A stretch of DNA of 64,000 nt from Ilex aquifolium (lineage: Eukaryota > Streptophyta > Magnoliopsida > Aquifoliales > Aquifoliaceae): the NCBI GenBank assembly GCA_951799425.1, contig OX637391.1:20818551-20882550 (forward strand), written 5' to 3'. The notes beneath the pieces were generated by a model. That model was not told the DNA's origin, ran no database searches, and was given only the letters and a program-made list of their open reading frames with translations. Of the stretch, positions 1-64,000 are shown in pieces. Numbering within the stretch: the first letter of the stretch is position 1; each line of letters opens with the position of its first letter. The translations under genes were made by a program, and so were the position numbers.

Positions 1-3000
1 GTAGGCAACTTAGAGATTAATTCAATCTTAGATTGATAAACCTCTATCCCCTTAGAATAAATAATATGCCCTAAGACAATACCTGAAGGTACCATAAAGT
101 GGCATTTCTCCCAATTCAAAACCAATTTTTTTTCCTCACAACGAGTCAACACTCTCTCTAAATTCAATAAGCATGCATCAAAAGAAGATCCAAAAACAGT
201 TAAGTCATCCATAAAAACTTCCATGAAATTTTCAACCATGTCACTAAAAATGCTCATCATGCAACGTTGAAAAGTAGCAGGTGCATTACACAATCCAAAT
301 GACATTCTACGAAAAGCATAAGTACCAAAAGGACAAGTGAAAGTGGTTTTTTCCTGGTCTTCTAATGCAATTTCAATTTGATAATAACCAGAATAACCAT
401 CCAAGAAACAATAAAAAGGATGACCAGCCACACGCTCAAGAATTTGATCAATAAAAGGGAGAGGAAAATGGTCTTTCCGGGTGGCAGCATTCAATTTTCT
501 GTAATCAATGCACATCCGCCACCCAGTCACAAGTTTTGTAGGGACTAACTCTCCCAGGTCATTCTTTACCACAGTAACACCTGACTTTTTAGGAACAACC
601 TGTGTAGGACTTACCCATTTACTATCAGCAATAAGATATATGATTCCTGCATCTAATAGTTTCAACACTTCATTTTTCACCACTTCTTTCATAGTGAGAT
701 TAAGCCTACGCCGGGGGTCTCTACGAGGGCTAGTTCCTTCCTCCAAATTTATTTTATGAGAACAGACCAAGGGACTAACACCTTTTATATCAGCAATGTT
801 CCAACCTAAGGTTGACTTATGCTCACTTAGGGTCCGAATTAATTTCTCACCTTGAGACTCAGACAATTCAGATGAGATAATAACAGGAAAAGTATCACCT
901 GGACCAAGGAAAGCATGCTTTAAACCCTTAGGCAGAGGCTTCAATTCAACTTTGGGTGCTTCCACACTTGAAGGAATTTGTTTTTCACCTTTCTCAGGTA
1001 ACTCCTCAAATTTCGGTTGCCATGCCCGAGTGCCATAGTCCTGAGTCCTATCAAAAGTAGCACAAATATCAACTACATCAGATGGATCACTGATAGAATC
1101 ACATTCAGAATGAATAAGAAAATACTCAAGGGGATCAAAATCATGAGCTATAGAAACTCCCTTATCCATGAGTGAGTCAATCATGTATGCCTGATGGCTA
1201 TCGTCATCATCTTCTGGCTGTTTTGCAATATGGAAAATATTCACCTCGAGAGTCATGTTTCCAAAAGACAGCATCATGAGCCCGTTCCTGCAATTAATAA
1301 GAGCATTAGTCGTGACAAGAAAAGGCCTACCTAAAATCAAAGGAATTTTAGAAGTAGTATCAACAACATAACTAGTGTCAAAGATTAGGAAATCAACAGG
1401 ATAATAAAATTTATCAATTTGAATTAGAACATCCTCTACCACACCCCGAGGTACTTTGAATGAACGGTCAGCCAATTGCAATACCACAGTGGTTGGTTTG
1501 ATTTCTCCCAATCCCAACTGCAAATAAATAGAATATGGCATTAGATTCACACTAGCTCCTAAATCTAGCAAAGCTTGCCCAAACTCATTATTTCCAATGC
1601 TGCATGCAATGGTTGGACAACCAGGATCCTTGTACTTGGGAGGAATCCGCTGCTCAATTAGAGCACTAACTTGCTCTGTCAGGAATGCTTTCTTCTTCAC
1701 ATGGTGCTTTCTCTTAACTGTACACAAATCCTTGAGAACCTTTGCATAAGTAGGAACTTGCTTAATCACATGCAAAAGAGGAAGATTGATTTTTACCTGC
1801 CTTAGATTCTCTAGGATTTCATTGTTAGGATCCAGAGTTCGCTTGCTTGATTTTAAAGCTTGAGGGAATGGTACCTTAGCAAGACTCTTTGTCATCTCAG
1901 GTTCCTTGGGCAGCTCGGCATCACTATTATCTTGATTATTTGATTTGTCCGTTGTTGGGGTGTGTAATGAATCACCACTTCGTGTCACAATGACATTCAC
2001 ATCCTTCAAATTCTCTTGTGCCATGTGTTGCCTATGGGGTGCAGACTGAGCTTGAGAAGGGAACTTACCTCGCTCATTCACACTCAAGGAGCTCATCAAT
2101 TTGAATATTTGGCTCTTTATCTCTTTGTTTTCTTCAACAGCCTGCACAATTAAAGATTCAAACTTTTGGTTAGTCTTACCCTGTGTCTCAATAAAAGCAT
2201 GCAAAGTGTCTTCTAAAGGACTCCTAGAAGATGTAGGTGCATGATAAGGTGCAGGGTATGATCTAGGGGGTTGTGCAGGTGGCTGATTTTCAGACTTCCA
2301 GCTAAAATTGGGGTGATTGCGCCACCCCGGATTATAGGTATCAGAGTAAGGTGTAAAAGGCTTCTTGTACATACCTAAGGCATTACATTGTTCCTCATAC
2401 ATCCCTCTCATCTCAGCAAGTGTGAGACATTCCTGGGCGAGGTGATCTACCCCGCCACACACAAAACATGGTCCAAAAGGCTCTGCATGATTAGCCACGT
2501 GTGTTGGCTTTAAGTCCTTAGTCTTTAACACATCTAACTCCCTAGTGAGCATCTCAACCTTAGCCTTTAGACTATCATCTTCCCTAAGATGGTAAATTCC
2601 ACCACCATTTGGGTTTCCTGCAGGTCGTGACCTATTTGTGCTTTCAGTAGCACTAGGTCCAGTCCAAGTGTGAGCTTTTTCGGCAAGCTCATTTAGGTAT
2701 TCTATGGCCTCATCAGGATCTTTTTGTAAGAACTCACCATTACACATCATCTCCACAAATTGGCGTTCTCTAGGTGTAAGTCCCTCATAGAAATAGCTCA
2801 CTAAGCGCCAATTCTCATATCCATGGTGAGGACACACACTCAATAGCTCCTTAAATCTCTCCCAAGACTGATACAAAGTCTCACTGTCCTTTTGTGCAAA
2901 GGTGGAGATTTGCCTTTTTAAAGCATTGGTCTTATGTTGGGGGAAATATTTATTAAAGAATACCTGAGTCATTTCACTCCATGTCCCAATAGATCGTGGT

Positions 3001-3305
3001 CTCAGCGAGTATAACCAACTCTTAACTCTATCCTTCAAAGAGAAAGGAAAGAACTTAAGTCTCACAACATCATCAAGTGCAATTTGATTATGAAAAGTTG
3101 CAACTACTTCCTCAAACTCCCTAATGTGCACATATGGATTTTCATTTTCTAAGCCATGAAAATTAGGGAGTAATTGTATCATCCCTGTTTTAAAATCCAG
3201 TTGGCGAGTATTAGCTGGAAACATAATGCATGATGGTGTGGCTGTGCGTGTAGGGTGCAGGTAATCATGAAGAGTTCTAATGGGTTGATCTTCGTGTTCA
3301 CCCAT
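1..3305 (-). CDS. Element A gag-protease-RT polyprotein, partial (Athila-like Ty3/gypsy)
   Basis: Reading the minus strand codon by codon from ATG at 3305, I meet no stop before the window edge, so about 1,100 codons are open and the 3' end lies outside. An in-frame TAG lies about 18 codons upstream of this ATG. Gag comes first, including a CCHC zinc knuckle (CFVCGGVDHLAQEC, near 2430-2475) for RNA binding. Protease follows with [16 protein letters not shown] near 1530-1580; DLGA stands where most retropepsins have DTG or DSG. RT follows with [36 protein letters not shown] and the catalytic FMDD near 205-220. RNase H and integrase must lie to the left. The clean frame and single-frame gag-pol suggest the youngest element here. 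Only the missing 3' part limits confidence that the whole gene is intact. Confidence 0.85.
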   Translation of the reverse strand, partial: MGEHEDQPIRTLHDYLHPTRTATPSCIMFPANTRQLDFKTGMIQLLPNFHGLENENPYVHIREFEEVVATFHNQIALDDVVRLKFFPFSLKDRVKSWLYSLRPRSIGTWSEMTQVFFNKYFPQHKTNALKRQISTFAQKDSETLYQSWERFKELLSVCPHHGYENWRLVSYFYEGLTPRERQFVEMMCNGEFLQKDPDEAIEYLNELAEKAHTWTGPSATESTNRSRPAGNPNGGGIYHLREDDSLKAKVEMLTRELDVLKTKDLKPTHVANHAEPFGPCFVCGGVDHLAQECLTLAEMRGMYEEQCNALGMYKKPFTPYSDTYNPGWRNHPNFSWKSENQPPAQPPRSYPAPYHAPTSSRSPLEDTLHAFIETQGKTNQKFESLIVQAVEENKEIKSQIFKLMSSLSVNERGKFPSQAQSAPHRQHMAQENLKDVNVIVTRSGDSLHTPTTDKSNNQDNSDAELPKEPEMTKSLAKVPFPQALKSSKRTLDPNNEILENLRQVKINLPLLHVIKQVPTYAKVLKDLCTVKRKHHVKKKAFLTEQVSALIEQRIPPKYKDPGCPTIACSIGNNEFGQALLDLGASVNLMPYSIYLQLGLGEIKPTTVVLQLADRSFKVPRGVVEDVLIQIDKFYYPVDFLIFDTSYVVDTTSKIPLILGRPFLVTTNALINCRNGLMMLSFGNMTLEVNIFHIAKQPEDDDDSHQAYMIDSLMDKGVSIAHDFDPLEYFLIHSECDSISDPSDVVDICATFDRTQDYGTRAWQPKFEELPEKGEKQIPSSVEAPKVELKPLPKGLKHAFLGPGDTFPVIISSELSESQGEKLIRTLSEHKSTLGWNIADIKGVSPLVCSHKINLEEGTSPRRDPRRRLNLTMKEVVKNEVLKLLDAGIIYLIADSKWVSPTQVVPKKSGVTVVKNDLGELVPTKLVTGWRMCIDYRKLNAATRKDHFPLPFIDQILERVAGHPFYCFLDGYSGYYQIEIALEDQEKTTFTCPFGTYAFRRMSFGLCNAPATFQRCMMSIFSDMVENFMEVFMDDLTVFGSSFDACLLNLERVLTRCEEKKLVLNWEKCHFMVPSGIVLGHIIYSKGIEVYQSKIELISKLP

Positions 3306-3570
3306 TTCTTCGGGACTCGATTGATTGTCAAATAAAGGATTTAAAAAAATCTGATTCTAACTCTACCACAGGCCTAGAAGCAAATTTACCCAAGGTGTCT
3401 CTATATCTGTGCATGCAAGGCAACAGAATACTAAAAGAATAAAAATACTATAAAAAGAAAGAAGATAAATAATAATAATAATAACAATGCAGCAAACTAA
3501 AAGAAGGAACGAAGTTACCGCTTTTGCAAACTGTTGAAAAGAAAAACTATCTAACAATTCTTCTACCGTC

Positions 3571-3588
3571 TCCCCGACAACGGCGCCA
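3571..3588 (-). promoter_or_regulatory. Element A primer-binding site (tRNA-Asp type)
   Basis: The minus strand reads TGGCGCCGTTGTCGGGGA five bases after the LTR end. It complements the 3' end of plant tRNA-Asp with one mismatch. This is where minus-strand DNA synthesis would start. The 265 bases between it and the gag ATG (3306-3570) form the leader; I see no other gene there. Confidence 0.85.
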
Positions 3589-3593
3589 AAATT

Positions 3594-4940
3594 TGATTAC
3601 GCCCAAAGAATAACGCGGTAATTGCAGCACAGCTTTGGGGTGTCGATTCCACAGAGAGACAAACTAAAAGAATAGTAGACAGGAAGAAAAAAACTAAAGA
3701 AAAATATTAAATGATTACTGGAGGATAAAGATTAATTTTAAATGCAAATTAAAGTGAAACAAAGTGACTAACGTAAAAAGTACTCAAATTTGACAAACAG
3801 TAAAGCGACGAGAATCTCTTGCACAAATCTGGTATTTTAATTATTCTTAATTCATTGAATAACTCAATTAGGAATTCAATTCCCAAAATTCCCAACCGGA
3901 AGGTATAGATTTATAAACCAAGATCAAACCACATGTAACCCTTTGAAGAATCATTCACCACTTTAAAAATACGTAAATTATTATCACTATTGAGAAAATC
4001 CAACGACGACAACATACTCAAGAAGCAATATTGCAGCAAAGAATTAAATCAATATAGATAAATAATTGATCCAAACATAATCAAAGAACTAATCCATTCA
4101 ATAGAAAAAGCATGGCTGAATCCATAAATAGAATAAATTCTATGACTATTCGGAGAAGAAACACCAACAATAAATTGAGAATGATAAAACAAAAGAGTCT
4201 TATTAATTAGAAATCAAATACATAAATTAAAAATAAATAAAATACCATCTACTGTGCAAGTTCATCATTCGCCTTACTTGAGAATTTAGTTACCCATAAA
4301 TATAATGGACAACAAAAATCTCCCAAAGAAATAAAGCAAATCAGCGGCCATTGGAGTTTTTTGCTCTCTGATCTGCTTCCGTTTTCTGCCTCGAACCAGT
4401 CACCTCCCTCCTTCTGTTTTCTTCCAGCCGCTACACCCAGGAAAAAGAAGAAAAGACCAGCCGCCTCACACCAAAGGAAAAGCAAGAATTTCAAACCTAA
4501 AGTCAACCTTCTTTTTTTGGAAAAATACTTTTTCCTCCCCTATTTATTTCAGCCTCTTTATTTCAACCCCTAGAGCCCAAGTCTGGTATAATTTGAGAAA
4601 GATTAAGTCCAATAAAAATAATGAGTGCTGGGCCCACGTGATAGCAGCATCAATTTCAGCCCTTTTTACTCCATGGGCTGTCATCAAAATAAAAACAAAT
4701 ATAAAAGCCCAATAATAAAGTTCCAAAAATGTTAATTGTAAAATCCATTTGTAAGTTATCTCTCACCAACCATAATGCAATATTTAAGATTTAAAATATT
4801 ATAAAATCATGCTCAAATACATCTCAGTGTGAATAGATATTAAATTCAATAATAGAAATTATATCTAATTATTTCTATTCACATTGTAGCATTTTAATCC
4901 AATAATAGGGTATTTAGAATGCACTTTCGCGCACTCATCA
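3594..4940 (-). repeat. LTR of element A (5' LTR)
   Basis: On the minus strand it begins TGATGAGTGCGCG and ends GGGCGTAATCA, giving TG...CA termini and 1,347 bp. The PBS follows directly. A TATA-like box (GAAATAAATAGGGG) lies at about 4537-4550 on the minus strand. The U5 end carries the conserved GTGGAATCGAC-type block seen in the other LTRs of the window. Unlike most other LTRs here, its U3 has no obvious paired palindromes. It is unusual in having a polypurine tract on its upstream side as well as a PBS downstream (see findings). The antisense ORFs inside it look like chance frames. Confidence 0.85.
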
Positions 4941-5069
4941 CACCCCCCAACTTACTCATTGCTAGTCCCTAGCAATTTTCATGCCAAAACAATGAAAGAA
5001 AACATAGAAAATCACACACAAAGGCCACCAAGTCACACTTTCCAGATTCACATATCAAAACAATCTTAG
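4941..5069 (-). other. 3' terminal noncoding segment with PPT and hairpin, A-type
   Basis: Directly upstream of the LTR on the minus strand lies the polypurine tract GTTGGGGGGTG (4941-4951). Before it is a perfect 8-bp stem, ATTGCTAG-GGA-CTAGCAAT (4958-4976). The rest, to roughly 5040-5070, is noncoding 3' UTR. The exact junction with element B is not sharp. A short duplication of CAATCCACCTGAAG and a GT run lie just beyond, at 5090-5142. Confidence 0.6.
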
Positions 5070-5255
5070 GAATTCAATAACCCCATCACAAGCAATCCAC
5101 CTGAAGCAATCCACCTGAAGCAATCCACAGAGTGTGTGTGTGTTCCAAACTATATCCATCTTGACCAGAAAATGACCCAGTACGAGGAGAATCAAAGAGA
5201 GATCTTGAGACGGCTTAGGAGAGGATATGGTGGTGGCGCATCATCGTCAGCATAG
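5070..5255 (+). pseudogene. C-terminal end of element B downstream ORF (plant-transposon-type protein)
   Basis: An open frame runs from about 5070 to TAG at 5255. Its last 28 codons, from ATG 5172, encode a charged helix (YEENQREILRRLRRG) followed by a Gly/Ser tail. The same layout ends the downstream proteins of elements F, D and E: a QRE/KQDE coiled-coil-like helix and a short Gly/Ser-rich tail. The rest of the gene is missing because the minus-strand A-type 3' end replaces it upstream. The identification rests on position (before the 3' UTR motifs, hairpin, PPT and LTR) and C-terminal resemblance only. The residues before 5172 may not belong to the gene. Confidence 0.5.
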
Positions 5256-6742
5256 CCAACCAGAGTTCTCTTGGATCTATTTCTACTACTCTCCTCCTTT
5301 CTTAGACTATTTACTTTTATGCATAGTTTTAAATACTTTGGATGTTGTTTTTGGGAATTTGGTTTTATGTTCTTTATGTTAGTTTAATTTCAATTAGTTT
5401 AATTAGTTTATGTTAACTTAGTACTATTTTGTTACTTGATATGTTAAGATCAATAGTTCATATGATTCACAATAGGATTATACTGTCATTCTGTCTACTT
5501 GCAGGTATTACCCTAATCGAATTACAGGGGAATTTCATACACTATTTATGCATTTTTTTTATATTTTCATGGAAAACTTACTGTTTGTGCACGTAATGAA
5601 TTCCTATTTTGGAAATTTTTTTGAAATAACATGATCCTTTGTAAGACTTACATGCATAGTGAAGATGTAAAACTAGGATACAGTTTTTGGGCATATTTTC
5701 TTTGGAGAATTTTAAACACTTACTCAAGTAAGGATTTCAATTCAGCGTAATATTTCTTAGAATAATCTCATTAATCTTGTTTTGATTGACACTCATTAAG
5801 TGACATGTTAGCATTCTCTTTTGAAATTCTTTTGAGAGTTATGTAGGTGCACGTATTCTGGAAAATGATCTTAGACCATTTGTGATTTTATTTTGAACCA
5901 TGTCCATTTCTTTTGCAAAACTATACTCTTAGTAAACCGTGATTGAGCCTAAGTAAAATTTATTTTCTTTAACCCATATGTTGACCGAGCCAATGAAAAA
6001 ATATTTATCCAACCCTAGCTATATAATTTTATTACACCATCTCTTAAAGAAGCATTATAGGGAGAAAGAAAAGTGGAGAAATATGATGTGAAAAGAAATG
6101 GAAAAGTGAAGAAAAGAAAAGGTGCGTGGGAAAGAATGAAAGAATGCAAAAGAAAGTTTTGCAACGAAATTCTTTATTGAGATTATGTCAAATTCCAGTT
6201 TTTATTCGAATAACTTTCTATTGGAATATTATATGTGTCATTACTTTGCTTTGTTTACAATATTCTTATCACATGTAATTTTTGAGTGATAGTCACTAAA
6301 ACTTGAGTGTGTTCTTTGCTGAGTGATTTCCAAGAAAGGATTGACTTCAAAGCTAAATTTTGTACAGCTTAGCGGAGGGCTGTGATATTTCTTTAAGTAT
6401 TTTCGAACTGGAAAAAATCCACACACACAAGTTTTTCATGAAAATGTAACGAATAGTGTATGTTACTCTTACAGTGATAAGAGAAGGGGGAATATTCTGA
6501 AAGAATAATAGAATAATGATTTAATCTTATGTGTCAAAATTCAAAGTTATTTTATCTTAATTGTTGAAGTTTGTAGGTACCTTCACTATAAACCTTTAGG
6601 AGACACAACTCGTCCACAAGGAATCACCTAGGGGTTTAAAGGTTTGTTGCATGGGCTAAATGCAATCATGAAACCTACGAAATTGGTTTGGTGTTTGATT
6701 TGTTTATATTACTAGGGACTAGTAATGTTTGGTTGAGGTGTG
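5256..6742 (+). other. Element B 3' UTR with conserved motifs, hairpin and PPT
   Basis: This is an AT-rich stretch without a credible gene. Motif I (about 5861-5950) has a degenerate TTAGACCATTTGTGAT followed by GTGATTGAGCC. Motif II (6565-6690) includes the stem TTGCAT/ATGCAA around GGGCTAA. The PPT-proximal hairpin ATTACTAG-GGA-CTAGTAAT spans 6708-6726. The purine tract GGTTGAGGTGTG (6731-6742) abuts the LTR. The same order occurs in element D. The small antisense frame at 6241-6426 looks fortuitous. Confidence 0.7.
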
Positions 6743-7975
6743 TGATTAACCCTAGAAAGTGCGAAAATGAATTAGGGTTTGGGATTAATTGTGTGCGTTA
6801 ATTGATCTAAAATGTTTGATTTAAATAGTATTATGCCTAATGTGTGAAAACTTTATTTTGCAAGGTGTTTTATGCAATTATGGAGAATTGGAAGGTTAAA
6901 GTGCAAAAAAGAAAACAAAGGAGAAAACCAAACTTGCTGGCATCCGAATGGTACAACCACCATCCCAATGGTGCCCAAAGTTAAAAAGTCAACAAATTCA
7001 TGCTTCAAGGAGGATTTCCTGAGAAATAGAACCGTCTAGACAGTGGTGCTAGCGTCCAGACGTACCCTTAACCACCTCAACTTAAAAGTCTTCTCCCATT
7101 GTTCCGTGGATGCAACAAAGCCTCTCATTTGTCTGCGTCCTCTTAAACCGACTTAAGTAGCTTGGAAGGCCTATAAATAGGCATGCTTGGGATCATTTTA
7201 AACAAGTTTTTTTCCACTTCCAAAAGGCAAGATTCTAGGAGGAAATTACCTACCCTAAACACTCCAAAGCTAAATCTCTTCTCTACATTTCTTATTCTTC
7301 TTTTATACTTGGTGAGTATTGAGCTAGACTTATTGTTTATTTCAATTCCATATATACTTTATTAAATACTTCATGCATGATATAATGATGCACGTAGTTG
7401 AGATTTATGTAACAGTCGAGAGATTAGCTATAGATGAGTTAAGTCTTACCATAGCTAATGCTTTTGATTCAATCCATAAATCGGAACTCCGTCTTCATTG
7501 AATCATATACCTATCAATCGAATAGCCATAGTAAACCTTTTGAATGGTTCACCTTCAGGTTTACTAGGATTATTTGGTTTTCGTATGGTGTATAGACCTT
7601 CCAGCTAACCTAAATAGTTGTTGTGATATAGTTCAACATATACATCAGATCCACCAATTAACTTTCCGTTAACATTGAGGTTAATTGTTGTAATGTGGCA
7701 TTTTCATAATCTCAAGCATTGGAATGCATGTTGGATCCCCGAACTAAATAGTACTTTTTTCATTTGTTGTAATCAAAGTTTATTTTAAGTGTTTATTTAT
7801 CAGTTCTTAAACTCACACCACAAGCTATTATAATGCATACTATGCGCATGATAACTTCACTCTTTTCTATATCAAGTTTCCAACAGATAACTCCCTGAGG
7901 AATCGACCTCGGATTTCAGTGAGTAATATTAGAACTTTACCACTTATACTTGGGTGTATGATTCAGATCAATTCA
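6743..7975 (+). repeat. 3' LTR of element B
   Basis: It starts TGATTAACCC directly after the PPT and ends in AGATCAATTCA, about 1,233 bp. U3 holds one palindrome pair: CGTCTAGAC at 7033 and CGTCCAGACG at 7053, 20 bp apart. The TATA box GCCTATAAATAG lies at 7170-7180. The U5 end has the shared block GAATCGACCTCGG...ACTTGGGTGTA. Copia coding sequence resumes immediately after it, so B was inserted in the copia element. The 5' part of B is not in the window. Confidence 0.75.
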
Positions 7976-9224
7976 ATGACACCACTTCTCTCTCCTATTT
8001 TCTCACTCATTCCATGCATGTTTCTTTTGTTTCGACTTGGTATCCAGATACCAGTGCTTCCTCCCAAATGACGGCTCACATAGGTAGCTTATCTTGTTTC
8101 TCTTCGTATACTAATACTGATAATGTGCAAGTTAGTAACAGACATTTTTATGCATTACTCATTCTACCATTCAATCCACATTCTAATTTTGATCTTCTAA
8201 TGTTTTGGTTGATCCCCAAATTCAAAAAAATCTTCTTTTTGTGAATCAATTTACGTTTGATAATAATAGCAGTATTGATTTGGATACATTTGGTTTTTCT
8301 ACCAAAGACCTCTAGTCGAAGAAGAAATTTCTCATTCGTAATAGTTTGGGTCCTATCTATCCTATTGATCATTATGCCATTCGTGTTGGATCCATGGTGT
8401 CTACTTTTGCGACGTCTCGGGTGTCTCCAGAAATTTGGCATCGACGTTTAGGTCATCCCGACTATAGGATTTTGTCTTTTCTTTGGAATAATGGCGTGTT
8501 ACCTTCTTCTTGTAATCAAATTGACTCGACTGTTTGTCAGGCTTGTCAATTGGAAAAGCATGTAAGATTGTCATTTAGTGAATGTCATGGTCATTCTGAA
8601 CGACCTTTTGCTTTAATTTATTCAGATCTTTGGACCTCTGTGGTTCCTTCATTCATTGGTTTTCGTTATTATTTATTGTTCATGGATGATTTCTCTCGCT
8701 TTTGTTGGGTATTTCATCTTCGTCGAAAATTTGAAGCTTTTGAAAATTTTAAATTATTACATGCATTTGTTTTGACGCAATTGCATGCCTCCATTCATAG
8801 TTTCTAATGCGATAATGGATGTGAATATATAACAATTCCTTCAAATTATTTTTAATTCATGTGGGATACGCTTACATTTGGGTTGTGCAATCTTTTTAAT
8901 ATTCTTCCTAAATCTACGGATTTCGTCTTCTTTTCAACTTCTTTATGTCCACCCCTTCTCCCACACTCCCTTTAGAATATTCAGATGTGCTTGTTATCCT
9001 AATATTACCTCCACCACATGTAATAAACTATCCCCTAGGTCCACACTTCGTATTTTTTTTTTGGAAATTCTGATGAACACAAGGGATATAGGTGCTTTGA
9101 TCCAGCCCGTAATTGAGTCATTATATCTCGCCATCTTTGGTTTGATGAAGCTAATTTTCCTTTTCCTTGTCCCAACCGAAATCAACCCACCCAACTGGAC
9201 TCTTGATCCTTCACTTTCCATTGG
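7976..9224 (+). pseudogene. Copia polyprotein, protease and integrase portion (decayed)
   Basis: The family is recognisable although frames change repeatedly. WYPDTSASSQMTAH near 8040-8080 is the copia protease site. The pre-integrase zinc domain follows (IWHRRLGHPDY ... VCQACQLEKH, about 8435-8570). The integrase core begins with YSDLWTSVVPSF and LLFMDDFSRFCWVF (about 8610-8715). The second catalytic Asp is in CDNGCEY near 8810, right after an in-frame TAA. Frameshifts occur near 8250 and 8880. The upstream gag and 5' LTR are not in the window because B interrupts the element. The gene is dead, and its sequence is far more decayed than the gypsy elements inserted in it, so it is the older host. 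Confidence 0.85.
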
Positions 9225-10890
9225 TGCTTGACTTCCTTTGTTTTCAAAGGTTGCTTTTCTTTATCCAAATTATTTTTCTCCCAGAATATGTCTGCACCTT
9301 TGAAATGTATGTAATGTGTTTCCCAAGCATAGGAAGTGTGTGCATTGTAGTAACTCGGAAAATATGAGGTCGTCTCCTCAAGGAACAATGGTATTTGAAT
9401 GGAGATGTTCTTGTAAAACAAAATAAAAGTCCTGTTGACTGATTGGAAAAATGGTGATTATGAAAACTGGTGTAGTAAATTCAAATAAAAACAGTCGGCC
9501 AATCTTCGTGAATCATCTCATCATGATCAATCTTACCGATTTTCATTTATAAATCACCAAAGCTCATAATCAAATTTATTTGGACAGAAAATATTCAACA
9601 AAAAACCTATTGTGTAATGTATGTTGCTTTAAAGATTGGTAATGGCATCTAAAGTGATAAATACGTAGATGAATACATATACTCAAAGCATTACACGTGT
9701 TGGAAATCCATCGGCGAGAAATCAAAATGTACACATAAACACTAGTTTTCAAAAGTGATTTTTACCATCTATAAAACATACTATGTGGTAAGAATACATT
9801 AGAGAATAACCAAGGCTCAATTGCAAACAAGAATCATCCCTCGGATCCTGCTGAAACTTAGCCAGAAGCAAAACTCATAACTCCGAAATTGGTAATAAAC
9901 AACATGTAAAACATATGTAAATGAACAAGAAGATGGAAAGGAAATGATTCAACTAGGATTCCTTCACAACACTAACTTCAAATACAACAACAAAATTTAA
10001 CAAATAAGCCTCGATAGAAATGCTTGTTGTCTTCTCCAAAATTCGGCAAAAGCTTTCAAAATGTAAACTTACATTCAAGACTTATAAACTAAGTAAAAGA
10101 CTAAGCTAAAGCTAAAAAAAATAACTCTTTCATATGTAAAGGAATGCACACACACACACACGCACACACACACACACACATATCCTTGATCCCTTTCTCT
10201 TTATTGGAAAAATGTGTGGTGTGGGTGGTGGGTATTCATCCGAAGAAGTTTCCTTCTCTGGTATCGACCAATGGGATTGTTTTCGTGAAGTGTGGGAGGT
10301 GCCATCATCCAATGAAAAGAGAGCTCATGGGGATTGGTAGTCTTCCCTTGAGTGTAGGAGTGAAGGAAGCCGACCCACACAAATGAATCAAAACTCGGGA
10401 AAGTGTGTGTTGTAGCCAACATAAGATCAATCGGTTGAAGGAGAGGTTCAACCGGTTGAAGGGTACCCAACATCTTGTCATAAACCTGATGAACTGGTTG
10501 AAATTTTTGTTCAACTAGTTGAAGCATGTATAGTATTCTGGTCATGTTCTGATAAACAACTTCTGTAACCTCTTGAGCCGGTTGATCAAAGGTTCAATCG
10601 GTTGAAGCTTTTCTGTCAGCTTGACCAACTGGTACAAGTTCAACCGGTTAGTCTACCCTTTTTCTTGATTTCCTCCTTTTTGCTCATCTACTTCAATTTC
10701 TCTTCACCCTAATGATTTCCCATGATCTTATGCTTGCTTCCACATGTTCCCCTTCACCTCCTTTTGGACCTACAACCACAAGCACACTCCATTATTCCAA
10801 TTTCAACTCAATTCAAAGGATTTAAACGTTAAACACATGTGAACCGAGGATGAATTAAGCTATGAAATATGCAATATCATGCCCTCAACA
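9225..10890 (-). repeat. Solo LTR, Athila-like, inserted in copia
   Basis: It is bounded by TG...CA (TGCTTGAC at 9225, CTCAACA ending 10890). It is flanked by TTGG on both sides, or ATTGG if the shared terminal A is counted. No PBS, gag or PPT accompanies it, so it is a solo LTR from LTR-LTR recombination. On the minus strand the U3 contains CAACCGGTTG-type palindromes: pairs at 10427/10448 and 10490/10511 (both 21 bp) and 10574/10594 (20 bp). A TATA-like TTTATAAG lies near 10081. The U5 block CTCAAGGAGACGACCTC lies near 9366-9382. A CA microsatellite (10147-10182) sits in the transcribed part; frames through it are not genes. Confidence 0.75.
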
Positions 10891-12942
10891 TTGGCCTACT
10901 TAACTCTTCCATTCCACCACCCCACTTTGATTTGGACTCCCTTCTTATCTTTCTCTTCCCCTATCACTTTATCTTCTCCCATCGAAGTTTCACACCGGTC
11001 CTCAAACTCTCTCATCAAATCATCACATCCAGCAAAAAAGATCCTCTTTATCGATTTGTACAGCCTTATCTCCATATTCACCATCGTACATATCCTCCAA
11101 TCCATCCATTGATCATTCTAGCAGCTCAAAATCTGCTAAGCTCTTATCCAGTAATTCAGACTCCTCCAGATCTTGGACATCTTCAAGTCCATCTTTCCCT
11201 TCACCTCAATCTCAAGTGCTAACTCCAAATCCTCTCATTCTCATCCTATGCTGACTTTCCCTAATCTACTTTATCAACCTGCTTCCTCCTTCTCTTTATC
11301 AAAAATTATATCCCCTCCAACAAACTTGGAACTACCTCCAACTTTCTCCACACACCCAATAGTCACACTCACCAAAGACGGGACCTGTTGACCACATATC
11401 TTGCCATCTTTGTTCCATAATTGTGTTCCATCTAAACCTCGCCTTTTCAATGAAGCCATTCAAAATAATCATTGGCGTCAAGTAATGCTTGATGAGTACA
11501 CTAATTTACTCCAAAATCACACTTGGTCTTTGGTCCCATTGTCATCTTCTATAAATCTAATAGGTTCCAAGTGGGTCTATAAGATTAAACAATGCTTTGA
11601 TGGTTCCTTGGAGCGTTACAAGGCCCGTCTTGTTGCTCAAGGATTTAATCAACGACTCAGTGTTAAGTATAATGAAACTTATATCCCAGTTGTCAAACCC
11701 ACTACCATTCGAATGGTTCTCTCTCCTGCATTGTCTCATGGTTGGCTAGTCCAACTCGACGTCAAGAATGTGTTCTTGCATGGTTCTCTTATAGAAACTG
11801 TTTACATGAAGCAACCTAAAGGCTTTGGTCACCTGAACTATCCTCATTACGTATGTCAATTCAATAAATCTCTTTATGGGTTGAACATACACCATGTGCC
11901 TAATTTTAACATTTCACTAGTTTTTTGTATCAACATGGTTTTCAATGCAGTCGCTCTGACTCTTCCATGATCATCTATTGCACTGCCATAGTCATGGATA
12001 TTTTAGTTTTATATGTCGATGGTATTCTCCTAACGACATCATCTCAGTCTTTGTGGCATAAATTTACAACTTCACTCAAATATGAGTTTTCAATGACTAA
12101 CTTGGTACGAGTACATAACTTCCTTGGTATTCCTATCACCTTGAATTTCGATGGATTTTTTATATCACAATATAAGTACACCATGGATCTTTTAACCAAT
12201 AGTGGTTTACTTCATGCCAAACTAGTAAACACACCCCTTGCCAGCAAGATTACACCTAGTTCTTTGCCTGAGCTTGCCTATTCGAACCCTTCTCATTTTC
12301 ATAGCTGGGTCGGTGGGCTTCAATACTTGACCTTCACCCACCCGGACATTGCCTTTGCCATTCAACATGTTTTCCAGCACATGCATGATCCTAAAGACTC
12401 ACATTAGATAGCTGTGAAATGCATCATGTGTTATCTTCAAGTGACGATTCACTTTGAACTTCAACTCTAAAAAAGCAACTTTTATCAAATCATTACATAT
12501 TCAGATGCTGATTGGGTGGGTTGCCTAGAATCTCCCCGTTCAACTATGGGTTATTATGTTTTTATTGGATCCAATCTTGTTTCTTGGTGTGCAAAGAAAC
12601 AACCAACCATCTCGAGGTCAAGTGCTGAGGTAGAGTATCGCTCGGTTGCCTATGCATTGTTGATACTTGCTGGTTACAATCTCATCTTTGAGATTTTCTT
12701 ATTCAAATCAAACAACCAACCGTGGTTTACTGTGACAATATAAGTGCCACCTATTTGGCGGTCAATCTTATTCAACATGCTCACACAAAATATATTTAGG
12801 TGAATATTCACTTTATTCATATGTTTCTTTAGGTCAACTTAAAGTTCTTCATGTGTCAACACACAAGCAATTAGCGGATATATTTACAAAAAGCTTACCT
12901 GCTGCCAAGTTTAGGGACTTAAGGTCTAATCTATATGTGTGA
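10891..12942 (+). pseudogene. Copia polyprotein, RT and RNase H portion (decayed)
   Basis: This continues the copia gene after the solo LTR. The RT begins near 11446 (FNEAIQNNHWRQVMLDEY) and includes SKWVYKIK, YKARLVAQGF and VQLDVKNVFLHG. The catalytic box near 12010 reads LYVDGILLT: the second Asp of YVDD is Gly, so the enzyme would be inactive even without the frameshifts. RNase H follows (SRSSAEVEYRSVAYA, about 12615-12660). The typical copia C-terminus HKQLADIFTKSLP ends at TGA 12942. At least three frame changes occur (about 11905-11960, 12408, 12740). Positions 10891-11400 correspond to the low-complexity linker between integrase and RT. Confidence 0.85.
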
Positions 12943-12981
12943 TTCGACATTAAAAGTTTCATTTATTTATCTATTATTGAT

Positions 12982-13954
12982 ATTGAATTGCATTGATTTT
13001 GGGTTATTAATTGGATAATCCTTTGATTTTATGATTCGAATTGATTTTCAGTGTTTGGATATTTTATCACGTAAAACAGGTAAATTGAGCTGAATTGGAG
13101 GATGCATGCAAACTAGCATTTGACGATACAATGTACCTTTGTTAGGATGACACAAGCAATTTGGACTCAATTGATTGACTGAAGTGAAGAACCCAGGCTT
13201 CAAGGCTTGCGTCCAGACGTGTGTGTTGGAATGTACGCCGTTCAGTTTACCCTAGCAAGCCTCAGTTAGTGATTTTATATTATTTTTGGTTATTTTATTG
13301 TAAAATATAAATAGGAAAAGACTCAGTTGTATTGGAGATTCTGCCTTTAGTTCTTTTTTGGGGTTGATCTTGTTTTCCTAGAATTTTCGAAGTCTACTTC
13401 CATGGCTTGTGAGTAGTTTTTATTGTACTCTTTAGTTAGGGTAGGGTTCCTTGATCATGTATTGAATGTTATTATCCGTCTGTTGTTCTTGAATGATTTA
13501 TCGTTTTCATTATTCGATTAAATGAATATCTATATACTTGTTTGATTATTCATCAACTGGGTTGATTCCTGGGTATGGATAATTCTTATAATTCCCTACG
13601 AGTTTATATTGCTATAAATTCATATTTTCATATTAATCAAATCTTGGTTTAATAGTTATATCTTGCGGTTGATTACACTGACGTTGGAAGTCAACTGAAA
13701 TAAGAGATAAATGCATTAGTATTATATTCAATACACCTAACTAGTTTTTGATCGCGATATTAGAGGGTCTCTTTTCATACATAAGAATTTCTTTACAATT
13801 AGTTACAATTGCTTATTCTACAATCAATATAAACTGCTCATTCTTTTCACCTTTCCTTACATCTAATTCATTTCCCTAAGGATAGACCTCGATTTTACCG
13901 AGTTATTACTACTTCTTGACCACCTGCACTTGGGTGTACCTATTTAGAGTTAAG
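12982..13954 (+). repeat. 5' LTR of element C (left boundary uncertain)
   Basis: The right end is clear: the conserved U5 block GATAGACCTCGATTTTACC...GCACTTGGGTGTACC precedes the PBS by a few bases. A TATA box (AAAATATAAATAGG) lies near 13304-13317, and one degenerate palindrome (GCGTCCAGACGTG, about 13213) lies upstream of it. The left end is not defined by a clear PPT or TSD; a TG at about 12982 is a guess from the end of the copia gene and the usual LTR length. C lies in the 3' part of the copia element. Confidence 0.6.
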
Positions 13955-13962
13955 AAAATTTT

Positions 13963-13980
13963 TGGCACCGTTACCGGGGA
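13963..13980 (+). promoter_or_regulatory. Element C primer-binding site (tRNA-Asp type, mutated)
   Basis: TGGCACCGTTACCGGGGA matches the tRNA-Asp 3' complement except for two G-to-A changes at CpG or CHG positions. This fits decay of methylated cytosines. A leader of about 200 bases (13981-14179) follows before the first gag ATG. Confidence 0.8.
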
Positions 13981-14179
13981 GTAGAAAGGATACGAAAGCT
14001 GAAAATAGGAATCCACGGTCACAACGAGCCATTTGGAGAACTTGATTTTTTGGAAACCTCGTTCCATCTTTTAGATTCTTGTTTAAATATTGTGTTAGTT
14101 TTTAATTCTTTTTTATTCTTGTTATATGATTTTTAATTGTTAGTTTAGTTTAATTCACAATGATTTAGTTTTTAGTTGT

Positions 14180-15372
14180 ATGTCTGGTAGGGAAACTTCA
14201 AGTTCTGATATTGAATCACCATTCAAAGAATCTAAAGGATCTATTGGTTCATCTGCATCTTTAGAATCGAATCAGTCAATTCTTGCACCTACATTTGATC
14301 TTAGTCAAACATGCAGTGATATGGGAGATAACGCAAACAATCCTAACCGTGTTCAAGAGGTTGATCAACAAGTCAAAACTCTTACGCGGATTATCTGCAC
14401 CCCACAAGGGGCAGTGCCCCGTCTTGTTTCGTCTTCCCACATAATGCACAAAGGTTCACAGTGAAACCTGACACTATCCAGCTTTTGCCACAATTCCATG
14501 GCCTCGATTCTGAAAATCTTTACCTTCACATGAAGGAATTCAAGGAGGTATGCGGGACCTTCTAGGATAGTTCTGAATTGGCTAAGTAGAAGCTTTTCCC
14601 CTTTTCACTAAAGGATAAAGCTAAGTAGTGACTCAATATTCTGAAACCACACTCTATCCTAAATTGGTCTGAACTGCAGAAAGAATTTTTCAAATTTTTT
14701 TTCCCTATTCAAAATGCTTTAAAACGCCACATCATGAATTTCATGGTGAAGGATGGAAAAACATTTTATCAGTGTTGGGAAAGATTCAAAGATCTCCTCT
14801 ATACATGTCTTCACCATGGGTTTGAAAGTTGGACTATTGTAGGTTTTATCTATGATTCTTTCCCACTTATATGCGTCAGTTTGTCGAGATGATGCCATAG
14901 GAAGAGTTCATGGATAAGAATCCTACTGAGGCTTTTGAATTTTTTGACACTTTGTCTGAGAGTTCCCAGATGTGGGACTTGGCCTCGTCTATCGGTTTTG
15001 AGAGTAAGCCAACCACTTCCCATAAGGGAAAGTATACATTGAGAGAAGATGATAATTTGAGGGCTAAGATGACCTTTTTATCTCAAAAGTTTGAGGTTAT
15101 AGAGATGAATAAGGTCAATGAAGTGCCTGCTGTGCCACATACTGAACGTATTTGTGGGATATATGCTTTAGTGAGGCATTCTACTGAGGAGTGTCCCACG
15201 ATTCCTGCTTTCTAAGAGGTGTTTTTAGAAAATTCCAATGTCGTCTTTGCTTTTCAAAATCCATATAACAACCCCTACTCTAAGACAAATAACCTAGGGT
15301 GGAGACAACACCCAAATTTCAGTTCGAGGGGTACACAACAACGGTTAGCCCAACCATAAGCTCAACCACCAC
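14180..15372 (+). pseudogene. Element C gag, 5' part (decayed)
   Basis: Translated fragments align in order with the D/E gag. After the N-terminal Ser-rich part come a degenerate TLREYL region, LLPQFHGLDSENLYLHMKEF (14480-14540), FSLKDKAK, IMNFMVKDGKTFYQCWERFKDLL (14730-14800), and a zinc knuckle near 15150 where the second Cys is Tyr (CGIYALVRH). Several in-frame stops (for example TAG at 14563 and TAG/TGA near 14627) and frame changes make it a pseudogene. The sequence stops at 15372 where element D is inserted; the target duplication ACCAC is 15368-15372. The gene resumes at 29669. Confidence 0.85.
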
Positions 15373-17318
15373 TGTTCTTGATCCGAAATGTGTACACCCA
15401 AGTGCAGGCGGTCAAGCTGTAGTAATAATCCGGTTTGAGTCCGCAGTCGAATCCACAGGGAACTTTTGTTGATATTTCTGAGGTAAGCAGTGGTAGAGAC
15501 CTATTGATTGTAACCCTTGAGATTTGCTGTGAGATATGAGTTTTCCTGGACATAATATAAGATTCTTTCCAATAGGATTTTCTTAACAAAACAGGAGATA
15601 AGTGCTAATTAAAAAAGTCACTCTTTAGTGCAAGGATCTGGACATATAGTTAGTTATCCGGTTTGTTATAATTGTGCTTGATAATTCAATTAACTCCTGT
15701 GTCAACAGCAAGTTAATCGGAAGATAAAGATGGATTGTGAGAATTAAGAACATGATTCCGATGTCTTTCTAGAAGTTTACAAGAATTGCCTGTGCCGAGA
15801 CTTAACCCGTCCACAAACAAGCAAGTGTTTCTACAAGACATCCAATCATGATATTAATATTACATTCTTTAAATGAAGTACAATAAGGGGGAGGATTGAA
15901 GGGTAGTCATGAGGATCTAGCCGGGGTACTTGCCTTGAACTAATGAGTCTTTCTATGCAAGAGTCATCCGTGTCATAGAAAGTGCCCACAGTTATACAAA
16001 GTACCTTAGCTTTGCTAGATACAATCAATCATCCAATAACAAGAAGAAATAAACGTTAAGCATAAAAAAAATGCACAAATATGATTCCCGGATAACTTAT
16101 ACATGCCCTTCTCCTCTTACTAAAGAGTGAATGAGAAACTACTCACTCTTCATAGCTTGAGTAAAGCTAGAAAAGTGAGTGATGCTCATCCCTCCAAGTA
16201 GAGAACTTAAAAGATAAAGTAACAACAAACACAAAGCCAATCTTTAACAAAGAATGGGTGAATCACGTTCCACCATTCACGGCTTTGGTAAAGCTCTAGA
16301 AAAGTGGAAGAGTTTCACTCTTCTAAGAAAGAAAGAAGCTCAAGCAATGGAAGTGAAATGCATGAACGATAAAAGTAGAAGAAAGCTAGTCACATTTGGA
16401 GGGTGGCTTCCTCAACCAAGAATTGGAGGGTTGCTTCCTCAACCAAAAGATGAACTATCTCTCTTCTATGCATGTAAAATGAAAGCATAAGCATAAGCAT
16501 AAGCATAAAACTACTTTTATAACAAGCAAGAGATGTTGGACTAAAGCCAAACTAATCTCTAAGATAAAGACTTCATACAAGGAAAATAAGCTAAATCTAC
16601 AAGGTGAGTGGGAGTCTAAGCCTCCATCAACTATTCTACTTGGCTCCTTTAGCTCTCCAACAAGGGGAGTATTTATAGGCAAGAGGAGGAGACAAGAGGA
16701 GGTGAAGGAATAGTGTTTGCCGCCCAAGTCCAAGTGAAAAGCCAACCACTCTGCTGCCAGTCTATGGAGAACGTTCGAACATGAGTTGGCGTTCGAACGT
16801 TGTTTCTGTTTTTGCACTAAGGGCGTTCGAACGTTGACTGCCGTTCGAACGTTTCTTCTGTTTTTGCACTAAGGGCGTTTGAACGCCAGATGTGTTCTGA
16901 CCCTTTCACTCGAGTGGTCTGTTGGTCTTCTGTGAAGTTCAGTTCCAACTCTATGCAGTAGTCTGGTCTTCAATCAACTCAAGTGCACGTTCGAACGTGA
17001 GTTGGCGTTCGAACGTTACACTCAAGTGCTTCAGAGCTTCAGTCTTCTTTCCTCATTGCAACACGCCTTCTCTTAGCAGTTGAGTATGCTACAGTGTAAT
17101 GTGGACGTTCGAACGTGAGTTGGCGTTCGAACGTTCTGGCTGTGCTCCAAGCTTCTCCAATTTTGGGCTCTAATGTGCTGGTGTTGCATCCAAGTGTGGT
17201 ACTTGTTGTTCTTGGGTCCTTGTTCAGTTTAGGGCCTGAAATGACATCACTTAAACTCCATCAAAGTACAATTAGTCTTAAAACGACATAGTAATATGCT
17301 AATTTTAAGTGCTAATCA
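15373..17318 (-). repeat. 3' LTR of element D
   Basis: Minus-strand termini are TGATTAGCACTT and GATCAAGAACA, 1,946 bp. U3 holds ACGTTCGAACGT-type palindromes between about 16770 and 17137, mostly in pairs 18 bp apart. The TATA box CCTATAAATACTCC is at about 16669-16681, roughly 100 bp downstream of the nearest palindrome. A short AAGCAT hexamer tandem lies at 16484-16507. In the transcribed part, a TTTCTAG-AGCTTTACCAAAGCC module occurs twice. Plus- and minus-strand small frames inside are chance frames. Confidence 0.95.
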
Positions 17319-19139
17319 CACTCCCCAACCTAAATATTGCTAGTCTCTAGTAATATAAAAAAGAAAAATCTACTCCTAATGCCATTTTCGTAGGTCATCC
17401 GGTTGCATTTAGCTTATGCAACAAGCTGTTGAACCACTAGGTTTACCCTAGCGGACGATTGTTGTCTCGTGAGGGTTTCCAGGGAAGCTACCCACAAACT
17501 TCAGTCGAACAGATGTGCATAGGAGAGTGCTGATTAAAGTAAATTAGCATCATGGTCGTTGGGACACCAGATTCTCAATTTTGACTTATATCTCACACGT
17601 CCTTATTTCACAGGTATTCATTCTATGCAAAAATTATCATTTGTTACATTGGTATTTGAAATTCTCAATGCAGTAGGAATGATCATTCAAGCAACAGGAA
17701 TTGTTATATAACAAATACTCCCTTTTACCACTTTCCATGGATAGTTTCGATTTCACAAACCTCACGTAGTATACCCTCAGCAAAAGTTCACTCTGATTAT
17801 AGTGACTTGTTTCTCACAGATCATGTGATCAGAAGATGGCCAATCGAAAGATCACATGTACAATTAGAAAGGGAGCGCTAGTTTAAGGAAGCAATAAATC
17901 ATGTTTGGCATAATCTCATGAAAGGATATTGACGCAATAAACAGTAATACCATTTACCATACCCAGTCTTGATTGACGACATATGCATGCAACAGGCTTG
18001 AGATCAATTAGGGCTTTTCATAGGTTGTAATGAGGCCAGAGGTCAGTGGCACACCTCTTTCTAGAGCTATCCTCTATTTATGTAGTGTAGTACACCTCTT
18101 TCTAGCTTTTTAATATTTTTGCCCCGAGATTATGTCTTTCTTTCATTTTTTTCTCATTTTTCTTCTTTCTTGGCATTGTCTTGCCTTTCTGCCTCTGTTT
18201 TGTTTCAATTGTTCTAATCAACTCTTCTTGGATGATAATCTCGAATACTTCTTTTTTCTTTTCCTTTTTCTGTATCATATTACAAAGAGGATGTAAGAAA
18301 ATTAGATAGCCAAGGTATGTCAAGTATGTTTTCCTGTGGATTGGTAATCATATAGGTTTATCAAAGAAAAATTCATACATTGATGGCTCAAACATGGCTA
18401 ACAAGGGATAAATTTTGTCAAAGAAAGGTCTAAGGCTCAATATTATATCAAAGATGGCCTAAGATCATTTCTCAAGCATGTGCACATGTATGTGTCGTAT
18501 GCGATGGTTCCTTGTGGGATATGTCAATAGATCACTTTTAAGTGCGTCAATCAAAGCAAGGTTAATGAGATCATTCAAAAATTGAGAGTGAAAAGAATTT
18601 ACTTGAGTAAACATCGATTGTCTCTCGAAAGCATCGTTAGGTTCGAAACTCATCCTGGTGTTCTTTGTTATTTCCACTGTGTATGTCGGGTTTTCCAGGG
18701 GGTATTGGTTATATACCAATTCCATTTTCGAGTCAGATCTTCCTGTACTTTTAAAATAACAAATATCGATGCACATATGACAATTTAAGTATAGAGAGAA
18801 TACCAATTTTTTCAAGAAATGTGGTTTTAAGTCTCGGTTGATAAGAGGTGTCAAACCGATCATGTGCATATTTACTCTAGCATGCATTCTTAACATCCAC
18901 ATTTGTTCCATCACATTTTAATTTTATGCTAAATCTACAAATGCATTTAAAACAAATAAAAGTGAGGAGTTGAACCATTCATATCTCAAGATATCATTGC
19001 TTAACATCAACTTTAATGATTCAATTCATCCACAATCACAAAAAAAAAAAACTTACAACTATCAAAGAAGAAATTCATAAAAAGAAGCAATTTTAAACAA
19101 ACATAAAAACAAGAACAAGAACAAAAATCCCTCTCTTTC
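17319..19139 (-). other. Element D 3' UTR: PPT, hairpin and conserved motifs
   Basis: This is a noncoding stretch of 1.8 kb after the downstream ORF. The PPT GGTTGGGGAGTG is 17319-17330. The PPT-proximal hairpin ATTACTAG-AGA-CTAGCAAT is 17336-17354. Motif II spans 17378-17504, with the stem TTGCAT/ATGCAA around AAGCTAA. Motif I spans about 18385-18478 (TTAGGCCATCTTTGAT then TGTTTGAGCC). The frame at 18465-18914 overlaps motif I and has no support as a protein. Confidence 0.75.
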
Positions 19140-20251
19140 TCACTCTTCTGCATGTCCACCCTGTCCATCATGCCCACCATGTACACCCCTCATAAGCCTA
19201 AGGATCTCATCCTGCTTAGCTTTAATGCTAAGCATGATGTCCCGTAAGGAGCGTCGGGTGCTGGTGCTAGTGCTAGGGCCTGCCTCCTGTGGCTGGTCTC
19301 TCTCTTCCTCCATCTCTCTCTCCTCCATCTCATCAAGCTCCTATTGTACCTCATCCACTCCGTGGGTAGGGGGTATCTCCTGTCTGACCGCTGGGCCGCC
19401 ACTATGACCTTGGCTCCTCCTGAAGGATGCCTTGTTCAGTGGCCCCATTGGCTTTTGGATTTCCATCTCGGGCCTCACCTTGATCCCATTTTCCATGCAC
19501 ATTTGAGTCACCAAAGTAGCAAAAGGGAGTGCACTCCTCTTTACATCACATCCCTTCTTCATTTCATTCAGGATAAGAGAGGGGAGGTCGATGCTATGTC
19601 CTTTGCCAATTGCATAAAGTAGACGGGGCCATGTCGGGTAAAATCTCACTCTTTCGTCCTATGGGAGCGAGATTAGACACCGCAATTAAATTTAGCATCT
19701 CGTATTTATCGGTGAGCTCCCCCTGTTTTAAAAAATTTCTTCCCAGTCCACGAAAAATTGGGTACTCCAGTCAGTTCCTTCCCCACTTCATCCATTGCCA
19801 CATTCTTCCTTGGGGGATAAGCGGGATTTGGAACCTGAGGCACTTCTTGCCTTACCCCCCAAATATAATTTTTATCAACGTCCACATGGACTCCCCTCAC
19901 ATATGTTCAAATTTCCCCGTCGATGATCTCGGCGTTGGAGTAAAACTCCCGCACCAAGTCGACTACGGCCTCACCGCCGTTCCTTAAATAAAACAACCAC
20001 CCCCTCCTCTCCATCTCCACAAAGATCCCCAACTCCGCAAAATCAGCCAAAATCACATCTCTTTCACAAACAATGGCTTTGTTTTGGTAGAAATTTTCAT
20101 ACCTGTCAGCTTTCAGAGCTGTGGGGAATCGATTCTTGTCGTATCTCCTTGTGAGTGGTGGCATTCATTCTCTCACCTCCACCACTTCTTCGACAAAATT
20201 AGGCTCTTGGGTGTTTGGGTTCCTCTTGGCAGGAAGCTTGACTCTTGGCAT
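19140..20251 (-). pseudogene. Element D downstream ORF, plant-transposon-domain protein (env-position)
   Basis: On the minus strand it starts at ATG 20251 (MPRVKLPAKRNPNTQ) and ends at 19140. The central region resembles the intact protein of element F: VCERDV...FAELGI, REFYSNAEIIDGEIRTYVRG, GKELTG...FSWTGK and ARLLYAIGKGHSIDLPSLIL. From memory this corresponds to the putative plant transposon protein domain found downstream of pol in Athila-type elements. A C-terminal acidic/charged helix (SIKAKQDEILRLMRG) follows. Breaks: an early stop near 20165 between EVRE and MPPL, a frame change near 19700, and another stop near 19330. It was probably expressed from the internal promoter at 20461-20785. 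The function is unknown. No signal peptide is seen, which argues against a true envelope. Confidence 0.8.
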
Positions 20252-20460
20252 TTTTCGGTTTTTGAGTTGGAGGGTTTTGAAATCTTTGATTTCTTTGTGA
20301 AAATGGATCTTCTTGAAGTGGCAAATGTCTTGGGAGGGTTGATTTTTGGTGAACATGGAGAATGGTTGGGGTTTTGGGGTCTGGGTAGTGAAGAGTCTCC
20401 AAGGGTTTTTCGGGTTTTCAGAGGTTTTGGAGGGTTTTGAAATGAAGAAGACGAACCAGG

Positions 20461-20785
20461 CTTTTATAGCCTGAGTCGTAACGTTCGAACGTTGGTAACG
20501 TTCGAACGTGTCTAGAAGGATTTAAACAAATCGTTCGAACGTGGTTTGGCGTTCGAACATGGTGAGCTCTCAGTACTTTTGAGTTTCTATCAAAGGCCAA
20601 AGTACTGTAAGCATCTCACGTTCGAACGTCACCTGGCGTTCGAACGTTAATCTCGTTCGAACAGTCTATTGGCATTCGAACGGACTGAGCTCCCAGTACT
20701 TTTAAGTTTCATCAGAAGCTTCATCAGAGGCTGAGTACTGTAAGCAACTGACGTTCGAATGTCACCTGGCGTTCGAACGTTGAAC
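20461..20785 (-). promoter_or_regulatory. Element D candidate internal promoter with TTCGAA palindromes
   Basis: On the minus strand a run of TTCGAA cores (starting at 20772, 20754, 20675, 20656, 20639, 20621, 20552, 20534, 20501 and 20484) precedes a TATA box CTATAAAAG (20461-20469). Spacings within pairs are 17-19 bp, mostly 18. The nearest core ends about 15 bp from the TATA box. The ORF ATG follows 210 bp later. The array contains a duplicated unit with GAGCTC and AGTACT. The same palindrome fills the LTR U3 of this family. Promoter function is inferred, not shown. Confidence 0.6.
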
Positions 20786-21048
20786 CAAAAAATTAAATTT
20801 TTTCTCCACTACACTATACATAATCAAAGAAGGCTAAACACATAATTTTAAATCAAAAACTTATGTCGTCTCAGGATAAGCCCCTACCCACGCTTCAGGT
20901 TGGTATTCTGGGGCATTCCTTACTCGGCCCATATTTTCATTTCAGTCAAAAGAATTTATACAAAAATATTTTTACACTTTTTACAACAAATTCGGACCTT
21001 TGGCTTTCACTCCCCCAACAAAAGTACACATTTCCTACAGAAAATTAT

Positions 21049-21459
21049 CTAATCCGAGTCTCCCTCTGTGTCTGTGTAGAATGGACAACCAGTAACTCTC
21101 CCAACTTCCTCTCTCACAAACTGGTTAAGCAAAGTACCGGAATAGCATGGCGTATTAGGGTAATCCTTACTCAGCCCATTCACTATCCAGTCTAATCGAT
21201 CAAGTGCGTGACCGGAAATTGGTTCAGAACACTGGTTATACCTTTTTTCATGAAAGACTCTGCCACACTGTTTACAGGCACCAAGCCTTTTGGCACGACG
21301 GCGTTTGGCAAAGCTGCTTCTGCCACAGAGGGGTTTCGCTTGTTTTTCTTGGATTTCAGCCTTCCTTACTAATCTTGTTTTTCTCATGATCGTAGTATGT
21401 ACATCAGATGGAAAAGTACGTAGAACTCCTAGGCTAAACCAAAAAAGTTTTACATCCAT
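21049..21459 (-). CDS. 136-residue accessory protein with CxxC motif, element D
   Basis: The open frame lies between pol and the downstream ORF and I do not recognise a family. Residues 1-25 are hydrophobic/mixed (MDVKLFWFSLGVLRTF). Residues 26-60 are strongly basic. A zinc-ribbon-like CKQCGRVFHEKRYNQC lies at about residues 63-78. The acidic tail ends TDTEGDSD. Element E keeps the same frame over exactly 411 nt with no indel; many differences are third-position, and its only breaks are the start codon and two C-to-T stops. This pattern indicates a gene maintained by selection in the lineage. Nucleic-acid or protein binding is a guess from the Cys pairs and basic stretch. A later in-frame Met (residue 25) is an alternative start. 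Confidence 0.65.
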   Translation of the reverse strand: MDVKLFWFSLGVLRTFPSDVHTTIMRKTRLVRKAEIQEKQAKPLCGRSSFAKRRRAKRLGACKQCGRVFHEKRYNQCSEPISGHALDRLDWIVNGLSKDYPNTPCYSGTLLNQFVREEVGRVTGCPFYTDTEGDSD

Positions 21460-21640
21460 GATTGCTAAGTTTTAAGACTCACTATCTGGTTCTTTAACGT
21501 CTGCCAGTCACAAAGACGATTGAAGCTGATTCATAAGCATAATCATCAATTTATATAATCAATATTCAAACATGATCAACAATGACAAAAAATTTTAAAA
21601 ATTTACGAAAATATGAACTAATGAACTGATGAACTGATCA

Positions 21641-21676
21641 TACCCCCTAACCTAAACTGAACATTGTCCCCAATGT
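21641..21676 (-). promoter_or_regulatory. Post-pol hairpin and purine tract of element D (possible second PPT)
   Basis: The minus strand reads ACATTG-GGGA-CAATGT (21661-21676), a perfect stem, followed by GGTTAGGGGGTA (21641-21652). The layout mirrors the hairpin plus PPT next to the 3' LTR. Element E and element F have the same module at the equivalent place. Confidence 0.55.
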
Positions 21677-21766
21677 TTCGAATTTACCGGTTCATGGATT
21701 GTGGAGACGAAGTTGAATGGTAGAGATATGTTCACCCGCTGAGACCTACAAATAAAAACACAAAAA

Positions 21767-21913
21767 TTACTCATCTGTGCACAGATCTGGATTTCGGGTA
21801 GGCTGAAAATCCTTATGTGTGAGTGCGAATAAAAGAAGAACACCCATGAGCAAATATAAGATTAAAATGCAAAACATGAAGCAAAATATCGTGTTTGTGG
21901 AGTGTATGGTCAT
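21767..21913 (-). CDS. 48-residue single-span membrane microprotein, element D
   Basis: ATG at 21913 opens a 48-codon frame: a short polar N-terminus (MTIHSTN), about 25 hydrophobic residues (IFCFMFCILILYLLMGVLLLFAL) described here only as one membrane span, and a polar tail ending RNPDLCTDE. Element E encodes the same length. By eye, the differing codons are about eight synonymous and five nonsynonymous, more synonymous change than expected without selection. A CT-rich leader with a poly-C run and a TATA-like palindrome lies upstream; pol ends about 140 bp before. The frame is also open upstream through the CT-rich tract, but that part is low complexity. The role is unknown; a viroporin-like or membrane-anchor function is speculation. 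Confidence 0.6.
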   Translation of the reverse strand: MTIHSTNTIFCFMFCILILYLLMGVLLLFALTHKDFQPTRNPDLCTDE

Positions 21914-21998
21914 GGGTGGTTTCTCGGATAACAGAGAACTCGAAGACGAACAGAAGGAAGAAGAAGAAAAGAAAAAGAAGAAGAAGAAGAAGAAGAAT

Positions 21999-22061
21999 AA
22001 ATGGGGGGGGGGGGGGGGCAACTGCGGCGGCTGGGAGAAAAAGTGGGTGCCTTATAAAGGC
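21999..22061 (-). promoter_or_regulatory. TATA-like palindrome and poly-C leader after pol, element D
   Basis: On the minus strand GCCTTTATAAGGC (22049-22061) is a perfect inverted repeat containing a TATA-like core. It is followed by a GC-rich piece and a C run of about 17 (22002-22018), then a CT-rich leader to the microprotein ATG. It may be a promoter for the microprotein; this is inferred from position and its conservation in element E. Confidence 0.35.
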
Positions 22062-25000
22062 GCCCCAGTGGGTCGGGTTGGAGTAGATTTTTCCTGACCC
22101 GATCCACTGGAGTGTCGGCAGGCGCGAATTTCGGTGGAGTACTCTGGTTCCATTAAAAGAATGGTTTCCACATTTTTAACAAAATCCTTCAAAAATGGTT
22201 TTAACCGCTGACCATTAACAGTAAAACTATTACCGTTTGCTGGGTTTTTCACTTCAACTGCTCCATGTTCAAACGCCTTTTTGACAATGTAAGGCCCAGT
22301 CCATCTTTATTTCAACTTACCAGGAAATAGGCGGAGTCTTGAATTAAATAGCAAGACTTTTTGAGACGGCTCAAAAGATTTCCGCACAATGTGTTTGTCA
22401 TGAAGAATTTTCATCCTGATTTTAGCAATCTTAGCATTTTCATATGCTTCATTTCTCAATTCCTCCAATTCATTTATCTGAAGTTTCCTTGCTAGCCCAG
22501 CCTTGTCCAAGTCAAAATTCATTGCTTTAATGGCCCAGTATGCCCTATGTTCCAATTCCACAGGCAAGTGACATGGCTTTCCATAGACTAATCGATAAAG
22601 AGACATGCCTAAAATTGTTTTAAAAGCAGTACGGTATGCCCAGAGCGCATCAGTTAGTCTTAACGACCAATCTTTGCGATCTGGATTCACCGTTTTTTCC
22701 AAAATTAATTTGATCTCCCGATTAGCTAACTCAGCTTGTCCACTGGTATGTGGGTGATAAAGGGGTTGCAATTTTGTGAAAAATCAAGTATTTTTTCATT
22801 AAATTCCAGAAAGGACGATTGCAAAAATGAGCACCCCCATCGCTTATGATTGATTTCGGAATTCCAAACCGGGACAAAATATTTTCTTTCAAAAATAAGA
22901 TCACTGTTTTGTGATCATTGTTTCGGCATGGAATTGCTTCAACCCATTTGGATACATAGTCTACAGCCACTAAAATGTACATATAGCCAAAGGAAGGGGG
23001 AAATGGTCCCATAAAATCGATGCCCCAACAGTCAAAAATTTCAATTACCAGAATGGGGTTTAAGGGCATCATATTTCTTTTAGAAATGTTTCCCAACCTT
23101 TGAAACCTATCACAAGTTAAACAAAAGGCATGGAAATCTTTGAAAAGTGTGGGCCAGTAAAATCCACACTGCAATATTTTTGCAGCTTTTTTTCTTGATG
23201 AAAAGTGGCCACCGCATGCTTCAGAATGAAAAAATGTTATTACCTGGCTACTTTCATGAGCAGGGATGCAACGTCTTATGATTTGATCTTTAAAGTACTT
23301 GAATACGTAAGGATCCTCCCAAAAGAAGTTACGAACCTCCCTCAAAAATTTCTTTTTGTCCAACATGGTAAAGGATGGAGGGAGTGTACCAGTAGCAAGA
23401 AAGTTAGCAATGTCTGCATACCATGGTGTCCTATCAATCATGAACAGTTGTTCATCGAGAAATTTCTCATTGATTGGCAGTCCATCCTCATGAAATTCAT
23501 AGGTTAGTCTAGACAGATGATCTGCCACCACATTCTCGACACCTTTCTTGTCCTTGATGACAAGATCAAACTCTTGGAGCAAAAGTATCCATCTCAAGAG
23601 TCTTGGTTTGGCGTCCTTCTTTGTGAGCAAAAATTTTAGGGCTGCATGGTTAGTGAATACAGTAACAGAAGAACCAACAAGATAAGAACGGAATTTTTCC
23701 AGTGCAAAAACTACAGCAAGCAATTCTTTCTCAGTTGTCGAATAATTCATTTGAGCATCATTCAAAGTTTTGCTTGCATAGTAAATCACATGGGGTTTCT
23801 TATATTTTCTTTGTCCCAATACAGCACCTACAACAAAATCACTTGCATCACACATTAGTTCAAAGGGAAGTTTCCAGTCAGGGGGTTGCATTATTGGTGT
23901 AGAAATTAACATGTCTTTTAGCTTGTCAAAGGCTTTTTGGCATGCTTCATTCCAAACAAAGATTACATCCTGACTTAGGAGGTGACACATGGGTTTTGCT
24001 ATGGTACTGAAATCTTTTATGAATCTCCTGTAGAAACCTGCATGTCCTAGGAATGATCGAACATCCTTTACAGTCTTAGGGGCAGACAAATTTCCAATCA
24101 GATCTATTTTTGCTTTGTCAACTTTCATGCCTTCAGACGACACAATGTGACCAAGGACAATGCCCTGTGTTACCATAAAATGACATTTTTCCCAATTGAG
24201 CACTAGGTTGGCTTCCTTACATCTGATCAGTACTTTCTCCAGATTGGTTAAACACAAATCGAAGAAATCACCATAGACAGAGAAGTCATCCATGAATACT
24301 TCCAAAATTTTTTCAACCATATCACTGAACAAGCTTAACATACATCTTTGGAATGTTGCAGGAGCGTTACAAAGTCCAAATGTCATCCTTTTGAATGCAA
24401 ATGTGCCAAAGGGGCATGTGAAGGTTATTTTCTCTTGATCATCTAGGGCTATCTCAATTTGGTTATACCTTGAATACCCATCTAAAAAACAGTAAAATGC
24501 ATGGCCTGCAATTCTCTCTAGGACTTGGTCAAGAAATGGGAGAGGAAAATGATATTTTCTAGTGAACAAATTGAGTTTTCGATAATCAATGCACATTCGC
24601 CATCCTGTGACGACTTGAGTTGGTACTAGTTCATTTGTATCATTTTTTACCACTGTGACCCCAGATTTTTTTGGCACAACTTGGGTTGGACTAACCCATT
24701 TACTATCTGAGATAGAGAAGATTATCCCTGCATCTAAGAGTTTGAGTACCTCAATTCTCACAACTTCCTTCATGTGAGGGTTTAGTCGTCGCTGCATTTG
24801 ACGAGAGGGTTTTGAATCCTCTTCAAGGTATATGGCATGATTGCAGATTAACTGGCTTATACCTTTCAAGTCAGCGATGGTTCATCCAATGATGCTTTTA
24901 TGACTTCGAAGAACTTCAATCAGTTTAGACTCTTGTAAGTCTGTGAGTTTAGATGAAATTACCACTGGGTATGACTCATTCTCTCCTAAAAATGCATATT

Positions 25001-25226
25001 TAAGGTTAGATGAGAGATGTTTCAATTCAGGCTTTGGTGGGCTAACACTTGATGAGACTGGCTTTGTGCCACTTGGTGAAATTTCTTCGAATTTGGGTGC
25101 TCATGTGTCAACAGTATGAGTAGGGCTACTTGGTGGATTTGGGTCATCATCTGTTGTTTCTGATGAAATGAGTTCTAACAGAGATGATTCAGTAGGATCC
25201 TCACAGAATGTATCATCCAGATGTTC
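22052..25226 (-). pseudogene. Element D pol: RT, RNase H, integrase (broken)
   Basis: The main open piece runs 24869-22731. RT motifs by residue of that piece: MCIDYRKLN about 92-100, [13 protein letters not shown] about 126-138 (Gly of DGYSGY changed to Arg), [13 protein letters not shown] about 165-176, and catalytic FMDD about 192-195. RNase H follows ([19 protein letters not shown]). Its TDH motif reads TNH, losing a catalytic Asp. Integrase has the zinc region (HSEACGGHF...CLTC), [10 protein letters not shown] and [10 protein letters not shown] one-base insertion near 22772 shifts the frame; the third catalytic residue ([10 protein letters not shown]) is in the next frame (22771-22307). 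A stop at 22307 then precedes the C-terminal part ending at 22052. The region 25226-24870 is the protease-RT linker. The gene is not functional as it stands. Confidence 0.9.
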
Positions 25227-27608
25227 CTATATCAAAGATTCTATGGAGTTTACTTCCTTTTCTTCTTCTGGATGTTTAGCAATATTGAAAATGTTCAGTT
25301 CGAGAGTCATATTCCCAAAAGTTAATTTCATGACTCCATTCCTGCAATTGATTAAGGCATTGGAAGTTGCTAGGAATGGCCGACCAAGAATGACAGGAAT
25401 TTGGTTCTCCGAATTTATTGTTGGTTGAGTATCCAGAATAATGAAGTCAACAGGGAAGACAAAACTATCTACTTGGACAAGCACATCTTCAACAATCCCT
25501 CTGGGGGTTTTGACAGATCTGTCGGCCAACTGGAGTGTGACACAAGTGGGTTTAAGTTCACCCAAACTCAACTGCTGATAGACAGAGTAGGGTAGCAAAT
25601 TAACGCTGGCTCCAAGGTCTAATAAAGCTTGTTCAATCCTGAAGTTCCCAATGATACATGAGACAGTCGGACACCCTGGGTCTTTTTATTTTGGAAGGGT
25701 TTTATGTTGAAGAAGAGCACTAGCTTGTTCCGTTAGGAAAGTTATCTTTTGGACATTCTGGCTTCTCTTGACTGTGCACAAGTCTTTTAGAAACTTGGCA
25801 TAAGACGGAACTTGTTTGATTGCATCCAGAAGTGGGATATTGATATTTACTTGCTTAAAAAGCTCATAAATTTCAGGCTGATTTTTCACTTTCTGTTTGG
25901 TTTTGAGTCGATGAGGAAACGGAGCCGGAATGGGATACGAAGGTTCCCTTTTCTCAGAAGGTTCTGGCTCTTGTTCAATCACAGGCTCAGGGTCTTTCTC
26001 AAGTTCAGTCTCAATTGGTTTAGGTTCAGATGATGGATTGGCTGGGCTTGACTCAGGTCTTGGCTTGGGAATGAGTATGTCTCTGATTGTCTTGTCAATC
26101 ACCTTGCCACTTCTTAGTGTCGTGATAACTTGGGCTTGGTCTTGGGTGTTCCCTGTTGTTGAAGGGTTCCCTACAAGGAATTGGCCTTGTGGTTGCTTTG
26201 GTTGGGCAGAAAACTTGCCCTTTTCGTGTATGACCATGGATTGAGTCAACTTTTGGATGTGGCTTTTAAGATCCTCAAAAGATTGAGTGGTCTGGGTTTT
26301 GAAATCAGTGAAAGCCTGTGTGGAATTATTGTTATAATTCATTTGGCTTTGCATGAACTGATTCAGTGTGTCCTCAATGTTCCTCTTTTGTGGTGGTTGA
26401 TATGGTTGATATGCAGGAGGTCCTTAGGGTGGTGGGTATGGCCCTTGTTGTTGGTTCATGGGTATTGGTTGTGTGTTCTTCCAACTGAAGTTAGGGTGGT
26501 TTCGCCACCCTGGATTGTATGTTTCAGAATATGGGTTGGAGTAGGGCTTGTTGAAGTTGGAAACTGCATGTGTTTGTTTCAACAAGACTTCTTTGAATGC
26601 TGGGATGGTGGGACACTCCCTAGTAGGGTGTCCTGTTAGCGCACAGATTCCACACACTTGCTCGGTGGAAGGGCTAACATCAACTTGATGGACTTTCTTC
26701 TTCTCTAAAGCTTCAAGCTTTCGAGACAATGTGGACATTTTTGCTCTCAAGTCATCATCCTCTCTCAAGACATATTTTCCTCCTTGGGAAGTAGATGGTC
26801 TGGCTTCTACAGTGGTAGGGGAGGCTGAGTCCCACATCTGAGAACTGTCAGATATGGTGTCGAAAAAATTGAATGCCTCCTCCAGACTTTTTCCCATGAA
26901 TTCTCCTTGGGCCATCATTTCGACAAACTGACGTAGTCTAGAGGGTAAGGAGTCATAGAAAAATCCTACCAAAGTCCAATTTTCAAAAGCATGATGTGGG
27001 CAGGATTGGAGCAGATCTTTGAATCTCTCCCAACTTTGATAAAAAGTTTCTCCTTCTTTAACCGCAAAATTCATGATTTGCCTTTTTAGTGCATTTGTGC
27101 GGTGTAGAGGAAAAAACTTTCTAAAAAATTCATTTTGTAATGCTTGCCAGTTGGGTATTGAAAAAGCTTTTAAAGAATTTAACCATTATTTGGCTCTATC
27201 CCTCAAGGAGAAAGAAAACAGTTTCATCTTGGCCAATTCAGAATTGTCTTGAAATGTTCCACGCACTTCCTCAAAATCTTTTATATGCAGATATGGATTT
27301 TCTGCATCCAATCCATGAAACACGGGTAATAACTGCACTGTCCCCGACTTTACAGTAAAGAGGGGATCATTTTCAGGAAAAATAAAACAAGAGGGGACAC
27401 TGTTTCTTGTGGGATTTAAGTAATCCCGCAAAGTTCGGATGTTAGGGATCTCCTCCTCTCTCATAGGGACTTCTCAATTTCTTTCATTATTTGCCATACT
27501 AACCTCACAAGAGTCTGCTACTGATCTAGGTGAATTTAGTTCAGGCTGATTCACGGACTCACACGATTCTGCCGGCAAATTTTGGAAGCGAGGAGTGCCC
27601 TCAATCAT
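25227..27608 (-). pseudogene. Element D gag and protease (broken by stops)
   Basis: The probable start is ATG 27608, matching the element E start. The capsid region has TLRDYLNPTRNSVPSCF, VFHGLDAENPYLHIKDFEEV and MNFAVKEGETFYQSWERFKDLL. The zinc knuckle CGICALTGHPTREC lies at about 26615-26656. A Gln/Pro-rich linker and an acidic Glu/Pro stretch follow. Protease has [17 protein letters not shown] near 25585-25635 and continues to 25227. Breaks are in-frame stops near 27472, 27187, 26427 and 25687. Compared with element E they sit mainly where a Gln, Trp or Gly codon stood, consistent with C-to-T or G-to-A changes. Gag would form the particle; protease would mature it. Confidence 0.9.
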
Positions 27609-27703
27609 AAAGAAAATAAAACAAAATTATTTACAGTAAACCAAAGAATATACACAACGTTGAAGGTCTTTTTACCTTTCACCTTAAAACACCTTTTAAA
27701 GGT

Positions 27704-27721
27704 TCTCCGACAACGGCGCCA
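27704..27721 (-). promoter_or_regulatory. Element D primer-binding site (tRNA-Asp type)
   Basis: The minus strand reads TGGCGCCGTTGTCGGAGA six bases after the 5' LTR end. It complements the tRNA-Asp 3' end with two mismatches. It proves the LTR at 27728-29668 is the 5' LTR. Confidence 0.85.
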
Positions 27722-27727
27722 AAAACT

Positions 27728-29668
27728 TGTTCTTGATCCGAAATGTGTACACCCAAGTGCAGGCGGTCAAGCTGTCGTAATAATCCGGTTTGAGTCCGCA
27801 GTCGAATCCACAGGGAACTTTTGTTGATATTTCTGAGGTAAGCAGTGGTAGAGACCTATTGATTGTAACCCTTGAGATTTGCTGTGAGATATGAGTTTTC
27901 CTGGACAGAATATAAGATTCTTTCCAAGAGGATTTTCTTAACAAAATAGGAGATAAGTGCTAATTAAAAAAGTCACTCTTTAGTGCAAGGATCTGGACAT
28001 GTAGTTAGTTATCCGGTTTGTCATAATTGTGCTTGATAACTCAATTAACTCCCGTGTCAACAGCAAGTTAATCGGAAGATAAAGATGGATTGTGAGAATT
28101 AAGAACATGATTCCGATGTCTTTCTAGAAGTTTACAAGAATTGCCTGTGCTGAGACTTAACCCGTCTACAAACAAGCAAGTGTTTCTACAAGACATCCAA
28201 TCATGATATTAATATTCCATTCTTTAAATGAAGTACAATAAGGGGGAGGATTGAAGGGTAGTCATGAGGATCTAGCCGGGGTACTTGCCTTAAACTAATG
28301 AGTTTTTCTATGCAAGAGTCATCCGTGTCATAGAAAGAGCCCACAGTTATACAAAGTACCTTAGCTTTGCTAGATGCAATCAATCATCCAATAACAAGAA
28401 TAAATAAACGTTAAGCATAAAAACAATGCACAAATATGATTCCCGGATAACTTATACATGCCCTTCTCCTCTTACTAAAGAGTGAATGAGAAACTACTCA
28501 CTCTTCATGGCTTGAGTAAAGCTAGAAAAGTGAGTGATGCTCATCCCTCCAAGTAGAGAACTTAAAAGATAAATTAACAACAAACACAAAGCCAATCTTT
28601 AACAAAGAATGGGTGAATCACGTTCCACCCTTCACGGCTTTGGTAAAGCTCTAGAAAAGTGGAAGAGTTTCACTCTTCTAAGAAAGAAAGAAGCTCAAGC
28701 AATGGAAGTGAAATGCATGAACGATAAAAGTAGAAGAAAGATTGTCACATTTTGAGGGTGGCTTCCTCAACCAAGAATTGGAGAGTTGCTTCCTCAACTA
28801 AAAGATGAACTATCTCTATGCATGTAAAATGAAAGCATAAGCATAAGCATAAGCATAAAACTACTTTTATAACAAGCAAGAGATGTTGGACTAAAGCCAA
28901 ACTAATCTCTAAGATAAAGACTTCATACAAGGAAAATAAGCTAAATCTACAAGGTGAGTGGGAGTCTAAGCCTCCATCAACTATTCTACTTGGCTCCTTT
29001 AGCTCTCCAACAAGGGGAGTATTTATAGGCAAGAGGAGGAGACAAGAGGAGGTGAAGGAATAGTATTTGTCGCCCAAGTCCAAGTGAAAAGCCAACCACT
29101 CTGCTGCCAGTCTATGGAGAACGTTCGAACGTGAGTTGGCGTTCGAACGTTGTTTCTGTTTTTGCACTAAGTGCGTTCGAACGTTGACTGCCGTTTGAAC
29201 GTTTCTTCTATTTTTGCACTAAGGGCGTTCGAACGCCAGATGTGTTCTGACCCTTTCACTCGAGTGGTCTGTTGGTCTTCTGTGAAGTTCAGTTCCAACT
29301 CTATGCAGTAGTCTGGTCTTCAATCAACTCAAGTGCACGTTCGAACGTGAGTTGGCGTTCGAACGTTACACTCAAGTGCTTCAGAGCTTCAGTCTTCTTT
29401 CCTCACTGCAACACGCCTTCTCTTAGAAGTTGAGTCTGCTACAGTGTAATGTGGACGTTCGAACGTGAGTTGGAATTCGAACGTTCTGGCTGTGCTCCAA
29501 GCTTCTCCAATTTTGGGCTCTAATGTGCTGGTGTTGCATCCAAGGGTGGTACTTTTTGTTCTTGGGTCCTTGTTCAGTTTAGGGCCTGAAATGACATCAC
29601 TTAAACTCCATCAAAGTACAATTAGTCTTAAAACGGCATAGTAATATGCTAATTTTATGTGCTAATCA
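27728..29668 (-). repeat. 5' LTR of element D
   Basis: 1,941 bp with the same termini as the 3' LTR. U3 TTCGAA palindromes lie at about 29119-29490 and the TATA box at about 29019-29031 (minus strand). The AAGCAT tandem is at 28834-28857. One palindrome pair member has decayed to GAATTCGAAC near 29476, and others show single C-to-T or G-to-A changes. The U5 end carries the shared GATTCGACT...CACTTGGGTGTACAC block. Confidence 0.95.
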
Positions 29669-30550
29669 ACCACCACCACCACAACCATACCCATCATATC
29701 AACCACCTCATAAGAGCACTCTGGGGAATACATTTAATCAATTTTTGTAGGCCTAGATATAATACAATAATCAAAATTCATAGGCCTACAATAAATTGAA
29801 AGAATTTAAAACCCAGGCTACGCAGTCTTTTGATGATTTGAAAAGACACCTACAAAGGATGACCCAGTCGATGGAAACTCAAGAAAAGGGAAAGTTTCCT
29901 ACCCAACCAAAGCCTCCACAGTGTTAGTTTCATGTAGTAAATTATGCTTCTATGGACTCTCCCCAGGAACAAGTCCAAGTTGTCACCACTCTTAGGAGTG
30001 GTAAAATAATAGAAAAGGCTACACCACAGTCACACACTGAGTCTACTTCTACACCTGTGGTCGAGCCTCCCCAAGTCTCCCTTGATGAGAAATCAAAATG
30101 TTCAAAAAAGGGCCTTTTTGATTGAGTAGGCCAGTGCCATTATCCAACACAATACTCCTCCTAAATTTAAAGATCTAGGGTTTCCTACTATATCTTGTGT
30201 CATTGGGAACTTCAAGATTGAGCAGTCTTTGCTTGACCTTGGAGCCAATGTCAACTTACTCGTTTACACTGTCTACCAATAATTAGGGTTAAGCAAACTC
30301 AAGCCTATTAGAATCACTTTATAGTTGGCAGACTGTTCTGTCAAGATTCCTAGGTAAATAGTTAAGGATGTACTTTTCCAGGTAGATAAGTTTTATTTCT
30401 ATGTTGACTTCATTGTATTAGACACCCACCTTGTTGCCCATTCAGGGAGTCAAATTCCCATTATTCTTGGAAGACCCTTCATTGCTACTTCAAATGCTCC
30501 AATTAATTGCAGGAATGAGGTTATGAAATATCATTCGAGAATATGACTCT
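29669..30550 (+). pseudogene. Element C gag C-terminus and protease (decayed)
   Basis: The element C coding region continues directly after D. First comes the gag Pro/Gln linker (TTCAATTT-like NQF and FDDLKRHLQRMTQSM, 29820-29880), then VVTTLRSGK (29975-30005), then protease. Protease shows SCVIGNFKIEQSLLDLGANVNLLVYTVYQ (about 30185-30285) with a TAA where Q or L is expected, and IPIILGRPFIATSNAPINCRN (30450-30515). The reading ends at 30550 where the LTR of G is inserted; ACTCT (30546-30550) is the expected left target duplication. Many stops confirm a pseudogene. The other half of C is not in the window. Confidence 0.8.
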
Positions 30551-32056
30551 TGCTTGCCCTTCAAAGGGGTAGCATTTTCACGAAAGCTCCCAAGCGTAAG
30601 AGAAAGGTATTGCGTAGTAACTTGAACAAAAGTCCAAGGTCAGCTCCTTAGGGAAAGAATTGAAATCCAAGGTGATGAAAAATAAAATGAAAAAGCTCTT
30701 TGAGTTCAAGAATTTTGAGAGTTAGCTACTAATGAAATTGAAATTCAATAAATGGAAAAAATGGATAATCTTCAGAATTCGTCTCACCTATGAATAAGAG
30801 TTTCTAACTAAAATCTACAAATCATTTGCTTTCTTATTCAAACTACCACATAAGGATGATTTTCAACTAAAAACTTGGAAAGAACTAGTGTAGGAATTGA
30901 AAGATGGTTTATGATAGAAGAATCAGTACTCTAAATGTTGCAGAAAATACCACAATTATTTGTACCAATCCTAATTGCATACAAATAATAGGGACATATG
31001 CAAACCAATTAGGTTTTTAAAAGCATAACCTGTTCAATCAATCACATAAACGTTGAAACCCTAGTTTAAGGCATATGCCCTACTTCATAGATTTGAGACT
31101 CCTTCCTCATATCATTTAGAAGAAAACTACTTACTCATGATAATGAAATTGACGTATAGTTTAAAAGAAAATATAATTGGATGCAGAAAAGTAAAGGCTG
31201 AAATTAAATTGATTACTTGCATTGAAAAACTAAATGTAAATAATAAAGCTCTGCAAGTAAAGACAATTGAAATTAAGTATTTCTTGAACAATAAAAGAAA
31301 ATAATTAAAATTAAAAGAAAATTCTGTAAAGTAAACCCTAAAACTCTCTAACAAGAAAAGTAAAAAAAAACAACTCCTAAAAGCGTCCTCTCTCTCTAGC
31401 CTCCAAGGGTTTCTATTTATAATCGTTAGGAAGGAGAATCTTCATCTCTTTAAAAGATATCAATCCCAAAATTATCCCCATATTTTATTGGATGAGAATC
31501 TCCAAAAGATTTGGCAAAATCTGATCTTCAATTAAGCTTCTCGGGAATATTTGCCTCTACCTACTGGTAGCATGGTAGACATACCGGTAGGTCTCTGTCT
31601 GTTAGGAACTTCTGAAACTTCTGTAGCTTCTCCTACCTGTAGTTAATCTAGAACAAATCTTCTGATAAAAGTAATGGGGCTTAGCTATCGGTAGAACGTG
31701 GTACAACTACCGGTAGAACTTCTCTGATGAGAACTTGTAAGCTTTTGTGAGCTCAGCTACCGGTAGAACTGACTTCCTTCCAGTAGAACATTGTCTTTCT
31801 GTCTTCCTACCGATAGTTCTTCTCTTTTCTTCAATTGACTTTGCAAGGCCCTCGACTTTATCTAATCCCGAGTAAACTCACTGCCACCTTGTTCCTTGCA
31901 TTATATCCATGCTAAAACTCCATGTTTATACCTAAAATACCTGCAACACCAAAATCAAGGCTTAAGATACAATATGCTCTAAGTGAAACAAGTTAGTTAG
32001 CAAGCCTAAATTGGAGGTAAAAGGGTATGAAATAATGTAATATTGAGTGCTCATCA
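30551..32056 (-). repeat. 3' LTR of element G
   Basis: On the minus strand it runs from TGATGAGCACTC (32056) to GGGCAAGCA (30551), 1,506 bp, with the PPT immediately upstream. U3 palindromes of CTACCGGTAG type pair at 31561/31581 (20 bp), 31685/31707 (22 bp) and 31757/31777 (20 bp). The TATA-like ATTATAAATAG lies at 31413-31423. The U5 end block CTAAGGAGCTGACCTTGG...ACGCTTGGGAG lies near 30580-30650. The LTR interrupts the protease gene of element C. Confidence 0.75.
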
Positions 32057-32374
32057 CACCTCCCAACTTAAGCGTTGCTAATCCCAAGCAAACGTCAGCA
32101 AGAGAACAAAGATGGATCACAACCAATTCTCAAAACAACCATAGCAAAAATGAAAACAATAGAAATATAAAGCATAAATCTAAAAGAAAACAAAGCATTA
32201 AGATCAAAATATATATTTATTAAAACAAATTATAGTCTTTCAAGTATAGTAGGCACTTAAAGGACTCAAAATTAAGCCTACACCCTAGAGGTTCTTCTAC
32301 CTGTCTTAGACAAAAACTAGATTACTAAGACTCGACCCTAAAACCTATAGACAAAGAGGAAAGAAGGAAAACAA
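32057..32374 (-). other. Element G terminal 3' UTR with PPT and hairpin
   Basis: The minus strand shows PPT GTTGGGAGGTG (32057-32067) directly before the LTR and a weaker hairpin, GTTTGCTTGGGATTAGCAAC (32074-32093), at the position of the stronger hairpins in A, B and D. No gene is seen in the rest. Confidence 0.65.
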
Positions 32375-32762
32375 TCAACTAGGAGCCTCATCATCTGAGT
32401 CAGGCAAAATAATATGATGATAGATACAAGAGCCTACACATTTAGGCTTCTCAGTACAAGTCCAAGATTCCTCCGAAACAAAATCAGATTCTCCATTGTC
32501 CGACTCCAACGCTTTAGATACCATGAGCAAAGTGAGAACCTTCAAAGAGTGCCTATCCCTCTCCTCAGAGTCTGTGGGCCACTCTTTCTTGAGTAGAGGG
32601 TGAACAAACTCTTTTTCCTCTTCGGACCCAGCTCCGGCTCCGACTCCGTCTTCCTCTTTTTCTCTTTTCTCTTCTCCTTCTTCTCTTTCTTCTTCCCAGC
32701 GGTTTGCCTAGAGGAGGAGTGGAGTAATGGCTTTGGTGTCACTCCTTGACCTAGCCTTGGCC
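32375..32762 (-). pseudogene. Element G downstream ORF: short, highly charged protein (broken)
   Basis: Minus-strand ATG 32762 opens MAKARSRSD but stops after about 18 codons. The frame starting at 32742 continues with a dense Lys/Glu/Arg block (KKKEKKEKRKEKKRK), then stops at 32542. A further frame change leads to an acidic tail (LPDSDDEAPS) that ends at 32375. Read across two probable indels, this looks like a small protein with a basic, nuclear-localisation-like half and an acidic half. It does not resemble the plant-transposon-domain protein of D, E and F, although it occupies a similar promoter-linked place. It may be a lineage-specific gene or a chance remnant. Confidence 0.35.
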
Positions 32763-32838
32763 ATATTGGTTAAAACCAAAAAGACTAGAGCCACCAAGAG
32801 GACCCACGCAAAAAGGGTAACTTGGAAGGCCTCAACAG

Positions 32839-32895
<57 letters not shown>

Positions 32896-32998
32896 GATCT
32901 TTCTTGCTGCTATTGGTGCAATGATCAAGGCAAAATCAAAGATTTCTTGCAGTAAAAGGCTTAGAAAAGAGATTTCTATTGGTTCCTTGTGAGCAAGA

Positions 32999-33125
32999 GG
33001 GACTTTTATAGTGAAAAGAATGGGTAAGAGTTAGGCAACCCTTGGAATTCCCAAAAAAATCTTTTCTTTAAGCCTTAGACCTAACTCCTACCGGTAGTAG
33101 ATACACGACCTACCGATAGGACTCT
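32999..33125 (-). promoter_or_regulatory. Element G candidate internal promoter with ACCGGT palindromes
   Basis: CTACCGGTAG (33088) and CTACCGATAG (33110) form a pair 22 bp apart, the same palindrome and spacing as in this element's own LTR. On the minus strand a TATA box CTATAAAAG (33003-33011) follows about 80 bp downstream, and the charged ORF starts at 32762. A GT/GA microsatellite (32840-32896) lies in the presumed leader. This parallels D, E and F. Confidence 0.5.
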
Positions 33126-34721
33126 AAAGTTCCTGAAAATCCCTTATTTTCTACATCTTTTTGATTTTTTTCATTTTTCTTCCAACAAATAAAAGTAAAT
33201 CTAACCCTAGACTCAGCTAATACTTAATCAGACGATGATCCAAAATTCATGCCAATTTGAAAAAGCTACGCAATATAGTTCAATAAGTAAAAGCTAGAAT
33301 TATGATGCTATGGAGTTCACAATCATCACAAAAATAGAAAACACTAAAGAGATATAAAGAAGAAAATACAAAACCACTTTCGTAGGCATCCTCGATTGTA
33401 TTTAGTCTATGCAATAAGCCTTTAAACCCCTAGGTGATCCCTAGCGCAATAATTTTGTCTCGTGAAGGTTTTCAACAAAGATACCTACAAACTTCTCCAT
33501 TTTAGCTATTCTGATTACAATGCTTTTATCAAATTCAATGAAAACTGCAATATACCAATGGAATTCAATTCCAATCACACATGGTTGCTTTTAAGCCTAA
33601 ATGATATGTAAGAGTATTCACACATATTATCATCAAAATCTCATGTGTGTGTCACATCAAATAATTCAAGAGATCAGTCAAGTAGAATTTTCATCCCTCT
33701 TGGCTCTCAAAACTAGTTTTGACAACAATTCTCCTAGAGTTCGTTTAGAATAGACCTCTCCAACTATAATGACTGTTTCACTCAAGGTATATGCGAGCAG
33801 AATTTATGTTAAGACAAATATATCTCACATATTTCCAATCAATGAAGGTTTTATGAAATGAATAAATCTTGACATAATCTCATGACAGAATGTTAAAACA
33901 GAAAGAATAACATCTTTGATATGTCTCTCTATCCAACTAGGTAATTCACTTCACCAATGTTCTCAAAATCAATTAGGGTTTTATCAAGGCTATAATGGGG
34001 CTAAGGGCGAGGTTAAAGAAATGAAGGATTTAGAATTCAAATGGCTATCCCAAGATTTTTCTTGTTGTATTCTCTTTTGAAATTTTTCATCAATTTTTTT
34101 TCATTTCACCTTTTCTTTTCTTTTTTTCCAGAACCTTTATTCTTTCAATCCAATCTTTTAACCCCATTTATTCATTGAGCACTTTGCTGAAACTTCCATT
34201 TTTCAGTTTGATTCATTCCCCTTTTCCTTTCATGTTGCCCACAATTGAACTTCCACCATAATTCTCCCAATTTGCTTGGTAGGGACTTAGCAATTTAAAG
34301 AATGACCAAGGTAGGATATGTATATTTCTTTCTTAGCAATTTTAAGTCAAACAGGCTCAATCATGACTTAAAGGAAAAAATTTAAGAAAGAACAGACCAA
34401 GGCCCAAATTTATCCAAAGATGGCCTAAAATCCTTTTCTAAGAATAGTAGCAAAAATTTTCAATTGATAGAGATACGATCAGCTAATTATTCTTCATACA
34501 TTAACCAAAACAATTATAATGAGATCATTGGAAGAAGTAATTAAAGAACTATCTATGAGTAATTGTAATATAACCCCCCAATGGATAGGCTCTAAACTCA
34601 CAAGGTTATACATTTGTCTCAACTATACATTTCATGCTTCGGAAGATAAAAATCCAATTCAATGAATCACAAGAACTAGATGATCATGGTGCATAGAATT
34701 TGAGTTCCTAATGATAGTATA
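33126..34721 (-). other. Element G 3' UTR with conserved motifs II and I
   Basis: No credible gene. Minus-strand motif I is at about 34351-34444 (TTTTAGGCCATCTTTGGAT, then CATGATTGAGCC). Motif II is at 33372-33496 (stem TTGCAT/ATACAA around AGACTAA). In D and B motif II is followed within about 50-60 bp by hairpin, PPT and LTR; in G the promoter-ORF cassette lies between them. The stretch ends at 34721 where H is inserted (flank GTATA, 34717-34721). Confidence 0.65.
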
Positions 34722-36034
34722 TGTAAGACCCGGGTAAATTTATAGAGCTCAGATGACGAAACGGACCACACCGTTAGAATTGTCTCGCGAAATCTAGTTA
34801 CCCTGTCAAATTTTGTTGAATTCCGAGATAGTCGAATTTTTTGCGTTTTACGAGGCGATCGGGCCTCGGGTGACCCAAAAACGAAATTTTTAATAAAATT
34901 TTAAATTTTGGAAAATAAATGAAGGCAAGTTAAAATAAAAATATTTTGAACTTAAACCGGAGCGAAATTTAATCGTTTCGGGGCGAAAACGGACCCGGGA
35001 AAGGAGGGTCGTGTGGCACATTGTGGACCAAGTAAATAAATAGTATAAATAGGGAAGAAAATCAGATTTTCTCCCCATTTGCTCAGCCTATTCCAACGAG
35101 AGAAACAAGAGGGGGAAAAAACCCAAATTTTCTCCACCTTCTCTCTACGATCTACAAAGATTGGGAGCTCAAATCCACTCGGGCCAAGAACAAAGATTGT
35201 TCTACGCGTCGAGGGCTACAAAACCATACCAAGGAGGTCGGGTTTGGGCGAGATTCCAAGGACGGGATTCTTGGAAGCTAGGGCTTGGGGCTAGAAGCGG
35301 GTTCTAAGGGCTTCCTATGGTCGTTCTTAAACTCCAAGAGGTAGGGTTCCCTTCTACGAAGGTTTATTCCAAGCCTAGAATGTGTTGTGAAATGGGTAGG
35401 TTGATAGAACAAGATATCACTTACCTATTGTTGTAAATTGGGTGAAATGGGTAAAGATAAATCCTAGCTTGGATTGGTAATTAGAAATTGTAAATGTTAT
35501 TTCTAGAATTGGGTAGATGAAATAGACCCAATGTGATTCTAGTGTTATATGAAATTGTGGGCATGATTATGTGTTTACATATGCCTTGAAAATCTAGTGT
35601 GTTGATAACATGCTTGGGAGTTGAGTTATGGGAATTGTTGATATATGTACATGCTTATAATATATTGACCTTGTGAAGAAGTATGAAAATTATATGCTTA
35701 TGATATAATTTTACCATGGAATATGTGAAATATGTTAAAATAGTTCATATGTCATTCATAGCATATTGAACTTGTATCATGTTGCGATGAGGCATTACAT
35801 TGCATTATGCACGGGAACATCGCATATGTGGGTGTAGGTGCATGGTTGTTGTCAACACCACATTTGGTGGATGACGGGTGGGCTTGAGTGAGCTTGGTTG
35901 AAAACCTAGCCGAGTCGCACGGTTTGCATGGTTGATAGGGTTGGGGTTAGCAAGAAGGGCTAGAAGATCCATCGGGTGCAAGACCCGGTGATTAGGATAC
36001 GCACTTATTTGGCTCGACCCATGAAGTGTGTAGG

Positions 36035-37971
36035 TGATTAGCACTTAAAATTAGCATGTTACTATGCCATTTTAAGACTAATTGTACTTTGATGGAGTTT
36101 AAGTGATGTCATTTCAGGCCCTAAACTGAACAATGACTCAAGAACAACAAGTACCACACTTGGATGCAACACCAGCACATTAGAGCCCAAAATTGAAAAA
36201 GCTTGGAGCATAGCCAGAACGTTCAAACGCCAACTCACGTTCGAACGTCCACATTGAACTGTAGCAGACTCAACTGCTAAGAGAATGCGTGTTGCAGTTA
36301 GAAAAGAAGACTGAAGCTTTGAGGCACTTGAGTGTCACGTTCGAACGCCAACTCACGTTCGAACGTGCACTTGAGTTGATTGAAGACCAGACTACTGCAT
36401 AGAGTTGGAACTGAACTTCACAGAAGACCAACAGATCACTCGAGTGAAATGGACAGAACACATCTGGCGTTCGAACGCCCTTAGTGCAAAAACAGAAGAA
36501 ACGTTCGAACGTCATTCAACGTTCGAACGACCATAAAGCAAAAACAGAAACAACGTTCGAATGCCAATTCACGTTCGAACGTTCTCCACAGACTGGCAGC
36601 AGAGTGGTTGGTTTTTCACTTGGACTTGGGCGGCATACACTATTCCTTCACCTCCACTTGTCTCCTCCTATTGCCTATAAATACCCCCCTTGTTGGAGAG
36701 CTAGAGGAGCAAAAGAAAAGGGTTGATGAAGGCTTAGACTCCCACTCACATTGTAGATTTAAGCTTATGTTTTCCTTGTATGAAGTCTTTATTTTAGAGA
36801 TTAGTTTGGCTTTAGTCCAACATCTCCTTGTTTGTTATAAGAGTAGTTTTATGTTTATGCTTTCATTTACATGCATAGAAGGGAGTTAGTTCATCTTTTG
36901 GTTGAGGAAGCAACCCTCCATTTCTTGGTTGAGGAAGCCACCCTCCAAATGTGACTAGTTTTCTTCTACTTTTATTGTTTATGTACTTCACTTCCATTGC
37001 TTGAGCTTCTTTCTTTCTTAGAGGAGTGAAACTCTTCCACTTTTCTAGAGCTTTACCAAAGCCGTGAAGGGTGGAACGTGATTCACTCAATCTTTGTTAA
37101 AGATTGGCTCCTTGTTCATTGTTATTTTATTTTTAAGTCTTCTACTTGGAGGGATGAGCATCACTCATTTTTCTAGCTTTACCAAAGCCATGAAGAGTGA
37201 GTAGTTTCTCATTCACTCTTTAGTAAGAGGAGAAGGGCATGTATAAGTTATCTAGGAATTATAGTTGTGCTCTATTCTAATACTTAACGTTTATTTCTCT
37301 TTGTTTATTGGATGATTGATTGCATCTAGCAAAGTTAAGGTACTTTGTATAATCGTGGGTTCTTTCTATGACATGGATGACTCATGCATAGAAAGACTTA
37401 TTGGTTCAAGGTAAGCACCCCGGCTAGATCTTCAGGACTACCCTTCAATCCTCCCCCTTATTGTGCTTCATTTAAAGAATGGAATATTAATGTCATGATT
37501 GGATGTCTTGTAGAAACACTTGCTTGTTTGTAGACGGGTTAAGTCTCGGCACAGATAATTCTTTTAAACTTCTAGAAAGACATCGGAATCATGTTCTTAA
37601 TTCTCACAGTCCATCTTTATCTTCCGATTAACTTGTTGTTGACACGGGAGTTAATTGAGTTATCAAGCACAAGTATAATAAACCGGATAATTAACTACAT
37701 GTCCAGATCCTTGAACTAAAGAGTGACCCTTTTTCATTAGCATTTATCTCCTGTTTTGTTAAGAAAATTCTCTTGGAAAGAATCTTATATTATGTCCAGG
37801 AAATCTCACATCTCTCAACAAATCTCAAAGGTTACAAACGATAGGTCTCCACCACTGCTTATCTCAAAAACACCAACATAAGTTCCATGTGGATTCGACT
37901 CCGGACTCAAACCGGATTATTACTACAGCTTGACCGCCTGCACTTGGGTGTACACATTTCGGATCAAGTCA
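36035..37971 (+). repeat. Solo LTR of the D/E family, inserted in the LTR of H
   Basis: TGATTAGCACTT to GATCAAGTCA, 1,937 bp, with perfect 5-bp duplication GTAGG (36030-36034 and 37972-37976). The U3 array has TTCGAA-type cores at 36222/36240, 36340/36358, 36470, 36504/36522 and 36556/36574; every pair is exactly 18 bp apart. The TATA box CCTATAAATAC lies at 36674-36684. The transcribed part has the duplicated TTTCTAG...CTTTACCAAAGCC module (about 37034-37074 and 37161-37204). No internal region remains. Confidence 0.95.
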
Positions 37972-38623
37972 GTAGGTGTACGCGGAATCTTCGGTGGAAG
38001 TCCTTAAATTCCGTGTAGGTTGGGTGACCTTTGGTGTGAGTCCATGAACATCCACCCCTAAAAAGACCCTAGATTGATGAATGTAATTTGATGTGCAACA
38101 TAAATAACGAATTCGTACACATTGGCACTTGCATGTGTAGAGGAGCCGGGAAGGGCTCGGTTGATGTGCATGAGTGAGTCTCACCTCATTCCATAGCATG
38201 ACATTGTAAATTCCAACATTGAATGCACTTTCCTGCTTGGAATGTTATGAGCTTGTTAATTTTTGCATGTGTACATTCCATATGCATCTAGGTGGGAAGT
38301 AGCCTCTGTAGGAGATACTCTATTGAGCGTAGCTCACCCTATACGGGAAAACATTTCAAGTGCGGGGTTTACACCGGCGGACGGCTCCCATTTCGAGCCC
38401 CAAGGATGAAGAAAGCTGACTTGTGGCTTTTATGTTTTATTCTGTAAAGTTTTTTGTGAAAACTCCATTTTGATGTGTAAATATATGGAATTGATTGAAA
38501 TGGAACTTGTACAAATCATGCTTTATGTGGAAAATCTTATTAAACATGTATTGGATGATTTTGGGAAGGTTTGGAATGGATTGGAAATGAAAAACAGTTG
38601 AAAATGGCAAAACTAGGTAGAGA

Positions 38624-38706
38624 ATACCGGTACTGTGTACCGGTACACTGCTGCCCAGCAGACAGACAGTACCGGTACTGCGTACCGGTACGCAGTACCG
38701 GTACAC
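38624..38706 (+). repeat. GTACCGGTAC palindrome array in the H LTR
   Basis: ACCGGT cores start at 38626, 38639, 38671, 38684 and 38697. Neighbours within each group are exactly 13 bp apart. The array lies downstream of the TATA box, so it would be transcribed, unlike the U3 arrays of the Athila-like elements. Confidence 0.8.
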
Positions 38707-38994
38707 TCACAAGAAATTTCAAATTTTCTAACTGCTTTGCCTTGTTTTCGGCCTATGTTTTCCTTCCCTCCAATGATTTAAATGGACCATAATGGAGTAT
38801 AAATCATGGTATGTTGGATCTTGGTTGGATCTAATGAAAAAAATTGAACCCGGTTTATATTTGTGGGTTATGATCCCGGTTAAGGGGATACTATCGACGT
38901 GGTGTCGGGTTAAGCGACATCCACGGGTATTTCCGTGGGTTGATGGATGATCAACGGTTAATATAGGACCCCCAGTTTTAGGGGTGTCACAGCT

Positions 38995-39012
38995 TGGTAT
39001 CAGAGCTTAGGT
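38995..39012 (+). promoter_or_regulatory. Element H primer-binding site (initiator tRNA-Met type)
   Basis: TGGTATCAGAGCTTAGGT complements the 3' end of the plant initiator tRNA-Met, three bases after the LTR end. A noncoding leader runs to the gag ATG at 39348; the 64-codon frame at 39041 in it is probably chance. Confidence 0.9.
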
Positions 39013-39347
39013 ATGCGATTTACCTAAGGCTTGATGGGGCATGGGTCTAGACCATTGCATTCATTGTGCATTACACGTTATGTGCTTAAATTTCTACATG
39101 TTATGTGGTATGTGTTGTGTGAATTATATGCATGGTAAAATGTGTATGGAAATGGACACACTAGGGTTAGAGAACTTAACCTTGGGAGTGGGAAAGCAAA
39201 TGAACGGGAAAGTTCAAAGCATAGTTGTCTACTAGTGGTGGCGTATACGTAACTAGTGAGACAATGGGAAAATTTTATAATGTCTCAACTTGATCCCTAT
39301 CTCGGGATGCTAAGTTAGTGTGCCATTGCCACTTGACATGTGTGTAG

Positions 39348-39694
39348 ATGGCAAGTGGAAGAAGAGGACGTCGAGGCGATGGGCGGAACAATAATCAACC
39401 ACCACCGGTCTTCGACCAACAAGCGTTTACGGAAACCATGGGCATGATGGCGGCTAATGTTGCACAAGCTAGTGCAAATGCCAGACATGGAGGAACGAGT
39501 AACCTCCAACAGTTTAAAGCACACAAACCTCCAGTTTTTATGGGAGGGGCGGATCCGATGGTGGCCGACCATTGGTTCCGACAAGTCAATAAGATCTTAG
39601 GGGCAATGGAGGTCACCTCAGATGCCACTAAGATAAGACTAGATGTATTCCACCTAGAGGGAGAAGCCCAATTGTGGTGGGATTGGGTGACGGC
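39348..39694 (+). pseudogene. Element H gag, N-terminal part (interrupted)
   Basis: From ATG 39348 (MASGRRGRRGDGRNNN) the frame is open for about 116 codons. It contains the start of a chromovirus capsid domain: FKAHKPPVFMGGADPM, ADHWFRQVNKILGAM and LEGEAQLWWDWV. It is cut at 39694 by insertion of element E, with ACGGC (39690-39694) the expected target duplication; the apparent stop TAG belongs to the inserted LTR. The remaining gag-pol of H must lie to the right of the window. The part seen has no other defect, so H may have been intact before E inserted. Confidence 0.85.
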
Positions 39695-40619
39695 TGATTA
39701 GCACTTAAAATTAGCATGTTACTATGCCATTTTAAGACTAATTGTACTTTGATGGAGTTTAAGTGATGTCATTTCAGGCCGTAAACTGAACAAGGACTCA
39801 AGAACAACAAGTACCACACTTGGATGCAACACCAGCACATTAGAGCCCAAAATTGGAAAAGCTTGGAGCACAGCCAGAACGTTCGAACGCCAACTCACGT
39901 TCGAACGTCCACATTGCACTATAGCAGACTCAACTGCTAAGAGAAGGCGTGTTGCAGTTAGAAAAGAAGACTGAAGCTCTGAGGCACTTGAGTGTCACGT
40001 TCGAACGCCAACTCACGTTCAAACGTGCACTTGAGTTGATTGAAGACCAGACTACTGCATAGAGTTGGAACTGAACTTCACAGAAGACCAACAGATCACT
40101 CGAGTGAAAGGGACAGAACACATCTGGCGTTCGAACGCCCTTAGTGCAAAAACAGAAGAAACGTTCGAACGTCATTCAACGTTTGAAAGACCATAAAGCA
40201 AAAACAAAAACAACGTTCGAACGCCAATTCACGTTCGAACGTTCTCCACAGACTGGCAGCAGAGTGGTTGGTTTTTCACTTGGACTTGGGCGGCATACAC
40301 TATTCCATCACCTCCGCTTGTCTCCTCCTCTTGCCTATAAATACCCCCCTTGTTGGAGAGCTAGAGAAGCAAAATAGAAGGATTGATGGAGGCTTAGACT
40401 CCCACTCACATTGTAGATTTAAGCTTATGTTTTCCTTGTATGAAGTCTTTATTTTAGAGATTAGTTTGGTTTAGTCCAACATCTCCTTGTTTGTTGTAAG
40501 AGTAGTTTTATGTTTATACTTTCATTTACATGCATAGAAGGGAGTTAGTTCATCTTTTGGTTGAGGAAGCCACCCTCCAAATGTGACTAGCTTTCTTCTA
40601 CTTTTATTGTTTATGGACT
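39695..40619 (+). repeat. Element E 5' LTR, first segment
   Basis: Nearly identical to the solo LTR at 36035: TGATTAGCACTT start, U3 palindrome pairs (39870-40245), and TATA box CCTATAAATAC at 40334-40344. It breaks off near 40620, inside the transcribed part just after TTATTGTTTATG. About 30 bp present in the solo LTR are missing across the break. Confidence 0.9.
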
Positions 40620-41640
40620 TGATTGAGCAAAAACGTTGTATTCCCTAACCTCCTAACATCATCTCTCAATGTGTGTATGGCTTATGTGTGAAAGGGAGTG
40701 TCACTCTCCCTCGGGGTGATGCAAGAGATTAGGCAACAACGGATTGGTGGTGGAAAATGGAATGAACAAAATGTAAATGAAATGCGGGTGTGTGAACAAA
40801 AGTGCTCCCCAATCGCAAGGAGTCTTTCGCATGTCGGTGTTTTACTTGGAAAAGTATTCCAAGGTCGTCTCCTCAGGGAAGGAAATGTCAAGTTGTGTGA
40901 AAGTGATTTTGGTGAACAAAAGGGAAAAGTGTAAAATCTTTTAGTTTGTTTTGGTGATTGTGTTTGTGAATGGAAACGCAAGAAAACAATTGTTGGCTAA
41001 TCCAAAGAGGTCATTCCAATGGGAATAGCAAATCAACTCAAGCCTTTCTCCAATAGAGCCTAGAAGTACGATTGATTCGTGGGAAGCTCGGGACTAAAAT
41101 GGAGGCGAGGATTCAAGCATACCCCATGACAATGCCTACGGTGTATCAAGAACTCACAACCATGTCCTCACCCCAACCCAGTCAAACCGAGCCAGCATAC
41201 TCTGAGAGGAGGAATGAAAATGAGTTGAAGTGGCACACCCAAGTGGAATTCTCCCTTGGATTAACCAACTTAAAAGCTAGTTACTCATGTATAAAAGAAA
41301 GACAAGCATAATGTAAATGAAAGACATTGTAGAGAAATGAAGATTTAAAGCATGAAACTTAACTTGAAGCAAGAAATCTAAAGCTATGAAGCAAAATATG
41401 CAATACCCATTTTAAAAGACGAAATGAAGAAAACTTGAAGCAACAATGGTGAAATGAAGAACATGCAAGTAAACTTGGAATAAACTTGAAACAACTAAGA
41501 TTAAAGTGCAAGGAATGAAGATTACAAGAAGTTTAAAGCTTACAACAATTGAAATGGAAAGGAAAATACAAAAACATAAACTTACATTACACTATTCATC
41601 ATCTTCTACATGGAACTAAAACTAAGCTTATGTAGCCACC
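40620..41640 (-). repeat. Truncated minus-strand LTR fragment I
   Basis: On the minus strand it ends GCTCAATCA at 40620 and carries the shared U5 block CCTGAGGAGACGACCTTGG (about 40860-40878), the same block as in the solo LTR at 9225. The upstream U3 part is missing because F begins at 41641. No palindrome array or TATA is visible in what remains. The frames at 40682-41311 in it have no recognisable protein. Confidence 0.5.
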
Positions 41641-42713
41641 TGATTAAGGCCGAATAATCACACTTATTATTAGGAAAGATTGATATTTTAATTATAAAAG
41701 TGTGATAAATATAAGAGTTTATCCAAGTTTGGGTGTTATGCTATTAAATGTTGATTTGTGATAATTTGCAGGATAAAAGCATAACTTTGGAGTTAAGATA
41801 TGGAAAGACCAAGTGTAGCTCAAAGGGAAACACACTGGATAACGCATCCGGACGCATGAAGACCACGCGTCCGGACGCGATTGGCATAAAGCTGATGAAC
41901 GGAGAAAGGACCATTCTGGAAGTTGCGTCCGGACGGTTCTGAGAGGTGCGTCCGGACGCGTGTCAAGTTTCTGCTGCCGAATTTAGAATCCTAATGGGAT
42001 GCAATCTCTTTGGAATGTACTTTATAAATACAAACCTAGGACCTTGAAAAGGGGGGTTCTTTTTCATTAATCTGTTTTTGAGATCCTTTTACCATGTCTG
42101 GCTAAAAGGCTAAGCTAGGGCTAGGGGAGAACCTCTCGACGGAGTATGGTATTTTTTTATTGACTCTTGTACTTAAGGATTTATGTTATTGTGGTAATTT
42201 AATCCCTAATATTTTAGCAAAGTGTTTATGCTGTATAAACTCTTGAGTTGTTGTGCCACGTACATCAATTGCTTGATTTTCCCTGCGTGTAAATCACTGG
42301 TTATTCCAAGCTGGAAGGATTAACATTATTTCATAAAATACTATGATTGAATGATTATTCAGGTTCCTGGTAGTTGTTTGATTATAACTTTTAGATTTAT
42401 CACTTGATTTGTTAATCGGATTAACTGACATTTAATTCTTCTTTCAAGTCAAGCTTTGAGTTTTTAACTATTATTGTATGAGTTGAGAGGGAGTACCTGA
42501 TGCTCTAGTATTTATTTTATTACTGTTCTAATTACCAAAACCATTTTTTATCCATTCGACAATTTTCCAAACAAATCTTTTTCCTTTCAAATTACTTTTA
42601 TTGTTCGTGTGATTGCTTCTTGTTACAATTCCTCGTGGGATCGACCTCGGACTTCCGAGATTATATTACTTTGCTCAACCTGCGCTTGGGTTTACACTTT
42701 TGAAGTTGAAGCA
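41641..42713 (+). repeat. 5' LTR of element F
   Basis: TGATTAAGGCCG to GAAGTTGAAGCA, 1,073 bp. U3 has four CGTCCGGACG-type palindromes, with TCCGGA cores at 41847/41870 and 41928/41951, each pair exactly 23 bp apart. The TATA box CTTTATAAATAC is at 42019-42030. The U5 block GGATCGACCTCGGACTTCCG, forming a CTCGGA/TCCGAG hairpin, lies near 42638-42660. Confidence 0.9.
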
Positions 42714-42719
42714 AGTTTT

Positions 42720-42737
42720 TGGCGCCGTTGCCGGGGA
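42720..42737 (+). promoter_or_regulatory. Element F primer-binding site (tRNA-Asp, perfect)
   Basis: TGGCGCCGTTGCCGGGGA exactly complements the 3' end of plant tRNA-Asp as I know it, six bases after the LTR. It is the least decayed PBS of the Athila-like set here. Confidence 0.95.
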
Positions 42738-42876
42738 ACTGAAGGACAAGGAGTCATCACATCATTGAGGTTTGCGGTGTTTGCGAGTCTTCGGAAATCC
42801 GGTAACTTCGTTCTAATTTTTAGTTATTTTTCTTGTTAGTTAAATTTAAAATTTATTTAGGTTATTTATTTGTTTT

Positions 42877-45800
42877 ATGAGCTTTTGGCATCGTGATTTA
42901 AGTGGACGTTTAACAAGAGAAGATTCAGATACTCTGTTTGGAAATTTATTTGATTTATCTGTGTCGAATCACTTCTTTCACACAATGACTGCTAATCCTA
43001 ATGACCATAGGCAGAATGATCTTCCCGAACGGGAGGATCATGTTGATAGAATAAGTAATCATGATGAGAATGAGGTGGATAATGTTAATCAGGGTAGGAC
43101 TTTGCGTGAGTATCTACAACCTGTACTTCTCACTGAACCGTCATGCATAATTTTTCCATTGAATGCCATTAATTTTGTTTTCAAACCTGGCATGATTCAA
43201 TTACTTCCAAAATTCCTGGGTATAGGTGAAGAAAACCCATATTTGCACATCAGAGAATTTGGGGATGTATGTGCTACGTTCCATGACCAGAATGTTGCAA
43301 TGGATATAGTCAGGCTGAAGTTATTCCCTTTTTCATTAAAGGAAAAAGCTAAAACTTGGTTATATTCGTTGAGATCTAGGTCTATAGGAACATGGCAGGA
43401 GATGCATAAACAATTTTTAAAGAAATTTTTTCCCACACATCGCACAAACTCTTTGAAAAGACAGATAATGAATTTTTCTCAAAAGGAGTCTGAAAATTTT
43501 TATCAAAGTTGGTAAAGATTTAAAGACCTTCTTGCATCTTGTCCACATCATGGTTATGAAAGCTAGCGCATAATAAGTTTCTTTTATGAGGGTTTAGGCC
43601 CACAGCTGCGTCAATTTATTGAAATGATGTGTAATGGTGATTTTATGAATAAGGAACCAGATGATGCTTTTGACTATTTAGACCAATTAGCCGAGAGTGC
43701 ACAATCTTGGGATACTACATCCCAGGAACCATCTAAGGGTAAAACTACACAATCATCATCATCTAGTGGGGGCAAATACCAGTTGAGGGAAGAGGATGAC
43801 CTAGGAGCTAGGATAGCCACCTTAACAAGACGGGTAGAGGCTATGGAGTACAAAAAGGTTAACCAGGTTGACACAGTTCAAGTTGAGGGAATATGCAGTA
43901 TCTGTGAAATCCCTGGACACCCTGTGACGGAGTGTCCATCATTACCTGCGTTAAAAGAAGTGTATGACCAAGCAAATATTGTAAACACTTTTTCAAAGCC
44001 TTACAATAATCCGTACTCGAACACATACAATCCAGGGTGGAAGAATCATCCAAATTTTAGTTGGAGGAATGACAATCATGCATCACAATCACCCCAACAA
44101 AACTCTTCAAATGTTGCACCTTACATTCCACGCCCGAAAAGAGACATTGAGGAAGTGTTGTCACAATTTATGCAGAGGCAGCAAACATACAATAGACAAA
44201 CAACTCAAGCTATTGAGGATATGAGGAGTGCAATCACTAAATTGACCATTGACCCTTGCCATCAGGAAAAAGGTAGGCTTCCAGCACAACCACAACCGAA
44301 TCCACAGGGTCAATTTGTTGTGAATGAGACTTGCATTTCTGAGACTGTCCATGAGCAAGTAAAGTCTATCACTACACTCCGCAGCAGGAAAGAAATTAAT
44401 AAAACCATTCCTTTGGAAACTCAAGATTCTGAAAAGATTTCTCAACCCACGGAGAGTGATGATAAGATTAGCCTGTCTGAAATCAATAAGTCTGAAAAGT
44501 ATGTTCCACCTGCACCATTCCCACAGAGATTGCTTACGTCTACCAAGCCCATTGTGCATAATGATATGTTAGAGATTTTTAAGCAGGTGAAAATCAATAT
44601 TCCCTTGTTGGATGCCATTAAACAAATACCTTCTTATGCAAAATTTTTGAAAGAGTTATGCACTGTTAAAAAGAAATTAAATGTGCAAAAGAAGGCATTT
44701 TTGACCGAGCAAGTATCTTCCATTATACAGCACAGAACTCTACCAAAGTATAAAGACCCAGGTTGTCCTACTATTTCTTGTGTTATAGGCAACCACAAAA
44801 TTGAACAAGCATTACTGGATTTAGGAGCTAGTGTGAATTTGCTCCCCTATTCAGTATATGAACAATTAGGGTTGGGGGAGTTAAAACCCACTTCGGTTAC
44901 ACTTCAATTAGCTGACCGATCAGTGAAGATACCGAGGGGTATGGTGGAGGATGTTTTAGTACAGGTTGATAAATTTTATTTTCCCGTGGATTTCATAATT
45001 TTGGACACTCAACCTGTATTAAATACTAGTGCTCAAATTCCCGTCATTTTAGGCAGACCATTCCTAGCAACTTCAAATGCTCTAATTAATTGCAAGAATG
45101 GTGTGATGAAATTGACCTTTGGGAATATGACATTAGAGCTCAACATTTTTAACGTGTGCAAACAACCTGGGAATATTGATGAAGATGTGCATGAAGTTAA
45201 CATGATTGAATCTATTGTTCCAAGCAGAGTATATGATTATTCCTTGTTTGATCCACTTGAAGCGTGTTTGCTTGAACAATATTCTGAGTTAGAGATAGAT
45301 GAGAGGAATTCTGAAATTTTTGTTTCAACTGATATGTTAAACTCTTTGCAGGTACCTCAAATGAGAGAGTTGAGACAGAGATTTGAGGAGCTCCCACCAA
45401 GAACTGATCCACCAATACCATCCAAGGATAAAGCTCCCAAGCTAGACCTCAAGCAATTACCGGTAGATTTGAAATATGCATTTTTAGGAGATGATGAAAC
45501 TTATCCGGTAATAATTTCTTCTCGATTGAATTCAGCACAGGAAGGTATGTTGTTACACCTTCTTAAGGAACATAAGAATGCAATTGGTTGGACTTTAGCT
45601 GATATAAAAGGAATTAGCCCTTTGGTTTGCACCCATAAGATTTATTTGGAAGACAATGCTAAAACATCTAGGGAGATGCAACGTAGGCTAAATCCACATA
45701 TGAAAGAAGTTGTGAAAAAAGAGGTGTTGAAACTATTAGATGTAGGAATTATCTACCCTATTGCAGACAGCAAATGGGTAAGCCCCACACAGGTAGTTCC

Positions 45801-48339
45801 TAAGAAATCTGGAGTCACTGTAGTTGCTAATGAAAATAATGAATTTGTGCCAACTAGAATAGTTACTGGTTGGAGAATGTGCATAGACTACAGGAGACTT
45901 AACGTTGTTACTAGAAAAGACCACTTCCCTTTGCCTTTTATGGATCAAATTTTAGAAAGGGTTGCTTCACACTTGTACTATTGCTTTTTAGATGGTTATT
46001 CGGGATATAACCTGATTGAAATTGCCCTAGAAGACCAAGAGAAGACCACATTTACTTGCCCTTTTGGCACCTTTGCTTATCGAAGGATGCCTTTTGGACT
46101 ATGCAATGCACCGGCGACTTTTCAAAGGTGTATGCTTAGTATTTTCAGTGATATGGTTGAACGTTTTCTTGAAGTTTTTATGGATGATTTTACTGTCTTT
46201 GGTGATTCCTATGATGACTGTTTATCTAACCTTGAGAAAGTGCTTATAAGATGTGAAGAAAAGAACCTGGTACTTAACTGGGAGAAATGCCACTTCATGG
46301 TTCGGAAGGGAATTGTTCTTGGTCACATTGTCTCTTTTGAGGGAATTCAGGTAGATAAGGCCAAAATTGAATTAATCGTTAATTTACCTATCCCTAAAGC
46401 CCTTAAGGATGTTAGATCTTTCTTGGGTCATACTGGTTTTTATAGGAGATTTATAAAGGATTTTAGTTCCATATCTAGACCACTCTGCAATCTCCTAGGG
46501 AAAGACACACCTTTTGAGTGGGATAAAGCATGCCAAGAAGCTTTTGATAAGTTAAAGGACATGCTTGTCACTGCTCCAATCATGCAACCCCCAGATTGGA
46601 GTCGTCCTTTCAAAATCATGTGTGACGCCAGTGACTATGCTGTAGGGGCAGTTTTAGGACAAAGGAATGACAAAAAGCCTCATGTCATCTACTATGCCAG
46701 TAGAACTTTAAATAGTGCACAGATGAACTATTCTACCATAGAAAAAGAATTATTGGTTGTAGTATTTGCACTAGACAAATTCAGGTCGTACTTAGTGGGT
46801 TTCCCCATTGTTATCTTCACAGACCATGCAGCTCTCAAATACTTATTAACTAAGAAAGATGCAAAGCCGAGACTGTTGAGGTGGATCCTACTACTCCAAG
46901 AATTTGATATCACTATTAAGGATAAAAAAGGAGTAGAAAATGTAGTGGCTGACCATTTGTCTAGACTGGTGAGTGATGTGCCCATTGAGACAGTGCCGAT
47001 CAAAGATACTTTCCCGGATGAACAGTTATTGGCAGTTTCTTCATTACCATGGTTTGCTGACATTGTGAATTTTCTTGTTACAGGTAACATGCCACCGGCT
47101 TGGACTGCTTTGGATAAGAGGAAATTTTTAGTCGAAGTAAAGAGTTTCTTCTGGGATGACCCATACCTTTTCAAATATTGCCCAGACCAGATTATCCGGA
47201 GATGTGTACCTGATGATGAGGTAAGTAGCATTTTATCTTTTTGTCATTCGGAAGCGTGTGGAGGCCATTTTTCTATGAAAAAAACCGCTGCAAAAATTTT
47301 GCAGTGCGGATTTTATTGGCCTACAATTTTTAAGGATGCCCATAATTTTTGTAAAGTGTGTGAGCGATGTCAAAAACTGGGGGGATTGACCCGTAGGAAT
47401 ATGATGCCCCTAAACCCGATTTTGATCATAGAAATTTTTGACTGCTGGGGAATAGATTTCATGGGTCCTTTTCCCCCATCTTTTGGGTATATGTACATTT
47501 TAGTGGGAGTAGATTATGTCTCTAAGTGGGTTGAAGCTATACCATGTCGGACAAATGATCATAAAGTTGTTTTGAAATTTTTAAAGGAAAATATTTTGTC
47601 CAGATTTGGTATACCTCGAGCCATTATCAGTGATGGGGGATTGCATTTTTGTAATAGACCTTTTGAAAATTTGATGAAGAAATATGGTGTAACACATAAA
47701 GTTGCAACTCCCTATCACCCACAGACAAGTGGTCAAGCAGAGCTTGCCAATCGGGAAATTTCTTACATTTTGGAAAAAACGGTGAACCAAGATCGTAAAG
47801 ATTGGTCATTACGACTAATCGATGCATTATGGGCATACCGGACTGCATATAAAACCCCGATTGGTATGTTTCCGTACAGATTGATTTATGGAAAAGCTTG
47901 TCACTTGCCTGTGGAATTAGAACATAAAGCATACTGGGCCATTAAGATGTTCAATTTTAATTTTGACAAAGCTGGTACCTTACGAAAGTTGCAATTAAAT
48001 GAGCTTGAGGAGATTAGGAATGAGGCGTATGAGAACTCTAGAATTAGTAAAGAACGCATGAAGGTGTTTCATGATAAAAATATTGTGCGTAAAACCTTTA
48101 CACCTGCACAGAAAGTTCTTCTTTATAATTCTAGACTTCATATCTTCAAATGAAAGCTTCGAACCAGATGGAGTGGTCCATACATTGTTAAGGAGGTATT
48201 CCCCTATGGAACAGTGGAGATTGAAAACCCAAGTAATGGGAACATTTTTAAGGTTAATGGGCAAAGATTGAAACCATTCTTGGAGGAGGGTATCGTGGAA
48301 GTGGAATCCATCGAATTGGTGGATCCCCACTATGAATGA
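42877..48339 (+). pseudogene. Element F gag-pol polyprotein, one frame with three stops
   Basis: One frame of about 1,820 codons runs from ATG 42877 to TGA 48337-48339. It is interrupted only by TAA 43513, TAG 43564 and TGA 48151, so gag and pol are one polyprotein with no frameshift site. Gag has LREYLQP, YLHIREF and NFYQSW, then zinc knuckle [14 protein letters not shown] (43894-43935). Protease has [16 protein letters not shown] (DLGA at 44818-44829). RT has MCIDYRRLN (about 45877-45903) and FMDD (about 46177-46188). RNase H has [13 protein letters not shown] and [10 protein letters not shown]. Integrase has HSEACGGHF...[27 protein letters not shown] and [10 protein letters not shown], so all three catalytic acids are present. 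The long 43624-48153 piece lacks only the gag N-terminus and the last 60 or so residues. The start could also be the Met at 42985. Confidence 0.92.
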
Positions 48340-48457
48340 TCAATCTCTAACCATTTTATGTACAATTATGTATATTAGTGCTATTGTTTTGTTTTTGTTT
48401 ATATTTTTGTCACAGATACATGAGCACACTATCCGAGCATCCGGTATGTCTTCGTGA
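48332..48457 (+). CDS. 41-residue single-span membrane microprotein, element F
   Basis: ATG 48332 overlaps the pol stop (48337-48339) by 8 nt in another frame. It encodes a polar start (MNDQSLT), about 20 hydrophobic residues that would span a membrane once (ILCTIMYISAIVLFLFIFL), and a short polar tail ending GMSS. D and E have a microprotein of the same design and place, although the residues are not obviously alike. The overlap would allow re-initiation after pol. The function is unknown. A short hydrophobic frame in AT-rich DNA can arise by chance, so this call leans on the parallel with D and E. Confidence 0.45.
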   Translation: MNDQSLTILCTIMYISAIVLFLFIFLSQIHEHTIRASGMSS

Positions 48458-48488
48458 CCCTTATTTAATATTACATTGTGTGTTGTTA

Positions 48489-48525
48489 CATTGAGGACAA
48501 TGCAACTTTTTGAGTGGGGGGGTGG
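48489..48525 (+). promoter_or_regulatory. Post-pol hairpin and purine tract of element F (possible second PPT)
   Basis: CATTG-AGGA-CAATG (48489-48502) is followed by GAGTGGGGGGGTGG (48512-48525). It matches the module in D and E in sequence and position, between microprotein and downstream promoter. Confidence 0.55.
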
Positions 48526-48754
48526 AGCATTTGATAATACAAAGTATATTGGATTTTGAATTTGAGCTTTGTGCACATGCAACTGTGATGCAACTGTGTT
48601 TATTGTTTTGTTTTTTTTTTAGATAGTCAAGTAGAATTGTTCTTATTTTTAGCCTTAGAAATCTTTAGAAGTAGAAGGGAACCACTTGGGAGAGAAAGAG
48701 CTGAAGAAAAGTGAAAATTTTTCTAAGTATAGAGGAATAAACTTACTGGAACAT

Positions 48755-48988
48755 GCGTCCGGACGCCATTATAGAGAACAAAACCTACTGGAAAACGCGT
48801 CCGGACGGTGATTTGTTATGTGTCCGGACGGGAAAGCTAATCATTTCAAATTCGGAAGACGCGTCCGGACGGGCTAACTCCATGCGTCCGGACGCGTGAC
48901 TTTTAAGACTAATTAAAGCGGCAGTTGAGGCGCGTCCGGACGAGTTAATCCCATGCGTCCGGACGCGTGTGAAAAATTATAAATACTG
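48755..48988 (+). promoter_or_regulatory. Element F candidate internal promoter with CCGG palindromes
   Basis: TCCGGA cores start at 48758, 48800, 48823, 48864, 48887, 48935 and 48958. The pairs 48800/48823, 48864/48887 and 48935/48958 are each exactly 23 bp apart, as in the LTR of the same element. TATA box ATTATAAATACTGG (48975-48988) begins about 14 bp after the last core, and the downstream ORF ATG is 100 bp from it. A transcript starting about 30 bp below the TATA would have a leader near 70 nt. Function is inferred. Confidence 0.65.
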
Positions 48989-49077
48989 GATGTCCGGTGG
49001 GCATTGCTTGCACTGCAAGCCTCCAAACAAACTCTTCACTCTAAATTTTTGCTCTCTTCTTAAAATTTTCTGCTACT

Positions 49078-50166
49078 ATGGCACCACCTCGAGCATCCAC
49101 TTCAAAGAGACCCCGAGTGGATACTCAGGAGGAGGAGGAGGATACCACCTTTGATCCCGTTCGTTTCCAAACTTTGGAGGCACGGGTAAGATTTTTCAAA
49201 TATTACGCTCAAAAACCTGTAGTCTGTGAGAGAAAAATTGAATACGAGGACTTCGCTCGATTGGGAGTCCGAGATATCATCACTTCTAGACGTTGGGCAG
49301 GTTTCATGGGTAAAGAGTGGGTGTGTATCCCCATCTTGGCGAGAGAGTTCTTTAGCAATGCAGACGATCTTGGCAATGGCCAAATCCACGCCTATGTTCG
49401 GGGCATAGAAATCAGGGTGGATGCTGTAGCTATTGCCAGACTGATTGGGATGACGCAGGCTCGGGTGTCCAACCCGGATTATCCCCATGCTTATCCCGGG
49501 AATGAGGTCGGACGAGAGTTACTGGGGGATGGTGATTTTATTTGGACGGACAACCTCAAATATCTTCAGCAAGGGGACTTGACCAGTAAGTATAAAATAC
49601 TGAACTTAATCTCAGTGTCAAACATCCTTCCTCTACTGAGAAATAATCACATCTATCCGGACCGAGCTCGCTTGTTATATGCTATGGGCACCGGAAAGAC
49701 CATTGACCTCCCATCATTGATTTTTTCGGAGATGAGACGAGCCATTGTCGATCCGAAAAAACCATCTCTTCCTTTTGCTGGTTTGGCCACTGCGATGTGC
49801 GAGCAGGCAGGAGTGGTAATTGACGCCACTATGGAGCGGGCAAAGAAAGTGGTGGCACTCAACTCTAGCACTCTTTTGAAAAGTCAGAGTGTAGCCAGGC
49901 CAGTGCCGGGAGAGAGGGCTCCAGGGGGTGAGCAGGCACCACCACCAGAGGGGGATGTGCCGGTAGAGGATTGGGATCAGTTCCTCAATATTGATGAGGA
50001 CTTTGAGATACCAGTGGATGAGGACACTGATCCCAGGACTGACAGACAGATTTTGTTTGAGCTGCTGAGAGGGCAGAGAGAGATGAAGAAGGAGATGAGA
50101 GAGTTAAGGGCGCAGATGAGGGGGCTTGGGCAGAGTTCTCAGAGTCAGGCAGGCCCCTCATCTTAG
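49078..50166 (+). CDS. Element F plant-transposon-domain protein, intact 362 residues (env-position)
   Basis: ATG 49078 follows the internal TATA box by 100 bp. The N-terminus has a basic, possible nuclear signal (STSKRPRVD). Residues about 25-260 form the domain shared with D and E: VVCERKIEYEDFARLGV, AREFFSNADD, HAYVRGIEIRVD, GRELLGDGDFIWTDN and ARLLYAMGTGKTIDLPSLIF. From memory this is the putative plant transposon protein domain common downstream of pol in Athila-type elements. A Pro/Glu-rich linker and a charged coiled-coil-like helix (REMKKEMRELRAQMRG, about 336-351) end the protein. No signal peptide or membrane span is visible, so it is probably not an envelope. The ORF is uninterrupted although gag-pol carries three stops. 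The function is unknown. Confidence 0.85.
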   Translation: MAPPRASTSKRPRVDTQEEEEDTTFDPVRFQTLEARVRFFKYYAQKPVVCERKIEYEDFARLGVRDIITSRRWAGFMGKEWVCIPILAREFFSNADDLGNGQIHAYVRGIEIRVDAVAIARLIGMTQARVSNPDYPHAYPGNEVGRELLGDGDFIWTDNLKYLQQGDLTSKYKILNLISVSNILPLLRNNHIYPDRARLLYAMGTGKTIDLPSLIFSEMRRAIVDPKKPSLPFAGLATAMCEQAGVVIDATMERAKKVVALNSSTLLKSQSVARPVPGERAPGGEQAPPPEGDVPVEDWDQFLNIDEDFEIPVDEDTDPRTDRQILFELLRGQREMKKEMRELRAQMRGLGQSSQSQAGPSS

Positions 50167-51878
50167 GATGATTTCTGCTAGGTCCCAGTGTTTGAAAGTT
50201 GTTTCTTTTATTTCCTTTACTGTATTTGTGAGATCAAGGCCTATTTTGGGTAGTTTTTGTTAGGCTTGATTTCTTTTATCTTTTGAATATGCATTGTACT
50301 CAAATTCTCATTATTATATAAAATGCATATTTTGTTTGGTGTGTTATTAAATATCTAAATAACATTGTTATGAATAAATTGATACCACAATATTGAAATA
50401 ATTTGTTCAATTTTAAATTTGCAACTGTTTAAGCATCACGTAGAACTTTATTCTATATTTTTGTATTTCATATCATGTTCTTATAAAAACTCACAATTGG
50501 TGCACTTTAGACTTTACCAAGTTGAAAATTTGTTAGGTATTTTACTTTGAGAACTTGAAACATATAGTGGAGATGCATAAAAACCCTAGTGAGTTTTGTT
50601 CCAATCTTTCTTGGAGGGTTATTTACATTTACTCAGTAAAAAATATTGTGTTTCAATAGTGTCATTATTTACATTTACTCAGTAAAAAATATTGTGTAAA
50701 AAATATTGTGTTTTACATTTCTTCAATAGTCTCATTATTTTTGTTTTGGTTAACACCAATATTGTGAATGATTGCTTGACTTTGAATTATTTGCATGAGA
50801 AGTGTGTTATCAAAAGCTCTTGAGATATGATTTTAGGCCATCTTTGATATTATTTGAGCCTAAGTCTTATTCTTTGATTATTATTATCCCTAGAAGCCAT
50901 GATTGAGCCTTTGAAAAAAAAAAAAAAAAAATTTCTTATACCCAACATATAATAACCAAGCTAATGAAAAAAAATAATATCATTTATCCTTGTTTATCCC
51001 GAGATTGAGCTTTTTTATTGTTTATGTAATTTGGGAGATGTTGGTTGAGAAAAGATGAAGAAAAAAAAAAAAAAGTTTTGCATGCTTGTGAATATTTGCA
51101 TTAGATGTCTTGCTAAAAAAAAAAAAGAAAAGAAAAAAAAAAAAGTTGAAAAAAAAAAGAAAGACAATATGTCTAGCTATGAAAAAAAAAGAGAAAAAAA
51201 TAGCAAGCATGTGTTTGAAAAAAAAAAAAAATATGAGCAAGTGATGTAAATTGTGCTTCTAAAGGATGGAGAGTGAAAGACTATGGAAAGAAGTTTGGTT
51301 GTGTAATGTACATGTTCTCTCGGGATAGTCTTTTGAATTCCTGAATATCCTTCGTTTCAAAACCCTAATCCCAAGACCCCATTACAACCTTAAATAAAGA
51401 CCTATTTGATCTCAAGAGTGTATTGATAGATGCATGACTTGTGTGAATAAGGAAGAGAATGGTGATTATTTATTTATTGTGTGTTGATTTCCTTTCATGA
51501 GATTATGTCAAATCATTTTCTTTTGGATTACAATTATTTTAATGGAACATGTGAGCATTATTTTGTTTTGACTTAAATATCTTCTTCTCACATGTGATAT
51601 TTGAGAGAATAGTCACTATAATATGAGAGAATCTGTTATGAGTGAATTATCCAGTGAGATTTGGCATTGAGACGAATAGTTGATAGTTGTAGAGGTGATT
51701 ATCGAATAAGTTATTGACTTGGTATAGTTAATTCACACTACACACGATTTTATATGGGAACATGATAAGTGCATACATTTATATAGCGTATAGTTATATA
51801 TTTTGTTTTACATAAGCTTATAAAAAAGTTTGCATCTTAGAATTTTTATATTGTGGTAGCAATTTGTGTTATAACTCT
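50167..51878 (+). other. Element F 3' UTR and unassigned junction
   Basis: AT-rich noncoding DNA. A segment with ACTCAGTAAAAAATATTGTG is duplicated at 50629-50720. Motif I is at 50820-50910 (GATTTTAGGCCATCTTTGAT, then CATGATTGAGCC). A-rich runs at 50912-50930 and 51059-51235 create Lys-rich frames that are not genes. Motif II, hairpin, PPT and 3' LTR are missing. Positions 51770-51878 are unassigned and run into the LTR of E. Confidence 0.6.
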
Positions 51879-52839
51879 TCCTTTCTTAGAGGAGTGAAAC
51901 TCTTCCACTTTTCTAGAGCTTTACCAAAGCCGTGAAGGGTGGAACGTGATTCACTCAATCTTTGTTAAAGATTGGCTCCTTGTTCATTGTTATTTTATTT
52001 TTAAGTCTTCTACTTGGAGGGATGAGCATCACTCACTTTTCTAGCTTTACCAAAGCCATGAAGAGTGAGTAGTTTCTCATTCACTCTTTAGTAAGAGGAG
52101 AATGACATGTATAAGTTATCCAGGAATTATAGTTGTGCTCTGTTCTAATACTTAACGTTTATTTCTCTTTGTTTATTGGATGATTGATTGCATCTAGCAA
52201 AGCTAAGGTACTTTGTATAATCGTGGGTTCTTTCTATGACATGGATGACTCTTGCATAGAAAGACTTATCGGTTCAAGGCAAGCACCCCGGCTAGATCTT
52301 CAGGACTACCCTTCAATCCTCCCCCTTATTGTACTTCATTTAAACAATGGAATATTAATGTCATGATTGGATGTCTTGTAGAAACACTTGCTTGTTTGTA
52401 GACGGGTTAAGTCTCGGCACAGACAATTCTTGTAAACTTCTAGAAAGACATCGGAATCATGTTCTTAATTCTCACAGTCCATCTTTATCTTCCGATTAAC
52501 TTGCTGTTGACACGGGAGTTAATTGAGTTATCGAGCACAAGTATAATAAACCGGATAATTAACTACATGTCCAGATCCTTGAACTAAAGAGTGACCCTTT
52601 TTCATTAGCATTTATCTCCTGTTCTGTTAAGAAAATTCTCTTGGAAAGAATCTTATATTCTGTCTAGGAAATCTCACATCTCTCAACAAATCTCAAAGGT
52701 TACAAACGATAGGTCTCCACCACTGCTTATCTCAAAAACACCAACATAAGTTCCCTGTGGATTCGACTCCGGACTCAAACCGGATTATTACTACAGCTTG
52801 ACCGCCTGCACTTGGGTGTACACATTGCGGATCAAGTCA
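51879..52839 (+). repeat. Element E 5' LTR, second segment
   Basis: It resumes the D/E-family LTR at TTTCTTAGAGGAG and runs to GATCAAGTCA at 52839, then PBS. It contains the TTTCTAG...CTTTACCAAAGCC module twice and the shared U5 block ending CACTTGGGTGTACAC. The small frame 52184-52366 occurs at the same place in every LTR copy and simply reads the U5 repeat. Confidence 0.9.
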
Positions 52840-52845
52840 AGTTTT

Positions 52846-52863
52846 TGGCGCCGTTGCCGGAGA
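52846..52863 (+). promoter_or_regulatory. Element E primer-binding site (tRNA-Asp type)
   Basis: TGGCGCCGTTGCCGGAGA, one mismatch to the tRNA-Asp 3' complement, six bases after the LTR. A leader of about 94 bases precedes the gag ATG at 52958. Confidence 0.9.
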
Positions 52864-52957
52864 CCTTTGAAAGGTGTTTTAAGGTAAAAGGTAAAAAGAC
52901 CTTCATCTTTGTATAAATTCTTAGGTTCACTATAAATAACTTTGTTTTGTTTTATTT

Positions 52958-53814
52958 ATGACTGAGGACACTCCTCACTATCAAAATTTACCGGCAAAAT
53001 CTTGTGAGTCTGTGAACCAGCCTGAACCAAATTCACCTAGATCAGTAGCAGACTCTTGTGAGAGTAATATGGCAAATAATGAAAGAAATGGAGAAGTCCC
53101 TATGAGAGAGGAGGAAGTGCCTAACAATCGAACTTTGCGGGATTACTTAAATCCCACAAGAAACAGTGTCCCCTCTTATTTTATATTTCCTGAAAATGCC
53201 CCCCCTTTACTGTAAAGCCGGGGACAGTGCAGTAATTACCCGTGTTTCATGGATTAGATGCAGAGAATCCATATCTGCATATAAAAGATTTTGAGGAAGT
53301 GTGTGAAACTTTTCAAGACAATTCTGAACTAGCCAAAATGAAACTGTTTTCTTTCTCTTTAAGAGATAGAGTCAAACAATGGCTAAATTCTTTGAAAGCT
53401 TTTTCAATACCTAACTGGCAGGCATTGCAAAATGAATTTTTTAGAAAGTTGTTTCCTTTGCACCGCGCGAATGCATTAAAAAGGAAAATCATGAATTTTG
53501 CGGTTAAAGACGGAGAAACTTTTTATCAAAGTTGGGAGAGATTCAAAGATCTGCTCCAATCCTGTCCGCATCACGCTTTTGAGAATTGGACTTTGGTAGG
53601 ATTTTTCTATGACTCCTTACCCTCTAGACTACGTCAGTTTGTCAAAATGATGGCCCAAGGAGAATTTATGGGAAAAAGTCCGGAGGAGGCATTCAATTTC
53701 TTTGACACCATATCTGACAGTTCTCAGATGTGGGACTCAGCCTCCCCTACCACTGTAGAAGTCAAACCACCTACTTCCCAAGGAGGTAAATATGTCTTGA
53801 GAGAGGATGATGAC
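52958..53814 (+). pseudogene. Element E gag, N-terminal part (frameshifted, interrupted)
   Basis: ATG 52958 (MTEDTPHYQNLPAK) is the natural start; element D has an equivalent ATG. The frame stops at 53215 after FIFPENAPP and continues in another frame from about 53242 (FHGLDAENPYLHIKDFEEV) through FSLRDRVKQWLNSL and FAVKDGETFYQSWERFKDLL to GGKYVLREDDD. There a solo LTR is inserted at 53815. The target duplication ATGAC is 53810-53814. Apart from the indel the region is open and better kept than in D. Confidence 0.88.
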
Positions 53815-55457
53815 TGATTAGACCTAGTTAGTGCATAATTTAATTAAGTGAATAAGACAATTGTGTTAGTTAAATAAAGTTAAACTAGTCAAAATAAGCC
53901 TTATTAGGGTTAGTGTGTGAATTAGGGATAATGCATTAATTGTTGTTCTTTTCAGGGTTTTATGCGTCAAAACTACAAACTACCGGGAAGCCAGTTGTGA
54001 CAAAGCTACAAATTCTAGGATGACAATTATTAAAGCTCTAAACAAAGAGAGATTAAAGTAATCCAAATGCCATCTTTTGGAAGCTTGTGAATGACAACTT
54101 TTGGAAGCTTGTGAATGGCATCTTTGGGGTTTGTAAATGTTATCCCTTGAAGTTTGTAAATGTTATTTTTTTTGGTTGCCTATAAATACCCACCCCTTGG
54201 GTCTTGTAAAGGAATCACTTTTTCATTTGTATCATTTTCTTAGAGAGAACTTTTGGTTGTGGAAAACCCTCCAAAATTAATTTCATTCTTTGTTGCTTTA
54301 TTATATTGTTGCTCTCTTTTAATTGAAATATTGTCTTCTTTTATTGTAGTTTGTCTCTTTTAATTTCATGTCTAGAAGAAAGATGGATTACTTTTGGTTG
54401 TGGATCACCCTCCAAAAGTGACTACTTTTCTTCTACTTTTAATTTGTGTTTCATATCTTTCACTTCCATTGCTTGAGCTTTCTTCTTTCTTAGAGGAGTG
54501 AAACTCTTCCACTTTTCTAGAGCTTTACCAAAGCCGTGAAGGGTGGAACGTGATTCACTCATTCTTCATTGAAGATCGGCTCCTTGTTTAGTGTATTTCA
54601 TTTTCTAAGTCCTCTACTTGGAGGGATGAGCATCACTCACTTTTCTAGCTTTACCAAAGTCATGAAAAGTGAGTAGTTTCTCATTCACTCTTTAGTAAGA
54701 GGTGAAGGGCATGTATAAATTATCCGGAAGTTATATTTGTGCATTGTTCTTATGCTTAATGTTGAATATTCTCCTTACTTATTGGATGATTGATTGCATC
54801 TAGCAAAGCTAAGGTACTTTGTATAACCATGGGTCCCTTCTATGACATAGATGACTCTTGCATAGAAAGGTTCATGAGTTCAAGGCAAGTACCCCGGCTA
54901 GATCTTCATGACTACCCTTCAATCTTCCCCATTATTGTGTTTCAATTAAAGAATGGAAATGGGATATTGATGTCATGATTGGATGTCTTGTAGAAACACT
55001 TGCTTGTTTGTAGACGGGTTAAGTCTCGGCATAGACAATTCTTGCAAACTTCTAGAAAGACATCGGAATCATGTCCTTAATTCTCCTAACCCACCTTTAT
55101 CTTCCGATTAACCTGCTGTTGACATGGGGGTTAATTGAGTTATTAAGTACAAGTATAACAAACCGGATAATTAACTACATGTCCAGATCCTTGAACTAAA
55201 GAGTGATTTTTTTTTACATTAGAACTTATCCAACATTTTGCTTAGAAAATTCTCTTGGAAAAAATCTTATATTCTTTTCAGGAAATCTCGTACATCACAC
55301 AACTTCAAATCTCAAGGGTTACAATCATTAGGTCTCCACCACTACTTACTTTGAAACACTAACAACAGCTCCCTGTGGATTCGACTCCGGACTCAAACCG
55401 GATTATTACTACAGCTTGACCGTCTGCACTTGGGTGTACACATTTCGGATCAAGTCA
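53815..55457 (+). repeat. Solo LTR with a different U3, inserted in E gag
   Basis: TGATTAGACC to GATCAAGTCA, 1,643 bp, flanked by ATGAC (53810-53814 and 55458-55462). From about 54460 onward it is clearly the same LTR type as D/E (GAGGAGTGAAACTCTTCCAC...). The 360 bp of U3 upstream of the TATA box (CCTATAAATACC, 54179-54190) is unrelated and has no TTCGAA palindromes. It instead has TTTGGAAGCTTGTGAATG repeated twice (near 54077-54118). It is a recombinant or diverged subfamily. Confidence 0.9.
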
Positions 55458-57433
55458 ATGACTTGAGAGCAAAAATGTCTACGTTGTCTCGAAAGCTTGA
55501 AGCTTTAGAGATGAAGAAAGTCCATCAAGTTGATGTTAGCTCTTCCACAGAACAAGTGTGTGGAATCTGTGCGCTAACCGGACACCCTACTGGGGAGTGT
55601 CCCACCATCCCAGCATTCAAAGAGGTCTTGTTGGAACAGACACATGCAGTTTCCAACTTCAACAAACCTTACTGCAACCCATATTCTGAAACATACAATC
55701 CAGGGTGGCGAAACCACCCTAACTTCAGTTGGAAGAACACACAACCAATACACATGAACCAACAACAAGGCTCATACCCACCACCTCAAGGACCTCCCGC
55801 ATATCAACCATACCAACCACCACAAAAGAGGAGTCTTGAGGACACCCTAAATCAGTTCATGGAAAGCCAAATGAACTATAACAATAATTCCACACAGGCT
55901 TTCACTGATTTCAAAACACAGACCACTCAATCTTTCGAGGATCTTAAAAGCCAGATCCAAAAGTTGACCCAATCCATGGTTACACACGAGAAGGGCAAGT
56001 TTCCTGCCCAACCAAAGCAACCACAAGGCCAATTCCATGTAGGGAACCCTTCAACAACAGGAAACACACAAGACCAAGCCCAAGTTGTCACTACACTAAG
56101 AAGTGGCAAGGTGATTGACAAGACCATCAGAGACATGCTCATTCCAAAGTCAAAGTCTGAGTCAATCCCAGTCAACCCATCATTTGAACCTGAATCAATT
56201 GAGACTGAACTTGAAGAAGAACCTGAGCCTATGATTGAATAAGAGCCAGAACCTTTTAAGGAAAAAGAACATTCTTGTTCCGTTCTCGCTCCTTTTCCTC
56301 ATAGACTCAAAACCAAACAGAAGTTGAAAAATCAGGCTGAAATTTACGAGCTTTTTAAGAAAGTAAATATCAACATCCCACTTCTGGACGCAATCAAACA
56401 AGTCCCGTCTTATGCCAAGTTTCTAAAAGACTTATGCACAGTCAAGAGAGGTCAGAATGTTCAAAAAAGAGCCTTCCTAACAGAACAAGCCAGTGCCCTT
56501 CTTCAACATAAAACCCTTCCAAAATACAAAGACCCAGGGTGTCCGACTGTGTCGTGTATTATTGGAAACTTCAGGATTGAACAAGCACTGTTAGACCTTG
56601 CAGCCAGTGTTAATTTGCTACCCTACTCTGTCTATCAGCAGTTGGGTCTGAGTGAACTCAAACCCACTTGTGTCACAATCCAGTTGGCCGATAGATCTGT
56701 CAAAACCCCTAGAGGCATTGTTGAAGATGTGCTTGTCCAAGTGGATAATTTTGTCTTCCCTGTTGACTTCATTATTCTGGATACTCAGCCAGCAATACAT
56801 TCGGAGAACCAAATTCCTGTCATTCTTGGTCGACCTTTCCTAGCAACTTCTAATGCACTAATTAATTACAGGAATGGAGTCATGAAATTAACCTTTGGGA
56901 ATATGACTCTCGAATTGAACATTTTCAATATTGCTAAGCATCCAGAAGAAGAAAAGGAAGAAAGGGAAATAAACTCCATTGAATCTTTGATACAGGAACA
57001 TCTGAATGATATATTATATGAGGACCCTACTGAATCTTCTCTGATAGAGCTCATCTCATCTGAAACAACAGACGATGACCCAAATCCACCAAGTTACCCT
57101 GCTCATGCTGTTGAGACATGGGCCCCCAAATTCGAAGAGATTTCACCAAGTGGCACAATGCCAATCTCATCAAGTGCTAGGCCACCAAAGCCTGAATTGA
57201 AACATCTCCCATCTGACCTCAAATATGCATTCTTAGGAAAGGACGAATCATACCCAGTGGTAATTTCATCTAAGCTCACAGACTTGCAAGAGTCTAAATT
57301 GATTGGAGTTCTTCAAAGCCATAAAAGCACCATTGGATGGACCATCGCTGACTTGAAAGGTATAAGCCCGTTAATTTGCAATCATGCTATATACCTTAAA
57401 GAGGATTCAAAACCCTCTCGACAAATGCAGTGA
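55458..57433 (+). pseudogene. Element E gag C-terminus, protease and RT N-terminus (broken)
   Basis: It continues gag after the solo LTR: DLRAKMSTLSRKLEAL, then zinc knuckle CGICALTGHPTGEC (near 55565-55606), GWRNHPNFSWKN, a Gln-rich linker and VVTTLRSGK. A TAA after MIE (56240) breaks the acidic linker. A further piece runs 56324-57433 with protease. Its active site reads [13 protein letters not shown], the Gly of DLGA changed to Ala, which should weaken or kill the protease. The RT N-terminal linker follows ([19 protein letters not shown]). The piece stops at TGATAA (57431-57436), where D has two Arg codons; both changes are C-to-T or G-to-A at CpG. Confidence 0.88.
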
Positions 57434-60101
57434 TAACTAAACCCTCACATGAAGGAAGTAGTGAGAACTGAGGTACTCAAGCTTTTAGATGTGGGGATAA
57501 TCTTCCCCATCTCTGATAGCAAGTGGGTTAGTCCAACCCAAGTTGTGCCAAAAAAATCTGGGGTCACAGTGGTCAAAAATGATGCAAATGAACTAATACC
57601 AACTCGAGTCGTCATAGGATGACGAATGTGCATTGATTATTGAAAACTCAATTTGGTCACTAGAAAATATCATTTTCCTCTTCCATTTCTTGACCAAGTC
57701 CTAGAAAGAATTGCAGGCCATGCATTTTACTGTTTCCTAGATGGGTATTCAGGGTATAACCAAATTGAAATAGCACTAGATGATCAGGAGAAAACAACCT
57801 TCACATGTCCCTTTGACACCATTGCATTCAAAAGGATGTCATTTGGACTTTGTAACGCTCCTGCAACATTCCAAAGATGTATGCTAAGTTTGTTTAGCGA
57901 TATGGTTGAAAATTTTTTGGAAGTATTCATGGATGATTTCTCTGTATATGGTGATTCTTTTGATTTGTGTCTGACCAATCTGGAGAAAGTGCTAACCAGA
58001 TGTAAGGAAGCCAATCTAGTGCTCAATTGGGAAAAATGCCATTTTATGGTAACACAAGGCATTGTCCTTGGTCACATTGTGTCGTCTGAAGGCATGAAAG
58101 TTGACAAGGCAAAAATAGATCTGATTGGAAATTTGCCTGCCCCTAAGACTGTAAAGGATGTCCGATCATTCTTATGGCATGCAGGTTTCTACAGGAGATT
58201 CATAAAAGATTTCAGCACCATAGCAAAACCCATGTGTCAGCTTCTAAGTCAGGATGTAATCTTTGATTGGAATGAAGCATGCCAGAAAGCCTTTGATAAG
58301 CTAAAAGACATGTTAATTTCTGCCCCAATAATGCAACCCCCTGACTGGAATCTACCATTTGAACTAATGTGTGACGCAAGTGACTATGGTGTAGGTGCTG
58401 TATTGGGACAAAGAAAAGATAAGAGACCCCATGTGATTTACTATGCAAGCAAAACTTTGAATGATCAAATGAATTATTCAACAACTGAAAAAGAATTGTT
58501 TGCTGTAGTTTTTGCACTGGAAAAATTCTGTTCTTATCTTGTTGGTTCTTCCGTTACTGTATTCACTGACCATGCAGCCTTAAAATTCTTGCTCACAAAG
58601 AAGGACGCCAAGCCAAGACTCTTGAGATGGATACTCTTGCTCCAAGAGTTTGATCTTGTCATCAAAGACAAGAAAGGTGTGGAGAATGTGGTGGCAGACC
58701 ATCTGTCCAGATTAACATATGAATTTTGTGAGGATGGACTGCCAATCAATGAAAAATTCCCCGATGAACAACTGTTCATGATGGATGAGACACCATGGTA
58801 CGCAGATATTGCTAACTATCTTGCTACTGGTACCTTCCCTCCATCCTTTACCATGATGGACAAAAATAAATTTCTGAGGGAGGTTCGTAATTTATTTTGG
58901 GAAGATCCCTACGTACTGTAAGGATCAAATCATAAGACGTTGCATCCCCGCTCATGAAAGCAATCAGGTAATAAAATTTTGTCATTTTGAAGCATGTGGT
59001 GGCCATTTTTCATTAAGAAAAACCGCTGCAAAAATATTGCAGTGTGGATTTTACTAGTCCACACTTTTCAAAGATGTCCATGCCTTTTGTTTAACTTGTG
59101 ATAGATGCCAAAGGTTGGGAAGCATTTCTAAAAGAAATATGATGCCCTTAAACCCCATTCTGGTAATTGAAATTTTTAACTGTTGGGGCATCGATTTTAT
59201 GGGACTATTTCCTCCTTCATTTGGCTATCTGTACATTTTAGTGGTTGTAGACTATGTATCCAAATGGGTTGAAGAAATTTCATGCCGAAACAATGATCAC
59301 CAAACAGTGATCAAGTTTTTGAAAGAAAATATTTTGTCCCGGTTTGAAATTCCGAAAGCAATCATAAGTGATGGGGGTGCTCATTTTTTGCAATCGTCCC
59401 TTTTGGAATTTGATGAAAAAATACTTGATTTTTCAAAAAATTGCAACCCCTTATCATCCACAGACCAGTGTACAAGCTGAGTTAGCTAATCGGGAGATCA
59501 AATTAATTTTGGAAAAAATGGTGAATCCAGACCGCAAAGATTGGTCGTTAAGATTAACTGATGCACTCTGGGCGTACCGTACTGCTTTTAAAACAATTTT
59601 AGGCATGTCTCCTTATCGATTAGTCTATGGAAAGCCATGTCACTTGCCAGTATAATTGGAACATAGGGCATACTGGGCCATTAAAGCAATGAATTTAACT
59701 TGGACAAGGCTCAACTGGCAAGAAAACTTCAGATAAATGAATTTGAGGAATTGAGAAATGAAGCATATGAAAATGCTAAGATTGCTAAAACCAGGATGAA
59801 AATTTTTCATGACAAACACATTGTGCGGAAGTCTTTTGAACTTTCTCAAAAAGTCTTGTTATTTAATTCAAGACTCCGCCTCTTTCCTGGTAAATTGAAG
59901 TCAAGATGGACTGGGTCTTACATTGTCAAAAAGGTGTTTGGACATGGAGTAGTTGAAGTGAAAAATCCATCAAACGGTAATATCTTTACTGTTAATGGTC
60001 AGCGGTTGAAACCATTTTTGGAGAATTTTGTTAAAAATGTGGAAACCATTCTTTTAATGGAACAGAATACTCCTCCGAGAATCGTGCCTACCGACACTTA
60101 A
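57434..60101 (+). pseudogene. Element E pol: RT, RNase H, integrase (broken)
   Basis: RT from about 57445; stops near 57621 (TGG to TGA) and 57641 break the MCIDY region. An open piece (57653-58921) carries [32 protein letters not shown] (about 57928-57939), and RNase H with MCDASDYGVGAVLG and intact [11 protein letters not shown] deletion and stop near 58919 and TAG near 59056 break the integrase zinc region. IDFMGLFPPSF and [10 protein letters not shown] follow. An extra T in a T-run near 59388 shifts frame; the third catalytic residue in QAELANREI is in the next piece, stopped at 59655. The C-terminal 59700-60101 piece is open. Compared with D, this copy keeps the RNase H Asp but has more breaks in integrase. 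Confidence 0.9.
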
Positions 60102-60147
60102 GTGGATCGGGTTAGGAAAAATCTAACCCAACCCGACCCACTGGGCT

Positions 60148-60207
60148 GCCTTTATAAGGCACCCACTTTTTCTCTCAACCGCCGCTGTTGCCCCCCCCCC
60201 CCCCCAA
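60148..60207 (+). promoter_or_regulatory. TATA-like palindrome and poly-C leader after pol, element E
   Basis: GCCTTTATAAGGC (60148-60160) is a perfect inverted repeat with a TATA-like core, 47 bp after the pol stop. A C run (about 60190-60206) and a CT-rich leader lead to the microprotein ATG at 60300. The layout is identical to element D. Confidence 0.35.
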
Positions 60208-60299
60208 TTTTCTTCTTCTTCTTTTTCTTTTCTTCTTTTTCTGTTCTTCTTCTTCTTCGTTTTCTTCTTCGTTTTTCTCTGTTATCCGAGAAACAACCC

Positions 60300-60446
60300 A
60301 TGACCACACACTCTACAAACATAATCTTTTGCTTCATGTTGTGCATTTTAATCTTGTATTTGCTCACGGGTGTTCTTCTCTTGTTCGCACTCACACACAA
60401 GGATTTTCAGCCTACCCGAAACCCAGATCTGCGCACAGACGAGTGA
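60300..60446 (+). CDS. 48-residue single-span membrane microprotein, element E
   Basis: It has the same length as the element D copy and differs at about 5 of 48 residues (for example MTTHSTN versus MTIHSTN). The hydrophobic stretch (residues about 8-32) and polar tail ending RNPDLRTDE are kept; the stop is TGA rather than TAA. It remains open while gag, pol and the downstream ORF of this copy are broken. It lies between the TATA-like palindrome and the hairpin plus purine tract. Confidence 0.6.
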   Translation: MTTHSTNIIFCFMLCILILYLLTGVLLLFALTHKDFQPTRNPDLRTDE

Positions 60447-60536
60447 TTTGTGTATTTTTATTTGTAGGTCTCAGTAGATGAACAGATCTCTACCATTCAA
60501 CCTCATCTCCTAGATCCGTGAACTAGTAAATTTGAA

Positions 60537-60572
60537 ACATTGGGGACAATGTTTAGTTTAGGTTGGGGGGTG
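60537..60572 (+). promoter_or_regulatory. Post-pol hairpin and purine tract of element E
   Basis: ACATTG-GGGA-CAATGT (60537-60552) then GGTTGGGGGGTG (60561-60572). The purine tract is as good as those next to the 3' LTRs of A and D, so it could prime plus-strand synthesis internally. Confidence 0.55.
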
Positions 60573-60760
60573 TGAGAATACAGTTCATATTTGCCCGTAA
60601 ATTTAAAAAAAAAATTGGTTGTTATTGTTGTTGTTGTTCTGATCATTTTATATACCTTGTCTTGTACAAATTGATGATTATGTTTGTGAGTCAGCTTCAA
60701 TCGTCTTTGTGACTGGCAGACGTTAAAGAACCAGATAGTGAGTCTTAAAGCCTAGAAATC

Positions 60761-61171
60761 ATAGATGTTAAACTTTTTTGGTTTAGTCTAGGAGTTCTAC
60801 GCACTTTTCCATCTGATGTGCATACTGTAATCATGAGAAAAGCAAGACTAGTAAGGAAGGCTGAAATCCAAGAAAAACAAGCAAAACCCCTCTATGGCAG
60901 AAGTAGCTTTGCCAAATGTCGTCGTGCCAAAAGACTTGGTGCTTGTAAATAGTGTGACAGAGTCTTTCATGAGAAAATATACAACCAGTGTTCTGAACCA
61001 ATCTCCGGTCGCGCTCTCGATTGATTAGACTGGATAGTGAATGGGCTGAGTAAGGATTATCCTGATACGCCGTGCTATTCCGGTACTTTGCTTAACTGGG
61101 TTGTGAGAGAGGAAGTTGGGAGAGTCACTGGTTGTCCGTTCTACACAGACACAGAGGGAGACTCGGATTAG
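60761..61171 (+). pseudogene. 136-codon accessory gene with CxxC motif, element E (decayed)
   Basis: It aligns with the element D ORF over exactly 411 nt without an indel. Defects: the start codon is ATA (60761), CAG became TAG inside the CxxC motif, and CGA became TGA in the middle, so each of the two stops arose by a C-to-T change. In the first 25 codons four of six differing codons are synonymous. The acidic tail TDTEGDSD is unchanged. A secondary ATG at 60833 could start a shorter product but meets the same stops. Confidence 0.65.
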
Positions 61172-61439
61172 ATAATTTTCTGTAGGAATGTGTACTTTTG
61201 TTGGGGGAGTGAAAGCCAATGGTCCGAATTTTTTGTAAAAAGTATAAAAAAAATCTTTTTGTATAAACTCTTTTGACTAGAATGAAAATATGGGTTGAGT
61301 AAGGAATGTCCCAAAATACCAACCTGAAGCGTGGGTAGGGGCTTATCCTGAGACGCCATAATTTTTTTTGATTTAAAATTTTGTGTTTGGTCCTCTTTGA
61401 TTGTATATAGTGTAGTGGAGAAAAATTTTAATTTTTGGT

Positions 61440-61764
61440 TTAACGTTCGAACGCCAGGTGACGTTCGAACGTCATCTGCTTATAGTACTCAGCCTTTGAT
61501 AAAGCTTCTGATGAAACTTAAAAGTACTGGGAGCTCAGTCCGTTCGAACGCCAATAGATTGTTCGAACGAGATTAGCGTTCGAACACCAATAGAACGTTC
61601 GAACGAAGAGAACCTACAGTACTTTGGCCCCTAACAAAACTCAAAAGTACTGAGAGCTCACCACGTTCGAACGCCAAACCACGTTCAAACGATCTGCTTA
61701 AAATCCTTCTAGACACGTTTGAACGTTACCAACGTTCGAACGTCACACCTCAGGCTATAAAATC
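61440..61764 (+). promoter_or_regulatory. Element E candidate internal promoter with TTCGAA palindromes
   Basis: TTCGAA-type cores start at 61446, 61464, 61543, 61562, 61579, 61598, 61666, 61684, 61718 and 61735, spaced 17-19 bp within groups. TATA box GCTATAAAATCC follows at 61754-61765, about 14 bp after the last core. The downstream ORF begins at 61978. It mirrors the element D array, including GAGCTC and AGTACT repeats between pairs. Confidence 0.6.
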
Positions 61765-61977
61765 CTGGTTCGTCTTCTTCATATCAAAATCACTCAAAAC
61801 CCCCAAAAACCCGAAAAACCCTTGGAGACTCTTCACTATCCATCACCCAAAACGCTTACCATTCTCCATTTTCACCAAAAATCAAACATCCAAAGCCCAT
61901 TCCCACTTAAAGAATCTCCATTCTCACCAAGAAACCAAAGATTTCAAAGCCCTAAAAACTCAAAAACCGAAACCACC

Positions 61978-63058
61978 ATGCCAAGAGTCAAGCTTCCTGT
62001 CAGGCGCAACCCAAACACCCAGGAGCCCAACTTCGTCGAGGAGGTGGTGGAAGTACGAGAAGCAATGCCACCACTCACGCGAAGATACGACAAAACTTGA
62101 TTTCCCACAGCTCTAAAAGCTGACAGGTATGAAAATTTCTACCAAAACAAAGTCATTGTTTGTGAAAAAGATGTGATTTTGGCTAATTTTGCAGAGTTGG
62201 GGATCTTTGCGGAGATGGAGAGGAGGGGGTGGTTGTTTTATTTGAGGAACGGCGGGGAGGCCGTGGTCGACTTGGTGCGGGAGTTTTACTCCAACGCCGA
62301 GATCATCGACGGGGAGATTCGAACATATGTAAGGGGAGTCCATTTGGACGTTGATAAAAATTATATTTGGGGGGTAAGGCAAGAGGTGCCTGGGGTACCA
62401 AGTCCCGCCTATCCCCCAAGGAAGAACGTGACAATGAATGAAGTGGGGAAGGAACTGACTGGAGTACCCAATTTTTCGTGGACTGGGAAGAAATTCTTTA
62501 GACAAGGGGAGCTAACTGACAAATACAAAATGTTCAACTTGATTGTGGTGTCAAACTTTGCCCCAATTGGAAGAAAAAATGAAATTCTGCCCGACATGGC
62601 CCGACTTTTGTATGCCATTGGAAAAGGGCAAAGCTTTGACCTCCCCCCCCCTGGTATTAATTGAGATGAAGAAAGAGTGTGACGTGAAGCGGAATTCACT
62701 TCCCTTAGGCACCCTAGTGACTGAGATATGCAAAAACCACGGGGTGAGGGTGAAGCCCGAGATGGAAATCCAAAAGCCAATGGGGCCACTGAACAAGGCT
62801 TCCTTCTGGAGAAGCCAAAGTCATAGTGGCGGCCCAGCGACAAGACAAGAAGACCCCCCTGCCTACGGAGTGGATGAGGTACAAGAGGAGCTTGATGAGA
62901 TGGAGGAGAGAGAGAGAGATCAGCCACAGGAGGCAGGTCCCAGCACCAGTAGTCGGAGATCACTGAGAGACATTATGATTAGCATCGAGGCCAACCAAGA
63001 CAAGATTCTCCGACAGCAGGATGAGATCCTTGGACTTCTGAGAGGTGGAGCTAGCTGA
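61978..63058 (+). pseudogene. Element E downstream ORF, plant-transposon-domain protein (broken)
   Basis: ATG 61978 (MPRVKLPVRRNPNTQ) runs to TGA at 62098, a CGA codon in D. The domain continues in the 62173-62664 piece: FAELGIFAEMERRGWLFYL, REFYSNAEIIDGEIRTYVRG, GKELTGVPNFSWTGK and ARLLYAIGKGQSFDLP. An expanded C run near 62643 shifts the frame, and the C-terminus continues to TGA 63056-63058 with MGPLNKASFWRSQ and a charged helix (IEANQDKILRQQDEILG). Small Ser/Arg stretches precede the helix. The same family is intact in F. Unlike D, the start of E is joined in frame through the EVREAMPP region. Confidence 0.85.
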
Positions 63059-64000
63059 CCTGGAGGAGAGTGAGAGAGAGAGAGATCCCTATCCCTGTTC
63101 TTGTCCTTGTTTTTTTATGTTTGTTTAAAGTGCTTCTTTTTATGAACTTTTTCTTTGATAGCTGTAAGTTTTTTGTTTGTGATTGTGAATGAATCGAACC
63201 GTTGATATTAAAAGATGATATTTTGAGAAATGAATGGTTCCATTTATCACTTTTATTTGTTTTAATGCATATGTAGATTTAGCTTAAAATTAAAACATGA
63301 TGGAACGAATGTGGATGTTAAGAACGTTTGTTAGAGTAAATACGCACATGATCGGTTTGACACCTCAACTTATCAACCAAAAATTAAAACCACATCTCTT
63401 AGACAATTGGTATTATTTCTATGCTTAAATTATCAAATGTACATCGATATCTGTTATTTTCAAAGTACAGGATGATCTGACTCGAAAATGGAATCGGTAT
63501 ATAACCGACATCCCTTGGAATACCCGACATAACTAGTGGAGATAACAAAGAATACCATGGTGAGCCTCGAGCCTTACGATGCTTTCGAGAGACAATCGAT
63601 GTTTACTCAAGTAAAGTCTTTCACTCTCAATTTTTGAATAGTCTCATTAATCTTGCTTTGATTGACGCAATTAAAAGCGATCTATTGACATATCCCACAG
63701 GAAAACTTCACATACTACACATCCATGTGCACATACTTGAGAAATGATTTTAGGCCATCTTTGAATTGATATTGAGCCTTAGCCATTTCTTTTACAAAAT
63801 TATTTCCCTTGTCAGCCATGTTTGAGCCCTCAATGTATGATTTCTTCTTCGATAAACCCAAATGATTACCAAGCAACAAGAAAACATACTGGACACACCA
63901 TTGTTATCTAATTTTCTTGCACCCTCTTGTAAATCAATATGACATAGAAATGCAAGGAAATGGGGAAGATTGTGGAGGCTACTTTTCGATGACAAGAAGA
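63059..64000 (+). other. Element E 3' UTR with motif I (continues past window)
   Basis: Noncoding. It is collinear with the D 3' UTR. It includes CACATGATCGGTTTGACACC (near 63344) and motif I at about 63737-63829 (GATTTTAGGCCATCTTTGA, then GCCATGTTTGAGCC). Motif II, hairpin, PPT and 3' LTR are expected beyond 64000. Confidence 0.8.

Follow-up and report, generated by a model that had tools for sequence, protein, structure and literature searches.

A palindrome array followed by a TATA box, lying inside an Athila-like Ty3/gypsy retrotransposon of Ilex aquifolium (element F), is probably an RNA polymerase II promoter that would drive the PF20167 accessory gene of the element apart from gag-pol. 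The likely distinguishing feature of this internal promoter is that it carries the family-specific palindrome module of the element's own LTR U3 region, in the same pair spacing. Since module and spacing are the same in both places, one sequence-specific factor could act on both and co-regulate them. The pairing of the palindromes suggests that this factor would be a dimer or a tetramer, either a host protein or the PF20167 protein itself, and families seem to change their palindromes in both places together.

The window, that is, the whole stretch of 64,000 nucleotides that was analysed, contains element F on its plus strand, in the order LTR, PBS-like site, gag, pol, non-coding stretch with the array and PF20167 ORF. 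The 5' LTR, as aligned with that of copy L013 (window 41641-42715), occupies 41641..42713 (~1.07 kb). It is followed at 42720 by the PBS-like sequence TGGCGCCG, and TGGCGCCGTTGCCGGGG after this LTR may be a tRNA-Asp primer-binding site (cf. a figure legend on Diaspora/Calypso). The gag contains Retrotrans_gag (PF03732, Pfam) and the pol ORF (43624..48153, tested in two pieces) contains RVT_1 (reverse transcriptase, RT) followed by rve (integrase); the Gag, RT and integrase domains were thus all found. The element was also considered as a Sirevirus and rejected, because RT precedes integrase in its ORF, which is not the Ty1/copia gene order. It has a 3' ORF of PF20167/Athila type, as expected of the Athila lineage of Ty3/gypsy elements, and, by its domains, is classed here as Athila-like. 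This ORF, at 49078..50166 on the plus strand, encodes 362 amino acids with a PF20167 (Transposase_32) match (Pfam E 1.1e-27). Family F moved recently, since the two LTRs of another copy (L012/L013), 1074 bp each, are 99.9% identical. In the window copy the 3' LTR is missing from its place: similarity to L008 and L013 ends at 51873-51874, and an LTR piece from another family starts there. The window copy stops about 0.2 kb short of the expected 3' LTR (51873-51876), adjoining a partial E-family LTR.

The hexamer TCCGGA occurs 18 times in the window, compared with 6.4 expected from shuffles, and this number was reached in none of 100 shuffles. Seven occurrences lie at 48758-48963, within 206 bp, where by our own arithmetic about 0.02 would be expected at the shuffle background; four others lie at 41847, 41870, 41928 and 41951. 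The internal array (48756..48965, plus strand) consists of seven GTCCGGAC palindromes, six of which form three pairs spaced 23 bp, and the LTR U3 palindromes (41845..41958, plus strand) form two pairs spaced 23 bp as well. Both sets are followed by the TATA box TATAAATA, which stands at 48978..48985, 14 bp past the last palindrome of the array, and at 42023..42030, 67 bp past the last palindrome of the LTR. The first-pass annotation of this DNA had described seven palindromes directly upstream of a TATA box and an open ORF, the same palindrome ahead of a TATA box in the LTR U3, and an identical 23-bp pair spacing; all three descriptions are confirmed. Its statement that the LTR is the only other place with this palindrome holds for the extended form CGTCCGGACG, whose nine occurrences in the window divide into three in the LTR and six in the array, but not for the hexamer, which also occurs singly at 47195 (in pol) and 49656 (within the downstream ORF). 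Nowhere in the window is CpG denser than in the array stretch (24 CG per 200 bp), which has a CpG observed/expected ratio of 1.75 for 48755-48970 against 0.50 for the whole window. The last unit of the array runs on into ACGCGTGT, a sequence that ends the promoter-proximal unit of both the internal array (48960-48971) and the LTR (41949-41964). The position of the TATA box, taken alone, would place the start site and the 5' leader in 49008..49077 (plus strand), a pyrimidine-rich, ATG-free and poorly conserved segment.

Genome-wide, that is, in the 800-Mb assembly containing the window, the F palindrome-pair pattern gave 1028 forward and 1008 reverse matches, and 0 and 0 in the reversed control. 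Twenty stretches were taken around such matches, and the window plus nine copies found in this way by the palindrome itself make up ten distinct ORF-bearing F copies. A comparison of array presence over family members had been proposed as a check; the array is present in 10/10 ORF-bearing copies, nine of them palindrome-selected, so that an ORF copy lacking the array could have been missed. TATAAATA is invariant in all ten, 14-15 bp past the last palindrome and 83-106 bp ahead of the ORF start. Mean pairwise identity among the copies is 1.00 for the TATA box, 0.85 for the palindromes and 0.69 for the array spacers; the leader reaches 0.47 and the stretch ahead of the array 0.49. When a pair was defined as palindromes with at most one mismatch lying less than 35 bp apart, and one locus per copy was counted by hand, the internal spacing was 23 bp in 26 of 28 F pairs (one 22, one 24) and the LTR spacing was 23 bp in 22/22. 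None of the ten copies has an ATG between TATA+30 and the ORF, and the first 30 bp below the TATA box hold a single one, in the window copy. The downstream ORF is under purifying selection: dN/dS is 0.08-0.21 in the ten pairs formed by the five copies that are open to the end (in one of which, L015, the aligned start position holds no ATG), and dS exceeds 1 in 8/10 pairs; the other five F ORFs contain stops. A core promoter would be expected to leave traces of this kind, namely an invariant TATA box at a fixed distance, a conserved ORF and, in an otherwise divergent stretch, a pyrimidine-rich leader free of ATGs.

These traces also bear on the possibility that the ORF owes its expression to LTR transcripts, through splicing or readthrough, and that the array has another role or none within a long 5' UTR. 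Splicing has been predicted for the env-like genes of BAGY2 and Athila, as cited in the part of PMC2829016 available to us. A splice-acceptor-like T-tract does lie upstream of the array, with a site scoring at least 4 by our own crude matrix in 7/10 F copies; in the window copy the highest-scoring one ends 455 nt ahead of the ATG. The first-pass preference for a promoter instead of splicing is weakened to that extent. However, an LTR-derived mRNA would bear a number of ATGs ahead of the ORF (3-8 between -455 and the TATA box in the F copies), in nine of the ten copies no acceptor-like site between TATA and ATG reaches 1.3 (L009 has one at 3.4; L008 has none), and expression from the LTR leaves the invariant TATA box and the ATG-free leader without explanation. 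We regard it as unlikely. In seven of the twenty stretches, which may not span whole elements, palindromes occur but neither an ORF match nor an internal array was found; five of them (L019, L020, L021, L023, L024) have two clusters each and two (L025, L026) have one. The five with two F clusters are candidate trans-dependent relatives.

The palindromes could also be passive sequences that spread between LTR and internal place by duplication, template switching or gene conversion, with no regulator in common. Copy L011 is instructive here, as the middle unit of its internal array has the spacer of an LTR unit within internal-type flanks: the two places seem to exchange sequence, and common modules could reflect duplication or conversion instead of shared regulation. 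Outside L011, however, the spacers of LTR and internal units differ and are position-specific, while palindromes, spacing and TATA box are kept; moreover, passive CpG-rich sites should decay, and those of an old copy (L030) apparently have. A purely passive origin therefore appears very improbable. Match positions in L011 (G000:C1:18701487-18725008) point to a tandem array in which the palindrome units of LTR and internal place recur every 6689 bp. The old copy is the one PF20167 copy found in 80 kb sampled contiguously beside the window; it lies at L030:6660-6850 and 7206-8208, is 31-34% identical to F, and has apparently decayed GCGTCCGGACGC sites ahead of CTATAAAG, consistent with CpG decay.

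The F palindrome-plus-TATA module was found at 194 exact places genome-wide and at none in the reversed control. The gap between palindrome and TATA box is 8 or 9 bp in all 100 F places listed, in a search that allowed 3-9 bp only. PF20167 matches found independently by profile (150 scored of 6661 candidates) were compared with the module on contigs C1 to C6, for which the module places are apparently all listed. All five uninterrupted 377-codon PF20167 frames on these contigs, one on C1, one on C2 and three on C3, are preceded by the module at about 0.3 kb; the match on C1 is copy L012/L013, already among the ten F copies, and since the five score nearly alike they are probably one recent subfamily. 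Two matches of similar score and length, each with a stop (C4, C6), have no exact module, and the same is true of further matches of uncertain family, such as C3:27014526, with respect to the module places on C1 to C6.

Four further families (E, D, K and H) have palindromes of their own ahead of the 3' gene and in their LTRs, the LTRs being verified as repeats for F and E and presumed for D, K and H, with H matching more loosely. The same palindrome before a TATA box in the LTR and again upstream of the 3' gene, which is the layout of Sireviruses, is found in F and E, in D and K with presumed LTRs, and in H in part only. The pair spacing tracks the family: 23 bp in F, about 18 in E, 20 in K and 22 in D. 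The E internal array of CGTTCGAACG palindromes (61444..61742, plus strand) precedes a TATAAAA at 61756, an ATG at 61978 opening a broken frame, and a PF20167 fragment at 62173-62664 (Pfam). A second E copy has its internal CGTTCGAACG array at 20482..20779 on the minus strand, with the TATA box at 20463-20468; the PF20167 gene is broken in both window copies. The E LTR U3 array of CGTTCGAACG lies at 29122..29481 (minus strand), with further LTR copies at 16772-17133, 36220-36581 and 39880-40241, and all 40 CGTTCGAACG of the window fall within E internal arrays or E-type LTRs. In E, three LTR pairs are spaced 18 bp and the internal ones 17-19 bp. The E module occurs at 522 places genome-wide and at 0 in the control, the surroundings being known for the two window places only; one palindrome-to-TATA distance is common to 99/100 E places listed, where 4-24 bp were allowed. 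Family D has CTACCGGTAG and one-mismatch copies of it in its presumed LTR U3 (31561..31816, minus strand; TATAAATAG at 31421) and a CTATCGGTAG/CTACCGGTAG pair in the internal position (33088..33119, minus strand; TATAAAAG at 33010), ahead of the start codon (~32764) of a broken ORF. A TATA box follows the palindromes in both positions, and the spacing is 22 bp in both, with 20 bp for a second LTR pair. The D ORF did not match either the F or the E proteins.

Families K and H came from ten upstream stretches taken at PF20167 matches regardless of palindromes and chosen, non-randomly, so as to vary in frame length and position. L036 and L037 appear to belong to one family (K) and L038 to L043 to a second (H), so that the sample amounts to two informative families, not ten. 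Both K stretches have an internal pair 20 bp apart and then a TATATA- or TACATATA-type box, and the presumed 3' LTR of a K copy has CCGTCCGGACGG and GCGTCCGGACGG 20 bp apart, ahead of TATAAATA. K comes nearest to a blind prediction, its LTR having been read after the internal pair was known. The K-type pattern gave 342 forward and 290 reverse matches, against 0 in the control; those listed measure 31 or 32 nt each, where 28-44 were allowed. Triples of such places recur on C1; the middle one is the internal pair in the one case read (L037), and the outer ones fit LTRs by position alone. From TATA+30 as far as the start codon, the E, K and D copies examined have no ATG besides that codon itself. 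The H stretches have 3-9 CAGCGC sites each, GCGCCTAGGCGC being exact in 4/6; only L041 among the six has a TATAAA between the dyads and the ORF, and its leader contains ATGs. A presumed 3' LTR of H (L047) has CAGCGC-CCCT-GCGCTG where the same copy has CAGCGC-CCCA-GCGCTG internally. GCGCCTAGGCGC, within two mismatches, is absent from the H LTR stretches L046 and L047, and CAGCGC is missing altogether from L046; what the internal and LTR sequences of H have in common is the CAGCGC-type dyad alone. Two of the ten protein-picked stretches (L035, L044) have no array and may belong to other transposons. Together with the T-tracts upstream of the F arrays, the poorer fit of H and these two arrayless stretches count against an internal promoter with an LTR-shared code.

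The match between LTR and internal place was also examined by counting the k-mers common to each internal region and each LTR U3 of F, E, D, K and H. Among the 120 possible pairings, the one by family ranks first for 8-, 9- and 10-mers and shares first place with another (2 of 120) for 12-mers; this is a measure of consistency that carries no independent p-value, because the regions were delimited after the palindromes had been seen. The TCCGGA core is common to F and K: the F internal region has 11 10-mers in common with its own LTR and 8 with the K LTR, and the margin of K itself is thin (3 versus 2). The earlier proposal of a separate promoter carrying the code of the LTR gains from the conserved F copies, from the fixed module genome-wide and from further families of the same layout.

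What the downstream gene encodes bears on which factor would read this code. An env protein was considered and ruled out because the F ORF has no transmembrane segment by hydropathy (maximum 19-residue value 1.26). The N-terminus of the F protein is basic (SKRPRV), like those of K and H, and a C-terminal helix was predicted with low confidence; AlphaFold2, run on five window sequences, gave a mean pLDDT of 38.7, too poor for a fold search. A protein database search with the ORF returned 5776 candidates, none at E <= 0.001, the IMG/VR search gave six pattern matches with no relative among them, and a PDB search by sequence gave no match. According to the accessible part of PMC11728184, ORF(+) of sunflower Athila 14 has the same PF20167 domain, and nuclear localization was predicted for the sunflower protein.

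The palindromes may well be sites of host transcription factors or methylation sensors that differ by family, and not sites of an element-encoded protein. We consider this evenly balanced, and as it is a version of the shared-code promoter, its likelihood overlaps with that of the latter. The ACGCGTGT that ends the last F unit resembles an ABA-response coupling element, and family D shows the layout with no gene similar to the F and E proteins. Sirevirus palindromes resemble stress-related sites, as far as described in the part of PMC2829016 seen. Host factors would, however, require several families each to have recruited a different one in two places. A more tentative proposal, possible but on balance doubtful, is that the PF20167 protein is itself the putative reader, a nuclear dimer that would recognize its own family's pair both in its promoter and in the LTR, so that activation or anti-silencing would run in an autoregulated, family-specific circuit. 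Palindrome, spacing and protein would then diverge together, as in VANDAL/VANC or foamy virus Tas, and ORF-less elements that keep LTR palindromes would be its trans-dependents.

Several known systems share parts of the shared-code promoter proposed here. Sireviruses have palindromes in their LTRs ahead of the TATA box, and in nine ENV-bearing Sireviruses 77/79 linker copies lie upstream of ENV, linker copies being found only in ENV-bearing elements; the authors of that study favour an internal promoter, which they were unable to identify conclusively (PMC2829016, as available in part). As in element F, the palindromes are family-specific, contain CG, cluster in the LTR and upstream of the ENV-like gene, and have CpG-island character (PMC2829016). 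In contrast to F, Sireviruses belong to the Ty1/copia superfamily and their palindromes, in all but Tnd-1, have the core CGG-CCG; the accessible part of that description makes no mention of pair spacing (PMC2829016). Athila6A of Arabidopsis, annotated with start sites, ORFs and an intron, has an internal promoter before a 3' ENV ORF, like the one proposed for F, for which the part of PMC4977677 seen mentions neither palindromes nor a code common with the LTR. In maize Grande, the accessory gene23 at the 3' end is likewise transcribed from a promoter just upstream, but it is antisense to gag-pol and of another lineage; its product is nuclear, according to the title of a work cited in PMC7264820, the available part of which describes this system. 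VANDAL elements have similar family-specific arrays of short motifs in non-coding regions, and the element-encoded VANC protein binds the coevolving arrays and counteracts silencing, whereas for F such binding is a proposal; VANDALs are DNA transposons, and the partial text of PMC5735166 does not describe their motif as palindromic. In foamy viruses, as described in the sources seen in part, one factor, Tas, acts on both LTR and internal promoter; these are animal retroviruses and Tas is a proven transactivator.

The first-pass annotation had known of no such arrangement in Athila-like elements. This was too strong a claim of novelty, since the same layout is described for Sireviruses (PMC2829016) and an ENV-ORF promoter is annotated in Athila6A (PMC4977677), at least in the parts of these papers that could be seen. 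For Athila or other Ty3/gypsy elements, searches of one open-access library yielded no description of a palindrome code common to LTR and internal promoter. What is new is that the layout occurs in Ty3/gypsy elements and that palindrome and spacing vary together; the internal promoter and the Sirevirus layout were known. A family-specific palindrome-and-spacing code makes it testable how Athila-like elements express their 3' gene, and what the role of that gene is: it predicts start sites within a few bases and which families share a regulator, and it points to a protein that may read it. Plant retrotransposons with two promoters may have a general solution in this layout, if it arose in Sireviruses (Ty1/copia) as well as in Athila-like elements (Ty3/gypsy). 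Finally, TACCGGTA palindromes form clusters at 38625-38703 in the window and at L028:1474-1583, apparently in the LTR of another lineage, the former cluster being followed near 38995 by the primer-site-like TGGTATCAGAGC; LTR palindromes here are therefore not limited to Athila-like elements.
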